57,951 nt of DNA from Paramacrobiotus metropolitanus. Taxonomy: Eukaryota; Tardigrada; Eutardigrada; Parachela; Macrobiotidae. The notes beneath the pieces were generated by a model, which worked only from the letters and a program-made list of their open reading frames with translations, did no database searches and was not told where the DNA came from. Below are positions 1-57,951 of this stretch, piece by piece. A program made the position numbers and the translations under genes. Location: NCBI RefSeq assembly GCF_019649055.1, contig NW_026570533.1, positions 1 through 57,951 on the forward strand, written 5' to 3'. Every line of letters begins with the position of its first letter. Position 1 is the stretch's first letter.

Positions 1-41
1 AGCCTATCATTCGGCTTCCCCGGCCAAAACAGCCGGCAACC

Positions 42-788
42 ATGCGGGCATCCAGACCGAAGCCTCGGATCTCCGACACCGATCCTGGATGGGTGCATGT
101 TCACGCTGCACTCAAGTCGCTGTCATGGTCGGGCCCAACCTACGCAACTCCGGAGTTGGCTTACCAGCTGCTGAAACATTGGCGCGTCGACAAGGACGGA
201 AGCTGGTTCGACCTTAGCCTCGACAGGGTGAAGATCTACTGTCGGATGGCATACGAGACTGGTGCCATCCTCCGGGTATACACCAGAACGGAACGACCGG
301 ACTACGTCTTTCCGAGGGAAGAACAAGACCCAGCGCCGAAGACTTGCCTCGGATGGCGGGACGCGGTGATCGCCTGCCTGCGGACGGATTGACACCCGGA
401 AGGATTAACTCGCCGGGAGATTTTGAACCACCTAATAGGTCGGTTCGAGTTCATACTGATGTCCGCTTACCCTCAACTGGAAGATGCACGGTACCGACCG
501 GTCCGACGAAAGGAAACCAACTTATACTACCTGGCCGACGAGCTGGAGTACGTCCTGGAGCAAGCCTGCCGACAGAAAGTCCTCGGATCGAGTGAGGGTT
601 ACAAGACCCACGGGCAGCGTTTCTCCGTCTTCTACTTACCTGAAGACTTCGGACAGCACCTGCCGAAGACGCGGGCAAGCTCGGCGAGCCCACCGAAAGC
701 TCCCACCTCGGCCGAAACGGAAGCCCAGAAGTGGTTGGCACGGGCCAAGTCAACTAACCCGGCTGACCTGCCGAAGAAGAAAAGCTAA
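42..788 (+). pseudogene. Tandem winged-helix-like accessory protein, one in-frame TGA
   Basis: One reading frame runs from the ATG at 42 to TAA at 788 and is interrupted only by TGA at 390-392. Residues 1-116 hold a first helix-turn-helix/winged-helix-like unit. After the stop a second unit begins with TRREI and continues through a helix ending near RQKVL. The same two-unit plan, including the T/S-R-x-E-I motif and a later RQ-L/V pair, occurs in the gene at 23227-24644 of the other element. This suggests a conserved DNA- or RNA-binding accessory protein. The C-terminus is basic (PKKKS). The TGA may be inactivating, read through or a sequencing error. It is followed by hairpin-rich noncoding DNA. 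Function is unknown; the fold is inferred from hydrophobic spacing. Confidence 0.5.
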
Positions 789-1029
789 ACGGAAGTACAT
801 CATCGGAGGTTCCTTGCCCAATAGGCGAGACCCTATAACCTCCGTAATGGGGATGTTTCTCTTGCCCAATAGGCGAGAAAGGAAAGGATCGGACAAGACC
901 TGACCGTACCCGACCGTTTAAGCTTACATCTAACCATAGAACGTTTAACCCAATAGGTTTACGTAATGACCCAAAAGGTTTAAAAACAAAAATAACTTAA
1001 CAATATTAAGTTAAGTGTTTTGACCACAG
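789..1029 (+). other. Inter-gene spacer with CAATA-loop hairpins and a 3' splice-site-like end
   Basis: Two near-identical stems (CTTGCC/GGCGAG) enclose the loop CAATA at 813-829 and at about 861-877. The first is clasped by an outer stem CGGAGGTT/AACCTCCG (about 804-843). Further hairpins lie at 947-959 and near 968-975. The end of the spacer is AT-rich, with a pyrimidine/branch-like stretch and CACAG at 1025-1029, just where the next open frame begins, so it may be an intron or leader. Confidence 0.5.
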
Positions 1030-3363
1030 CCTTCCCAGCCCCGAACGGAAGCCTACGACCCGGATTGCCAGGCGTGCAAGGCCAATAACAACTCTCCTCG
1101 GACACGCCAACCCTGCGCAGAATGCCTGTTACGGCACTTGGACAGACAAGCCGGGGATCACAGAGTCACACGACGGGACCAGGCTAACGCCCTGTACGTC
1201 CAGGTCGTCACCGGGAACCTGAGTGCCTACATGCACGCCGTCCATAACAGTCGTATCCTTGATGAGTTGGACGGTCGACAATTGCTCTACATGTGGGACA
1301 TGCAACGTAACCGCAGACGTACCCACGAGCCCGGCTGGGATAACACCCCAGCAGTCCCGGACAACGCCCGATTGGTCCATGCCCGTGAACAACGACGAGA
1401 GCAGGAGCGCGAGGACGACCGCCGAGAGATAGCGGCAGCTGACCGGAGAATCGCTAAGGCCCAGCGCGAGCGCGACGAGCGAGCACGCCAGAAGGAGAAT
1501 AAGAATCCAACCTTAGGCGTAGCCGGCGATTTACAGGCTAGGCTCATGGCGGAACCCAAAAGGTTCCCGAACGAACCCTCGGCACCCCTTAACGCCTTTG
1601 CGGACGTGCTGAATCCGGATCGGACCCTAAATACGTCCAGCGTCACGGACGCGTTTCAGGTCGGTCCCGCCCCACTCACCGGGTTGACGGTAACACTCAC
1701 TGGACCTGACGGCCGACAATATAAGGCCCAAATCCTCGATCCCCAACAAACGGAGGCTCTGCCGGCAATTCAGCGGAGCCAGGTGGAACAGCAGCTGGTA
1801 GCCCCACAAGAAGGTGGCTTACTCCAGCAAATGGACAGCGCACCCTCGCAGCCCCCGGCCCAACCAGTGGTTCGATCGGCAGAACCACCAGCGACGGCAG
1901 CAGTGACCCCAACAGGGTCCACTCCGTCTAACCGCAGAACCCAGAGTGTGTCGGACTTGGTACCCGGTGACCTGCGTCATAGGCTGGGAAGGGACCTACG
2001 ACACAAGCTGGAGGCTCAACATAAGCTCGCGACCGCGCGACAACCAGATGAACAGCCTTCGAAGGATCGGACCCGATCCTCCCCCGGCAAGCGATCCGGT
2101 TCGGAGGATACCGGGCTCGTCGTGGACTCTAATAGCAAGTCCCGGCGTAACTTCACGCAGCCTGTGGCCCGACACCAGACGGCTCGACACCCAGCCCTAC
2201 GACCACCCCCACCTTTGGAACAGCTGGACGAGCTGCCAGTGCAACAGCGTCCATTACCAGACCCGGAACCGGTAGTGCCAGCCCAATATGACCCTCGGTA
2301 CGACCATGCACGCCGACAGAGCATCGCAGTGGAAATTCCACACCCGACGGAACGGACGAATTACATCATGGGCACTATGCAGTACCGGGAGGATCGGCGA
2401 AACCAGATCTGGCACCTGGTCAACGACCTTCGGATCTTCCTTGACCATTCCGGATACCAACAGATGTTCGAACATCGGCAATGGTCCGAGGACTTCGAGA
2501 TGAATGATCGGCTGTCCTATGGCATCGGATTCCCATACTACCGGACGAACGGTTTGCCTAGCACAACCGACCCAGCGACTTTGGGATTACCACTTGACAA
2601 CCTGGATTGGTCTCAACTGAGCCAGCTCCCGTTGTTCTCTTCGGAACGGGAGATCACGGACCATACGGAATGGGTGGCGCAGTTCGTACTCACCGAGGCA
2701 CAAGCAGCCATGGTGATTACTGCAGCCAGAGCGGCCCAGGGTTTGCCCGAATACCTTGGCAACATCGAACCAGAAGCCCGGGGAGACGCTCCGCTGGCCT
2801 TCCAGACAGCTTTGCGACTGATTTTCGCGGCCCGACTCGGCCACCATCACAGCCACTACTCCCTGTACTGCGCGTACCGGAATAACAACATTCCGCCCCG
2901 ACTTCGGACGGCGGTGGCTCAGCTGAGCGCGCCGATGCGAGACACAGTGGTGGGATTATGGCTGCGTGACTTCTTGCTGACGGCAGAGCGATGGTACAGG
3001 GAATATCAGTACCATCCGGACGAGGAAAAGGATGTCGACGAAGCCTCGACCCTCTCGGAATGGTGCCGGACCCATCGCCACTTGCCGCCCGGGTTCACAT
3101 CACCACCGATGCCCGAGGGCAAGTCATCCTACCGGTATAACATGTGGCCAGGTTCATCATCCTCGGGCAGGAACCACCGAAGACGCGAAGCCCGCCGAAC
3201 CAAAGCTGAAAAGCCCGGACAGGAAGCCTCGGAATCGCAGTCAACCTGTACCCAGGAGGCTACATCCTCGAACCACCCAGGCCGACGGGAACGGGATAAG
3301 GATGATGACTCGGAAGGTTCCCACTTTGGTGGTGGAGCCCCGGTCAACGTGGACTTGGAGTGA
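1030..3363 (+). CDS. Coiled-coil / Gag-like accessory protein with N-terminal Cys cluster
   Basis: The frame is open from just after TGA at 1021 to TGA at 3363, about 770 codons, and the usable 5' boundary may be the CACAG acceptor at 1029. The N-terminus has two CxxC pairs separated by about 13 residues (near 1066-1125), as in a small zinc-binding fold. A highly charged Arg/Glu-rich coiled coil follows (about 1380-1500), then a long Pro/Gln/Arg-rich disordered stretch, then a helical C-terminal region (about 2340-3070) with Trp/Leu-rich segments, and a basic tail. The order of zinc-like site, coiled coil and helical domain is Gag-like, but no canonical Gag motif was recognised. At least two CAA(A/C)A-loop hairpins lie inside the coding DNA (1551-1567, 1905-1919). 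It follows the winged-helix gene in the same direction. Confidence 0.6.
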   Translation, partial: PSQPRTEAYDPDCQACKANNNSPRTRQPCAECLLRHLDRQAGDHRVTRRDQANALYVQVVTGNLSAYMHAVHNSRILDELDGRQLLYMWDMQRNRRRTHEPGWDNTPAVPDNARLVHAREQRREQEREDDRREIAAADRRIAKAQRERDERARQKENKNPTLGVAGDLQARLMAEPKRFPNEPSAPLNAFADVLNPDRTLNTSSVTDAFQVGPAPLTGLTVTLTGPDGRQYKAQILDPQQTEALPAIQRSQVEQQLVAPQEGGLLQQMDSAPSQPPAQPVVRSAEPPATAAVTPTGSTPSNRRTQSVSDLVPGDLRHRLGRDLRHKLEAQHKLATARQPDEQPSKDRTRSSPGKRSGSEDTGLVVDSNSKSRRNFTQPVARHQTARHPALRPPPPLEQLDELPVQQRPLPDPEPVVPAQYDPRYDHARRQSIAVEIPHPTERTNYIMGTMQYREDRRNQIWHLVNDLRIFLDHSGYQQMFEHRQWSEDFEMNDRLSYGIGFPYYRTNGLPSTTDPATLGLPLDNLDWSQLSQLPLFSSEREITDHTEWVAQFVLTEAQAAMVITAARAAQGLPEYLGNIEPEARGDAPLAFQTALRLIFAARLGHHHSHYSLYCAYRNNNIPPRLRTAVAQLSAPMRDTVVGLWLRDFLLTAERWYREYQYHPDEEKDVDEASTLSEWCRTHRHLPPGFTSPPMPEGKSSYRYNMWPGSSSSGRNHRRREARRTKAEKPGQEASESQSTCTQEATSSNHPGRRERDKDDDSEGSHFGGGAPVNVDLE

Positions 3364-6300
3364 AAGAGACCGGTAGCTGGACCCCAATAGGGTTAGGCTA
3401 ACCGCAAAACCGGTCGAACGGACATGACGACGTCTCCAATAGAGACGTATCCCATAGATGGAATTCATTCTGTGGAGCCGCAGATCGTTGGCCAATCACT
3501 TTATAGCCGTTAAACCATGATCAGCTACCGAGTCCGGACCCTCAATAAGGGATACGACGATCGCAGTGTCAACCACGTTCTGCTACCATTAAAAGAGTCA
3601 GCCACAAGTATGGCTGTCCGTGGTGATCTCAGTGAGGAAGGCAACCTGCAGACCGCATCTAACCACGACTGACCAGCCTGTCTTTCGATCCGAGCAGATT
3701 GCTCGATACCTCACCGGACCCTAAAGGCTCCGGGGTATGAGGCCCAATAGGCCTCCATCTGCGGAAGGATCCAGACTTCGGCATCATATAGGGACTTCCG
3801 TTCCTATATCTTACATAGCTCCAATCCATTGCTGAACAACGGCAACGGAAGCAGAATGCGAACCTTCTTCGATCCGAGCAGATGGCTCGATACCTCACCG
3901 GACCTAAAGGCTCCAGGGTATGAGGCCCAATAGGCCTCCACCTGTGGATGAACATTCTAAGTTCCGTCCCTCCGACGCGGGGAGCGATATCACCCACATC
4001 GCGGGAACGGAAATACCTCGGATCGAAAGACAGAGTCCAAAAGAAGTGGACCTGACCGGACTTCACCTCATGAAAGGCTCAACAACTACCTTGCGAACCC
4101 AATAGGTTCCGAGGCAGGTGCCCAGCTAGGCCTGATGAACCTTTAGGCCCTGGCAAGAGGGGGTTTGGCCGATAGGGAACCTGACCACTCTTGCCAGGAC
4201 CACCAAAATATGGATCTCACCTCACCCTCCGGAAATGGACGGTTTGAAGCGAAGTTAAACACGGCACATGAACCCCCGATAGCTTCCCCGTGAACCCAAT
4301 AGGTTCCAGGGAAGGAGCCCAATAGGCCGCCACGAGTTAGCGGAGCCTGATCCCCTGCGGACGACCGAGGCAGAAATTCAGACCTCGTCGTCAATAGAGG
4401 ATGACCGAACCGGCAACCCTCGGACTACCGTAGTTCTGGAAGAGAAGCCTCCTAAACCACGTTAGTCCGGACCTTCGCACGAAAGGCGGTTTCTCCGCGC
4501 AGATCAGCATGACCTGCTGTTCTGCACGGATAATCCACTCCGGCAGAAGACTCTGGAATCGAACCTCAGATGGATCCCTCGGATAGACCCGATAAGTACG
4601 AGTTCAATTTGGACCGTACCGGACGTCTCCCCAGGCTTCCCCTGGATGAACCGGACGGAATGTTCCGGTCTCCGGCGACAATGACAGGAGGCGAACCGAG
4701 CCAAAAAGCGAGGGGATGCAACCGAACTAAAGGGTTAGCCGACCCCCGGCGGTTAGCTGGCTCCAGCTGGATCAGCGACTCCGCCGACCTGCTATCCCCG
4801 GAGCTAAAAGGGAACATCATAGGGCGTGGTAGAATCCCGACCCACCATTGACTTAGGGAGTAGACCCCAATAGGGATACCCCGATGTCCAACCCTCCGAC
4901 CTTCGGACTAGAAGGGTCGAACCCGAAGAAAACCTCAATTCACCGGGATACATCGCACGAATAGCGGCTGACCAGAGGCGAGACGGGTACAACACGGCTC
5001 GTCATTGGCCAGCCCTCCGGCAGAAGGATCCTGGAGGCTGGCCCTGGAAGAAAACGATAACTATGGAACGTCACACTGGGACGAATCGTACGAATAGCGA
5101 CTGGACAAGCACAACTGCGCACAACACAGCTTTCCCTGTTCAGGTCCCTCCGACAGAGGACTCCTGGCTGACCAGTTCCGTAACTTGGACCGTAGAGCCC
5201 AATAGGCTCTTACCCCTGAACCTTACCAGCCGGGACCTCGTGGATATGGGCAGCGAAAACGTCCTATATCAGCAAGGCCCTGGTGACAGCCTCAGTATCG
5301 GACCCTTCGTACGTAAGGAGGTCGGACAGAAGTTCCCAGCATGATCTGCCGGGTACTCCTGCTCGTACCCAGCCGGCAGAAGGACCCGGTGGAACTACAG
5401 TTCCATGACTCTAACCCTCCGAGCCCAATAGGCTCCTATTCCTTAACCGAATGCGGACTGTTTGGACCGGGAAGCGACACCTCCTGACCACTCGATCCGC
5501 ACGACCAACCATTTCCGGAACTTAACCCAAGAGGATTCCGCTAACATGGTCCCGAAGAAGCCACTGCCCTCTTCGGTACCGTGTTTGCCAACAGACCCAT
5601 GGACACCCCGGGAATCGGAGTAGTAGCTGGCTGACTGACCTCCACTTGAAGTCAGCACGAGAGCCCAATAGGCCTCGGCAGCATAACTCCGGCGGAATCC
5701 GTCGTACGAAAAGCGACGGGACGGTGCTGCGCGGCGCGATCCGCTTCGCTCCACCGGCTTGTCCCTCCGGCAGAAGGACCCTCGGAGGATGCAAGCCTTC
5801 GCAGATCACGTACAACCACGATCCGATACCATGTCAAGTGGCGCAGATCAACCACGATCTCTACCTTTCTGTGGATGCCCATCGAGGCCCAATAGGCCTC
5901 CCTTCCACCCCGGAACGGAACGGAGGAAGTGGGACATTAGGGCACACTCATGCCCTTACCCCTACTCACAACGCTGTGTTGGACTAATGGTATGAGTGAC
6001 CGGCATGACCATTTCACCGTGAATCGGACTGTGGTCACCGGAAGGATGTACCAGGACATTAGGGTACACGGGTGAATGCGTATATACAACATCGGTATAT
6101 AATCATTCCTCCGCGTCCGGCATGACTGAACCCCAATGGAGGCCACGGACGCCCATAACTACGCCAACAGGCCCAATATGCCCTTAGCCCCCATATTCCG
6201 GCATCCCGGATGTTTCCGCCTAAGTGGAAGCACGGGATCAGCCGAGGAACGGACCAGCTTGGACTCCGTCTTTAAAACTTAGAGTGCCTACCTCGTTGCT

Positions 6301-7721
6301 CAGACCCAATTAGGTCTTATATAGCCGCCGAGGAGCCTCTTTTGCATGATTTTTGCTAGTCACCCGGTGGACATTTCCAGCATCAAGCGGACTCCCACCA
6401 GAGCATGTTGGGCCAGTCTCGTTACCGAGGCTTGGACCCCCGGACACCGAGGCTAATTGACCCTCGGATACTTGTTCGGACCCTGTCCAGCGGCATTGAC
6501 CCTCTCCATGTTACCCAATAGGTGACGGGAGACGTTAAAAAGGGTTTTTGCCCGGGCAGAATGCCTTTGGACCAGCCTTAGCGGATGCTGACTACCTCAC
6601 CACCGAGGCTACCCCGGACACGGAGGCTGCCTCGGGCAGCAACTTTACCTTACCGGCGAGACCCTCGGTAGAGTTGCCCAATAGGTGACCTACATCGTTA
6701 ACAATGGTTTTTGCCGAGATGAAACGACCATCAGACCTTTGGATACCGAGGCTCGGAACCTCTGACTCTCGAGGCTCGAACCTCCGACCCTCGGACCCTT
6801 CGAACCCCGGCGATCATCCTCTCCGAGTTACCCAATAGGTGACAGGAGACGAATCTAGGATTTTCAGCCGAGCGGAACGTCACTATACCCATTTGCTAGC
6901 GCAGCCGAGGGTACAACCCGGACTCTAACTCGAGTACCGAGGCTGCCAATGGACTTAGACTCAGCAACCGAGGCTGAGCTTGGACTTCGATTTTGTAACC
7001 GGAGCTGACCCTCGGTCACCGAGGCTACCATCGGACTTTTGAATCTTGAAGCCAACCGGATACAGGGTCGGACTCCCGCATAGAGACCATACCATCGACT
7101 ATCCAACCCTATGGAAACCAGGCATTGACCGGTCCTTGCTGCCCAATAGGCGACAGGACATCACATAACGGTTTTGCCCGGGTCAAACCTCGGATCACCG
7201 GCCTTCCCCGGAGGATCCACCGATCAATAGACCCAACAGGTCTTATCCTGCACTCAGAGAGGGTACCTTATGGTATTCGCGGATGCGACAGTGCCTCTCC
7301 ATCAACTCTACCAGATGAACCCCGGCCGGACGAAAGTACGACCCGTCTTACCCGGCTGAGAAGGTTCCGATTGATCTTTTACCGGAGGATCCCGGTCGGA
7401 AAGTGTGTTTCACGCCCGTTTCACACCCGGCAATGGAGATCCGTACCCTTTACCTGAAGTTGATAGGGTCGAACCTCCGACCCTCGGTGAAGTGAACCGG
7501 TACCACTGGGTATCCCGAGAACCGATGCCTCGGACCTGGATGGCCGGATATCCTGTGGACTGGAGCCCCCGTGAGCGGACGAGCTCTAGTCGGAATAAGC
7601 ACCCGGCCCAAAGCCCCGGACCAAAGACTTTGAGTTTACTTTTCTAATCTCGAAATGATGTTCTCAATTTTATTGATCTTTTCACTAACCTGCTCACCAG
7701 GAATTGTGATGTTATTTTTAC
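3364..7721 (+). other. 4.4-kb noncoding tract densely packed with CAATA-loop hairpins
   Basis: No convincing gene is present. The tract contains about twenty copies of the nonamer CCCAATAGG or close variants, most forming a hairpin whose five-base loop is CAATA while the stem sequence changes: CGTCTC/GAGACG (3431-3447), GAGGCC/GGCCTC (3739-3755, 3922-3938, 5884-5900), GAACC/GGTTC (4095-4109, 4292-4306), AGAGCC/GGCTCT (5194-5210), GAGCC/GGCTC (5421-5435), AGACC/GGTCT (6302-6317, 7229-7243) and GTTACC/GGTGAC (6510-6526, 6827-6843). Several have outer stems such as TCTCC/GGAGA. A second hairpin family with a GGCAGAAGGA apex and a run of ACCGAGGCT repeats (about 6420-7030) are also present. Conserved loops with changing paired stems argue for function as RNA. 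Confidence 0.65.
3684..3944 (+). repeat. Direct repeat pair (3684-3771 and 3868-3944)
   Basis: About 80 bp beginning TTCGATCCGAGCAGAT are repeated with few differences, each copy ending in the GAGGCC-CAATA-GGCCTC hairpin. A reverse copy of the first twelve bases occurs near 4018-4029. The pair suggests that the hairpin tract grew by local duplication. Confidence 0.75.
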
Positions 7722-7735
7722 TAGAGAGAGAGAAA
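7722..7735 (+). other. Candidate polypurine tract
   Basis: The run AGAGAGAGAGAAA ends immediately before a TGG start. This is the position expected for the plus-strand primer just upstream of a 3' LTR. Confidence 0.5.
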
Positions 7736-8436
7736 TGGAATAATACTTTATTTTTTTTACTTTTTCGCCGTTACGGACACGACCAACAGACGCCTACACC
7801 GGTCCAACAACACCACCGACCGACCTTCGGATTTCGGCCGTGAGTTGTATCGCCACCACGGGTCCGGAGGAGAACGCGGCACCGAGAGACCTTCGTCATC
7901 GGACACCCCCGAGGCGCAGCCACCGACCCCAATAGGGTCGTGTGCGGAGCGGGCACTGGAGCGGTACGAGGCCGGTCCTTCGCAGGGGCTCGGACTCCCG
8001 CCCAGAGGCATGTTGGGCCAGTCGCTATGGCAGCCTACGAGCAGGCAGCCAGCGACAGTCCCGCTTCCGGTGTGCTGACTCACACCGAGTCGCACTCGCT
8101 GTCGAGCGCTAGATCGGCCTCGACTCAGGCAGCTTTCCGCCCAGCCTTTCGTCTCGGCCAATCACCGGCCTCGATGTAGGCGGAGCCACGCCTCCTTTCT
8201 CCATCTCGGCCTATCAGCGTTCGTTCGCTCGTGTTGGATCTGCCCAGTGCCGCATTAGGCTTTTTCCCATGCTTTCGGCTCGATGTGCCGTTCATTTTCA
8301 CTCACTAGCTGACATTCGGTGATTTACATTCTACAGCTCACATCGAGCCTTTGTGTTTTGGTTCTCTGTACTTTATTGCTATCCACAATAAAGCCTTCTC
8401 CTCACTATCGTGAGCCTTTGTTCGCCTGCTGTCACA
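7736..8436 (+). repeat. Probable 3' LTR
   Basis: The block begins TGGAATAATAC after the purine tract and can be closed at GTCACA (8436), giving TG...CA ends. It has an AT-rich TATA-like stretch near its start, a CGACCC-CAATA-GGGTCG hairpin (7924-7940), a 16-base match to the internal tract (GCATGTTGGGCCAGTC near 6403 and 8006), AATAAA at 8387-8392 and a small CTCAC/GTGAG hairpin at 8401-8414. The partner LTR is outside the window, so both ends are estimates. Short open frames inside it are not supported as genes. Confidence 0.5.
8387..8392 (+). promoter_or_regulatory. Polyadenylation signal AATAAA
   Basis: A canonical hexamer lies about 45 bases before the proposed LTR end and is followed by a T/G-rich stretch. 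Confidence 0.55.
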
Positions 8437-10429
8437 TTGTGCCAAACTGCAGAATCAAACTTAAAAAAGTGCAGATATCTATATAATGAGAAGATCACAG
8501 CTTGACAACTGCTTGCTTGTTAGCGTTCTGTCCGCCTCTTTTTGTGCACCTTCCTTGTGTACTCCATCTCCGAGATTCCGAATGTCCCTCGAGTCCGCCT
8601 AGCTGCAGGGTGAGCGGAAGCATTCTGGTGTGTTGGTACAATCCATGTTCTACATACTGTATTATAACGCCCCACTTAAACACAAATCACAAACCCAAAA
8701 ACACAAGAGGGAACAGCAAATGCGGCTGCTACGAAAAGATCTCTTCTATTTTATCCAGCTCGGGAGAGTTTTCATTACACAGACTGCATATTTCCCTCTT
8801 TGTTTGCATACCCCATCGCTGCCGAAAGGTCTCCTTGTTGTCCAGTGGAGGCTGCACTATTTGTTTCCGACTTTGCCAAGAAGCGCCTTGATACATTCTC
8901 CCCACGGGCGGACAGGGGCGGTGAAGGCTTCTTGAACAAAGGGTGCATTGCTGCAGAATTTGATATTGAGAGTTCGGTCAGCTCATCACAGTCACTTCAC
9001 CGGCGGCGCCCCGACATTTAACGGTGAGCATGCGATCGATGCGGCTTAGGTATCCACGCAGGCACGTCAAGCAACCGCGACTAGGGATTCACCGCGGTCC
9101 CACGGAACGAGTGTCATGGCAGGCATCCGGTCTCTTTTGATCATTAACTGACATGCCTTTCGGTTCCTTCCTGCAAAGGAATCCGGATGGTCTACATCCT
9201 GCGGGCGAATTCTGGGCTTGTGCCGCCATGCAGCACAATGCCTGAACGCGTATGTGTTAAGAACTTACGACTGTTATCCGGCAGATAGTCCAGACACGCG
9301 GCCGGAAGCGAGCGTATCCAGAATCCAGATTCCGGTACCGATAAAGCGCCACGACCACTGCAGCAGTGCGGTGAGATGTCAGGCCTGAAAATGCCCAGCT
9401 CCGAGTAAAACAGCATGTAAAAACTACGAAGGTCAATGTGAACCTACCGTGAGTTGAGCGGATTTGGTGTTTGAATACCTGCACGTATAATGGTAGTTTC
9501 ACGTGAAACGTAACTGTAAGTAGTTTTCCAAGCTGTTTTACTCGTGTTTTACTCGCGTAGCCGATGTGTCCCCAAAGTCTGGGTGACAAAAACTGTTATT
9601 CTGTACAATTAAATCCTGGCGCTCAAGTACCAGTTATCATGGACCGTACTACAGAAATATTATAATTATCATTGCAAATGCCAAATTTTAACCGGTGGAA
9701 CTCATAGCTTTTTGCTGCCGACTCCTTCGTTATCGACAGGCAGGTGTCTGGTACGTCGGCAAACCAGTTAACTCATGGAGAAACCGCTGACCAAATAAAC
9801 TTAATCATTGACGTTCCACAAAAAAGCGATTCATTCCTTTTAAACAAATGCCAAATTCCTGGAAAGACTTTGTTCACAAGATTTAAATATAATTGTTTAC
9901 TGCACGAAAATGTCTGTTTATGTTAGCATACAAAGCATGAATAAGGATATTACATTGATGTACAAGTTCACATACCCGGAAGCATTATGTTTTTGGTTTT
10001 TGTTCATAAAGCCACTGCAGTACAGTAATATTTATGGTTTTTAGGATTTATTCTAAAAAACAACCAGCTCGTTCCCATTATAACCGTGAATTCCAAAATA
10101 ACAATCAAGTGCACTGGAAAATATGCACCGGAAAAACGGGCAAAATAACTAAGACTGATAAAAAACCATGTATTTCTGTATGTTTTTCTCTAAGGTATGA
10201 AAACAGTGAAGCCAGCCAGCAGCAGTATAACTGTGCGAAATAAAGTATTTACTAATGCGAACACCAGCTTGACTTTCAGATAATGTGCATAGGTATATCG
10301 TCCGCCATTATTCGTCCGTGGAACAGTAGCCGGCATTTATATTTTTTGCCAAGCGGCCCCAAGAGCGTGCTAAAGTGGAGAATGCCATCCTTCTTAATGA
10401 TCGATCCGGAAAGTCTCTATCATCCTCCA
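8437..10429. other. Intergenic DNA, no supported gene
   Basis: AT-rich host-like sequence. Open frames here are short and show no recognisable motif or splice framework. One 50-bp stretch (about 8511-8560) recurs near 57653-57702. Confidence 0.5.
8511..8560 (+). repeat. Dispersed repeat copy A
   Basis: It contains CTTGTTAGC, TGTCCGCCTCT and ACCTTCCTTGTG in the same order and spacing as a copy near 57653-57702. It starts about 75 bp after the proposed LTR and may be the edge of another dispersed repeat. Confidence 0.5.
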
Positions 10430-10891
10430 TCAGCGCCAGTTAGCGGGATTCCCCAGAAACGCCACCATCGTCTGCCGGGTCAGCTGGAAATTACGCAGCA
10501 TAATTTCAGCCGGACATTCCGGCACCGCATGATCATCCACCGGGAAGCCGTTCTTCAGCATGTCAATGACCACTACCACACCGTCAACCCGTCGCCTCGC
10601 ACCGACTCAACCGCCTGATTTTCCTCCTTTTTTACCATCCTGCTTTCTGCATTTCCTCCGGTGCATTCAATATCAAGCGTGTGTACTTCACAATCTTGGA
10701 CTCAGCATAATTCGGCCGATGACCTTGGTGCGGCAGATCAATCGCCATCCCGCTGGTATAAATCTCCGACGCGTCAAACTCATGCGATCCAAAAAACTGG
10801 AACAGGATCCGGTGCGGATAATCCGCGCCAAGTTTCAGCATCAGCGCCCAGCTAAGCGCATGTTGTGCAATTTTCCTAAAATCATTGACGG
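10430..10891 (-). pseudogene. Unrecognised gene remnant with two frame disruptions
   Basis: On the minus strand an acceptor-like CTGTAG is followed at 10891 by a frame that stays open for about 86 codons (ends near 10632) with features such as FQFFGSHEFDASEIY. After a stop, coding character resumes in other frames and ends at 10430 with a segment containing VVVVIDMLKNGFPVDDH. The parts read as one protein-like unit split by two frame changes, so it is either a decaying gene or has small unrecognised introns. I do not recognise the family. Confidence 0.35.
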
Positions 10892-10929
10892 CTACAGTTG
10901 GGATCTTTATTTAACTAAGCAATGATTGA

Positions 10930-12051
10930 CTTTCTGGGCTAGTTCATGACAAACTGATAAAAACAAACAAAATATTCAGAACTGAACCTTATTAAAAAAA
11001 AAAACAGCACCGCACCGTTGCGAATAGAACAACACCATAGCAGCTGTACAATTAAGTACAACCAGGCAGTCGGTAAAGACGCAACAATGCGTTAAATAAT
11101 AATTATTCTATAGATGCGCTGAATAATATTTTAAAGACGACGAATTATCTATAATCCTAGAATATTGGTTACAAGGTTCATTTTATGAGCTTCGTAACTA
11201 ATAATCTATAGAAAATTCGTTGTCTTCTTGAAAAAATGCACCTCTCTTTAACTTGAACAAACAGAGATGACGTAGACAACAAAACGATTGTTTTTTTTAT
11301 ACCAGTAGGCGGTTTTTTGCAATAGAACAGAACACCATGCAATAGGGTAGACAACTATACGTACGCAGTCCGCTGCGACCGCACAATGAACATACGCTGT
11401 ATGTTCATTGTGCGGTCGCAGTGGGCTGCGTCAATTTACGTGACTGCAGTTAAAAAAGGGTACCGAACGCATGTCCGATTGTAGCTCTAGGCACGCTTTA
11501 TGGACAATGTTTTTTAACTGTAATTGCATGTATACAACTGATTATTTATAACCTGCTAGGGCAAGCATAAACACATAAAATATTTATTTAATTCTTTAAT
11601 AAATACATTTTTTTCTTGACGTACTGTAGTCTAATCTTTGTCGTGAATTCAGCTGGGATGAGTGAGGCATGGCAGAAATCGGAGTCAACTTCTATCCAGC
11701 TGGCAAAATTTTTAACTGCGAAATGTCCGCGTTACAAAATCGAGGTCTCGACGTGACCACGTGTAAACAAAACTGTCTGGCGGCGCGCCGGCAACTAGTC
11801 CGTAAACTTTTGTTGAATCCGTGTCAAGCGGTCCAGACATTTCACGCGCGAAGTATCATGCGACAGCGGCAATCACGCTGTCAATCTCGCCTACACGGAC
11901 AGAACGATCGTTCTGACCTTGATACCGCCATTGTAATGGAAATTTCTGCCGCTGTTGATGCCGTTCACAGCAACACGGTCGGAGTGAAGGTTACGAGATG
12001 TTCTGACAATAACTAACCGCTTCATTCGAGCGTTGGCTCCAGAGTACAGAG
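10930..12051. other. Intergenic DNA with inverted repeats
   Basis: Apart from the hairpin at 11363-11430 there is a weaker inverted pair (AGACGACGAATT near 11135 with its complement near 11213-11225). A short open frame at 11669-12016 has no recognisable feature and is not called. Confidence 0.4.
11363..11430. repeat. Near-perfect long hairpin
   Basis: Arms of about 32 bp (11363-11395 and 11399-11430) pair around a three-base spacer GCT. The core GCGACCGCACAATGAAC is perfectly inverted. It could be a miniature inverted-repeat element or a cruciform. No gene is attached. Confidence 0.8.
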
Positions 12052-12466
12052 ATGGCGAGGATTTTTTCAATATGTTTGGCCTTAAGCAGCGTAGCTTGGC
12101 AGTATCAAGAGACGACCGGCCAACAGGTTCTCCCGCTAGGTATCTTTAGCTTTTTCGGACAAGCCCCCAGACAATCCCCTGCTCCTACTCTGCTGACCGC
12201 CGCTCCAAGTTCCAGCGCCCAGGCAGACACGCCAGCATTAATCCGCAAGTTGGTGGATGTCGGCAGTCCCGCTGATGTCGCATTTGAAATGTCCTGCGCA
12301 GGACCCACCTCCAGGGCCGCCCTCAGCTGCCACTGTGCCGGTATTGGGCACCGCTGTGCCGACTCGGCATCGATTTGTAATGCTAACGGGAAATGCGTCT
12401 GTGATCCTTCACTGTCTTATCAGGATGGCTCTAAATGTATACGTTATCCCACAACCACCGCAACAA
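12052..12466 (+). CDS. Secreted Cys-rich protein, 5' exon (EGF-like)
   Basis: The ATG at 12052 begins a hydrophobic segment (MARIFSICLALSSVAW) that fits a signal peptide, followed by a Pro/Ser/Thr-rich stretch. Near 12290-12420 is a Cys-rich module with spacing like an EGF domain: C-x-C, then C, C, C-x-C within about 30 residues, including NANGKCVCD. A GTAAGC donor lies at 12467; the unspliced frame closes at 12504. Later exons are uncertain: candidate Cys-rich ones lie at 13740-13826 and 17044-17395. Probably an extracellular protein; the family is not identified. Confidence 0.45.
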
Positions 12467-12504
12467 GTAAGCTGCTCAAAATTAGTAATAATCTTGGTGC
12501 GTAG

Positions 12505-14490
12505 AACAGTAATACAGTAAGAATTCTGTATGATCTGTTTTCCCATGTGCGCTCATGATCACTAAAATGTAAGGTATTGTAAATCTGCAACCGTCAGGAA
12601 GATGGATTGGTGTTGCATGATCTATTTGTCAAACACCCCGCGGACAAAAAAGTGGATTCTTGGATCCACCTTTTCGCCGGACTGTTGTTTATCATTAATG
12701 TGTCAATAGTGAGGTTCAATTTTGTTGCAATAATATAGGTATTCCTATGTGTAACGTAAAGTGCGCCTTGTAATTTCCATGATTTATATCTTTTTTGAAG
12801 TGATATTCACTGTAATTGCCTTACACTTCGACCATATGCCCGTTGACGGGCATTGGCGTCAGGGCGCAACATGGTGTTCATAATTTTTTCCAAGTGATCG
12901 CGAACAGTTAATTGATATCCCTTTCCATAATTAGCAACAAGGGACCTTAAAGCAGCAGTAACAGGCTAACAGCAGAACTCAAACTGACCGGACTTTCTGA
13001 CCTGTCGCAGATCTTGCTAATTAACTAATTAGTGGATGGATAATTAAACCGGAGATAAATCAACAAGGTACAACTGACAACGTTGTATTCAAAAATTCCC
13101 AACGCAGATTCTATAAGTGGAACAACAGATGACCGCAGTCCGTCAAAAACGTGTGTTGCGTGCCAACACCATTGCCTATGAAGGGTTGTGAATCCATGGG
13201 CGGGTGCACTTTCGACAGATTCTTATTCCTTACGTATTAACCGGAATAATTTACTACTGGTTCGGACGGCAAACATGCACCATGCGGTCTGATTGTTGGA
13301 AGTTGACGAAAAATGGAATTTCTGAACACCACCCTGGGCGGTCGACACCACCCCGGGCGGTCGGTCGGCTTAGACCTGACTTTAATTCTATCGCCTGCGT
13401 AAAATTGTAGCACTGTGAAATAGCAGCACAACACTGCCGCGTTCCACCTTCGATACTGATCAATAATCGGGCAAGCAAAGCTGTGCAGCCGAGTAGCTTT
13501 TAAAAAAAAACATGCAAATTATGAGTTTTGACAAGTATCGGGCGACTGCGAACTGTAATGACCACTTAAGCGATGTTGACCTTTGCGACAGCCTTATGTA
13601 GGTGACATCCGGCCGCTAATGAGTTTTGTTCGAAAAAGTGCGAGTGACCACTAATAATTATCTGGTTCGGCGCCAATCACCTTTGCAGTTAAACCATTTC
13701 CGCCGCTTTCCCCATACCGGCAACTGCGGCCAGATCTAGGAAACGTGCAAACCCGAACAATGCACGCAGTGTAAAGGCAGCTCGGTGTGCCAGAAATGCA
13801 GCATGTGCAGTTTTAAATTGAATTAAGACTGCTTCGTTAAATGCCATAGGAGAGCGTGATGAAGATTTTGGGAAAGAATAGTGTCAGTATAGCCTGTTTC
13901 TTATGGTTTTTATATGTAGTAGTGGTCAAATGCAACAAAACGGGTTTTGGCAGTTTTTAATATTTTGCTGACCAGTGGTTAAATTTGTTGACCCCTTCTA
14001 TACTCCTATTATAATAATAATAAGCATTTATATATATAATAAGTCTATGAATGTTATATGTATAATAAGCGTATTGTAATAATAATTATATTAAGTACAA
14101 GATCCATACTACGCGCGGCGCCCCATAGTTTTGAGATCTCTATAACCATAAAACTTCTGGAAAAACGGACAACGCCATTAGATCCGGGATAGTTCAGAAG
14201 TGGCCGGCATGTGTTTTTTTATGAAAATATCGAGCCGGTATCAAGCCGGCATCAAGACCAGATTGATCCAACCCATCTTAAAGGTCACCTTGAAACTTAG
14301 AAATATTTGCCTAGAGACATTACAAAATACCAATTGACATAATTATCACACTAATTAAACCGAAAAATAAATACCTACTACTTATTCAAACACTCGCGTT
14401 ATTTAAACATTGCTGCCGGTGTTGCCGAGCTCGAAAAACGTTTAGAATCAACCGATATAAAATGTAAAAATATCAAATATAAAATCAGTA
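12505..14490. other. Mostly noncoding host DNA with one possible Cys-rich exon
   Basis: The one item of note is 13740-13826 on the plus strand, which follows a CTAG acceptor-like end and encodes a 28-residue tail with eight Cys ending in TAA. Its phase does not match the donor at 12467, so a link to that gene is not shown. AT-rich simple sequence lies at 14000-14100. Confidence 0.35.
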
Positions 14491-14499
14491 CGAAAAATC

Positions 14500-15720
14500 A
14501 CTGGACGAGTCAGTGACCGAAACACTATCACCGACCACTGAGCGGAATCTCTAGATGAGTGGGTGACCGAGGTACCACCACTGACCAGTAAGAAAAATCA
14601 CTAGACAAGTGAGTGACCGAAACACCATTACTGCCCACTGAGCGGAATTTCTAGGTGAGTGAGTCATCGAGCGGGCTTTGCTCTTGCTCACCTAACGGGC
14701 TCTGTGCACTGGACAGTAGTTGTAGCAGGGTCACATCCTCACCTATCGATTTTTCTCCTTACCTAGCGATATTTCTTACTGGACAGGTTGAGCTCGGTCA
14801 GTCACTCACCTAGTGAATGAGTGCGTCAAAAAATCGCTAGGTGAGTACGTGACCGAGCTACCACCACTGTCCAGTGCCCAGAACCCGTTAGGTGAAAGAG
14901 TACCGAGATACCACTACTGTCCAGTGCACAAACTCCGTGAAGTGATCTAGTGACCGAGCTACCACTACTGTCTAGTGCATAGATCCCGTTAGGTAGATGG
15001 GTGACCGAGCTACCACTACTGTCCAATGCATAGATCTCGTTAGGTAGATGGGTGACCGAGCTGCCGATACTGTCCGGTGCATAGATCCCGTTAGGTAGTT
15101 GGATGACCGAGCTGCCAATACTGTCCAGTGCATAGATCCCGTTAGGTAGATAGGGGACCGAGCTACCAATGCTGTCCAGTGCACAGAGCCCGTTAGGTGA
15201 ACGCGTGACCGAGCTAACACTACTGTCCAGTGCACGAACTCCGTTAAGTGATCTAGTGACCGAGCTACCACTACTGTCCAATGCATAGATCTCGTTAGGT
15301 AAATGGGTGACCGAGCTGCCGATACTGTCCGGTGCATAGATCCCGTTAGGTAGATGGGTGACCGAGCTGCCGATACTGTCCGGTGCATAGATCCCGTTAG
15401 GTAGATGGGTGACCGAGCTACCAAAACTGTCCAGTGCATAGATCCCGTTAGGTAGATGGATGACCGAGCTACCAATGCTGTCAGTGCACAGAGCCCGTTA
15501 GGTGAACGCGTGACCGAGCTACCACTACTGTCCAGTGCACGAACTCCGTTAAGTGATCTAATGAGCGAGCTAGCACTACTGTCCAGCGCATAAACTCCGT
15601 TAAGTGATCTAGTGACCGAGTTACCAGTCCTGCCCTTTGCATAGATCCCGTTAGGTAGGTGGGTGACCGAGCTGCCAAAGCTATCCAGTGCACAGAGCCC
15701 GTTAGGTGAACGTATGACCA
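14500..15720. repeat. 51-bp minisatellite with an internal inverted block
   Basis: Tandem units carrying GTGACCGAGCTACCACTACT and CCCGTTAGGTAGATGG repeat with a 51-bp period from about 14850 to 15720, roughly 17 copies. Degenerate copies extend back to about 14500. Between about 14685 and 14815 the units are in the opposite orientation. Because 51 is divisible by three, the minus strand has long open frames made of 17-residue repeats (for example LDSIGSSVTHLPNGIYA). AT-rich blocks with similar TATAATAAG motifs lie on both sides (14000-14100, 16050-16150). Confidence 0.85.
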
Positions 15721-15829
15721 AACTGCAATATTACTGAGCAAAGTAGAACAGGGCCTGCTAAGTCCTTAATGGGTGACCTATCTAGCACCACTCTCCAGTC
15801 TTAGCGTCCTTTTAGTTTGTAATGTGATA

Positions 15830-16985
15830 CTCTCGTGGGTGATTAGATTCGGATGGTTTTTCGCTAAGAAAATTTAACAAAAATTATCTGTAAAGTCAAA
15901 GTAATTGCGTTCGACTGCACGAAACCAAAACATCCATTTTTTTATAAAATTTTTGTTATCGGGCTCTTCAGATTTATCCGTTCTAAGTTAACAATCCGTA
16001 AACCGGCCAAGGAGTTTAGAACCCAAGAAACGCGGAGGCGAAGCCGATGCTGTTTCTTGTTATATTATATTATTAGAATAATTATATTATAAGCATATTA
16101 TAATAATGTATAATAAGTATATTATATGTATAATAAGCATTTATAAACTGTAGGTCCATGGGCATTGGCGTCGGGCAAACACCCTTGTCACCATCGCTGA
16201 CCTATGGTCAGCACAAGCTCACAAAAAATTCCCTATCTTAATTAAATTTTTTCATCGAGAAATCCCGATTTTCAAAAAGAAATTCTCACTCCTTTGGGTA
16301 CCGCCCGCTGGAGGGTTAATGCTGATTGCTACTCTTTGATGACTAGTCTTGGACTGCATTGACTAGCGAGTAGCGAGCGATTTGGTACGTGCCAGCGCTT
16401 GCACAACGACTTCCTGCACTCTAATAATATTACACGTAGTCATAGTGTACGCGTCTGACTTCCCTGTAACAAATTCTCACATCTAACGCGAGTGACCTTA
16501 CCGTTTACACATACGCATGGCACGCTGGCCCACGCACGCATGCCACTCACGCTCGTGCTCCTCCATTCCAGGTTGGGCGCTTCGTTTACTCTCTACATTG
16601 ACTGATAATAACTGATATCAACCTAAGAATGACTGATAATAAGTACGTATTCTCGAGTTTGCTCTGTTGCCCGCGTGGACACTGTCCAAGTGCATATTAG
16701 CTTTAAATAAAATATTTTGTTTAAGAAATTTGGCACAGATATAAGCGGAGTGTGGTAAGTACAGAATACTGTAATGTATTGAACGAACGGCACAATCTTT
16801 TTTTATGTCCGCTCGGGACAGCAGCAAACAACCAACTAAACTTTTATCACAACAATAACACTGGACATTACTATCCGTTGCTATGGCGCATTATACGTAG
16901 GGCATGATTCCAGATTCACGAAGTACTCGTACAACCTTTGTACGAGTACTTACATTCTTACATACACTACCGATACCATAATATT
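15830..16985. other. Intergenic or intronic DNA, one strong hairpin
   Basis: No gene is supported. A perfect 11-bp stem AGTACTCGTAC/GTACGAGTACT with a seven-base loop lies at 16922-16950. Confidence 0.5.
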
Positions 16986-17043
16986 TTATGGAACTTAATA
17001 GTTTAACTGTTGAATATTGGGCCATTCCGGTGTGTTTCTGCAG

Positions 17044-17395
17044 CTACGACAACCTGCCCGAGCACCACGTCGTGTCCAGTGTGTTCTGCAACGACCCCAG
17101 CATGTCCAACGACACCTGCATGTCCAACGTTGCCCACCACCACCAGTTCCACCACCATGATGACAACGACCACAACGACCACAACGACACAGCTGGACAC
17201 GAGATGCGCAACTTCAGGCATTCTGACTGGCGGCGGCAGTAAGTGCTGGAATAGAACAAAGGTCCCTGATGTAATCTCCATACTCCCTTAGTTAGAACTC
17301 AACAATGAGAAATGGCTACTACTTTTTAGAGTGCGGAGGCTGCGTCCAACTTACGCTCGCCACTACAACCACTTTACAATTACAACTGGATGCAG
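17044..17395 (+). CDS. Two exons of a Cys/Thr-rich (mucin-like) protein
   Basis: Exon 17044-17238 follows TTTCTGCAG and ends at GTAAGT; exon 17330-17395 follows TTTTTAG and ends at GTAGCA. The phases agree (one base carried over, two taken up), and both halves encode the same style of sequence: spaced Cys in TTPACPTTPACPT, a run of Thr, then CGGC and another Thr run followed by QLD. The phase agreement supports real splicing. The 5' partner is not identified; the signal-peptide exon at 12052 is one possibility. A candidate terminal exon at 17729-17848 has a similar Cys style but does not match in phase. Likely secreted. Confidence 0.45.
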
Positions 17396-18249
17396 GTAGC
17401 ACCAGTAATGGTTTTTGTTTGCACGAGATCGTTGGACCACCCGGGAGCGCTTTAACAGTAAAACACCGATGATATTAAACTTACATTATTGTACTGGTTG
17501 CCAGCATTCTTATTAATACACAATCTGCAGAACATAATAACATTATTAGTTTTCTCTTTTTTGTTTCGCTGCAGCTCACCAGAACCAGTAACACTTTGGT
17601 GAGTAACAAGTAGAAATGTTCCCAGGTTTATCCCTGGCTTAATATCCTGTACGTACGTAGGGATTTCTGTCGCATCGAGGATCGCATTCACGAACTCCGA
17701 AGAAATAATTCAACGCCATCGGTTGCAGGTCTGCGGTCAGGTTTACATCATTATAAATGGGAACGCATATTCTTGCTCCGCTGGCTCTCCTTACCCTGCC
17801 GTTCCACCCACCATATCTCTTCCTGCCAGCAGCGCGGTACGGAAATGATACTATTTATTGATCCGTCGCTCCTCAAAACCATGCAGTTAACACGTGCACT
17901 GGGATTGCAGTCCCAGTGCAGTTTTAATTGTGTCTATGCCATACTCATATTATTAATCATAGAACTGTAATACAGGTAATATTTTGTAATATACTTCCTG
18001 TTATGGCCATTACAGAACATAATTATAGCACACTGCCACTTAAAAGACGCTCGTCTGGGCGCGCGTGTCCATCATTGGACATAAATACGTATAGTCGGTA
18101 TAGACATGAACTGCCGGATGACGATCGTCATAAGTTGTTTTTGGATGATATGCCCATCGTCGGAGAATGACGTACCGGTTACGAATATAATTAAAATGGA
18201 CGCGGTAGATAAGCACCTGCTCAGCCGCAAAGTCTCTAGGCGAGCGACG

Positions 18250-18331
18250 CGGTAGCGATAGCTTAGCTCACAAACAGAGCTAGGAACCAGTTATATTTGG
18301 ACTACCGGGTTCAAGCCCGTAGCACTGGTTT
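18250..18331 (+). ncRNA. tRNA-like sequence (possible tRNA-derived repeat)
   Basis: It contains an A-box-like TAGCTTAGCTC and, 45 bases on, a good B box with paired flanks (CGGGTTCAAGCCCG). The acceptor stem is poor, so it is more likely a tRNA-derived repeat or pseudogene than a working tRNA. It lies about 230 bp from the retroelement insertion site. Confidence 0.4.
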
Positions 18332-18556
18332 AAAATGAAGCATAGAATGTGCTTTATTTTATTTGAATGTATTTGTAATCGCACCGATATGATCCGAGAT
18401 AGGATAGGATCTACACGAGACAGGATCTACAAAGCAGTCAAAGTTAATGCACCCGAAGTCCAGACACAACGGGGTCCCTTTCATATATGCAATATGTTGT
18501 ACAAGGCGAGCCTCGCTAAGTAATAACAATTCAAATAAAGAATTTGTCCCAATTAG

Positions 18557-18560
18557 CTTG
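18557..18560. other. Target-site duplication, left copy (CTTG)
   Basis: The same four bases follow the right LTR at 42726-42729. Four to six bases is the usual range for Ty3/Gypsy integrases. Confidence 0.7.
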
Positions 18561-19127
18561 TGTCGTGTATAAGCGTTCACGCCGTTTAAGGCTCCATGAA
18601 CAATCTTTACTCTTCCACGCCTGTAATGCTCAATCGGTAGGCACTCGTACTCTCAAACTGTAACAGAAGAACTATGGTGGAAATAAGACGAACGATTCAG
18701 GAACACGAGTCAGGAATCCCTCAGGAACAAGCTAACCACAACTTCCGGTCGTAAGTCCTGTGGGGATCGGCAAGAGCTAGGACGATTGTGTCACGAGCAA
18801 ACCTGTATACTAAGCGATAATCCGGGAACAACTATGCACTTCAGTAGGAACAAGTATTGCTGTCTCTTTATCCAATTCACATCACAGTTCACAACGCTAG
18901 AAATTGTAATTAGAAGCAGTCTCAGAAGTAAATCTCAGACTACTGATACCGATATTAGAAGTAACAAGAACTTATATAGACTTCGCGTTATGACATCATA
19001 TACATCGCTAGTAAAGAGAACAGCAAATCACAGAAGAGATTGACTAGATTATCTGTTGTGTTGCAGGTGGAAGGCGGACAGTCAGCATCCAGTACGTACT
19101 CCGGCGTGTGATCCTATTCCCACGTCA
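18561..19127 (-). repeat. 3' LTR (567 bp)
   Basis: On the minus strand it begins TGACGTGGGAATAGG and ends in ACGACA. Comparison with the right LTR shows no substitution that I could see, and three small indels totalling four bases: near 18901, near 19014 and near 19121. A TATATAAG box lies at 18971-18979. Confidence 0.95.
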
Positions 19128-19782
19128 CCCCACGAACGATGCTTGGCCGTGCCAAAATAAACAATCCATCCCGCAACATCCCAGTGCGATTGTGCACTTC
19201 CATCCATCCTGATCCCGATCCACCGCACAATCCACGTGTCCATCTGATGCCCAATGTGACTGTACGCCGCGATTCCGAGAGAGTTAGAGTGTGAAATCTT
19301 TGGCGAAAAGGCATCCGGAGGTCCACGGGTTGGCAGGGCGGAGGTCCAAGGATCCAGGAAGGGGAACTATGAATTACTAATACTGTGCCGTTTAAGTTTA
19401 GACGGTGCTTTGTATGTACGGAGACGGCATAAAGCTTTATTAGCTGACATTAAACGCTTAAAGTTGAATATGGCTTGTGGTTGATTGAACTATTATGTAT
19501 TGAACGTACGAGCGAAACGAAACGGAACAATGAATCATCCGACTGGTATTCTTACGAATTCTCGAAACCAGATTGCACCACAATAACAAGGTCAACAACA
19601 ACAAACAAGCCAGACAAAATCATATAAAGATCAGTACAGATTACTGGTACACAGAACCAAATTTAAACCAGTAGAGAAGCAGTAATAAAATCAAAAAGGC
19701 AAAATAGCTTCGGTACAACAAAGTGAGAAACAATATCAGATCAAAGAAGGCAAACAAGGTCAATGGCAAAGGTGAGTCAAGG
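19128..19782 (-). other. 3' untranslated end of the element with weak polypurine tract
   Basis: No gene is supported between cargo E and the LTR. Immediately beside the LTR the minus strand reads GTGGGG, a short G-rich tract in the position of the plus-strand primer. Confidence 0.45.
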
Positions 19783-20586
19783 TTACTTGCCAGCACTGGG
19801 AGCCAATGAAAAGAGACCAGTAATACCAGAGCCAGATGCAGCGGCATCCAAACGGCGAGAAACTTCCGCAGCCATCTGACGTCGGCGATCAGCATCCAAT
19901 TCACGATGCTGTTGCTGGGCCAAATAACCAGGCACAAAATTATGCTCAGCTGATCCAACAGGGCCGGAAGGCGCGGACGGCGCGCGTGGGCGATCAGCCG
20001 GAGAACGGTCGCGGGCATCGCGGACAATCGGCACTTCGGCAAGGGGCAACACGTTTGGTAGCAGACCCGGAAACTCGGCGTTCTGCGGGGCTTGCTGCTG
20101 CGCAGGTGGAATGACAGCCAGAGGAACGACAACGGCATTCAAGGCTGGTGGGCCATGTAGATTGACAGCAGGGTTGACACCATTGGGCTCACCTGCAGCC
20201 ACATTTCCGTTGCCTTGGACCGGATGCGGTGCATTCGCTGCTTGGTTGCCCGGGTCATCAACCTCCATGTTTGCGGCGGCAGCTTCCACTGGAGCAACTG
20301 GGTGATCGACTCCATCAGGTACTTCAATAACTTCCGGTGCGCCCAGAGGTCGGCCATTACGACGCCAATGATCGTTTCCACGACGCAAGTTATTGTCTCC
20401 AAAGTTCCTATGATTTCCTCGGCCGTACGGACGAAAGTTGCCACGGTAAGCACCACGGGCTCCACCCCTTCCTCGGTGATTATAACCGGCATTATACTGC
20501 TGTTGCTGCTGGTTGGAGGACGAATGAAAAATAGCGTCTACCAGCTTATCAAAGGCTCGGTTAGGATCAATAGGCGGCATGCCCAA
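19783..20586 (-). CDS. Cargo protein E: RGG/Gln-rich RNA-binding-like protein (267 aa)
   Basis: ATG at 20586 (MGMPPIDPNRAFDKLV), stop at 19783. A short helical N-terminus is followed by a poly-Gln tract and an RGG-type stretch (HRGRGGARGAYRGNFR) like that at the start of Pol, then a Pro/Ala/Val-rich disordered middle and an Arg-rich C-terminal helix (ADRRRQMAAEVSRR). RGG stretches commonly bind RNA, so it may add nucleocapsid function or act in RNA export. It is the last gene before the 3' LTR. Confidence 0.6.
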   Translation of the reverse strand: MGMPPIDPNRAFDKLVDAIFHSSSNQQQQQYNAGYNHRGRGGARGAYRGNFRPYGRGNHRNFGDNNLRRGNDHWRRNGRPLGAPEVIEVPDGVDHPVAPVEAAAANMEVDDPGNQAANAPHPVQGNGNVAAGEPNGVNPAVNLHGPPALNAVVVPLAVIPPAQQQAPQNAEFPGLLPNVLPLAEVPIVRDARDRSPADRPRAPSAPSGPVGSAEHNFVPGYLAQQQHRELDADRRRQMAAEVSRRLDAAASGSGITGLFSLAPSAGK

Positions 20587-21121
20587 ACTAAAGAAAACTA
20601 GTGACCTTAAACGCTAAAAGTGTATAGAGGAAAAGCGTCGAAATCACAGTCTACACACAGTGAAAATCCAGCATGCCAGAAGGCCGAATCGAAAAATCCA
20701 CAATGCCGATTTCTGCACACTACGCGCAAGTGATTTTATATCTGTCTGCTGGAGCGAAATTTTAAAGTGCGGCAGATTCCATACTAGTAAGAGAAGCAAC
20801 CAATCAGCGCTTCGCGCTATATCCTTTTAATTCAACGTAATCGGAAAATCAGATCTAATCCAGGTACAACGAAAGATTCGGCACTGGCGGCTACCGTGCA
20901 CATACAATACACTAACGACCAGTTCAATGACTCAAAGCGCGTAAACTTAGAAAAATAAAAATTGGATAATACAAAATTCCTACAACTTCACAGCGAGAGC
21001 TACAGAGTAAAAACCAAGAGGACAATTTACTCATCCAAATGCAAATTAATACAAAGAACGAATGAATCAGATCATGGGGAATATATACGACATGAAAAGA
21101 TAAAAACCAGCAAAAATGGAT
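20587..21121. other. Spacer between cargo D and E
   Basis: No gene supported. A plus-strand open frame that enters from 20962 is the shadow of cargo D. Confidence 0.4.
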
Positions 21122-22614
21122 TCACAATTCATCAGAATGCGGCTGTTGTTGAATATAGCCTGCCGGTTCCGCAATCTCAGGTGAGTCCTCGCGGACAACT
21201 ACGGCAACAGGTGGCACAGCTGGAACAGCCGCATGCAGAGACGGCAACGGATCTACATCCATCTTCTCCAAGTCAGATCCATCGTCGCCCTCGCAATCAA
21301 CTACCATGTCCGCGTTCTCATCAGCTTCGACATCAGCACTCTGATCAGGGGATAACACGGCCGAAGGATCCTCACGATCTTCCCCATCGTCCGAAACCGA
21401 CACTTCGCTTGGTGAAGAAGACGAGGACGGCGAGACCTCCTTGTACTTGCGCTTTTCCCCACGAGTACAAAAATTATACGGGCGTGCAGCAGAGGTTGAA
21501 GCCTGCGGTTCAGCATTTTCCACGACACCAACATCGACTATCGCTTGACGAGCCACCGCATCACGCTGCTGACGATTGGCGATTTCTTTAAACAGACCAA
21601 TAAAAACAGGATTGAGATAGAGATATTGGCCTCGCAATTCAAGAGCGATAGCTGTAGGAAGCATCCGAGTAAATGCACATAAGTCAAAACGGTTAATCAG
21701 AGCTCCGTCACGGAATAAAAAGCGCGACAAATATAGACGTGGATAAAAAGGATGAAAGCGGTTTAGTCCAGAAAAATAGGCTTCAGATATAGCCAGCTCA
21801 CCATTCTTGTTTGCGACAGCCATTCTTGGAAATACGCCGGAATGCGCTCGTTTGCGAGCCGTCTGCTTGGTCTTGAAGACCGGCCGCGGTGCATCCGGGT
21901 TATAGGGCGCGTATAAAATTCCGCCTTTACGCAGATGCGCTTCATCTGATATAAACAAGAAGCAACAATTAACACCAGCGAGGCAAAGAATTATCCCCGC
22001 GAAACTGTATCACGGATATGCAACGAGAACACAGACCGAATATCTGTTAATTGAGGTAGGCACACCAAACAGATTTACAACAAGACAAATTGGAATTTTA
22101 AGGGTGTTGTGGAAATACCTCGCTTTGCTCGCACAGACGGAGTTTCAGAAGATGATGGCTCCTCTTCAGTCAAATCAGGAGTGCCCAACTGTCTCTCCGC
22201 CTGCGTCTGCAATTTCTTGGGTGACGGCTGACGGATCTCAACGTCTGGACTGGTAGGGAATGATCCCCGACGGGCACGGCGGCGAACCACAGCAGCATTG
22301 CGTCGCAGGATCGTTCGTCGCCGTTGTGCGTCATATCGGCGCTGTAAAGCATGCAATATCGCATCTGTCCGATTCATTGCAGGGTGCTGGACCACTGCTG
22401 CACTTACACTTCCAGATGGTGCAGGGGATTGTGCAGAGAACACTGGCTGAGCCGAAGTTCGGCGAGAAACTCGAGACCGAGTGACACGCGATGAAGAACG
22501 GGCTTCATCGCTGTCCGGAGAATAACCAAAACTCAGTCCCGCTGTTGCACGACTCGGGCGCGGTGTTCGCGATGCAGTCTTCCGCGCAGTTGCTTTCTTT
22601 GCGGGAGGCGACAT
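21122..22614 (-). CDS. Cargo protein D, two exons (439 aa), paralogue of cargo A
   Basis: Exon 1 is 22614-22119 (begins MSPPAKKATARK) and exon 2 is 21945-21122. The donor GTATTT follows GAG and the acceptor is TATATCAG; 496 + 824 nt keep the frame. The N-terminal third is Arg/Ser-rich and basic. The middle carries YAPYNPD and the helical region shared with cargo A (29566-30414). The C-terminal third is Ser-rich then very acidic (DDGEDRED). The intron lies in the sense direction of the element and has survived, so genomic RNA must avoid splicing here, as retroviral RNA does for env. Function unknown; the charge pattern would suit a chromatin or RNA-protein scaffold. Confidence 0.65.
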
Positions 22615-23226
22615 CCTCAAGGCGTAGAAATGATAAATCGTACGAGACGAGAAGAACAAAACAAAATAAGCGAATGCCAGCTGGTGTAGAAAAATGAAGG
22701 GATGGAGTGCAGAGAAAAAGCACAACAGACCATCAGCACTGGCACCGACACTGGAAGTACTCAAATACCGCAAACTGCCCCCGAAGCGGTTGACAGGCGA
22801 CAGACTGAATTTTTGGATTTCCTAAAATTGAAAGTACTTCACACAATGGAACAAAAGGACCAATCTTTTCCGGAAAAAATGGACAATTTTAAAGCGCTGC
22901 AGATAGTTTTTAATAATTATACACTTGATGCTCAAATGAACGACAGCCGTCACAAGACGAAGAAGCGAAACACGCGGCTGGGTTACATTTAAAACACAGA
23001 CCGGAAACCACACAGTTTCCGAGCACACTGTCAAGTCAAGGCGGTTGACAGGCGACAAAATACCGGTACATCGCACGAGAAATATCAGCTGTTCTTTATT
23101 AATAGAGAAAGTGAAGAACCCAACAATATTTATCTTTTTGTGGTGACGGGATTTTTCTGTTTCTCATTTACTAGCGCATTTTGTTTTCTCTTATTGCATT
23201 TAATTCAATAATTTTTACTAATCATT
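22615..23226. promoter_or_regulatory. Divergent promoter region with a repeated 17-mer
   Basis: It lies between the starts of two diverging cargo genes. GCGGTTGACAGGCGACA occurs exactly twice, at 22786-22802 and 23041-23057, and its first ten bases occur again at 29164-29173 upstream of cargo gene B. A shared regulatory site for cargo genes is inferred. Confidence 0.5.
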
Positions 23227-24644
23227 ATGTCAGGACAGCCTGTAGGACCAGCTGGAGAGCCTCTACCATCGCCCGAAACGGACGCGATTGCCCACTACGG
23301 ATACTGGAAGGGACGGACTCGCGAATCAGTTCAGTTTGCCATGGCAGAGCCTCTACAGCCAAACGAAACCATCCGAAGCCGTCGACAATTGGCGATGCAT
23401 ACGGCAGCCCACGCGTGCATTCTTGAGGCTGACATTACGGGATATTATGTGGACATGTCATCTATCAAGAAATTCATTGTGGAAATGCACGATGATTTCA
23501 CGGAAGAACGAGTGGATTTCTTCCTCGGCGACGCTATTAATGCTGGAGTCTTGCTCAAGAAGATGAGCCGCGATGGACGTTTCGTGCTCGAAGTGGCCGA
23601 GGAAGTAAAGAATAACCGCGATCCAGAGACGAAGGTAATCGACACAACTAGCAAGTTTCGTCGAATGATTCGAGTAATCCTCTACCACGGCCGATATGCC
23701 ATGTCACGCACCGAAATCCAACACTGGATCTGGACGTTCGACATACCTCTGCAGGACGTAGACTACTGGCTGGAGCGCGGGCTGCGCCAACTGGTTAAAA
23801 AGAAACATGTCGTCGTCGTCTACGGAAATCTTTTCGTGGATAGTTGCATCGACCTGTGGCTACGAAGCATCCGAGGCTGCTGTCTCTGCACCACTCTAGC
23901 CCAAACTATCAGTAAGTACTAAGCAGTTTCGATTTCCCGTAATAAAGTCAGGAAAATGTAATGTAGGTGCTTGGTTATATTAATTTATAGACATTTGCGC
24001 GTTAAAGGAGGCTAACCATGCTACATACTGCAATTTATCGTACTTTCTGTAGCCTAATTAAAACGACGTATTTTGCAGATATCAAGATGGGCACGATGAA
24101 GGTTATCGTAAACGGCAAGGAGACCGAACAGCACGTTGCCGATTGCAGCTTTGGCCATGTGGAGCAAGACGCAGATTTAGTTGTGGATGGGGTTATGGAA
24201 CGGCTAGAGGCGATCGAGCCTGGGAAGAACAACACCACCAACGTAAATCTGGTAATCCGGGCAAGCAAAGACGGACGCATTGAGCGAGAACCAATTATCA
24301 CGCTCACTCAGCTGAAAGCTACAAGCGGCCGTCCTAAATACGTTCCCCGATCGAAAAATACGGATACCGAAAAGAAAAGCCAGAAGATGAAGGAGAAGGC
24401 TGAACAACCTGGCGCTGAAGTGAGCGCTGCAGAACCAGATGCTATCAAAAAGCCAGACGCAATCGACAAGTTACTGGAACAGGTTGAACGCGAAAAGGAT
24501 ATCATGGATAACTGCAAGGCGCTGGTAAATACGCTGAAGGCTCGAGCGACGATGGATGCTAAACATATCGCATATATCCGTGAGGCGCTGGAACAACGTC
24601 TTGCGAACTTGAAAACTGCGAAGGAGAATCTGGATCTGGACTAA
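23227..24644 (+). CDS. Antisense cargo gene: tandem winged-helix-like protein, two exons (416 aa)
   Basis: Exon 1 is 23227-23911, exon 2 is 24079-24644. The intron has GTAAGT at its start and TTTTGCAG at its end, and the frame is preserved across it (685 + 566 nt). Residues about 75-120 form a first helix-turn-helix/wing-like unit (VDFFLGDAINAG ... GRFVLEV). Residues about 140-205 form a second (MSRTEIQHWIW ... WLERGLRQLVKKK ... YGNLFV). The wing-like endings recall linker-histone or winged-helix folds. After a Lys-rich linker the C-terminal 60 residues are a coiled coil. It is antisense to the element, so its intron cannot be spliced from genomic RNA. AATAAA occurs at 24859-24864. It matches the gene at 42-788. 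Confidence 0.75.
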
Positions 24645-25029
24645 ACAGCAGTTGTAACGTATCTGATAATTTCCCGCGGCTGTCTGATAATTTTGTTCTA
24701 AAATTCGGCCGACTGTTATTTCTTCCGTTTAATCTCACTCTTGTTGGTTTAATAATTCTCATTCATACAGATTCTCGTATAGTCGTTAATTATGCTGGTC
24801 GGACAGATCTTAATTTGAGATTAATTTTGGATTTATGTAAGGCTTTTTAATGACCGGAATAAAATCGATATAACAGTATGCACAATCGTAACTACAGTAA
24901 ATTCCGGTATAAAATGACACATTAATAGTTTAAAATCGAATGTCACACCGGTAGTCGTGAATCAAACGATAAAAACAATTTTAATATTCTTTCAGGGGAA
25001 GAAAGTTACAGAAATCACCACAGAAAGGT
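24645..25029. other. 3' region of the antisense gene, no further gene
   Basis: AT-rich DNA holding the candidate polyadenylation signal near 24859. It separates the plus-strand gene from the minus-strand tRNA-like array, so transcription converges here. Confidence 0.4.
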
Positions 25030-25150
25030 AAAAAGAAAGGAAAGAAACTTTTAAAACTTGCAAAATTTGTATTCACGCAGGATTGAACCTTGCATCTAGG
25101 TGGACAACTAAATCCTGCTCTTGCCCATACGCTAGCATGGCTATACCACG
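25030..25150 (-). ncRNA. tRNA-like unit 1
   Basis: Starts near CGTGGTATAGC, has B box GGTTCAATCC, and ends in TTTTT (25034-25030). The A box is degenerate. Farthest unit in element order. Confidence 0.5.
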
Positions 25151-25326
25151 TTTTACTTTTAGTTTGGCAATCACTAGAGGCGCTGTACTACGAAAATTCA
25201 CCATATAATAAAAATTCACCACTGAAGCAGCTGATAGGTTTTAAGATTTCACCACCATCATGATCGCAAAATTCGCGCCGACAACAGAAATATTTCCACA
25301 AGAGTGCCAATAAAGATATAGAAACG

Positions 25327-25440
25327 AAAAAGTAGGATGCCAGAAAATGCAACTTTAGATTCAAGGGGTTTGGAACCCGCAACCTTCATTGCACCTGTTG
25401 TTGTGGTTCAACAGTTCAGTGCACTACGCCACGACAATCT
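25327..25440 (-). ncRNA. tRNA-like unit 2
   Basis: A-box-like GGCGTAGTGC, T arm GGGTTCCAAACCC, and a central stem CTGTTG/CAACAACAG. T run at 25331-25327. Closely related to unit 5. Confidence 0.55.
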
Positions 25441-25538
25441 GCGGAGTTAGACTTTAACTTCGCTCGTCGGGAGTGACCGTAAAATTAGCGATCTCGAAGC
25501 CAACATAATGCTGCATATAGATTTAAAAATATAAACCG

Positions 25539-25650
25539 AAAAAGAGGGTTTTAAATTAAACGGATTAACTTTTAGGATTTCGAACTCTAGACTTTGTAAG
25601 AAGCGGGTCGGTATGGATTGTCAGTCTAGCCACTACGCCACAAGGTGCTC
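25539..25650 (-). ncRNA. tRNA-like unit 3
   Basis: A box GGCGTAGTGGCTAG, B box AGTTCGAAATCC, trailer ending AAAACCCTC then TTTTT (25543-25539). Confidence 0.55.
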
Positions 25651-25762
25651 TACGCTTTAGCCGAGTTACCGGAAGCGCCATGTCGTGTATATTTAACCTG
25701 ACTGCAATAAGGCACCAAACGATTAACTCTTCATCCCACAAAGGTACAAAAATATAGGGCAG

Positions 25763-25875
25763 AAAAATGTAGTTTTTAAAACATGCAGCATGCAACCCTG
25801 AGATTAAGACCGGCCGTTAAGGAGGTAGTACATGAGGCGAATGGCCATCATTCATAGCCACTGAACTACGAAGTC
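25763..25875 (-). ncRNA. tRNA-like unit 4
   Basis: A box CGTAGTTCAGTGGC; the B box is degenerate (GGGTTGCATGC). T run at 25767-25763. Probably the most decayed unit. Confidence 0.45.
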
Positions 25876-26021
25876 ATTCGAATACAGACAACAGACGGCC
25901 AAGTGCAATGTTAACCATTGAGTGTGTATACAATTTTACGCCCAGCTCTTTGAGTTTAATTCTAATATTCTGGGAACTATTGTCAATACTTTTCCCAAGA
26001 CGAAAACAAAAACATAAAACG

Positions 26022-26140
26022 AAAAAAAAAGTAGGTTTCTCAGAATTGCAAATTAGCTGTAAGGGACTTGAACCCGCAACCGTTTCATTTCCCCGTTGCT
26101 GTAGTTCAACGGTGCAAAGCACTATACTACGCTGTTCTAC
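26022..26140 (-). ncRNA. tRNA-like unit 5
   Basis: A-box-like GCGTAGTATAGTGC, T arm GGGTTCAAGTCCC, central stem CCGTTG/CAACGG. Nine-T terminator (26030-26022). Confidence 0.6.
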
Positions 26141-26236
26141 GACGGTAACTCTTGAGTTTGCTCATTGGAAACGATCGTAAAATTACAACGGTCAACAGCA
26201 ATGCATATTCGATGGTATTATAACAAAATAACACCC

Positions 26237-26355
26237 AAAAAAAAAGAAGGTTTTAAGAAATGTGCATTACTTGTAAGGGTTTCGAACCCAAGGCCCTAAA
26301 TTGACCGAGTCGTAGCGGAGGCAAGGCGGACAACCACTACACTACGACGTCTCAT
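26237..26355 (-). ncRNA. tRNA-like unit 6
   Basis: The best unit: A box CGTAGTGTAGTGGTTGTC and T arm GGGTTCGAAACCC, long variable region as in class II tRNAs, trailer AAAACCTTC and nine T (26245-26237). Confidence 0.65.
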
Positions 26356-26480
26356 GAAGGAGGAAGAAAATCTGAACGGTAAGGGTTGTACAACTGTGTG
26401 CCGCTCGTTGAAAACTAATAAGGAATTAACAGTATCACACCGAATGTGTAAGTACAACCAAGTGCAAAAATTTAGGCACG

Positions 26481-26600
26481 AAAAAGAAGGTTTTAAGAAA
26501 ACGCTTTTTGATTTTTAGGGATTGGAACCCAGGACCAGCAACAGGTAAACGGATTCGCCTGGTATTGTCCACTTTACTGGACCACTCGACTACAAGAGTC
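26481..26600 (-). ncRNA. tRNA-like unit 7
   Basis: A box TGTAGTCGAGTGGTC, an anticodon-like stem TCCA/TGGA around GTAAAG, long variable region, T arm GGGTTCCAATCCC, trailer AAAACCTTC and TTTTT (26485-26481). Confidence 0.6.
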
Positions 26601-26727
26601 ATTGACAGAAATAATACTAATGACACAGCTTGCAGTGTTCATTTGACACCTCTCAACAGCGATTCACTCAATATTCCCCATGTTAAGTCCCACTAATAAA
26701 AATATAACGATTCATGAGATAAAAACC

Positions 26728-26835
26728 AAAAAGAGGGACATTTACAAAATCGCATTTTTATGTGGACTGGAACCTCCGACCTCCAATGACGAAGCAACGG
26801 AAGCCTCTACTATACTAGCGGGGCCGCTCTACACA
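26728..26835 (-). ncRNA. tRNA-like unit 8
   Basis: A-box-like GCTAGTATAGTAG, B box GAGGTTCCAGTCC, and T run at 26732-26728. First unit in element order. Confidence 0.55.
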
Positions 26836-27373
26836 AAATCCTGTTTAACGGAAGCGCCGAAGGCGTACACTGACAACAACCCATAGTGAATGTGCCTGTG
26901 GCCTACCCGCCCAAGTGACCAGCTACTTGCAAACCAACACAATGTCCCAACGGAAGTGTAGTCTCGTGTGGTCGTGCGTTACACTGTTCAGGATTTACCA
27001 ACAAACGGCACAGACGGTGACTACTTAGACTTTATTGAACTCGCAACTCGCACAGTAACTAAACGACAAGGACGCCTTGCAAAATGAAACGCAAAAACCA
27101 TAATGTACCAGCTAAAGAGTGTACAACCCGTGTGGCAAAACACAATCTAAATAAAGGGGAAAACTAACCGTAAACCATAAAAATACAAGATAAAACGATA
27201 CACTAAATCTACAATATGAGATCGCAGAAGAGACATGAGCGTACGAATAAAAAGATGAAGGCAAAGGAGATCATACGAGTAAAGCACGGTTTCAAGCATT
27301 TCGCACAAAATACCAGACATTCTAACAATAGTGGGCAAAATCAGCCTGCATAAATCGACCCAATGATGCGACA
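26836..27373. other. Spacer upstream of the tRNA-like array
   Basis: No gene seen. It lies between cargo gene C and unit 8 and would hold the 3' region of gene C. Confidence 0.4.
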
Positions 27374-27556
27374 TCAAGGAGTCTTCGGGGGAAGCTTAGA
27401 CACTGCCTCCTTGACAGCGATTCTGCCACGCTCAAAACGTTGCTGAGCTTCAGTGCGTTCGGCCATCTTCTGAGCGACTATCTCCGTCCATGCGGTAACA
27501 CGGTTCTCCAGCGCCTGCTTGGCCGCTTTCTTCCTCTCCGAAGCTGGAGGAGTCAT
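27374..27556 (-). CDS. Small helical cargo protein C (60 aa)
   Basis: ATG at 27556, stop at 27374; begins MTPPASERKKAAKQ and is one charged amphipathic helix rich in Ala, Glu, Arg and Lys, ending SKLPPKTP. An AT-rich TATA-like stretch lies about 90 bases upstream. Its length makes the call tentative, but base use matches the neighbouring cargo genes. Confidence 0.4.
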   Translation of the reverse strand: MTPPASERKKAAKQALENRVTAWTEIVAQKMAERTEAQQRFERGRIAVKEAVSKLPPKTP

Positions 27557-28208
27557 ATTGGTATGAAAACCACAACAACGCAAGGAATGGAATAAGATAA
27601 AAGTTATCGCAACGATATCGGGCGTATCAGTGAAAAGGAATAATATAATTTAGATTGTACGAAAATTTTACACTGGGATACATTCAGGACAGGAGTTTGA
27701 CAGCCGCCCACGCTGGCGACCGCATACTTCGTAACCAGCGAAGTCCACTAACACACGGCCTACGGCAGAGCGTGTATATTGCAACAACACTTCTTAGCAC
27801 CGTCAGCAATTTCGCTAGAGTGTGTATATTAAACGAATATACGCTCGACAATTTACCGCTTTCAACACGCAAAATCCTAACTTCCACAGGCTTTTAATTC
27901 GTTTTTACAAAATACTTAAAGCCTATAAAATTACGGATCATTCCATCAGTACAAAATTCATGGAAAACAGAGCCATAACGATGGGCTCGATCACAACTGG
28001 AGGAATAGCAAGACAACTCGCAAGACAACGCTCATTTAAACATTCAAAACGCGGCAGCTGTAAAATTATACTGGATTAAGCGTGCCACACTGAGACATCA
28101 TAAAGAAAGAACGCAGAAAAGGCAGAGAACAGCACGAGATTTAAACAAAAGAGCCATCAAATCATCTGGCGTGCTTTAAAAATACGAACGGCCGATCGGC
28201 AAAAATCC

Positions 28209-29000
28209 TCACTTCCAGTAGTTGTGGGGAATGCCACGCAGAGAGTGACGCTGCACAACGATGTGCTTACGCTTCTTCTTGGGCGTCCGGTCAGGACCGA
28301 GGTCTTCATGCACCCACAGCATATCCGCAGGCAAGGTTTTGACTGGATCCGGAAAATCCAGCTTGTGCTCTGCCCACCAGTCATCCAAATCTGAATCTGG
28401 CTCTTTCCAATCTTCAAGATTGCCAGATCCCCAGATATTTGGAACAGGCTCGTCATCATCCAAGGTGTACAAAATACGGCCACACGAACCCGGGCCATTA
28501 TTCTCGCAGTCAACACAACAGAGTTCCTCCTCCATCACGCGCTTGTTGTGTTCTACCATGCGCTGATGGCGCTCGCGTGGGGTTTCCGGCGGGTTGAATA
28601 AGGATGGCAAGCCAAATTCCTTACGAAGCCGTTCAGATGCTTCACGTAGGACAGGAGTGTCGGGATACAGAATGAAACCGATCTTCAAGTAATACATCTG
28701 CATTTCCGACGCACGAACTTTCTCGATCTCTAAAGCCACCTGAGCCTCAAAATCCAATGGCTCGGGTTCTGTAAAATTCAAGGCCATAATTTCGGAATTA
28801 GAGAGTTTACAAAGCTCCGAAATAGAAATATACGGGCCGTCCAAAGAACGCCAAAAGTACACAAACTCGGAAATGTGTTCCTGGTTCGCCAGAACATACG
28901 CAACGGAATCAGAAAATGTGACGAACTTACGGCGCTTCTTCTCATCTTGCTCAGCCCAAATCATACGCCCGCGCTCGGATTTATAAAATTCCATCTCCAT
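28209..29000 (-). CDS. Cargo protein B (263 aa), acidic, small Cys cluster
   Basis: The ATG at 29000 is preferred because the upstream extension of the frame (to 29126) is hydrophobic and unlike the rest. The protein starts MEMEFYKSERGRMIW, is helical and acidic, and has a Cys cluster near residue 180 (CCVDC then C seven residues later). It ends in a basic stretch (PKKKRKH) that could be a nuclear signal. The motif GCGGTTGACA lies about 160 bp upstream (29164-29173) and recurs upstream of other cargo genes. Family not recognised. Confidence 0.6.
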   Translation of the reverse strand: MEMEFYKSERGRMIWAEQDEKKRRKFVTFSDSVAYVLANQEHISEFVYFWRSLDGPYISISELCKLSNSEIMALNFTEPEPLDFEAQVALEIEKVRASEMQMYYLKIGFILYPDTPVLREASERLRKEFGLPSLFNPPETPRERHQRMVEHNKRVMEEELCCVDCENNGPGSCGRILYTLDDDEPVPNIWGSGNLEDWKEPDSDLDDWWAEHKLDFPDPVKTLPADMLWVHEDLGPDRTPKKKRKHIVVQRHSLRGIPHNYWK

Positions 29001-29565
29001 TTTAAAAGAAAAGTAGGGATTTAAACGGAAAAGAATGTGAATGAGAGAAGACGAGAGAGCTGCAGATCCAAACATGAAAACTGCTGACACACTGCAGCTG
29101 TGCAGACCAGAAACAGCTGTGTGCACTCAAACTGCGACTGCCCTAACATTTGGCTACGTTCGGGCGGTTGACACGCCAAGAGTACTCTACACATTCTAAC
29201 ATGAAATCTAAGATCTTTCTTGAGATTTTTAGAGTTTTCGTGTTTCCTAACGAGCTTTTAGCTATTTCCACACAATTTGAAACTAGCAATAAGAATTTCA
29301 ACCTATTTAACCAGATTTTATTGCGGAACGGTCCAAATCTATCTCCTGCGGATAAATGGTAAGCCAAAACACAGCGGAGTCTGTACAACATAAGATTATG
29401 TCAAAAAGCTAACCGTAAAAGGGAAACGACTGTACATAAACTTAAAACTAGAGAAGAACTATTTATCTCCAGCTGCGCCAAAGTATAGATGGCCAAGCAA
29501 AATATGAACTATACCAGAAAAATAGTAGGAAAAGCCAATTGAATGCTGAGTTTATAGGCAATTGG

Positions 29566-30414
29566 CTAAACAGCGGCACCCATGTTATCATCGTCGTCAT
29601 CACGACGTGGACGATGGCGTTTGGCGATCGAAGCATCCAGTTTACCCGGGCCACGCTTCTCCTGTCCTTCATGTAACAGCCAACGAGTTTGTTGCAATTG
29701 CTGCTGTTGTTGGGATGACGAGCGCGGATCCGCTGCATTCAGACGATCGAAATAGCGCTGCTCTGCTTTCAAGCGGTGATCCTCGTCAATATTGGAAACC
29801 AATTCCTCGATATGCTGATTATACGCGTCCACGAGCGTAACAACGGCACCATGGTCTCCCGTTTCCCCCGGGACATAATCCAACGCAGTGAGAAACTCGA
29901 CAGGATTGCGCACCACATTGATGCCGTAGTTCCGACGGAGTTCGCAAACAATTTGCCCGATGAGCCATCCTTGGCGGAAATCCACCCGCAGGTAACGCAA
30001 CAATGCATAGTGTGCGTCCTTTGACAAATCTAGAGTGTGAACAAAGCGGTTGTATTTGTCCAACGTCATCTCCGATCCATTATGGTAAATCTTGCCGCGG
30101 AAACGCAATCGAGTTTCGGGATGTAGCTCCACATGATCGGTGTCCGGATTGTAGGGACAATGAATCAAACCAGACGAAGGAATATAACTCTTTCCTCCAC
30201 GAGCGTAGTCGTGCGGAGACGGACGAAGGCCACAATCCACCATGCGATGGGACCATTCAAATGTTGGTTCAGGCCATCCAACATGAGGATCGGGATACAT
30301 TGGCGGCTGAACATCGGCCAAGACATCTGCCAAAACCTGCACTGAATCTTCCGAGGAACTCGTGGTATCCTCATGCTGATAAGAAGGATGTGACGGCACT
30401 TTCGGACGATACAT
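29566..30414 (-). CDS. Cargo protein A (282 aa), paralogue of the gene at 21122-22614
   Basis: ATG at 30414, stop at 29566. Acidic/Ser-rich N-terminus, then a compact helical region with CPYNPD (around residue 85) and SKDAHYALLRYLRVDF, then a Gln-rich helix and a basic/acidic tail (KRHRPRRDDDDD). The central region aligns by eye with the spliced protein at 21122-22614 (YAPYNPD; FYPRLYLSRFLFRDG; L-N-P-V-F spacing). No membrane segment or signal peptide, so it is not an envelope. It lies about 500 bp after Pol in the same direction. Function unknown; two diverged copies in one element imply duplication and retention. Confidence 0.65.
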   Translation of the reverse strand: MYRPKVPSHPSYQHEDTTSSSEDSVQVLADVLADVQPPMYPDPHVGWPEPTFEWSHRMVDCGLRPSPHDYARGGKSYIPSSGLIHCPYNPDTDHVELHPETRLRFRGKIYHNGSEMTLDKYNRFVHTLDLSKDAHYALLRYLRVDFRQGWLIGQIVCELRRNYGINVVRNPVEFLTALDYVPGETGDHGAVVTLVDAYNQHIEELVSNIDEDHRLKAEQRYFDRLNAADPRSSSQQQQQLQQTRWLLHEGQEKRGPGKLDASIAKRHRPRRDDDDDNMGAAV

Positions 30415-30762
30415 TATAGCGGTATATCAGAAATTGTTAGGCATAAAATCAGTACAAGGAAGGAGAACACACAAACGAGACCGAAGGCGACTTAATGACA
30501 GACACAAATCTTTGCAGGTATGAATTTGATTTGCTGCCAGCTAAGAGCAACTTTCCTACGCAGCTAATATGCAGGAAGAGCAACGAACGCGACCACGTCA
30601 CTGCGGACTGTCCAATGGCGAATACGACTACTCAATCCGTACGTACACACAGATTTAATGGGAACTTTCCAAACAATTTTAATGCGTTAAGGAATAAAAT
30701 TTCAACCCTGTAAAATTTAAAAATAAAAGGAATTTACATATTTAGACGGCCGCTCAGCTTGT

Positions 30763-30993
30763 TTAATCGTTATTGCATAAGGTACAGATTTTTATGAAAT
30801 AATCACAATCACGCCTCATTTCCGGCCAGAAGAGACGAAGACTTCTATACAAGTAATCATACGGCGTAATATTACTGTTATACTTATGCAACAACCGCCG
30901 ATGTACAGACTCAACTAAGATTTTACGCCACTGATAAGGAATGAGAATTTTAGGTACCCTTTTGCAATGTCCTGTTTTTCTCCATAATGGCAA
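30763..30993 (-). pseudogene. Third HHCC zinc module, out of frame at the Pol 3' end
   Basis: In the -1 frame relative to Pol, 76 codons encode PYQWRK, then VHRRLLHK, then YLYRSLRLFWPEMRRDCDYF and CTLC. This is the His-His-Cys-Cys pattern of integrase zinc-binding domains. Its upstream half (FWKYRQMECSDMMLW) is still in the Pol frame. The frames meet at a run of five A near 30975, where one base too many or a ribosomal slip would join them. The module resembles the one between protease and RT more than the integrase one. Confidence 0.65.
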
Positions 30994-33900
30994 ATAATGC
31001 CGTGTACTTTTAGAACTAAAGGAAGATGCCAGGCCGCGTATGCAGATTCCTCAAGAGTGCAATCTCCATCAACAACGGCGTCCCACAACATCATGTCACT
31101 GCACTCCATCTGGCGATACTTCCAGAATTCCTGTTTATCAAGGGCGTCATCGGATATTACACCCTGAGGCCAGAACTGCTCAATTGGACGTGCCCAAGCC
31201 GGAACTGGGAGAATTCTATCTTCTACAACTGCTAAAGAAGTTTTTGCTGGCTGCGCCGGCCCAATCTCCAATGCGTTACAGGTAATTGACGAAGTATGAC
31301 TGGCCAATGGTTCAGCTGGTTCGGATTGACCCCCTCCCGGCTGGGATACGTTCAGAATAGCCGGTTCTCTATCATTTGTGGCCCTGCGCTTTTTAGGATC
31401 AGCCGACGGGTCTCTTTTACGCTTTTTGTCGTTCATCTGGTTCACAAGTCTTTCCACAGGTTTCACCACACGCCCGGAGCGGGTTTTAAGCAGTGGAACT
31501 GCTTCCATCTGGTTATCCAGATAATCAGCATACTCAGCATCAAGGCGCGACGATGCTGAATCAACTGGCGGAATCACCGGCGGCGGCGCGGGCGCCTCAA
31601 CTAATTCATCGGGGCACTCCTTCTCCACACAATCAAGCAATTTCGATAAGTGCTCGTCTTGTAGGATAGTATCAACATCGCGAAAATTATACGGTTTTAG
31701 GCGGCTGACATGGACCGTGTCAGTTTTAACGTTTCCGCGCCGGTTACTTTTCACTACATAATGCACCGGCCCTGACTGACGCACAATTTCCCATCCAGCA
31801 GTCCAACGGGGCATAAGGGATGGATTTTTCCCCACTTTCCGATGAAGTACGTACACCAAAACCTGATCACCGCCTTTATACGAGGTATGGGATATATTGG
31901 CATCATATCTAATTTTATCTTTTAGTTTATGGCGAAACTCTTCTGCATTCACCAAGTCCAGGGCCTCACCAAGGCCGCGCTGCATCTGCTGTACATATAC
32001 GTGAGCAGGAACTACGAAATCCTCTTCGAATGGCAAGAAATTATTTATCGGTAAACGCATCTCGGTGCCGTGCATCATGAAGAATGGTGAACGGCCCGTT
32101 CGCTCCACCACCTTACTGTTAAATGCCGCACAAAGTGCTGGGAGGAATATATCCCAGTCACTTTGCTGTTCATTAACATACTTCGCTAACGCCTTTTTGA
32201 TTTCCCCTACACGTTTTTCAACAAGACCGTTACCCTGCTGGTGGCCTGACGCCGTCGGTGCGTGAGCAACACCCGCGAGAGCGAGAAGCTCCCGAAACAT
32301 TTCAGACATGAAATTACTGCCGCGGTCTGAAGTGATGTGTACAGGCATACCAAAGACCGTGAGGATACGACGATAAAAGAACAACGCCAAAGTGGCAGCG
32401 TCATTTCTCTCAACTGCCTCTGCGACTATGTATTTGCTCCCGTAATCCACTGCAATAATTATGTTTTTGTTTCCAGATTCCGTCGTTGGGAGGGCCGGAG
32501 CAACGTCAATTGCCCAAACTAACCGGGGAGGAACCGTCGGATTTGACTGGAGAGCACCGGCCGGTGCTGTAGCAAGAGGATTTTGTGCGAGGCACGCCGG
32601 GCAAGAGGCACAATAACTTTTAACAGACTCGAACATGCGGGGCCAATAAAAATATTTATACATCCTCTTATAGGTGGCCAGGACGCCCAAGTGTGCCGCT
32701 AACGGGGAATCATGGTTATCCTGAAGGAACTGAAGCCGCCAGTGAACAGGTACATACATGCAGTAATAGATCTTCCGGTTTAATTCAAACTTGTAGTATA
32801 CAACGCCCTGTTTCACTACAAATTTGTTTAGGTGTAATTTCTCGTGCTCTGACATTTTTTCCTTTTTATTTTCTAGGAGCAGCCGCCATCTGACAATGCG
32901 AGCGTCACGAGACTGCTCCTCGGCCCAATGTGAGGCTTTATCATCCGTAATCAGCTTTTGGACTTTATCAGCGTCGAAGGCTTGCATATCTTCCTGGGAG
33001 ACTGCCTTCACCTCAGCTGACATCATTTCGAACCGGATGTCCACATAGTCTCTCTCCAAAACCGCAAAGCAGCATTCAATCATCGCTGCATCACCAGCAA
33101 AAGCCGAAGTTTGCCGATAATCAAATTCGATATCCGAGTCATCAGAGTCGGGTTCCGGTTGCTCTCCTGGATTTCTACTCAGGGCATCAGCAATAACGTT
33201 CTCTTTGCCAGGTATGTGAACAGGTTTAGTGTTAAATTGCTGGATATACAACGCCCAGCGCCCAAGGCGGCCAGCGGCATCGCGCATATTATTTAAAAAC
33301 ACTAATGCTTGGTGATCAGTTTGAACTTCAAACTGATAATCAGACAAATAGTGTTTCCATTTTTTAAGAGCACAAATAACTGCATAGGCCTCAATCTCAG
33401 TAGGGAAGTAGAGCCTTTTCTGAGTCTCGGTTAACTTGCAGCTTAAATACGCGATAGGACGCCAGTTTGTTGGCACATCCGTCGGTTTGTCCTTGGGACA
33501 TTGCATAAGAACTGCAACCACAGCAATAGTACTGGCATCGACGATAACACGCGACAAAGCCTCCGGATCATAACGGGCCAAGACCGGCGCCGTCACCAAG
33601 GCTTCCTTCAATTGTTCCACAGCCCTGCACTGATCCGTTCCCCATCCGAAGGTAACTTTTTTAGGAATCAACTTCTGAAGCGGCTCCGCAATCTCTTGAA
33701 AATTCTTAATAAATTGGCGATAATATCCAACCATGCCCAAAAATCTGAGAATGTCTTTCTTATCTTTTATAGGGCCAAATTCCTTAACCGCCTGGATCTT
33801 CTCTGGATCCGTACTTATACCAAATTGATCGACCGTATGACCCAAAAAGGTAATCGAATTAACAAATAATTCTGTTTTTTCAGGGTTAATGGTCCAGCCG

Positions 33901-36900
33901 CATTCCTGGAGCCGCAGGAAAAGCTCCTGTAAATCCCGCATATGATCAACCAGGTTTTTACTGAAGACAATAATGTCATCAATAAAAACCAACACGTTCC
34001 TCCACTTCATGTTCGCAAGCGTCAAATCCATGGCGCGCTGGAAAGCCGAAGGCGCGTCCTTCATCCCAAAAGGTAAGACTTTGTATTGAAACGTGAACTC
34101 TTCTCCCACCATCGTTGTTTTACACCGGTCTTCTGGTTTAATTTTTATTTGCCAAAAGCCACTTTTTAAATCAATTTTACTGAATACCGTAGCTTTATCG
34201 AGGGCATTAAGAATATCGTCAACTCTGGGAAGCGGGTAACTACTGCCCATTAACCGTTCGTTTAATTTACGGAAATCCACGGTTAAACGCCTGGATTTAT
34301 CCTTCTTTTTCACAATACAAATAGGACTTCCCCATGCCGAATTTGTAGGCTCAATAATACCGTCTTTAATCATTTCCTGTGTTTTAGCCTGGAGCCATTT
34401 TCGATCTTCAAACGATGTACGGTACGGAGGAGTTCTGACCGGTAAACTTGTACCAGTATCAACCGAGTGCTCATATATGGTACAACACCCGACAGGACGC
34501 GCTTTAGTCGGTAAGACTGACTTTGACTGATAAAAGATTCGTTTTAAATCGTCTTTACTGGGACAAATGTCTCCCACTTTAATCTTGGCAAAAGTTTCTT
34601 CTGTTTCAGGATCAACAGCACTAACGGTGGGTGGCGGCAACAGCATAGCCACACATTCATTAATTTTCTCCGGCACTGGAATGCCCTTGTCATCACTGGG
34701 AATACCGCCAATCGCCTCTTGACAATTCTCCTGAAACTCTGGAGAGTCCATCTGGTACACTGCGTCCACGAGTGCAACTTCGCCGAGGTTAGTTTCTTCA
34801 TTTAAAACCAGCGGTTTGTCCGAAACATTGACAACGCAAACCCGACAATTACCGTATCCATTTAGCGTTAAGACACCATCTAACAATACCGCATTCTTAT
34901 TTGATTCGGGAATTTTTCCTTCGTAAAGAAAGGGCTGAGTATATAAATATTCATCCTGGAATTCCATAAACTGCTCATCGGACATAGACGTCGTAGCGCG
35001 AATAATTCCCTGCGGGTGGGGTTGAATTATGACCGGCGAAGCTGGAAACAGCTCCATTTTAAAGCAGTCAATCGGACCAGGTTCTGGTTCAAAACGGTAA
35101 ATATCTTGTTCGACCGAATTAACTTCAACCTGTGCTTGCGCCTGTTTCAGATGGGCGTCCCTGTATGCCAGTTCGATGACATCCTTCGAATACACGCAAG
35201 CCGGGATGTCTGTGGATTCACGAACGTCTTGAGACCGTTTCGGTAAGTTTTTAGCCACCTGCGACTGTTGGACGGGGGCCTGCTGCACTGTCTCAGCCGA
35301 CATTTGACTTGCGGCTTCTCTTTCTGCGTATTCGCGTCTAATTCTACGGCTGTAACTGGACTTTTTACGCCTGGGAGAATTCCTTCCCGAACCTTCCGGT
35401 GATGGTTCGTAATTTCCCACAGTGGGTTGTACTGGATTAACAGCTGCAGATTCGCTGAATGCTTTTTGTTTCTGAATCTCATTCCAGATTTCCCACTGCT
35501 CATTAATATTAACATTTGTCGAGACATCGTAGGTCGCTCTGACATCCTCTGAAACGAACTCAGACGGCTTCGGCGGCGGTGAGTAACTAATCATTTGAGA
35601 ATTTATTTCCCTTTGCTTCTCCGCCTGTTTATCTTCGTAGGAGACCGGACACGGGCCGATATTAATGGGTTTCATTCCATCAGCAGGGACGAAGCTACCA
35701 ATCTCGAATTCTCCTGCCGGGGCTGGATTATCGACGGAAAAGGTGACTTTACGTTTTCCTGTAGCTTTCTGAGCATGTAATTGTTCGGTACGCTTCAGAG
35801 TTTCAAAGTGCCGACGATCGTTAACAGAATTTCTGCACACATCGCAGTTCTTTTCGTACCGTTCAATTTCAATTATACAGTCCGGCCAGTAAAACAATTT
35901 TACTAAATACGGATATAATTTTTCATGCCGGCCATACGCTTGCTTATGAATTAAAATTTCGTGAAAGCAGGCTATCAACTTTTGTCGCCATTGGTGCGGC
36001 ACGTAAATCCGTGGGCATGCACCGGAGTGATCGGGTACTCTACACAATATTCCTTCGCAGATTACGAACCGATTTATTTCGTACTTGGTAAAATTCGTAT
36101 TAGCGTGCGACGGCTTTTTGTACATTTTGTACCACATCCGGCTATCGACGCACTGCTGTTGAGTTTCGCGCCAAAACTGCGGATCACGGAACCGTTGCTC
36201 CGAAGGATACAACTGTTTGTCCTGAGGCCTATCCATCGGCGTCATCCACTTCTTCAATTCTGGATTGCGTGCCATGTAAGACGGATAATCGTGGACTTCA
36301 TCAACGTCTCTGCGGTCACGTTCAACAGGTATAACATTTAACAGCTTATTATCCATGCTAAGACATTCGACAACCTTCGCTGATTTCTCTAAAACACCCA
36401 TGTAGAGATACTTTGCCGCAGGATGTTGTTTCAGTACTGCGTCCACTGACGAAATTTGAATTGGCAGTTGCAGGGAGTCGTCACCCCCACGAAATTGACT
36501 GGAGCCAGAATTAGGCACAGGGTTGACCGATGCCGAAGACGAAGTATTTGAACTGCTTGCCGAATACAGTTGTGAAACTTTTTCCTTTTTAATTGGCGGC
36601 TGGGAAGACGCCTGTTCTCTCCCCCGCGAACTAGACTGCATATTATTTACAATTATTTCGCCGCCTCCCCCACGAACTTGACTTGGTTCTGGGTTTTTCT
36701 CCGTCTTAATTTCTTGTTTAATTGCAGGACGGACGGGTTCATCCACGACGGAAGCTGCTCTAGGGAGATATTGACGAATCATCTCCTGTACTACACTGCG
36801 CACAAACTCTTCATCACGCTGGTCGGATCCCTTTTTGGCCGGTGCCACCTGCACGGGCACAATTTCTTTAGCTTCCGCTTTCACTGGAGCATTAGCCGCC

Positions 36901-38465
36901 TTTATCGCTAGTGGGTACAGGACTGGACGCGGCCACTCCTGCTTAGCTTTTTGTAAATGCAGAATACAAATTTCTGGATCAGCCTTTGCTAGAATTAAAT
37001 GAGCTGACTCATATGGTACAAATTTTGCTTCTTTAGCGACGCCAATGCGCTCTGTCAACATCAACGCAGGGATTGCAGGAGATGGCTTAACTCCCGGAGG
37101 AATTAGCGGGTCAAAGTCGTGAGAACGGATGACATCCGACATCAGGTGAGTTTCGCGGCGAAAGAATGCCGGAGCGTTAGGCTGTCTACGCGAGAGGCGC
37201 CAAGTCATAGTATTCATATCTAAGATAAAAGGCTTTGTAGCTAAAAAGTCTAAACCTAAAACCACATGGTCCCTATCGAAAGTGGAACTCACAAGCATTG
37301 CGTGCTCAAAAGCCATCCCAAATTCATGGATGGTGACCACCACCGACAACGGCTCAATCAACTGTCTTCCCTGGTAAGCTGTGTGGACAACTCTGCCTTT
37401 AATGTGATCCGGGCAACGATGAATATTTAATTTCAAATCTTTCGCCATCTTCAATGACATAACTGAAATACTAGAGCCCGTATCCAGCATAGTCTTCACT
37501 TTCTGATAGTTAATGTCGATTACAGAATACCAAGCCTGGGCATCAAGCGTCGGCAACAGGCACACGTGATCCGCTGGAGGATACTGCGAAAAGTCCTGGA
37601 CTTCCATTTTGTTACACTGGGGCATCGGCGAAGACAAACCAGCCGGTAAGTCCAACTCCATCATGTTTATTTGCTGCTGTGGATTGTTATACCTTGCTAA
37701 CAATTCTGCAGACGGTTCGTACTGTCGGGGAAGTACAAACTGATTGGTGCAACCAGCAGCCGGATGTAAACCATGGCAGCGGAAGCAAATTTCAACTCCG
37801 CGATTAGTGCGCCATTTATCTTTCAGGATATTTCGTTCATCAAACGGAGGCTGACTACCGGCCTGCTGATTTTGCCGGTAATTCTGGTTATTTTGCTGAC
37901 GATTATTGTTGTTGTTATAGCCACCACGCCCTCGATAATTATTATTATTATTTCGGTAATTTCCACGATTATTACCGCCATCATAACTATTGTTATTCGC
38001 AGGGCCATTCTGTTGGTACTGTGGATCAAAATTCTGTACCGGTTGTTGGAATTGCGGCTGCATAACCGGCATCATTGGATTCATCATTTGGACTGGGACA
38101 GGCATAGGAGCCTGCATAGGAATTGGCTGTGGGAAGGTCTGCGCAAATTGTACCGGGTGTTGTTCAACGAATGGTGGCTGTGAATACACCGGAACTGGAA
38201 CAAATTGCGGCTGGGGAACATTCAGGACAGGTTGGATTGGAGCCACCGAATTCTGCGGCTGCGGAATCACCGTTTCTGTATACGAACGGGAATATCCACC
38301 GCGATTGTTGCCATAGTTTCCGCGGCCTCCCCGGTTCGAATAATAATTTCCTCTTTGAGACGAGCCACCACGGCCGCCTCGATTTTCGTAATTCGAATTA
38401 TTATAATTGTTATTACCGGCACTTCTCGGTTCTGAAGGAGCACTTTTCTGTGTTGAATCGGGTGC
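30915..38465 (-). CDS. pol: Pol polyprotein: zinc knuckle, protease, RT, RNase H, integrase
   Basis: Counting from 38270: an Asn/Arg/Gly-rich RNA-binding stretch (RGRGG) to residue 140, a knuckle C162-x2-C165-x3-H169-x4-C174, aspartic protease DTGSS at 263-267, a first His/His/Cys/Cys module near 735-830, reverse transcriptase with FIDD near 1429, RNase H with VIVDAS and TDHQAL, and integrase with its own HHCC module (near 1870), catalytic Asp in AIDVA, Asp in TSDRGSN (near 1980) and Glu in NGLVEKR. The frame opens after TAG at 38466-38468. It overlaps Gag (38528-38486) and is in the -1 frame relative to it, so Gag-Pol would need a -1 shift plus passage of the TAG. The frame ends at 30915, with a third HHCC module continuing in the -1 frame. 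Confidence 0.9.
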   Translation of the reverse strand, partial: APDSTQKSAPSEPRSAGNNNYNNSNYENRGGRGGSSQRGNYYSNRGGRGNYGNNRGGYSRSYTETVIPQPQNSVAPIQPVLNVPQPQFVPVPVYSQPPFVEQHPVQFAQTFPQPIPMQAPMPVPVQMMNPMMPVMQPQFQQPVQNFDPQYQQNGPANNNSYDGGNNRGNYRNNNNNYRGRGGYNNNNNRQQNNQNYRQNQQAGSQPPFDERNILKDKWRTNRGVEICFRCHGLHPAAGCTNQFVLPRQYEPSAELLARYNNPQQQINMMELDLPAGLSSPMPQCNKMEVQDFSQYPPADHVCLLPTLDAQAWYSVIDINYQKVKTMLDTGSSISVMSLKMAKDLKLNIHRCPDHIKGRVVHTAYQGRQLIEPLSVVVTIHEFGMAFEHAMLVSSTFDRDHVVLGLDFLATKPFILDMNTMTWRLSRRQPNAPAFFRRETHLMSDVIRSHDFDPLIPPGVKPSPAIPALMLTERIGVAKEAKFVPYESAHLILAKADPEICILHLQKAKQEWPRPVLYPLAIKAANAPVKAEAKEIVPVQVAPAKKGSDQRDEEFVRSVVQEMIRQYLPRAASVVDEPVRPAIKQEIKTEKNPEPSQVRGGGGEIIVNNMQSSSRGREQASSQPPIKKEKVSQLYSASSSNTSSSASVNPVPNSGSSQFRGGDDSLQLPIQISSVDAVLKQHPAAKYLYMGVLEKSAKVVECLSMDNKLLNVIPVERDRRDVDEVHDYPSYMARNPELKKWMTPMDRPQDKQLYPSEQRFRDPQFWRETQQQCVDSRMWYKMYKKPSHANTNFTKYEINRFVICEGILCRVPDHSGACPRIYVPHQWRQKLIACFHEILIHKQAYGRHEKLYPYLVKLFYWPDCIIEIERYEKNCDVCRNSVNDRRHFETLKRTEQLHAQKATGKRKVTFSVDNPAPAGEFEIGSFVPADGMKPINIGPCPVSYEDKQAEKQREINSQMISYSPPPKPSEFVSEDVRATYDVSTNVNINEQWEIWNEIQKQKAFSESAAVNPVQPTVGNYEPSPEGSGRNSPRRKKSSYSRRIRREYAEREAASQMSAETVQQAPVQQSQVAKNLPKRSQDVRESTDIPACVYSKDVIELAYRDAHLKQAQAQVEVNSVEQDIYRFEPEPGPIDCFKMELFPASPVIIQPHPQGIIRATTSMSDEQFMEFQDEYLYTQPFLYEGKIPESNKNAVLLDGVLTLNGYGNCRVCVVNVSDKPLVLNEETNLGEVALVDAVYQMDSPEFQENCQEAIGGIPSDDKGIPVPEKINECVAMLLPPPTVSAVDPETEETFAKIKVGDICPSKDDLKRIFYQSKSVLPTKARPVGCCTIYEHSVDTGTSLPVRTPPYRTSFEDRKWLQAKTQEMIKDGIIEPTNSAWGSPICIVKKKDKSRRLTVDFRKLNERLMGSSYPLPRVDDILNALDKATVFSKIDLKSGFWQIKIKPEDRCKTTMVGEEFTFQYKVLPFGMKDAPSAFQRAMDLTLANMKWRNVLVFIDDIIVFSKNLVDHMRDLQELFLRLQECGWTINPEKTELFVNSITFLGHTVDQFGISTDPEKIQAVKEFGPIKDKKDILRFLGMVGYYRQFIKNFQEIAEPLQKLIPKKVTFGWGTDQCRAVEQLKEALVTAPVLARYDPEALSRVIVDASTIAVVAVLMQCPKDKPTDVPTNWRPIAYLSCKLTETQKRLYFPTEIEAYAVICALKKWKHYLSDYQFEVQTDHQALVFLNNMRDAAGRLGRWALYIQQFNTKPVHIPGKENVIADALSRNPGEQPEPDSDDSDIEFDYRQTSAFAGDAAMIECCFAVLERDYVDIRFEMMSAEVKAVSQEDMQAFDADKVQKLITDDKASHWAEEQSRDARIVRWRLLLENKKEKMSEHEKLHLNKFVVKQGVVYYKFELNRKIYYCMYVPVHWRLQFLQDNHDSPLAAHLGVLATYKRMYKYFYWPRMFESVKSYCASCPACLAQNPLATAPAGALQSNPTVPPRLVWAIDVAPALPTTESGNKNIIIAVDYGSKYIVAEAVERNDAATLALFFYRRILTVFGMPVHITSDRGSNFMSEMFRELLALAGVAHAPTASGHQQGNGLVEKRVGEIKKALAKYVNEQQSDWDIFLPALCAAFNSKVVERTGRSPFFMMHGTEMRLPINNFLPFEEDFVVPAHVYVQQMQRGLGEALDLVNAEEFRHKLKDKIRYDANISHTSYKGGDQVLVYVLHRKVGKNPSLMPRWTAGWEIVRQSGPVHYVVKSNRRGNVKTDTVHVSRLKPYNFRDVDTILQDEHLSKLLDCVEKECPDELVEAPAPPPVIPPVDSASSRLDAEYADYLDNQMEAVPLLKTRSGRVVKPVERLVNQMNDKKRKRDPSADPKKRRATNDREPAILNVSQPGGGQSEPAEPLASHTSSITCNALEIGPAQPAKTSLAVVEDRILPVPAWARPIEQFWPQGVISDDALDKQEFWKYRQMECSDMMLWDAVVDGDCTLEESAYAAWHLPLVLKVHGIICHYGEKQDIAKGYLKFSFLISGVKS

Positions 38466-38482
38466 CTAAAATTTATCCTTAT

Positions 38483-41368
38483 TCATACGCTTCCATAGCT
38501 TCTCGCACTCTTGTAGTTTCTTTTCAAATCGGTGTAATTTTTAGGCGCTGCGTTATATATTTCGCGGAACCACGCCGGTCTATGCTCCTGGACGCCCTCT
38601 AGAAGTGCTTCAACTTGTTCCTCATCGGATACTTTTAATTCTTCAAACCACGGAAGGAAACTATCCAGGTAGGCGCGAACTGGTTCATAAAATTCCAATT
38701 TGCGGTTATTCATTTTTCGACGAATATCAGCTTTAGACAAAGAGCCGTTAAAGTGCTCTACAATAGCCGGCTTGAAGAAATCTGACCACGATTTGCCTTT
38801 ATTGTCCTTCCAGAACTTTTCAAACCATTGAAAGGACGGACCGGTGAATGCACCGATTACTCTGCGACACGTTGTTTCATCATTCCAATTATTTGTGGCT
38901 CTGCATTGTTCAACATTCATGAGCCATCTTTGAATTTTTTCTGGATGAGCATCGTCAAAGGCAAGGAGCTTCAAGCCACCTACCGTTTTATCGCTGTCCT
39001 TTTCCGCAAATTTCGCTAAAAGTTCAACAACACTTTCCTGTGTAAGCGTCGTTCTATCCGAGATTTGGGTCTGCTTAATCAGCCATTCCTCCAGCTGAGG
39101 ATTTCTGGAAGCCGACTCATTACTAGTCGTACTGCTGGGACGACGGTGTTCATCCTCCATCAGGGCATCATCCATCAGTTCATTTTCTGTGTCGGAACTA
39201 TCCCTGTTTTCTGTTCCGCGCATCTGGCGACTAGCGTCGTCAGATATTCTTTTGAATACCTCTTGGCGTAAATCTGTTGGTTTATTTCTCTTTTGCTTAG
39301 GTGGCACCGTTTCCCTGGGAATCTGACTCTCTGAAGACGAGCGTGGCATGGAGTGAGCCTCCGAAAATTCGACTCGCGATTCCTGTCTAGGCCTCCGCAA
39401 GATGCCAGCCGGATTACTGCCAGTAGCTAAAGGCTGATCCACGTATGACGAGAAATTTTGGGGGTTAAATGGTGTGAAAGCGGGAGGACGTAATACGTCT
39501 CCTGTCGCTACCGGCGCTTCCCTTTGAAAGTGTCTCTCACCACCGCCAAGAGCAGTATCTGGATTTCGAAACTGGAGAAGCTCCTCGGCCGCTTGTTTAA
39601 GATCATCTTCCATCTTGGTAAGTTGCTCTTGCTTTTCATACCATTGTGCCCTAAGCTGGGTGTTTTCTTCGTACAATCGATTGCATTTGTCCGCTTTCTC
39701 ATAAGCATCTGCTTGTGCTTTATTCTTCGCCTGAGTCGCATTCTCACAATTATCACATTTTTTATTATTTTTCGAATCATTTAATTCCTTTTGCATTTTT
39801 TGGACATTTTCTCGCTCTGTGTTCAACAAACCCTGTAACCTCTCAATTTCCTTTTGGGACGAATCATCCTTTTCCTTGGGAATATGCATTGGGCCAACTG
39901 AGGACACCTTATTCAGCTGTACCCTCGCTTGTGTGAGTTCACGCTGTAGGGAGTCTTCCGCATCTTTGGCTCGCTTCTTTTCATCTTCCAAATCTTTAGT
40001 AAGTTTCTGGGACAAATTCTGCGCATCAGTTAGTTTTTTATTTGTGACTTGGTGCGCATCTTTTTCGGCACTCAAATCTCTCAGTGCTTTATTCAATTTT
40101 TGGTCTAAATCCACAATCTGTTTTGCCGTATCCGGTGTTGGATGAGCACTGAGGCCATCAATCGTAGCTTTCGCGTTTGAAAGATCTCTCTGAGCATCTT
40201 CCAACTGTTTTTCAAAATTACGATTCGTGTCTGTTAAAGTATCGCGCTCATCTTTCATTGCATTAAACGCGGCCTCCGCATTTCTGTTGGCTTGTCTTAA
40301 ACTGTGCAAATTATCATTTGCAATACGTATTTCGTTAGCCAATCAATCATTTTCTATTTGTTCATTTTCAAATTTAACACGCATCTCATTGAAATCGTTT
40401 TGGAATTTCAATTTTTCATTTCGTTCCGCATCGACACGAGCGTCTAAAGACATTGAATTGCCCATTTCATCTACTTTTGTTTTTGTAGATGCGATGAGCG
40501 TGCGGAGACTTTGGATCAATACAGGCATTGTTTGCCGGACTATCAAGCCCACGTCCTGGTCAGTTTCTGCCGCAGCTAACTGCTCATCGACTTCCCTAGC
40601 TTGAGTAAGAAAGTCCTCATCTGGTTGTTCGAAATCCTTCTCGGACACAAAGCTATGAAGTTTTAGCTGTGCCGGATGGAATGTCATTGTTCCACCGCGA
40701 ATACTTTTACTTGCTCTTGTTTCAGATCCCTCGGATATGTCCGCTTTATCCGCAGCCGACAACGCTATCAAGTTATTGTCCGACTGGGACGACTGGGGTT
40801 CTGTCTGGCTCTCGGCCACGCTTGGAGTTTCCGATATGGGTTCATCCAATATCGCACCGGATGCCTGGGCTGGAATTCTCTCCTTGGCACCGCGCGTGAC
40901 GCGCTCATTTGCTGCCTGTTTTTTTGGAGTTTTTCCGGTTGCTTTTGACGCTGTAAGTGCTGCTTGGGCCGCCTCTCTTCGTCTATTCAAATCTTCCGTG
41001 TATTCTGGCAGCCACCTGTTTGCATCCTGCAAAGCCGCTTTAAACTGCTCATCAGTGATGTCCAGGTAAGCTTCAGGGATACATCCCTCGTACTCAATCC
41101 AAGGTTTAAAATGTGCTGGTAATCTCGTTTTGGAATTTAAGTACCGCCTGATTTCCTGGTAATCAATCTATGACTTCCCACAGAATGCATCTTGTGCTTC
41201 TGGTGGTTCAACATTAAGAGCAAGGTACATCAAATTCAACGGAATTTCTTTTGCGTTGAATTTGAACCTTGTCTGGGCTCTCGACCCATCATACGCCCCA
41301 ATGATCACTTTGTTGTCTGGAATTTTACGCGGTGGTGGGCGATTTCTAGGAATCGAACCGCCCGACAT
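38483..41368 (-). CDS. gag: Gag polyprotein, single frame with two in-frame stops
   Basis: The ATG at 41368 opens a frame that continues to TGA at 38483-38485 (962 codons) with only TAG at 41168-41170 and TGA at 40343-40345 inside it. Coding character is unchanged across both stops: a helical N-terminal part, then a very long Lys/Glu/Asn-rich coiled coil (about 40500-39500) that spans the TGA, then a disordered stretch, then a typical retrotransposon Gag capsid-type domain (about 39100-38530) with WFEKFW, Q/E-rich helices and RAYLDSF. A coiled coil this long is unusual for Gag. The RNA-binding part is in the Pol frame. Stops may be suppressed, or this copy may be disabled. Confidence 0.75.
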
Positions 41369-41389
41369 TTCTACTTTTTATTTTAAATA

Positions 41390-42136
41390 ACCTTTGCGGC
41401 TATTTAAAATAATACTTACAGTAGCGATTGTGCTACTGCTTCCGAAATTGCAATTGTGCAATTACTACTACGTCACTTCCCAATCCTCCTTTTAGGTTTG
41501 AATTGTTCAGTGATAGTTTACTGACAGCCGACCTTTGCGGTTTCGACTGTAACAAATTCCTAAAATTACACTGCTGCACTTTGCGTGCTACAGCAATTTA
41601 AAATTCGCAGGTCAATCACCGTTTGCCGGTGTTTACCTTTTTTCACGGTCAACTCTCTCTAGCTGCTGATTTTGGCTACCGCTTGCGGCTTGCCTTTATC
41701 AGTCTAGCTGGAGATCGTTATCTCACCTGGCCGCTGACAATGGCTCGGCGCTCACTATCTGATTTATCTGCAGGCCAGGTGCACTGACACTGCTGATTAC
41801 GCTTTATTCACCGCGGTTACTGCTTTGTGCAGACAACCCGGAAATTACCCACACAGGCACCGATTAATTACACAGCCGACCTTTAAGGTTTCGACTGTTT
41901 AATCCTACGGTCCAACTTAATTAAATTTAATTTAATTGGCGAGGAAGCTCACCAGTGAGGAAGCTCACAATTGCGAGGAAGCTCGCTGAAAATAAATTAA
42001 CTAGGCCAGATCGGGAACACTGACCTCCTTCGGCGTACCTTTGCGGTTCGACGCCTTTCAAAAACGGACCACTTTTACCAATAAGTTACCATCAAGCTTT
42101 CCACCAATAATTTTCTGTTACATCGGGAAAATTAAA
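41390..42136 (-). other. Untranslated leader with repeats and hairpins
   Basis: About 750 bases between the PBS and the first Gag ATG have no gene. They contain three GAGGAAGCTCAC-like repeats (41940-41990), a repeated ACCTTTGCGGTTTCGACTGT-type block (41530-41550, 41878-41900) and small hairpins next to the Gag start (CAGTAGC/GCTACTG and AATTGC/GCAATT near 41420-41465). This is where packaging and dimerisation signals usually lie. Confidence 0.45.
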
Positions 42137-42154
42137 AGACACCGGTGGGCGCCA
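42137..42154 (-). other. Primer binding site
   Basis: TGGCGCCCACCGGTGTCT starts directly at the LTR end. The first eight bases (TGGCGCCC) complement the 3' end of lysine tRNAs (GGGCGCCA). The match to known animal tRNA-Lys weakens after that, so the priming tRNA is inferred, not shown. Confidence 0.65.
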
Positions 42155-42725
42155 TGTCGTGTATAAGCGTTCACGCCGTTTAAGGCTCCATGAACAATCT
42201 TTACTCTTCCACGCCTGTAATGCTCAATCGGTAGGCACTCGTACTCTCAAACTGTAACAGAAGAACTATGGTGGAAATAAGACGAACGATTCAGGAACAC
42301 GAGTCAGGAATCCCTCAGGAACAAGCTAACCACAACTTCCGGTCGTAAGTCCTGTGGGGATCGGCAAGAGCTAGGACGATTGTGTCACGAGCAAACCTGT
42401 ATACTAAGCGATAATCCGGGAACAACTATGCACTTCAGTAGGAACAAGTATTGCTGTCTCTTTATCCAATTCACATCACAGTTCACAACGCTAGGAAATT
42501 GTAATTAGAAGCAGTCTCAGAAGTAAATCTCAGACTACTGATACCGATATTAGAAGTAACAAGAACTTATATAGACTTCGCGTTATGACATCATATACAT
42601 CGCTAGTAAAAGAGAACAGCAAATCACAGAAGAGATTGACTAGATTATCTGTTGTGTTGCAGGTGGAAGGCGGACAGTCAGCATCCAGTACGTACTCCGG
42701 CGTGTGATCCTATTCCCACACGTCA
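42155..42725 (-). repeat. 5' LTR (571 bp)
   Basis: It is the direct repeat of 18561-19127 and is upstream of Gag-Pol on the minus strand, so it should drive transcription. The element-strand ends are TG and CA. Confidence 0.95.
42566..42574 (-). promoter_or_regulatory. TATA box of the 5' LTR
   Basis: CTATATAAG on the minus strand, in the middle of the LTR, is the expected place for the U3 promoter. The same box is in the other LTR. Confidence 0.6.
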
Positions 42726-42729
42726 CTTG
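42726..42729. other. Target-site duplication, right copy (CTTG)
   Basis: Matches 18557-18560, and both LTR ends are then TG...CA on the element strand. Confidence 0.7.
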
Positions 42730-43443
42730 AGATGGTACCATACATAACACGCTCATAGCATTGCCACGCAGCACGCATGATTTCCAATCTTAAACAGTGA
42801 AACAAAAAACAAGTGGAACGACTCTCGCCCGTCCTCAACACATAGCAAAATATTGTAGCTGCAAAGTTGATGTGAATGTTTTGTGTGTAGGGGGTTCTCC
42901 TTATCGGCAGTCCGAATTCAGGCAGTGCGACCTTTACCGTTACGGCAGCCCCCGCAACAGGATAGCCGTTGGATACTGTCCAAACGAGTGTCAGATCTAG
43001 ACAAAATTCCCCAGATACCGGGGCGCTTGGAGGACACCGTCCGCGTTATGTTCAGTTACAACTTACAACCATTAACTTTATTTATTTGCCCAGTCAGCAA
43101 CATTTGCATGACATACAGCGGCCGGGCGCTCGGCACACACTTTGAAAATATTTTGTGTCTTACTACTACTGCATTTTGTTAAAGCTTGATTTTTGCGGCT
43201 GCATACGAAGTCGTGGACATTCTGTCTTTCAAAACTCTCGGTTTCTTAAAATTTCTAATCTGTCACTTCAAGTTTTCAAAACTGTTAGTTCAAACCACGA
43301 ATCTACTGGACAGGTTCTTTATAAAAAAAATTGCACTTGAGCTTGCAGTGTTTTGTAACGGATTAGCTTTGAGCTGTGCCCTAAAAATCTGTTATTGCCA
43401 ACGATAGTGCTGTGGTATTTGTTCAAAATTTCTGAGCACTTAG
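42730..43443. other. Intergenic or intronic DNA
   Basis: No supported gene. The sequence ends in TGAGCACTTAG, the acceptor of the next exon, so part may be intron. Confidence 0.4.
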
Positions 43444-43633
43444 CCGAGCAATGCGCGAGGAGAACAGCAATGACTGGAGTACATTCCAGCCTTACACCAA
43501 TGTTCTTTGGCTGAAGTATCTGCAGAAGAAGCTAGTGAAGGAAAAATTCATTGGCCGTGGTAACAAAGAATGCCAAACGAGAATCAGAGAGGCTGGTCCG
43601 AAAGGGAATCCCGTTCGGCAGGTGAACTGGTGA
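43444..43633 (+). CDS. C-terminal exon of a haspin-like kinase (partial)
   Basis: The exon starts after ACTTAG with one base completing a codon, then reads RAMREENSNDW, FQPYTNVLWLKYLQKKL and a basic tail to TGA at 43633. Haspin kinases (histone H3 Thr3 kinases) end with a closely similar segment, with YR-x-M, EN-N--W, -PY-NVLWL-YL in the same order. No catalytic-domain exons were found in the 700 bp upstream or elsewhere in the window, so this is either the last exon of a gene with distant exons or a stranded fragment. The giant element lies 715 bp upstream and could have separated it from the rest. Confidence 0.6.
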
Positions 43634-44996
43634 AGAGCACAAAGATGTTCATGGATTTCTTGCCAGACTGAATGTTGCGATCACAATGCAAAGGTCAGTG
43701 GTGCGTTTCCGGTTTTTAGCATTAGAGAAGTCTGTTTTTTTTTGTTTAATATTATTTGCTTTATCTGCTTCCGCAGGATGAGCCTCGGGAATTTGGGTCT
43801 CGCTTTGTTTCTGCTGCCTTTTCGAAGTTCTCCGATTGTGTTTTGGTCTTCGGTTGAGTGTAAAACGTGATGATGAATTTGTGATTTTAATGATAAAGTC
43901 AGTGATGATCAGGCCTTCCTTCCTGTACAGTTGGTACTTTGTAGCATTATTTCTGCTATAAGTGTTGGTACAATGATCGCTCCAAACACAAGCGGTTGCG
44001 ATTCTCCGGGATTTATGTCGGAACATGTTTTGCTGTTTCCGTAAGCATGTAGAAAATCCTTATCAAAGTGTTGGTTCTTATATGGATCATTAGTGTTAAG
44101 TTGTTAACGTCTTTATTTTTGGCAACAAAGTCAATTTTGGGATTTCTTTGGACGATCGTTATTGCGGGTGTTGGTCATTTTTTTTTCAGATTGCATACAT
44201 TATTGACTTTAAACGTAGTATTATAACAATAACTAAATTTAATGTCTTTCGCTATGGAGCATTGCCCCCTCTAAGCTGAAACCGAGAAGATCAAAAACGC
44301 GGAGAAAAGGTAACAATGGAACACGTGAGAAATAACGTTCACGGTTCATCATATAAAATCACACAGACAATCACAAACAACCAATTTAGCTGAGATTTAA
44401 CGAAACTACATGGTAACATGGGCCAGCTAGTCGAGCGGCAGACAGAGGGCATTTCCTAATCCACATAAGTTTCATCCAATCCACGTTATCGAGTGCCTTC
44501 TGGAATGCGCCGAGGGACCTGTAGACTTCGAGAAGAATAGAGTGCCCATTCCACAAAGCCGCCAATCGTTCGAGATGCGATCCATGGACAGCTGTCACGG
44601 TCGTGCCGAGTGCGGATGTTGAGCCATACGAACGAAGTGGCGGATAACGTAAGTGAGGTTGCACTGTGTTCTACCTTGCTGACTGAAATATGGTCGAATT
44701 TTCTAGGCGATGCACTATGCCGGTGCTGCGCCGAGCATCGTGGAACAGTGTCTACGCCTGGATGGCCTGGTTGACGAATCCGCGATAACCGTCTGGGAGC
44801 CCAAGCACTTCAATAAAATCGGAGAATAACCGCTGCGCCTTGTCCTGCAACGGGATACACTAACAGCCAACGAGGACACCAGTTATTTATTCGTCTGTTA
44901 ACATGTACTTAACTGAACTGGCAGCAGTCGTATTATGACATAGAAGGCAAGCCTGCTCGTTGTATTCTGTGGCTTTTATCAGCCGTTTTCTGGCAG
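43634..44996. other. Mostly noncoding; possible short exons
   Basis: Two plus-strand stretches look weakly coding (about 44465-44625 with several Cys; 44707-44829 after TTTTCTAG, ending GE-stop), but no family or splice chain could be shown. Confidence 0.3.
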
Positions 44997-45557
44997 ATGG
45001 GCTGCAGTCATGTGTTTGCAAAAAGGACTCTGCGCTTCACCCGTTAATCGACGGGAAGTGTTGGGCCAGGTGTTGTTTCTCATCCGGTTTCCTCTTCTGA
45101 CCCATGCCCAGCTGTTGGATGGACCCATTTCAAGGTACGGTTTTCTTAGTCCGACATACAAATTGCCCACTTTTCACAAGCATTCGACGGCCAGTTCACC
45201 GTGCGTGGGCGGAAGCAGCGTACCGAGCTGCATCAAATGCCATGTTTTACTCAGGACGGTTTGTTAATGCAGTCCGAAGGAATGGACATCTTCCGCTACA
45301 AGCACGCTAAGATTAAACCGAATTTGCCGTTCCCAGCGAAGCCCCGACAAAGTTGGCCCGTTAATGTTTTCTTTGAAAAGTGTGGCCATGTCGGTTTCGT
45401 TTTTATTAGAAAACTAGGTATACGCGCTAAAAGTGTGATCAGCTATACGGTTCCCGATGTTAGGATGCTTGAGGCGAAGGCTGTGTTCAGCGAACCCATA
45501 ACAGTCAGAAAGCTGCTCTGGTATGGCGAAATTGTCGTACGGAAAATAGAGGTCTGA
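44997..45557 (+). pseudogene. BTB-BACK-related gene fragment
   Basis: After CTGGCAG at 44996 an exon (to about 45134) encodes NRREVLGQVLFLIRFPLLTH and LLDGPIS, closely matching the end of the BACK region in the complete gene at 47619-51450 (NRRQILGDCLYLIRFPLMT, LADGPTD). A second block from about 45248 encodes DGLLMQSEGMDIFRYKHA and LPFPAKPRQ, matching the next exon of that gene. The obvious donor and acceptor do not agree in phase and no BTB domain precedes it. It is probably a partial duplicate or an incomplete view of a second gene. Confidence 0.5.
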
Positions 45558-46616
45558 TATCTAATATGGTTGAAAAAGGACAACAAAGCTGTCTATCATT
45601 TTGCAGGAGTGTGGAGGTTTGTCGCAATACTGCAGGAGAATTTCCTGCTCTTAGCCTTTATCTGGTGTGCAACGGTTATCCGGAATCCGAATCTTGGTCG
45701 TGCCACGTTAACGCAGAATTTCGCCTGCTGCCATGGAAAAGGGGAACTGCAGCAATTAACAAACGTATGCTTCTTTATGCAATGATGCTGTTTTCGTTAT
45801 CACTGGTAACCCATATTAATTATGAGTTTATCAAGGATGTTTTACGTTTTGTAGAAACTTCTCGGTTGTTCGATCAGACGGGAAATTTCTGGGGATGGTC
45901 GGCATACATTTCCATGGAAGGGAGGGTTTTCTGCGGAAAAACGCTTGTTTACCCATTGTCTCATAAAGCATAAGGTTTTTGTATTTCAGAAATTACTGGA
46001 TCCGGCGCGGGGCTACGTTAATCCGTGTGACTTCTCCAGTTCTCCGTTCTCCTTGAACCTGCAAGTGGAGCTGTCCGCTGATCTTCCTACTGGAATTGAA
46101 TGAATGGGTGTGGAAATGAGATGGTTGACGAAAGTGACAGACCAAAGATAACCTTTGAAAGTCGTACCTGTCAAGGTTGCTAGTAAATTCTTGAATGGCG
46201 GAATTCATATGAGTGTCAACAGACTGCATTTCTAACCCTTTGCTGCCGAGTGATTATCTTGAAATATTTAGTCGCATAATTAACCTGTTATAAGACGCTT
46301 ACGTTTATAATCTAGCTGTCGTATCGATATAGTTTGCGAGCAAATAGTGATGTACAGACTTGCCAAATTTATGTATTTGTGTAACGGTCTTTCTGTTTAC
46401 ATTTACTAATTGTGTTTGTAACAGTAGTGTTAGGCGGCGGAGCTTCCCCACTTGAAAATCTCCTCATACTATTCGTCCAGAAAGTGCTACCAGTACTTCA
46501 AGTTCACGGCGCTTTTGCATTTGTAGCCACATGCATAAGCCCCTAAAAAAAGCAGCGCATGGACTAACAACAGGAGGACTAACAACACTGTCGCCACAAG
46601 ATGCCCTGATTTGTGT
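45558..46616. other. No supported gene
   Basis: Open frames at 45566-45973 have no recognisable domain and are not called. Confidence 0.35.
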
Positions 46617-46743
46617 AACTGTAACGTCCATTCTGTAGATATGCCGTAAACAGTTCTCAGAGCCGTTGTGGATTTCGATTAAAATAAAGTCGAAAAAACA
46701 TTTGGCCAGGAAATACAAATCGCACTTCTCGGCGCACTTCGTC
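46617..46743 (-). pseudogene. Stray copy of a BTB-domain exon
   Basis: The minus strand encodes KCAEKCDLYFLAKCFFDF and ENCLRH, matching MKCAEQYDLPPLAGHCFDS and QNCLRH of exon 3 of the nearby complete gene (49392-49554). It is isolated, so it is a duplicated exon or remnant. Confidence 0.55.
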
Positions 46744-47618
46744 GTTGGACTTAAAAATGCGTGTCAGCGACTTCTCTGCCATATGGAGAAGCATTTTCTC
46801 CTTATGTTGTGTTTGAGTAATTTTTCAATGGTAAGGACTAAGGGTTAATTTCGACAGGTTGCATGCTTGTTGCTAGAGTGACTTCTTAGCTGCTGTTTAC
46901 CGAGCCGCACGACCTTTGTGCGCAAGCATGTTCCGGACAGTCTTAGCACTTCCGCTCCGTGGGAACTTAGCCAGTGCATCTGGCTACAATAGTTAGTATC
47001 TATAAGTATAGACTATATTAAATATGGTCGGCATAAATTTCGGCATCGGCATAAAATTTTTGCCGAAGAGACGGACGTAACAGAAAAAGGCGGATGACAT
47101 CATGAGCCCGCAAGTCTGGGAAAACTTTTTAAGTCTGGGAAAACTCAGCCCGCAAAAGCTGTCACAAATCGTCTAATGACTAGTGGAGAAGTGTAGATTC
47201 TTTCTCCGGCTCGAGAAAACGGACGGAAGATATAAACTGCATCAAAATTTTTATAATAGTTTTAATCAGTAAGTTATCGATGATAATCGCCTGCACACTA
47301 ATGACAACTTTAAGCTAATGTCAACGCATTTTGTGAATTGTGTTATAAACCATAAGATCTCGCTGTTGCTTTTATCCCGGATAGACAGTTTCAGTTCGTA
47401 ACTGTCCACAATCAACAACAAAATCATCCATGACAAAAACTGCAAGTGCCCATCTAAAACATAGGCATTCAGAGAGCATACATCGATGTACTGGTAGAAC
47501 CATTTTGCACAAAATTCATAAATCAGGCGTACTGTTATCAATCTTACAGCAAACTGAGCGTAGTCCAAAAACATGCAACAAAAATATTGGAATTCTAAAT
47601 ACGACTACTCGCGTTAGC
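46744..47618. other. No supported gene
   Basis: AT-rich. A small duplication AAGTCTGGGAAAACT occurs twice near 47111-47145, and CGGCATAAA-type short repeats lie near 47030-47060. Confidence 0.4.
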
Positions 47619-50600
47619 TCAAGCCAAACCAGCGGCATCCAGCGGACGCTTCCTCGTGGAAACGAAGAGAGGCGGAAACGTGATATCATCGCCATCGCTA
47701 CATGTAGCTGATTTCCAGTAGCTTGCATACGCAGGGTCCAAAAATATCTCACTGAATTCAACGCGGCGTTGAGTGCCCGCCAAGCTGATGATATGCTGGC
47801 CATTCTCCAATCTAACAAACCATGCTAGCTTGTAACTGCCTGCATTCCCGTACATGATGGGCCGATAAGCGACTAAGTAGTCGGTTGCGCGAACGATATG
47901 CTTCGGGCTCTGTCTCACCAGCTCTTCCCCACCGGCTTCCAGGCAGACGGCCATGTCCCCGCGTAATCCGATCACCCTTGCACTGGGACACCAATACTGC
48001 CAGTAATTCACGAACACCTCCTCGTCGTGCTTGAACGCCACGCCATCAACGCGGATGATCGGCAGTTGTCGCGGTTGTGCCGGAAACTGGAGCGAGCGTT
48101 TCGTCGTGGCGTACTTCTGCATGTAGATGTCCTTTAATTCGGATGGCTCCAGCAGACCACTCTACGCAGATAAGCACATTATTTAAAATCGAGCTTATTT
48201 ACAGCAGGTTCGAGTCCATTTCCCCATTTTTGGATAAGGTTGTCTTACGTCAGTAGGGCCGTCAGCCAATTGGATGTCGGTCATGAGCGGAAATCGGATT
48301 AGGTACAAACAGTCTCCCAGAATTTGGCGCCGGTTGGTGGCCGATGGCACTAGATTGCTCCGGGCGCAGGCAGCCGTCGCCCACCTAGATACAAATTCAG
48401 CAATACGACGAGTGTACTAAATCTTCCTTATTTGCAACTGAACAATTCTGATTGTCGAGTTCACGAGGAGTATTCTCAAGATAACATTCCACTAGCCTGT
48501 ACTTTTTAATTTTCTTTTACGATTTTTTCCGCCATATATTTTAGTTTATGGGAAGTGTGCCGGTATTGTACATGGTACCAAATTCGTGTATATGTACCGG
48601 TATGTAAGAAAACATTCGCTTTCGCTGTTTCGCATACCCTCAAACGCTTTTTTTGCATTGTTTTATGACATTTTACAGCCAAATGATGTGAGCATATTGG
48701 CGGGAAAACCGTTTGTGCGCGTAACAACCGGTTGGGGCGTCATAAATGAAATATAATTCCTAAAATTTGTGCGCACGAAGGTATACCAGACGTCCAGCCA
48801 GTAGTTACCAACCGATCTTCTTTAAGGTTTGCACTGGAACGCACATCAGAACGAAGATCATTTGTACACCGAACCAGGCTTCTTTCGATATTCGTTTCAA
48901 ATTCTAAATAAGTAAAATTTTAAAATTCTGAAATTACAGTACGTTACAGTTAGTGGCGCAAAATACAAGCATTCTGAGAGATAACTTGCAAAACCGGTCT
49001 AATCATGCAAGCAAAGTGGACGTCGTTTTAACGATTATAGTTATATACTGGTCTTGTGGTATGGAAACACAAAAATAAAGCTCCAAAGGCCCTTAGGAAA
49101 CCGCATGACATTTGCCCACTTACCGATCCATTGCCACGTAAATGCTGTTCTCCTCAGCCAGGAGGCTATCCCGCTGCAGCATCATGCGGAGCATGGTAAA
49201 CGACAGCTCGCTGAATTGTTCTGACTTGAGGATTTTCTCACAGTGAATGTCTACATAATGCCAGCAGTTCTCCAGTACACTGTCGTCAGCGAAGGCCAGT
49301 GTGATCGCCTATACCAGTGCAATCATATTCGGTCACGGATATGTGTCCTTTTACATGTCACTGCCACCACAAAGTCCCTTTGAAAACGTACCTTCTCTAA
49401 ATGTCGTAAACAGTTTTGGTCGCTGGCATGCAGATCCCGGAGAATAGAGTCGAAGCAATGGCCAGCGAGCGGCGGTAAATCGTACTGCTCGGCGCATTTC
49501 ATCGTTGCCAAGGCAACCTCCACTGTCACGTCGATCTCATCGGTGTATATATATCTATCAGAGGCAGATACAGTGGACTGCGAAAACCTGTTACATTCGG
49601 TCCGTGACCGAATGACCAATCCAAATAAATGGCCAAGACCAAATGACCAACAAACAGGAAACGTGCAAGAATTTGAACACTTGCATCTTGCGCATTTCCC
49701 AACAAAAACCATCAACCGATATCTCAAACGAAAGAGAAAAAAATTTCAAGAATTTCGATACCAAATATGTCATCCTTCATGAGATTTACGAGAAAATCGA
49801 GCCATTTTAGTTTGTCGTAGACAAAGCATACGATTTCCGTGTGAAAACTGAATCCAAACCGTGGATTCCAATCCTGTGCTATGTCTACGAGAGACTTTAA
49901 GTGCGTCGATTTTCTCTTAGATCTCATAAAGAACCACTTGTTTGGTATCAAAATTCTTGAAATTGTTTTCTCTTTCGTTTGAGATATCGGTTGATGGGTT
50001 TCGTTGGGAAATGCGCAAGGTGCAAGTATTAATACCAGCAGGCCCATGGCCAATCACGAATTCGCCTGTCTGAGTACAGAAAAGTGCTTGGTTGCGCGCA
50101 TTGTAACACCTTTTCGCAGTCCACTGTACATCATCAACAACTGATGAGAGATTTATACATTAAAAATCCGGGAAAACCAATATACTGTAATTATAGGCTC
50201 CCCTCCCTCCCCCAAAATTCAAGCTCCACGGTAACTGGAGCCTCCCGTACAGGAGACTGGAAATATATTAGCTCCCTCTGCCTCCCCCCTCCACCCCCAA
50301 ACAGATGCTCATGGGTTCCAATTAAAAAATGGTAAAATAAAATTTATTAAAAATTTATGTTCATACATACGGTAATCTTATAGTAAAGGCGCACATAAAA
50401 TTCAAATGCCTACACTTATGTACAAACATCGCCAAAAGCATCTGCAACAACAGTGGTACAGTGTTGCCGTCTTTGAATTTTAGGAAATTTTGCTGATCAA
50501 AGTGAAGTGCTCACATGTCAGCTAAGGTATCTATTTGTCTCAAAATTATGTCTTATTTGTTCCAAATTTTACTTCATTCCAAGAAAGATTTAGTGCGAAA

Positions 50601-51450
50601 AACAGACGCACCCCTGTAATACAGGCCCATGCCCGTATTAACTGGAGCCCCCTCCGAGAAGAATTCCAAATAGATTTTATCATTCAGAACTTATAATTCG
50701 ATAACTGCGGTATGCAGATGCCAGTGATATGTTACCAGTAACACGCAGCCAAATTCTGTAGTTGTGGACCGAGCAACTATTGTACTCGTATATATGATTA
50801 TTATAATGTCAGTTGACGTTAATGCCAATCAGCCAATACGTCTATACAGGGGCGGCTGGAGCTTCCCGGTTTGGGGTGGGCCAGCACTATTGGCTTTGGG
50901 GTGGGCCAGGCCCATAGACTACTATGTTAAAAAAATTTTTTTGGAGGGGGCCATGGCCCCCTGGCCGAGGGGTTCCAGCCGCCTGTGCGTCTATATATGC
51001 ACGTACATACCTGAGCATGTTTTCGAAAGCCTCAGGAAGAATATCGGGAACGTCGATGGTATCGTTACCCTTATTTTCGCAGAATATTTCGTAGAAGACA
51101 TCGCTACTGCTGATCAACACGCACCTGTCCGAAATACAGACCGTAATGTTCAGACTGCCAGTTTGAGAACCACAAAGGTATGCGTCGTTTACTCACTTGT
51201 GTGCTCGGAAGGTCTTCTCTTGGCTGACGTTTCGGCCGACGGTGAACTGTACATCACTCAGCTCCTCCTTTCGTAATAACCGTTTCATCCGCTTATCCAC
51301 GCCCTCAATCTTGCCCCGTTGTCGTTGTCGTCGGGGTTTAGGTTCTGCAGCTTCTGGCGACCCTGGCTCGCTGTCACTTGATTGGGACTCACTGTCGTCA
51401 CTGCCAGTGTCAGCTGCAGCCTGCACGCATCGTGATCGTAGACTCTTCAT
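47619..51450 (-). CDS. BTB-BACK protein, six exons (464 aa)
   Basis: Exons 51450-51197, 51124-51011, 49554-49392, 49308-49124, 48384-48249 and 48161-47619 have GT-AG borders and consistent phases (1,395 nt). An acidic/basic N-terminus precedes a BTB domain (DVQFTVGR, FRAHKCVLISSSDVFYEIF, MLRYIYTDEID, MKCAEQYDLPPLA), then a BACK domain ending RRQILGDCLYLIRFPL. BTB-BACK proteins of the BTBD1/2/3/6 type dimerise and act as Cullin-3 adaptors. The C-terminal 170 residues are not an obvious PHR domain. They contain short beta-rich segments (YLVAYRPIMYG, KLAWFVRLENG) that could be a Tudor- or barrel-like module. Further 5' exons are possible. Confidence 0.8.
49571..50126. mobile_element. Tc1/mariner-type MITE in intron 2 of the BTB-BACK gene
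   Basis: Terminal inverted repeats start CAGTGGACTGCGAAAA and are flanked by TA on both sides (49569-49570, 50127-50128). Long inner inverted arms (about 49676-49770 and 49945-50035, with ACCGATATCTCAAACGAAAG) pair well. There is no transposase. The left end is 17 bp from the 3' splice site of exon 3. Confidence 0.85.
50847..50987. mobile_element. hAT-type MITE (141 bp) in the same intron
   Basis: Terminal inverted repeats of the type CAGGGGCGGCTGGA / TCCAGCCGCCTGTG are flanked by a perfect 8-bp duplication CGTCTATA (50839-50846, 50988-50995), the size typical of hAT transposases. Its right end is about 20 bp from the exon 2 donor. Confidence 0.85.
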
Positions 51451-54400
51451 CTTGTACTGGGATTTGAATTCAAACGTTCAGACTTCATATCAAATCGTAG
51501 TAATAAGAACGGTTGCTATAATTTTTTTGATTTGGAAAAGAACGAAGAGCTACTGCATGATTTCAAGTCGATTGCTGACTCATGACGTTTTATGCACTAT
51601 GCACCAACGAAGCAAAACATTTGTGCAGACCGAGTTCTCGGGGGGGTTGGTACCTGTACCCGACGAGCACCGGAACGATCGCCCGTGACTGCAACTGTGA
51701 ATGTCCGCCTGTTCATTGTCTGCTGCGTGACCGCAAACATTCACGCCCTCCGGATGGTGTGTTATTTATACAATCTGGCTCTACATACTAGCTGTGCTGC
51801 TGTAGTGTAGAGTGGAGACTGCATCCGTCTGCATGTACTAATTCCGATTTAGCGAATTAAACGCATTTCTTACTAGATGACAATATTTCATCCTGCTTCA
51901 GAGTTTACATTATACACATTGCATTTCTCTCAGAAACGATATGTATTTAGTCGGCTCCCCTCTCTCGACCACTTCTACGCCGTGTCCAGCATTTAATGCG
52001 ACTATTTATTACGACCTTTCAGTTTCCACTTTTCGAGTATTTAGAAAGTGGAACAGAGACATCTTGTAAATTCCAGACTCTAACAGTTTGTGACATGTCC
52101 GATGTGTAGTGCGTACCACCAAGCATGGCTGCTTGCTCCAGTATATTCCATTTATCGAATTTCCAGTAACAAAATTTTTCTGAATTCCTCTAAATCATCA
52201 GAACCCAGAATGACAACGAGTTACACAGCAACACCTGCAAACATAGGCGGGGGAATAACACAAAAAATTATCTAGCATTTTATGTCATTCTTGCCTCCAT
52301 TTGTATTGTACAATTCCTTGTACACGTACATCACTTTCACTCTCGGTGTATCTCACGATCTTTAACGAGCCGTATACCATGCGTAGATGATGCTGATCCC
52401 ACAAACCATCGATCGATTATCCCCACAACGCGCAGGCGGCACAACGTAAACGATTTTTCCGTTTTAGGCGAGCACATTTACACAACCACGTGCGCCCTAA
52501 GCCCGGTTTAAAAAAGCCTCGTTTTCAAGATCAGATTTCTAGCTCACCAGCACCTGTTTCTTTCTAACTTGATCTGTGCATGGTACTGGCGCAGACCCCA
52601 TAAAGCGTTTCTACCGGCGTAAGAACCCCATCAGAAATTGGAACACTATTTTTTTGTCAACCACAGCACACGAAAGTACTGCCCAAGAGCGGTGCACGCC
52701 GTACGTGAATAACAGGGAGGTATGAGAGAACTAATGTTCGGACGCTGGGTCAGTGCAAAACAGCGGCTATTGAGGTGGTGGTTGGGAGCTAGTGTAGTAA
52801 AGAAGGCGTGCGAACTAACTATATTTTCGCTGATGTTTAAATGCAAAACCAGTCACAGTTTATCAGTTTTATTAAAAAAAACAACCCTGCGCTGTGAGCG
52901 AGCGCTGTAACAAATTAAACGCTTGAAAAATATTGCCAACAACAGTAACATTAAGACACAGCTATTATCACATCGCTGGAGAAAAACAAAAAACAACATC
53001 GACAGCATAATTAATTATAGAACAAACGCGTCGATCTTAAGTTTTACCAAAACCGATTTCGTTTTACCCGAGATATCCTGAAATATTGTCTTTCCTGGCT
53101 TAGGATTTTACGTGTTAATCCATCTAGGCGTTGAAGGCAGCTGTCCCTAGGCCAGCCAAAACTCCCCGCGGGCTGCTCAAATACACTGTGAAAAAACCCG
53201 ACTTTGTTAAAATGTGTCAGCACAGATTCAAAGGTTTATAATATAATCGGCTTTTATTAATTCATTTATCTAAACCTAATAATTTATCTAAATATAACAG
53301 CAAGTTCGGTGTTGTGCGACGACTACGATCATTTGCGGAATATTGTATGTTTCTCCGATGGTCGGTTTTAGATGACATTAGACAATAAAATGAGAAATTG
53401 AATATGAAGTTACGAACCGAAATGACGAAGCAATCAAAATACGAACCACCTAAAACAATAAAAGAATTCTATGAAATAAACGATAAAAGTAAATGAACAG
53501 AAGATCATGCATTCCAAATACGGCAAGCTATCGGAAAAAAACTGTGTAGTAGGTTTGCTAGTATCAGCAAGTACAGGGATTTATTTAGCTGAACCACCTT
53601 TATCACATACCTTGCTTAACGCGATCTCGCTCGTTCCTGCTGTCCGCCAGACGCCGCGAAGTTCAGGATACAATAACGACTGGGGGCAAGTCAAACAAAC
53701 GAAATCATTTTGTAGTAACTGCAAAGATGATAAAATAACTTATTGGCAAGACTTTTGACTCCATCTGCTTCATCTGAGGACACTAAAACGGTAACTTGCA
53801 GTCTAACACTCAAACTGTGGTGACTTACTGTAGTGAATGCGCCTCCGCTTTCCGTTGACATGGCTCGTTCTCCATGCCGCTACTTCTCCTCCATGACTTT
53901 TCAGCTATCCCTAGGTTGTGGCGGGGTTTTGAGGACAAATCAGGAAAGGGAACGCGAGAACGGGCATAAACGTCATCAGCCCAAAAGTCAGGGAACAAGC
54001 GAAGTCGCTCAAGCTTGCAAGGAATCCCCAGTTCAGAGCCATTTTGCCCATGGTGCCGCAGCCGAACCGTATTATTAAATTTACCGCAAAAATGAAAGCT
54101 GCTTTAATAAAAATAAGTTTTGCAGGACCAGAAGAAAAATCGTTGAAACGGCAGAAACTTTAAAATTGCACGAGAAGTGAATACTGAATAATAATGTGTA
54201 CTGACTGCAAACTGCAAAGCCTGAAAACCCGCGTCCAGTGCAACCTCTGCGTCGACAATACGCATTTAAGCATGTGGATTGTGCGGTGTGCTAACCGCAC
54301 AGTCAGAAATCTACATGATTTTCGCCACACTCGCCAACCGCCCAGAGCGCTGCTTGTAGATCCCTACGGCGGCCAGAGGCCAGCGGCTAGTTTAAAAAGT

Positions 54401-54656
54401 TTGGGTCTAGTGGCCTGCGATCAACATCAAAGCTGACACATGCGTAGCCGCTCGAACAGCCGCTGAGTTGCTTGTATGTTGGCAGCGCCCAATTGTTTTG
54501 TTAATGGCACCGGAAATACAAATTTTCAAATCAGCCGTGGAAACCGGGAAGTAAACCGCAGTCTGAGATGCCATTTTAATTCTTATCATTGCCTACCTCT
54601 TCTGGAAAACCTCGAAATTGTTTTACAAGTTAGACGTAACTATTATAATTACCGAA
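51451..54656. other. Intergenic DNA, no supported gene
   Basis: Several open frames of 60-83 codons exist (for example 53507-53758, 54194-54436), but none has a domain, signal or splice context that I can defend. It separates the BTB-BACK gene (minus) from the F-box gene (plus), so both promoters may lie here. Confidence 0.45.
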
Positions 54657-56852
54657 ATGACCAGTCGTGGCCCAACACCGCATTCGACAAAAGCGCGCAT
54701 CGAACGCTGGATCAACAAGCCCTGGAAATCGCTGTCGCTCATTCGACAACGCAGCAAAGACGCTCTTCGACCAGACTATGTTGTCGATGCTAAAGAACTT
54801 TTATCCAGCGCTATCCAACTTTCCATCGATCCTAGTTCTATTCCCGACCACGGCAACTGTCGGCAAATCCTGGGGAAAAATCTGCAACCAGTTGTGTACG
54901 AATTCACCACGGGGCAGTTTATTTTAGGATATTTGTGCGATGTAGACTGGCCAGGACGGCGCGTCCTGGTGGATTTCTCTTGTTACAGCTGCCCACCCTG
55001 TTGGCTGCCCGTTGAAAAGGTACAGCGGCATAGTGCAATACAAACCCGGGATCTCTGCCCCGGAACCCCTGTTGAAGCTGCGCTGCGGCCGAACTCCGAC
55101 CACCCTTACGTTTTCCAACCGGCGCGCATCATATTTCCTGATGGTTCCGCCAAGTTGGGTCCAGTCTGTGTAGAAGCGGCACTACAGGGCGATGAGAATC
55201 CCGTTCATAAATTTGTCCATCCAATCCAGCTGCGCTTTGTGCGGACGTATCCTCGGTTTCACCGGAAAACCGATGAAACACTTTCCGTTCTCGGATACTG
55301 TCGCCAGCTGCAGAAACAGGCGGCTTCTCTCGATTTTGGACAGGATGCAAAAGATATTGATCTGCAGCGTCTGCTACGGGCTTTAAACGAAATTCCGGGG
55401 ATGAAAGCAGTGCGCATATGGCTTGACACCCAGTGCGTTTATTGCGTCTATACGAACAGTCAACCGGAAATTTTTGGTGAGGAGCATTTGAAAGATTTGG
55501 TTCGAAAATCGTACCGGTTTGATGAAATTGCGACCGGAAAACTTTTGAAAGTCGATAAGACGGACGCCAGCCGAGGCCGTTCCGCGTCCGTGGGAATGCT
55601 GCCATGTGAACTGCAGAAGTGGATCGTGCTGGAAATTCAAGACATCCACAGTGTCGTTAACGCTCAAAAGTTAGCTTCGGAAACGAGACGAGCGACTGCT
55701 CGAATTTCATCGAAGCCATGCTGATTTAAGATGTGTAGTTTGAAAGGGAACGTAAGATCATGTAGCTATGATAGCAACTGCAAATATAATTTTCAAGGCT
55801 CATGTGAGTACATAATAATTATTGTTTATTGTAGAGTCTGCAAACTCTGGCACGATTTTCTAAACGGCCGTTGCCGCAATCAACACGTCACTATCGACCT
55901 GACCAATTTGCTGCCCGATGGCCCGCAAGACCAGGAGCGAAAATATAGCCGCACTCATCTGCTGAATGTCCTGGACCATGCCGTGACGCCCGCCACGGTA
56001 TCGCTGACGCTGATGAACGGGAATCTGAGCCCGGAGCTGGACCTGTACGTCTCCTGGTTCCTGTCGATCAAGGTCACGCGTTTGCCGCTGATCTTCCTGA
56101 AGAATGTTCGCTGCTTTCGCGTCCTAGCACAGAACCACGAGAAGCAGCGACTCGAATGGGCCAACCTCCGTTACTTGATGCAAGCGTGCGAAGTAATACA
56201 TTCGCGCAACGTCTTCGTTCCCGCCCTCTTCGGTCCCATAGCCGGGTTGTGGAGCGCGCCGGCCGATGTCCGACAGGACATTGATGTTGTCGTGAAGAAA
56301 GCCGCGCTGCACTGTGGTCTTAGTGAAACTGATCGGTTACGATGTTATTTGAAGGTATTAAGCGCTGCGTGCCCCGAATTTACCGCCGGTGAATGGGAAG
56401 ACATCAACGAAGCCTGCCAAGAGATGCTCACGTGTGCCAAACATCCGTTACGCAGCCGGCTAATCCTCATGCTACAGTTGTAAGTACCATCCGGCGGCCG
56501 GTTACAAAACCATGAAAAGCGCTAATGCGCGCTGTTACGTGACGTTTGAATCATAGTAAGATTACTGTATAGATCGCATAAATGAGCTGGTATTTTCAGG
56601 CTGAATGAACCGATAACCGGGCAGTTACAGCCCCCACTATCCCGACTCGCTGCCCATGCCTTCCGCTACTCGTATTGCCATTGCGAAGAGAAGCACCACA
56701 GTTCTGACAGGCCCTATCCTGCCCGGTCAGTGTTACGTGATGACAGCCACCTCTGGGAAGGGGATGCAGAAGCACAAATCAGCATCATATTCCTGGTAAC
56801 TTTAAAATTATTCTTTTCGAAGGATGTTTCACTTGAACGGCTTAAATATTAA
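54657..56852 (+). CDS. F-box protein with an N-terminal beta-rich region, three exons (636 aa)
   Basis: Exons 54657-55669, 55835-56479 and 56600-56852. Introns start GTTAGC and GTAAGT and end TTGTAG and TTTCAG, with frame kept (1,911 nt). Splicing of exons 1 and 2 reconstitutes an F-box: MLPCELQKWIVLEI, then HSVVNAQ, then KVCKLWHDFL. The first donor (GTTAGC) is weak, but the rebuilt motif supports it. Residues about 70-200 contain two beta-rich segments (FILGYLCDVDWPGRRVLV; ARIIFPDGS) that could be Tudor-like. The C-terminal half is helical. F-box proteins are Skp1-Cullin1 adaptors, so two neighbouring genes here are ubiquitin-ligase adaptors. Start at MTSRGP because upstream codons look non-coding. 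Confidence 0.7.
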
Positions 56853-57951
56853 AGGAACCTATTTGTAGTGACCGCCCAATTTCCACCTGCTCGCAGTCTC
56901 GCAAATACCTACCATGCTGGATTCCGGTCGGACGCCGCAGCGGAGGACCTCGTCGGCTGATGCAACAGGCTGTAGACGAGCTATCGACATTGCAAGCAAT
57001 TCACATGAAGTACCGAATTTCCCGCCAGAATTTTGGAGACATGCACAGGCAGCAGATTCTTGCGTCGTTAGTGGCTGCCGCTCAACCAACAGCCAAGATA
57101 TGTTATGTACATACGATATAGTGTCCACTGTACACTATATCGTTTTAACATGTTAAAACGATTGTCGTCAATTATAATAATTCTGTCGTGGCGGTGTATT
57201 TTGGAGAAAAAAGATATAACGAAGACGCCGTTGGAAAACACATAAACGGTGACCAAAAATTTACCGAAACTCCCTTCCGGTTCGATTATTATATAAACCT
57301 CTTAAAACTTCAAAGTCGGTTTCTTCGCCATCTCAATCATTTCGAATCATACCTTTCTAAATTCTGAGGGCAGTTCTCAGCATTGCGAAGGTGGCCGGAA
57401 TTAACGTAATTATTATACAATAATATAATAATATGTAGTTAGAGACATTGTTGTAATGGAAAATATGTTAACATCCTCTATACTGCCTGAAAGGAGCAAG
57501 CTGTAAATACTTGTAGTACGGTTTTGTCGGCTGGAGGTACCGGTTCGCTTCCCTTGAAATTAATAGTATGCCCATACCAAAAAAATGCAAAAGTAAACGT
57601 AAAAAAGTTGTAGATAATTTTATAAGAAGATAGCAGTTTGGCGGTTGCTTAGTTGTTTCTTGTTAGCATCATGTCCGCCTCTATCAGCGGACCTTCCTTG
57701 TGCAATTGTGCACACATCTACAATTATTACACATTACATATAACTATACGCAAAAGTCGAAAATTAGGCCGATTTTAACTGAGTCAAAAGGTTAATAAAG
57801 TCGGTGGATGTTCTGAGAGATAGAAATGTCCTTGAAGCGATCTCTTATACAGGGGTGCTACGCCAAGTTTGGACAGTTACGTAAATCAGATTTAAAAATA
57901 TTTTTGTACTTCGGTTTTATTTTTCGAAATGGTTGTGCGCCCCGACAAACC
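56853..57951. other. Intergenic DNA with palindromes
   Basis: No gene seen. A hairpin with 11-bp arms (ACGATATAGTG/CACTATATCGT, 57113-57143) overlaps a perfect 20-bp palindrome at 57141-57160. A dispersed repeat copy lies at 57653-57702. Confidence 0.5.
57653..57702 (+). repeat. Dispersed repeat copy B
   Basis: It contains CTTGTTAGC, TGTCCGCCTCT and ACCTTCCTTGTG in the same order as 8511-8560. Confidence 0.5.

Follow-up and report, generated by a model that had tools for sequence, protein, structure and literature searches.

Dispersed packaging signals have been described for ssRNA viruses, among them the GxU stem-loops of human parechovirus 1 and the TR-like stem-loops of MS2 (PMC5431903, PMC6281560). 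According to the available text of these papers, the genomic RNA carries many stem-loops with a common short loop motif on differing stems, conserved among relatives. The hairpins analysed here are alike in these respects: several stem-loops present one apical loop motif, which is more conserved among relatives than its flanks. The viral signals came to light in small icosahedral viruses, as binding sites of the purified coat protein, whereas the present motif is visible from sequence; in addition, its carrier is an LTR element 23-33 kb in size, its stems covary strongly and a sister lineage has another loop. For LTR elements, the accessible part of PMC8396678 states that selection of their own RNA is understood in few cases, mostly with Psi near the 5' end. 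Retroviral and Ty1 Psi are likewise LTR-element RNA structures thought to be recognised by Gag, a role that is putative here; in contrast to the 5' position of retroviral Psi, the tardigrade element has 26-38 small hairpins throughout its internal region. Another close system is Burro of planarians, also an invertebrate Ty3/gypsy-type element above 20 kb with extra coding regions. As far as the text available from PMC6431247 goes, possible limits on retrotransposon length include packaging capacity, and no hairpin family is mentioned for Burro. A tardigrade transposon paper (PMC11071193) names Gypsy elements, in its available part with neither a hairpin nor a giant element, and our search of the open-licence literature revealed no hairpin family of this kind for LTR elements.

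The window, by which we mean the whole analysed stretch of 57,951 nucleotides, corresponds to contig C313 from the tardigrade Paramacrobiotus metropolitanus. In bases 1-8436 it holds the 3' end of a Ty3/gypsy-type element with LTRs 23-33 kb apart in the fetched copies. Protease, RT, RNase H and integrase follow each other in this order between the LTRs (copies L015, L016), and a Gag candidate with a zinc knuckle (ORF2) lies upstream of the protease. In contrast to Burro, whose single very large polyprotein includes env-like and apoptosis-related domains (PMC6431247, available part), the coding layout is about nine separate ORFs with no single giant polyprotein. No extra Pfam domain reached its cut-off in the element, and a Pfam scan of ORF6-9 gave no match at E<=0.01. 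The 3' LTR (TG...CA) occupies 8011..8436 of the + strand.

The first-pass annotation had proposed about 20 hairpins with a CAATA loop between 813 and 7940, and these are real. A covariance model (R1) detected 22 hairpins in the window at E<0.05, all on the + strand and extending from 813-829 through 7924-7940. It found no match at this threshold in the rest of the window, and a single further window match at E<=1 (E 0.72). R1 includes window hairpins among its sequences; we therefore derived a held-out model (R2) from 40 hairpins that lie in the 5' parts of other copies and match no window 17-mer exactly. R2 yielded 24 window matches at E<=1, all on the + strand and within 813-7940, with 20 of the 24 at E<=0.026. 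Hairpins with loop CAATA that both models recovered on the + strand are located at 813..829 and 861..877 (R1 E 0.00086 each), 945..961 (E 0.0062), 3379..3395 (E 0.0028), 3739..3755 and 3922..3938 (E 0.00016 each), 4094..4110 (E 0.0009), 4291..4307 (E 0.00051), 4314..4330 (E 0.0024; R2 E 0.099), 4862..4878 (E 0.012), 5194..5210 (E 0.00035), 5420..5436 (E 0.00073), 5660..5676 (E 0.0029; R2 E 0.065), 5884..5900 (E 0.00016), 6510..6526 and 6827..6843 (E 0.00076 each), 7138..7154 (E 0.0022) and 7924..7940 (E 0.00027), the last one 5' of the LTR. The + strand CAATA hairpin at 6673..6689 (R1 E 0.0053) shows poor local folding in this copy (p 0.01). R2 matched a + strand CAATA hairpin at 3431..3447 (E 0.53) whose second pair, T-A, is replaced by C-G on both sides in the subfamily copies L029 and L030. 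All seven stems quoted in the first-pass annotation are present, one of them (AGACC/GGTCT, 7228..7244, + strand, R1 E 0.0011, also R2) with loop CAACA instead of CAATA. An A+T-rich 8-bp hairpin with loop CAATA at 993..1013 (+ strand) is a doubtful member, lacking the C-G closing pairs and missed by R1 and R2. A few hairpins sit in duplicated blocks of 40-46 nt.

The annotation had placed the hairpins in the noncoding tract, the genes and the LTR. The first two locations are right, with two + strand hairpins within ORF9 at 1551..1567 (loop CAAAA; R1 E 0.041, R2 E 0.024) and 1904..1920 (loop CAACA; R1 E 0.0016, also R2); the LTR contains none, the nearest hairpin ending 70 bases upstream. At least three contiguous flanking Watson-Crick pairs were found for 21 of 28 CAATA on the + strand of window bases 1-8000 and for 1 of 62 in the rest of the window; the corresponding counts on the - strand were 0 of 1 and 0 of 51. 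Local folding closed 17 of the 21 window core sites with probability >0.5 and left four unclosed. An Rfam scan of window bases 1-8500 with 4227 families gave no match at E<=1.

The sense strand of this giant Ty3/gypsy-type retroelement encodes many covarying CAAUA/CAACA hairpins. The family unit is a 17-nt hairpin of a 6-bp stem and the loop CAAUA or CAACA, with mostly C-G at the two innermost stem pairs; pairing exceeds chance at pairs 1-6 and is at chance level at pair 7. The proposed compensatory change around a fixed loop was borne out at 115 distinct sites picked by the core alone, which showed a covariation of 0.540 against 0.155 (sd 0.016) in shuffles, none of 500 reaching the observed value, and 0.053-0.182 in slid controls; two of the five measures, those for additional pair types and for pairs changed on both sides, were not above shuffles. 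At pairs 3-5 of CC-GG sites G.U is found 35 times and A.C 13 times (p 0.028 given composition), and in 18 of 84 distinct orthologous pair states the pairing is lost, though decay affects many copies. Comparison between subfamilies revealed 96-100% identity at loop positions (89% at the U/C position) versus 67% in the flanks; in the other direction the loop was 98% (84% at U/C) and the flanks 67% identical. Across 26 loci and the window we counted 24 distinct CAATA and 10 distinct CAACA 5-bp hairpins, and 0-1 CAATA 5-bp hairpins in each of five block-shuffled sets; the total of hairpins with 5-nt loops was not elevated (232 vs 219-243 shuffled).

Two whole copies scanned by the model contain 26 and 38 hairpins at E<=0.3, all 64 on the sense strand, and in six copies none of the antisense CAATA is flanked by a stem of at least three pairs. 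The hairpins occur in the 5' leader, within the Gag candidate and other genes, and most densely in the 3' untranslated tract; pol has few and the LTR none. Three hairpins sit between ORF8 and ORF9. Within coding regions all three reading phases are represented, and where CAAUAG would be an in-frame stop the loop is CAACA (7/7). Readthrough of such a stop codon (loop plus G as CAA UAG) is unlikely, as none of 19 coding sites has CAAUA in that phase. Because hairpins are thinner in coding sequence, an unbiased loop test of the 5' half of the C4 copy was barely above shuffles (0.97 bits vs a shuffled maximum of 0.91). No loop consensus above shuffles emerged for the other Ty3-type element of the window (minus strand, 24-43 kb) or for the host sequence at 43-57.9 kb. 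The structure is concentrated in one element family, and the stem pattern exceeds background, with 136 genome-wide matches against 5 in the control. Among the 100 matches listed, 85 fall at most 35 kb from a known element copy; at 20 isolated genomic sites that have the core, pairing is at chance, one of these (L049) having five contiguous pairs.

A sister lineage in the same genome (L059-L061) has a hairpin family of its own, with a 7-nt loop (A/C)AC(A/G)(G/U)AA closed by C-G and a covariation of 0.703 vs 0.185 shuffled (0 of 500 shuffles). Neither lineage's model finds the other's family in the loci searched. The sister motif core alone is not elevated genome-wide (1270 vs 1316 control), so it is the pairing and covariation in L059-L061 that support this family. 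A third lineage (L058) gave a 5-nt loop consensus of 2.25 bits, just over the shuffled maximum of 1.70, and three matches of the sister model at E<0.03, a result that we regard as suggestive.

The first-pass annotation had regarded the protein encoded at 1030-3363 as Gag-like. It is probably not Gag: this protein, ORF9 (741 aa, 1138..3363, + strand), lies downstream of pol and has no homologue at E<=1e-3 among 7988 candidates scored and no PDB match by sequence at E<=1. AlphaFold2 from single sequence gave a fragment of it (window 2284-3210) a pLDDT of 38, too low for interpretation. Relatives at 35-37% identity are encoded in the sister lineage. The better Gag candidate is ORF2, the upstream 1077-aa ORF; it has no Pfam gag match and carries one CCHC knuckle (CX2CX4HX4C at residue 947), the sole RNA-binding feature recognised among the element proteins. 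The sister lineage has conserved both this knuckle and ORF9.

The dispersed packaging signal proposed in the first-pass annotation is still the best single explanation, and we give it an even chance: the hairpins may be signals for packaging or assembly, present at multiple sites and recognised by a protein of the element itself, a partner and a function that we infer. The fixed loop and the top of the stem would be the face read by an RNA-binding protein, with the stem merely presenting the loop. Many sites per RNA would nucleate assembly of the element's Gag (ORF2) or another structural protein, and assembly on the giant genomic RNA would select this RNA and compact it so that it can be packaged into particles. 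As two lineages of one genome have different loops, a reader encoded by each element is likelier than a host reader, and the packaging reading is strengthened too. A derivative of 8.5 kb without pol, its LTRs 99.8% identical, still carries 16 hairpins (E<0.05), a hint that it was mobilised in trans; its mobility could equally be due to a packaging signal of the classical 5' type, because the 5' leader and gag region are mostly retained as well.

A function of the same sense-RNA sites other than packaging, be it export of the giant unspliced RNA from the nucleus, its localisation, translation or stability, with a host or an element reader, is less probable but a serious contender. A 3'-UTR function fits the peak of hairpin density in the 3' untranslated tract equally well; 3' UTRs commonly hold regulatory RNA elements read by host proteins, and the three hairpins between ORF8 and ORF9 also agree with such a role. 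However, one host factor accounts less well for the sister lineage's different loop than element-encoded readers do, and the Gag candidate and other coding frames carry hairpins too. That the hairpins by themselves compact or protect the RNA, with no trans-acting reader, accords with the local closure of most core sites, but this would need no invariant loop; the improbability of this explanation follows from the loop conservation relative to the flanks and from the restriction of the excess to CAAYA loops among 5-nt hairpins.

An origin at the DNA level appears highly improbable. The hairpin core contains CCAAT, as a palindromic transcription-factor site might, and template switching can generate palindromes, which could arise in this way during replication; a cruciform would be a further variant. 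Against all of these, the hairpins lie on one strand only, their outer stem letters covary instead of being fixed, G.U is tolerated more than A.C, the loop is adapted to the reading frame and 5-nt hairpins with other loops show no excess. The least credible proposal is a short selfish hairpin repeat copied around the element. The duplicated blocks would fit it, but the stem sequence varies from hairpin to hairpin, with both sides altered at aligned positions, the loop and inner pairs are what most hairpins have in common, and chance-level pairing at pair 7 points to unrelated flanks.

Returning to the packaging reading, the different loops in the two lineages look as if each element bore an RNA address label. 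Tentatively, and with less than even confidence, we propose that sister lineages of giant Ty3-type elements in one genome label their RNAs with orthogonal hairpin codes (5-nt CAAYA vs 7-nt MACRKAA), each present in many copies and recognised by a matching protein that the element itself encodes; this would keep particles from packaging the RNA of sisters and limit deleted copies to parasitising their own lineage. With dozens of equivalent sites per RNA and loops that differ by lineage, specificity is directly testable by loop swap. What is new relative to the first-pass annotation is the sister lineage's own covarying family in the same genome. The hairpins offer one answer to how an RNA of 23-33 kb may be selected and condensed. 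Should Gag prove to be the reader, packaging through multiple sites, described for small RNA viruses, would be a property of retroelements too.

Of an LTR element truncated by the contig edge, the window contains the 3' end at positions 1-8436, with the LTR at 8011-8436. Six further copies, fetched in pieces, showed an LTR spacing of 23-33 kb, and the copy on contig C4 has about nine ORFs and encodes aspartic protease, reverse transcriptase, RNase H and integrase, arranged as in Ty3/gypsy elements. The ORFs 3' of pol in this copy revealed no Pfam match at E ≤ 0.01. ORF6-8 are large post-pol frames without Pfam match (locus L016, 4562-9998; L017, 2-3925); in the sister element on C42, the ORF9 match begins about 0.4 kb past the pol match, and ORF6-8 therefore seem to be missing there. 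Sixteen bases spanning the LTR start (GCATGTTGGGCCAGTC, 8008-8023) recur with similar preceding sequence in the 3' tract at 6403-6418.

CAATA sites on the + strand with at least three flanking pairs account for 21 of 28 in window 1-8000 and for 1 of 62 elsewhere in the window. A covariance model of these hairpins, with loop CAAUA or CAACA (CAAYA), gave 22 matches at E < 0.05, all within 813-7940 and on the + strand, and none in the remainder of the window (best E 0.72). Because this model (R1) includes window hairpins, a held-out model (R2) was built from 40 hairpins located in the 5' parts of other copies, each differing from every window 17-mer. Its 24 window matches at E ≤ 1 (20 of them at E ≤ 0.026) again all lie within 813-7940 on the + strand, so that both models recovered the family proposed in the first-pass annotation. 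Distinct 5-bp hairpins from 26 oriented loci and the window comprised 24 with CAATA and 10 with CAACA loops, the next most frequent loop occurring three times; 5-nt-loop hairpins in this set were in excess only for CAAYA loops, their overall total equalling block shuffles. A loop-consensus test against shuffles found no hairpin family in the second Ty3/gypsy-type element of the window (28209-41032, minus strand), whose frames are a Gag-Pol-like one of 2451 aa and, upstream of it, one of 619 aa. A 51-bp unit in 17 tandem copies at 14849-15709 overlaps a minus-strand open frame.

By their pattern of change, the CAAYA hairpins look like an RNA structure. The covariation score of 115 distinct 17-mers (306 occurrences), chosen with the core CCCAAYAGG as sole criterion, was 0.540 versus 0.155 (sd 0.016) for shuffled sets, raised by the unselected outer pairs; 0 of 500 shuffles reached it, a count that is no probability because related copies are not independent. 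The compensatory change around a constant loop noted at first reading is thus borne out. Sliding the partner by one base lowered the score to 0.140-0.182, and two cruder measures (pairs changed on both sides, further pair types) did not exceed shuffles for the same 17-mers. Pairs 1-6 are paired above chance, and pair 7 at chance. Mismatches in pairs 3-5 of CC-GG sites were rarer than expected for both G.T (35 seen, 59 expected) and A.C (13 seen, 45 expected), with G.T less depleted (p 0.028 given composition), a pattern as would hold for sense RNA. All 64 model matches at E ≤ 0.3 in two whole copies are on the sense strand, and no antisense CAATA with a stem of at least 3 was found in six copies. 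Local folds of ~300 nt gave a closing probability >0.5 for 17 of 21 window core sites versus 2 of 25 other CAAYA sites.

On the evidence of alignments between the window's subfamily and one with flanks 67% identical, the hairpins are under selection. Sites defined in the window's subfamily showed 96-100% loop identity (U/C position 89%) and 96-99% in the two inner pairs; those defined in the second subfamily showed 98% (U/C position 84%) and 91-99%, respectively. The outermost stem position is 48-52% identical, no better conserved than the flanks. Aligned sites comprised 7 distinct pair-keeping changes on both sides, 14 one-sided pair-keeping, 45 unchanged and 18 broken, counts in which some aligned hairpins may be non-orthologous and many copies are decaying. 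Hairpins in coding sequence (19 sites: 17 in the C4 copy, 2 in the window) occupy all three phases. In the phase where a G after CAAUA would give CAA UAG, the loop is CAACA in 7 of 7; the other two phases (12 sites) have CAAUA in 7, CAACA in 4 and CAAAA in 1. Since an open frame by definition excludes CAAUA in that phase, the informative point is that hairpins are present there, with the permitted loop.

Genome-wide, CCCAATAGG occurs 1360 times versus 710 for the reversed control, and its extension by three stem letters per side, GRSCCCAATAGGSYC, 136 times versus 5. All 100 of the GRSCCCAATAGGSYC matches listed (136 in total) are paired, one via G.U, and 85 of these lie at most 35 kb from a match to LTR, ORF9 or pol; of the remaining 15, four (two each on C92 and C23) lie in loci identified by BLAST as related 3' tracts. 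Eleven GACCCCAATAGGGTC sites among the matches listed are remote from known copies (C32:1210175, C48:1005964, C48:1010125, C57:205960, C59:390871, C59:414250, C86:566713, C93:460553, C103:471162, C105:392967 and C111:337915) and are possibly 3' remnants of the element. By these matches, the hairpins are concentrated in the giant element. At twenty isolated CCCAATAGG sites in the genome, pairs 3-6 are paired in 7-9 of 20, which is chance.

A sister lineage in the same genome has another loop. The relatives sampled were on C37 (L058, pol 72% identical) and C42 (L059 and L060, pol 86% identical in one part and 66% in the next); R1 revealed nothing better than E 0.44 in L058-L061. Hairpins with 7-nt loops numbered 29 in L058 (shuffled mean 9) and 25 in L059 (shuffled mean 8), with a shuffled maximum of 16 for each, a threefold excess, and 5-nt-loop hairpins showed a two- to threefold excess. 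The 7-nt loop consensus reached 5.97 bits in L059 (CACAGAA; shuffled maximum 2.18) and 2.23 bits in L060 (shuffled maximum 1.34); host sequence and the other Ty3-type element of the window stayed at shuffled levels. Covariation at 28 sites, selected on the loop and one closing pair only, was 0.703 versus 0.185 (sd 0.040) shuffled (0 of 500), the loop pattern being post hoc, derived from the loci on which it was scored. In L061, a further copy 94% identical to L059, stems of at least 4 occur in 10 of 18 sites (antisense 0 of 1), and one homologous site has the stem CCAAC/GTTGG in L061 and CCGAC/GTCGG in L058. A model of these hairpins (R3) gave 55 matches at E ≤ 0.5 in L058-L061, 54 on the sense strand, L059-L061 being its source; in the window's copy of the CAAUA element it found nothing better than E 0.15, and its best match in the whole window was E 0.052 at 26791. 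In L059 (4769-5399), ccgac...gtcgg hairpins whose 5-nt loops are CTCAG or AACAG form a cluster, perhaps a further sub-family.

Searches of an open-licence literature library turned up no comparable hairpin family in any LTR element. Among described systems, parechovirus and MS2 come nearest, with multiple dispersed packaging signals (PMC5431903, PMC6281560) that share their design with the CAAYA hairpins at the sequence level; membership among such signals would require binding by a protein. Psi of retroviruses and Ty1 (PMC8396678) differs in place and form.

The 1030-3363 protein, initially taken as Gag-like, corresponds to ORF9, which is downstream of pol and also kept in the sister lineage (35-37%); the Gag candidate is rather ORF2 (1077 aa), with a single CCHC knuckle conserved in the sister lineage. 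Eight short stretches elsewhere in the genome match a piece of ORF9 (window 2271-2506) at 69-80%, which may point to a wider protein family. L055 (C325:31426-40383), an 8.5-kb internally deleted derivative, retains approximately the first 7 kb and last 1.7 kb of the element and 16 hairpins at E < 0.05. From its sequence it is a recent non-autonomous passenger: it is without pol and its LTRs are 99.8% identical, so that it was probably mobilised by another copy's proteins. Its hairpin retention fits packaging signals but is no proof, because the 5' leader is retained too. A fixed loop on changing stems would imply a trans-acting reader of the loop, and two different loops in one genome argue that such readers would be encoded by the elements themselves.
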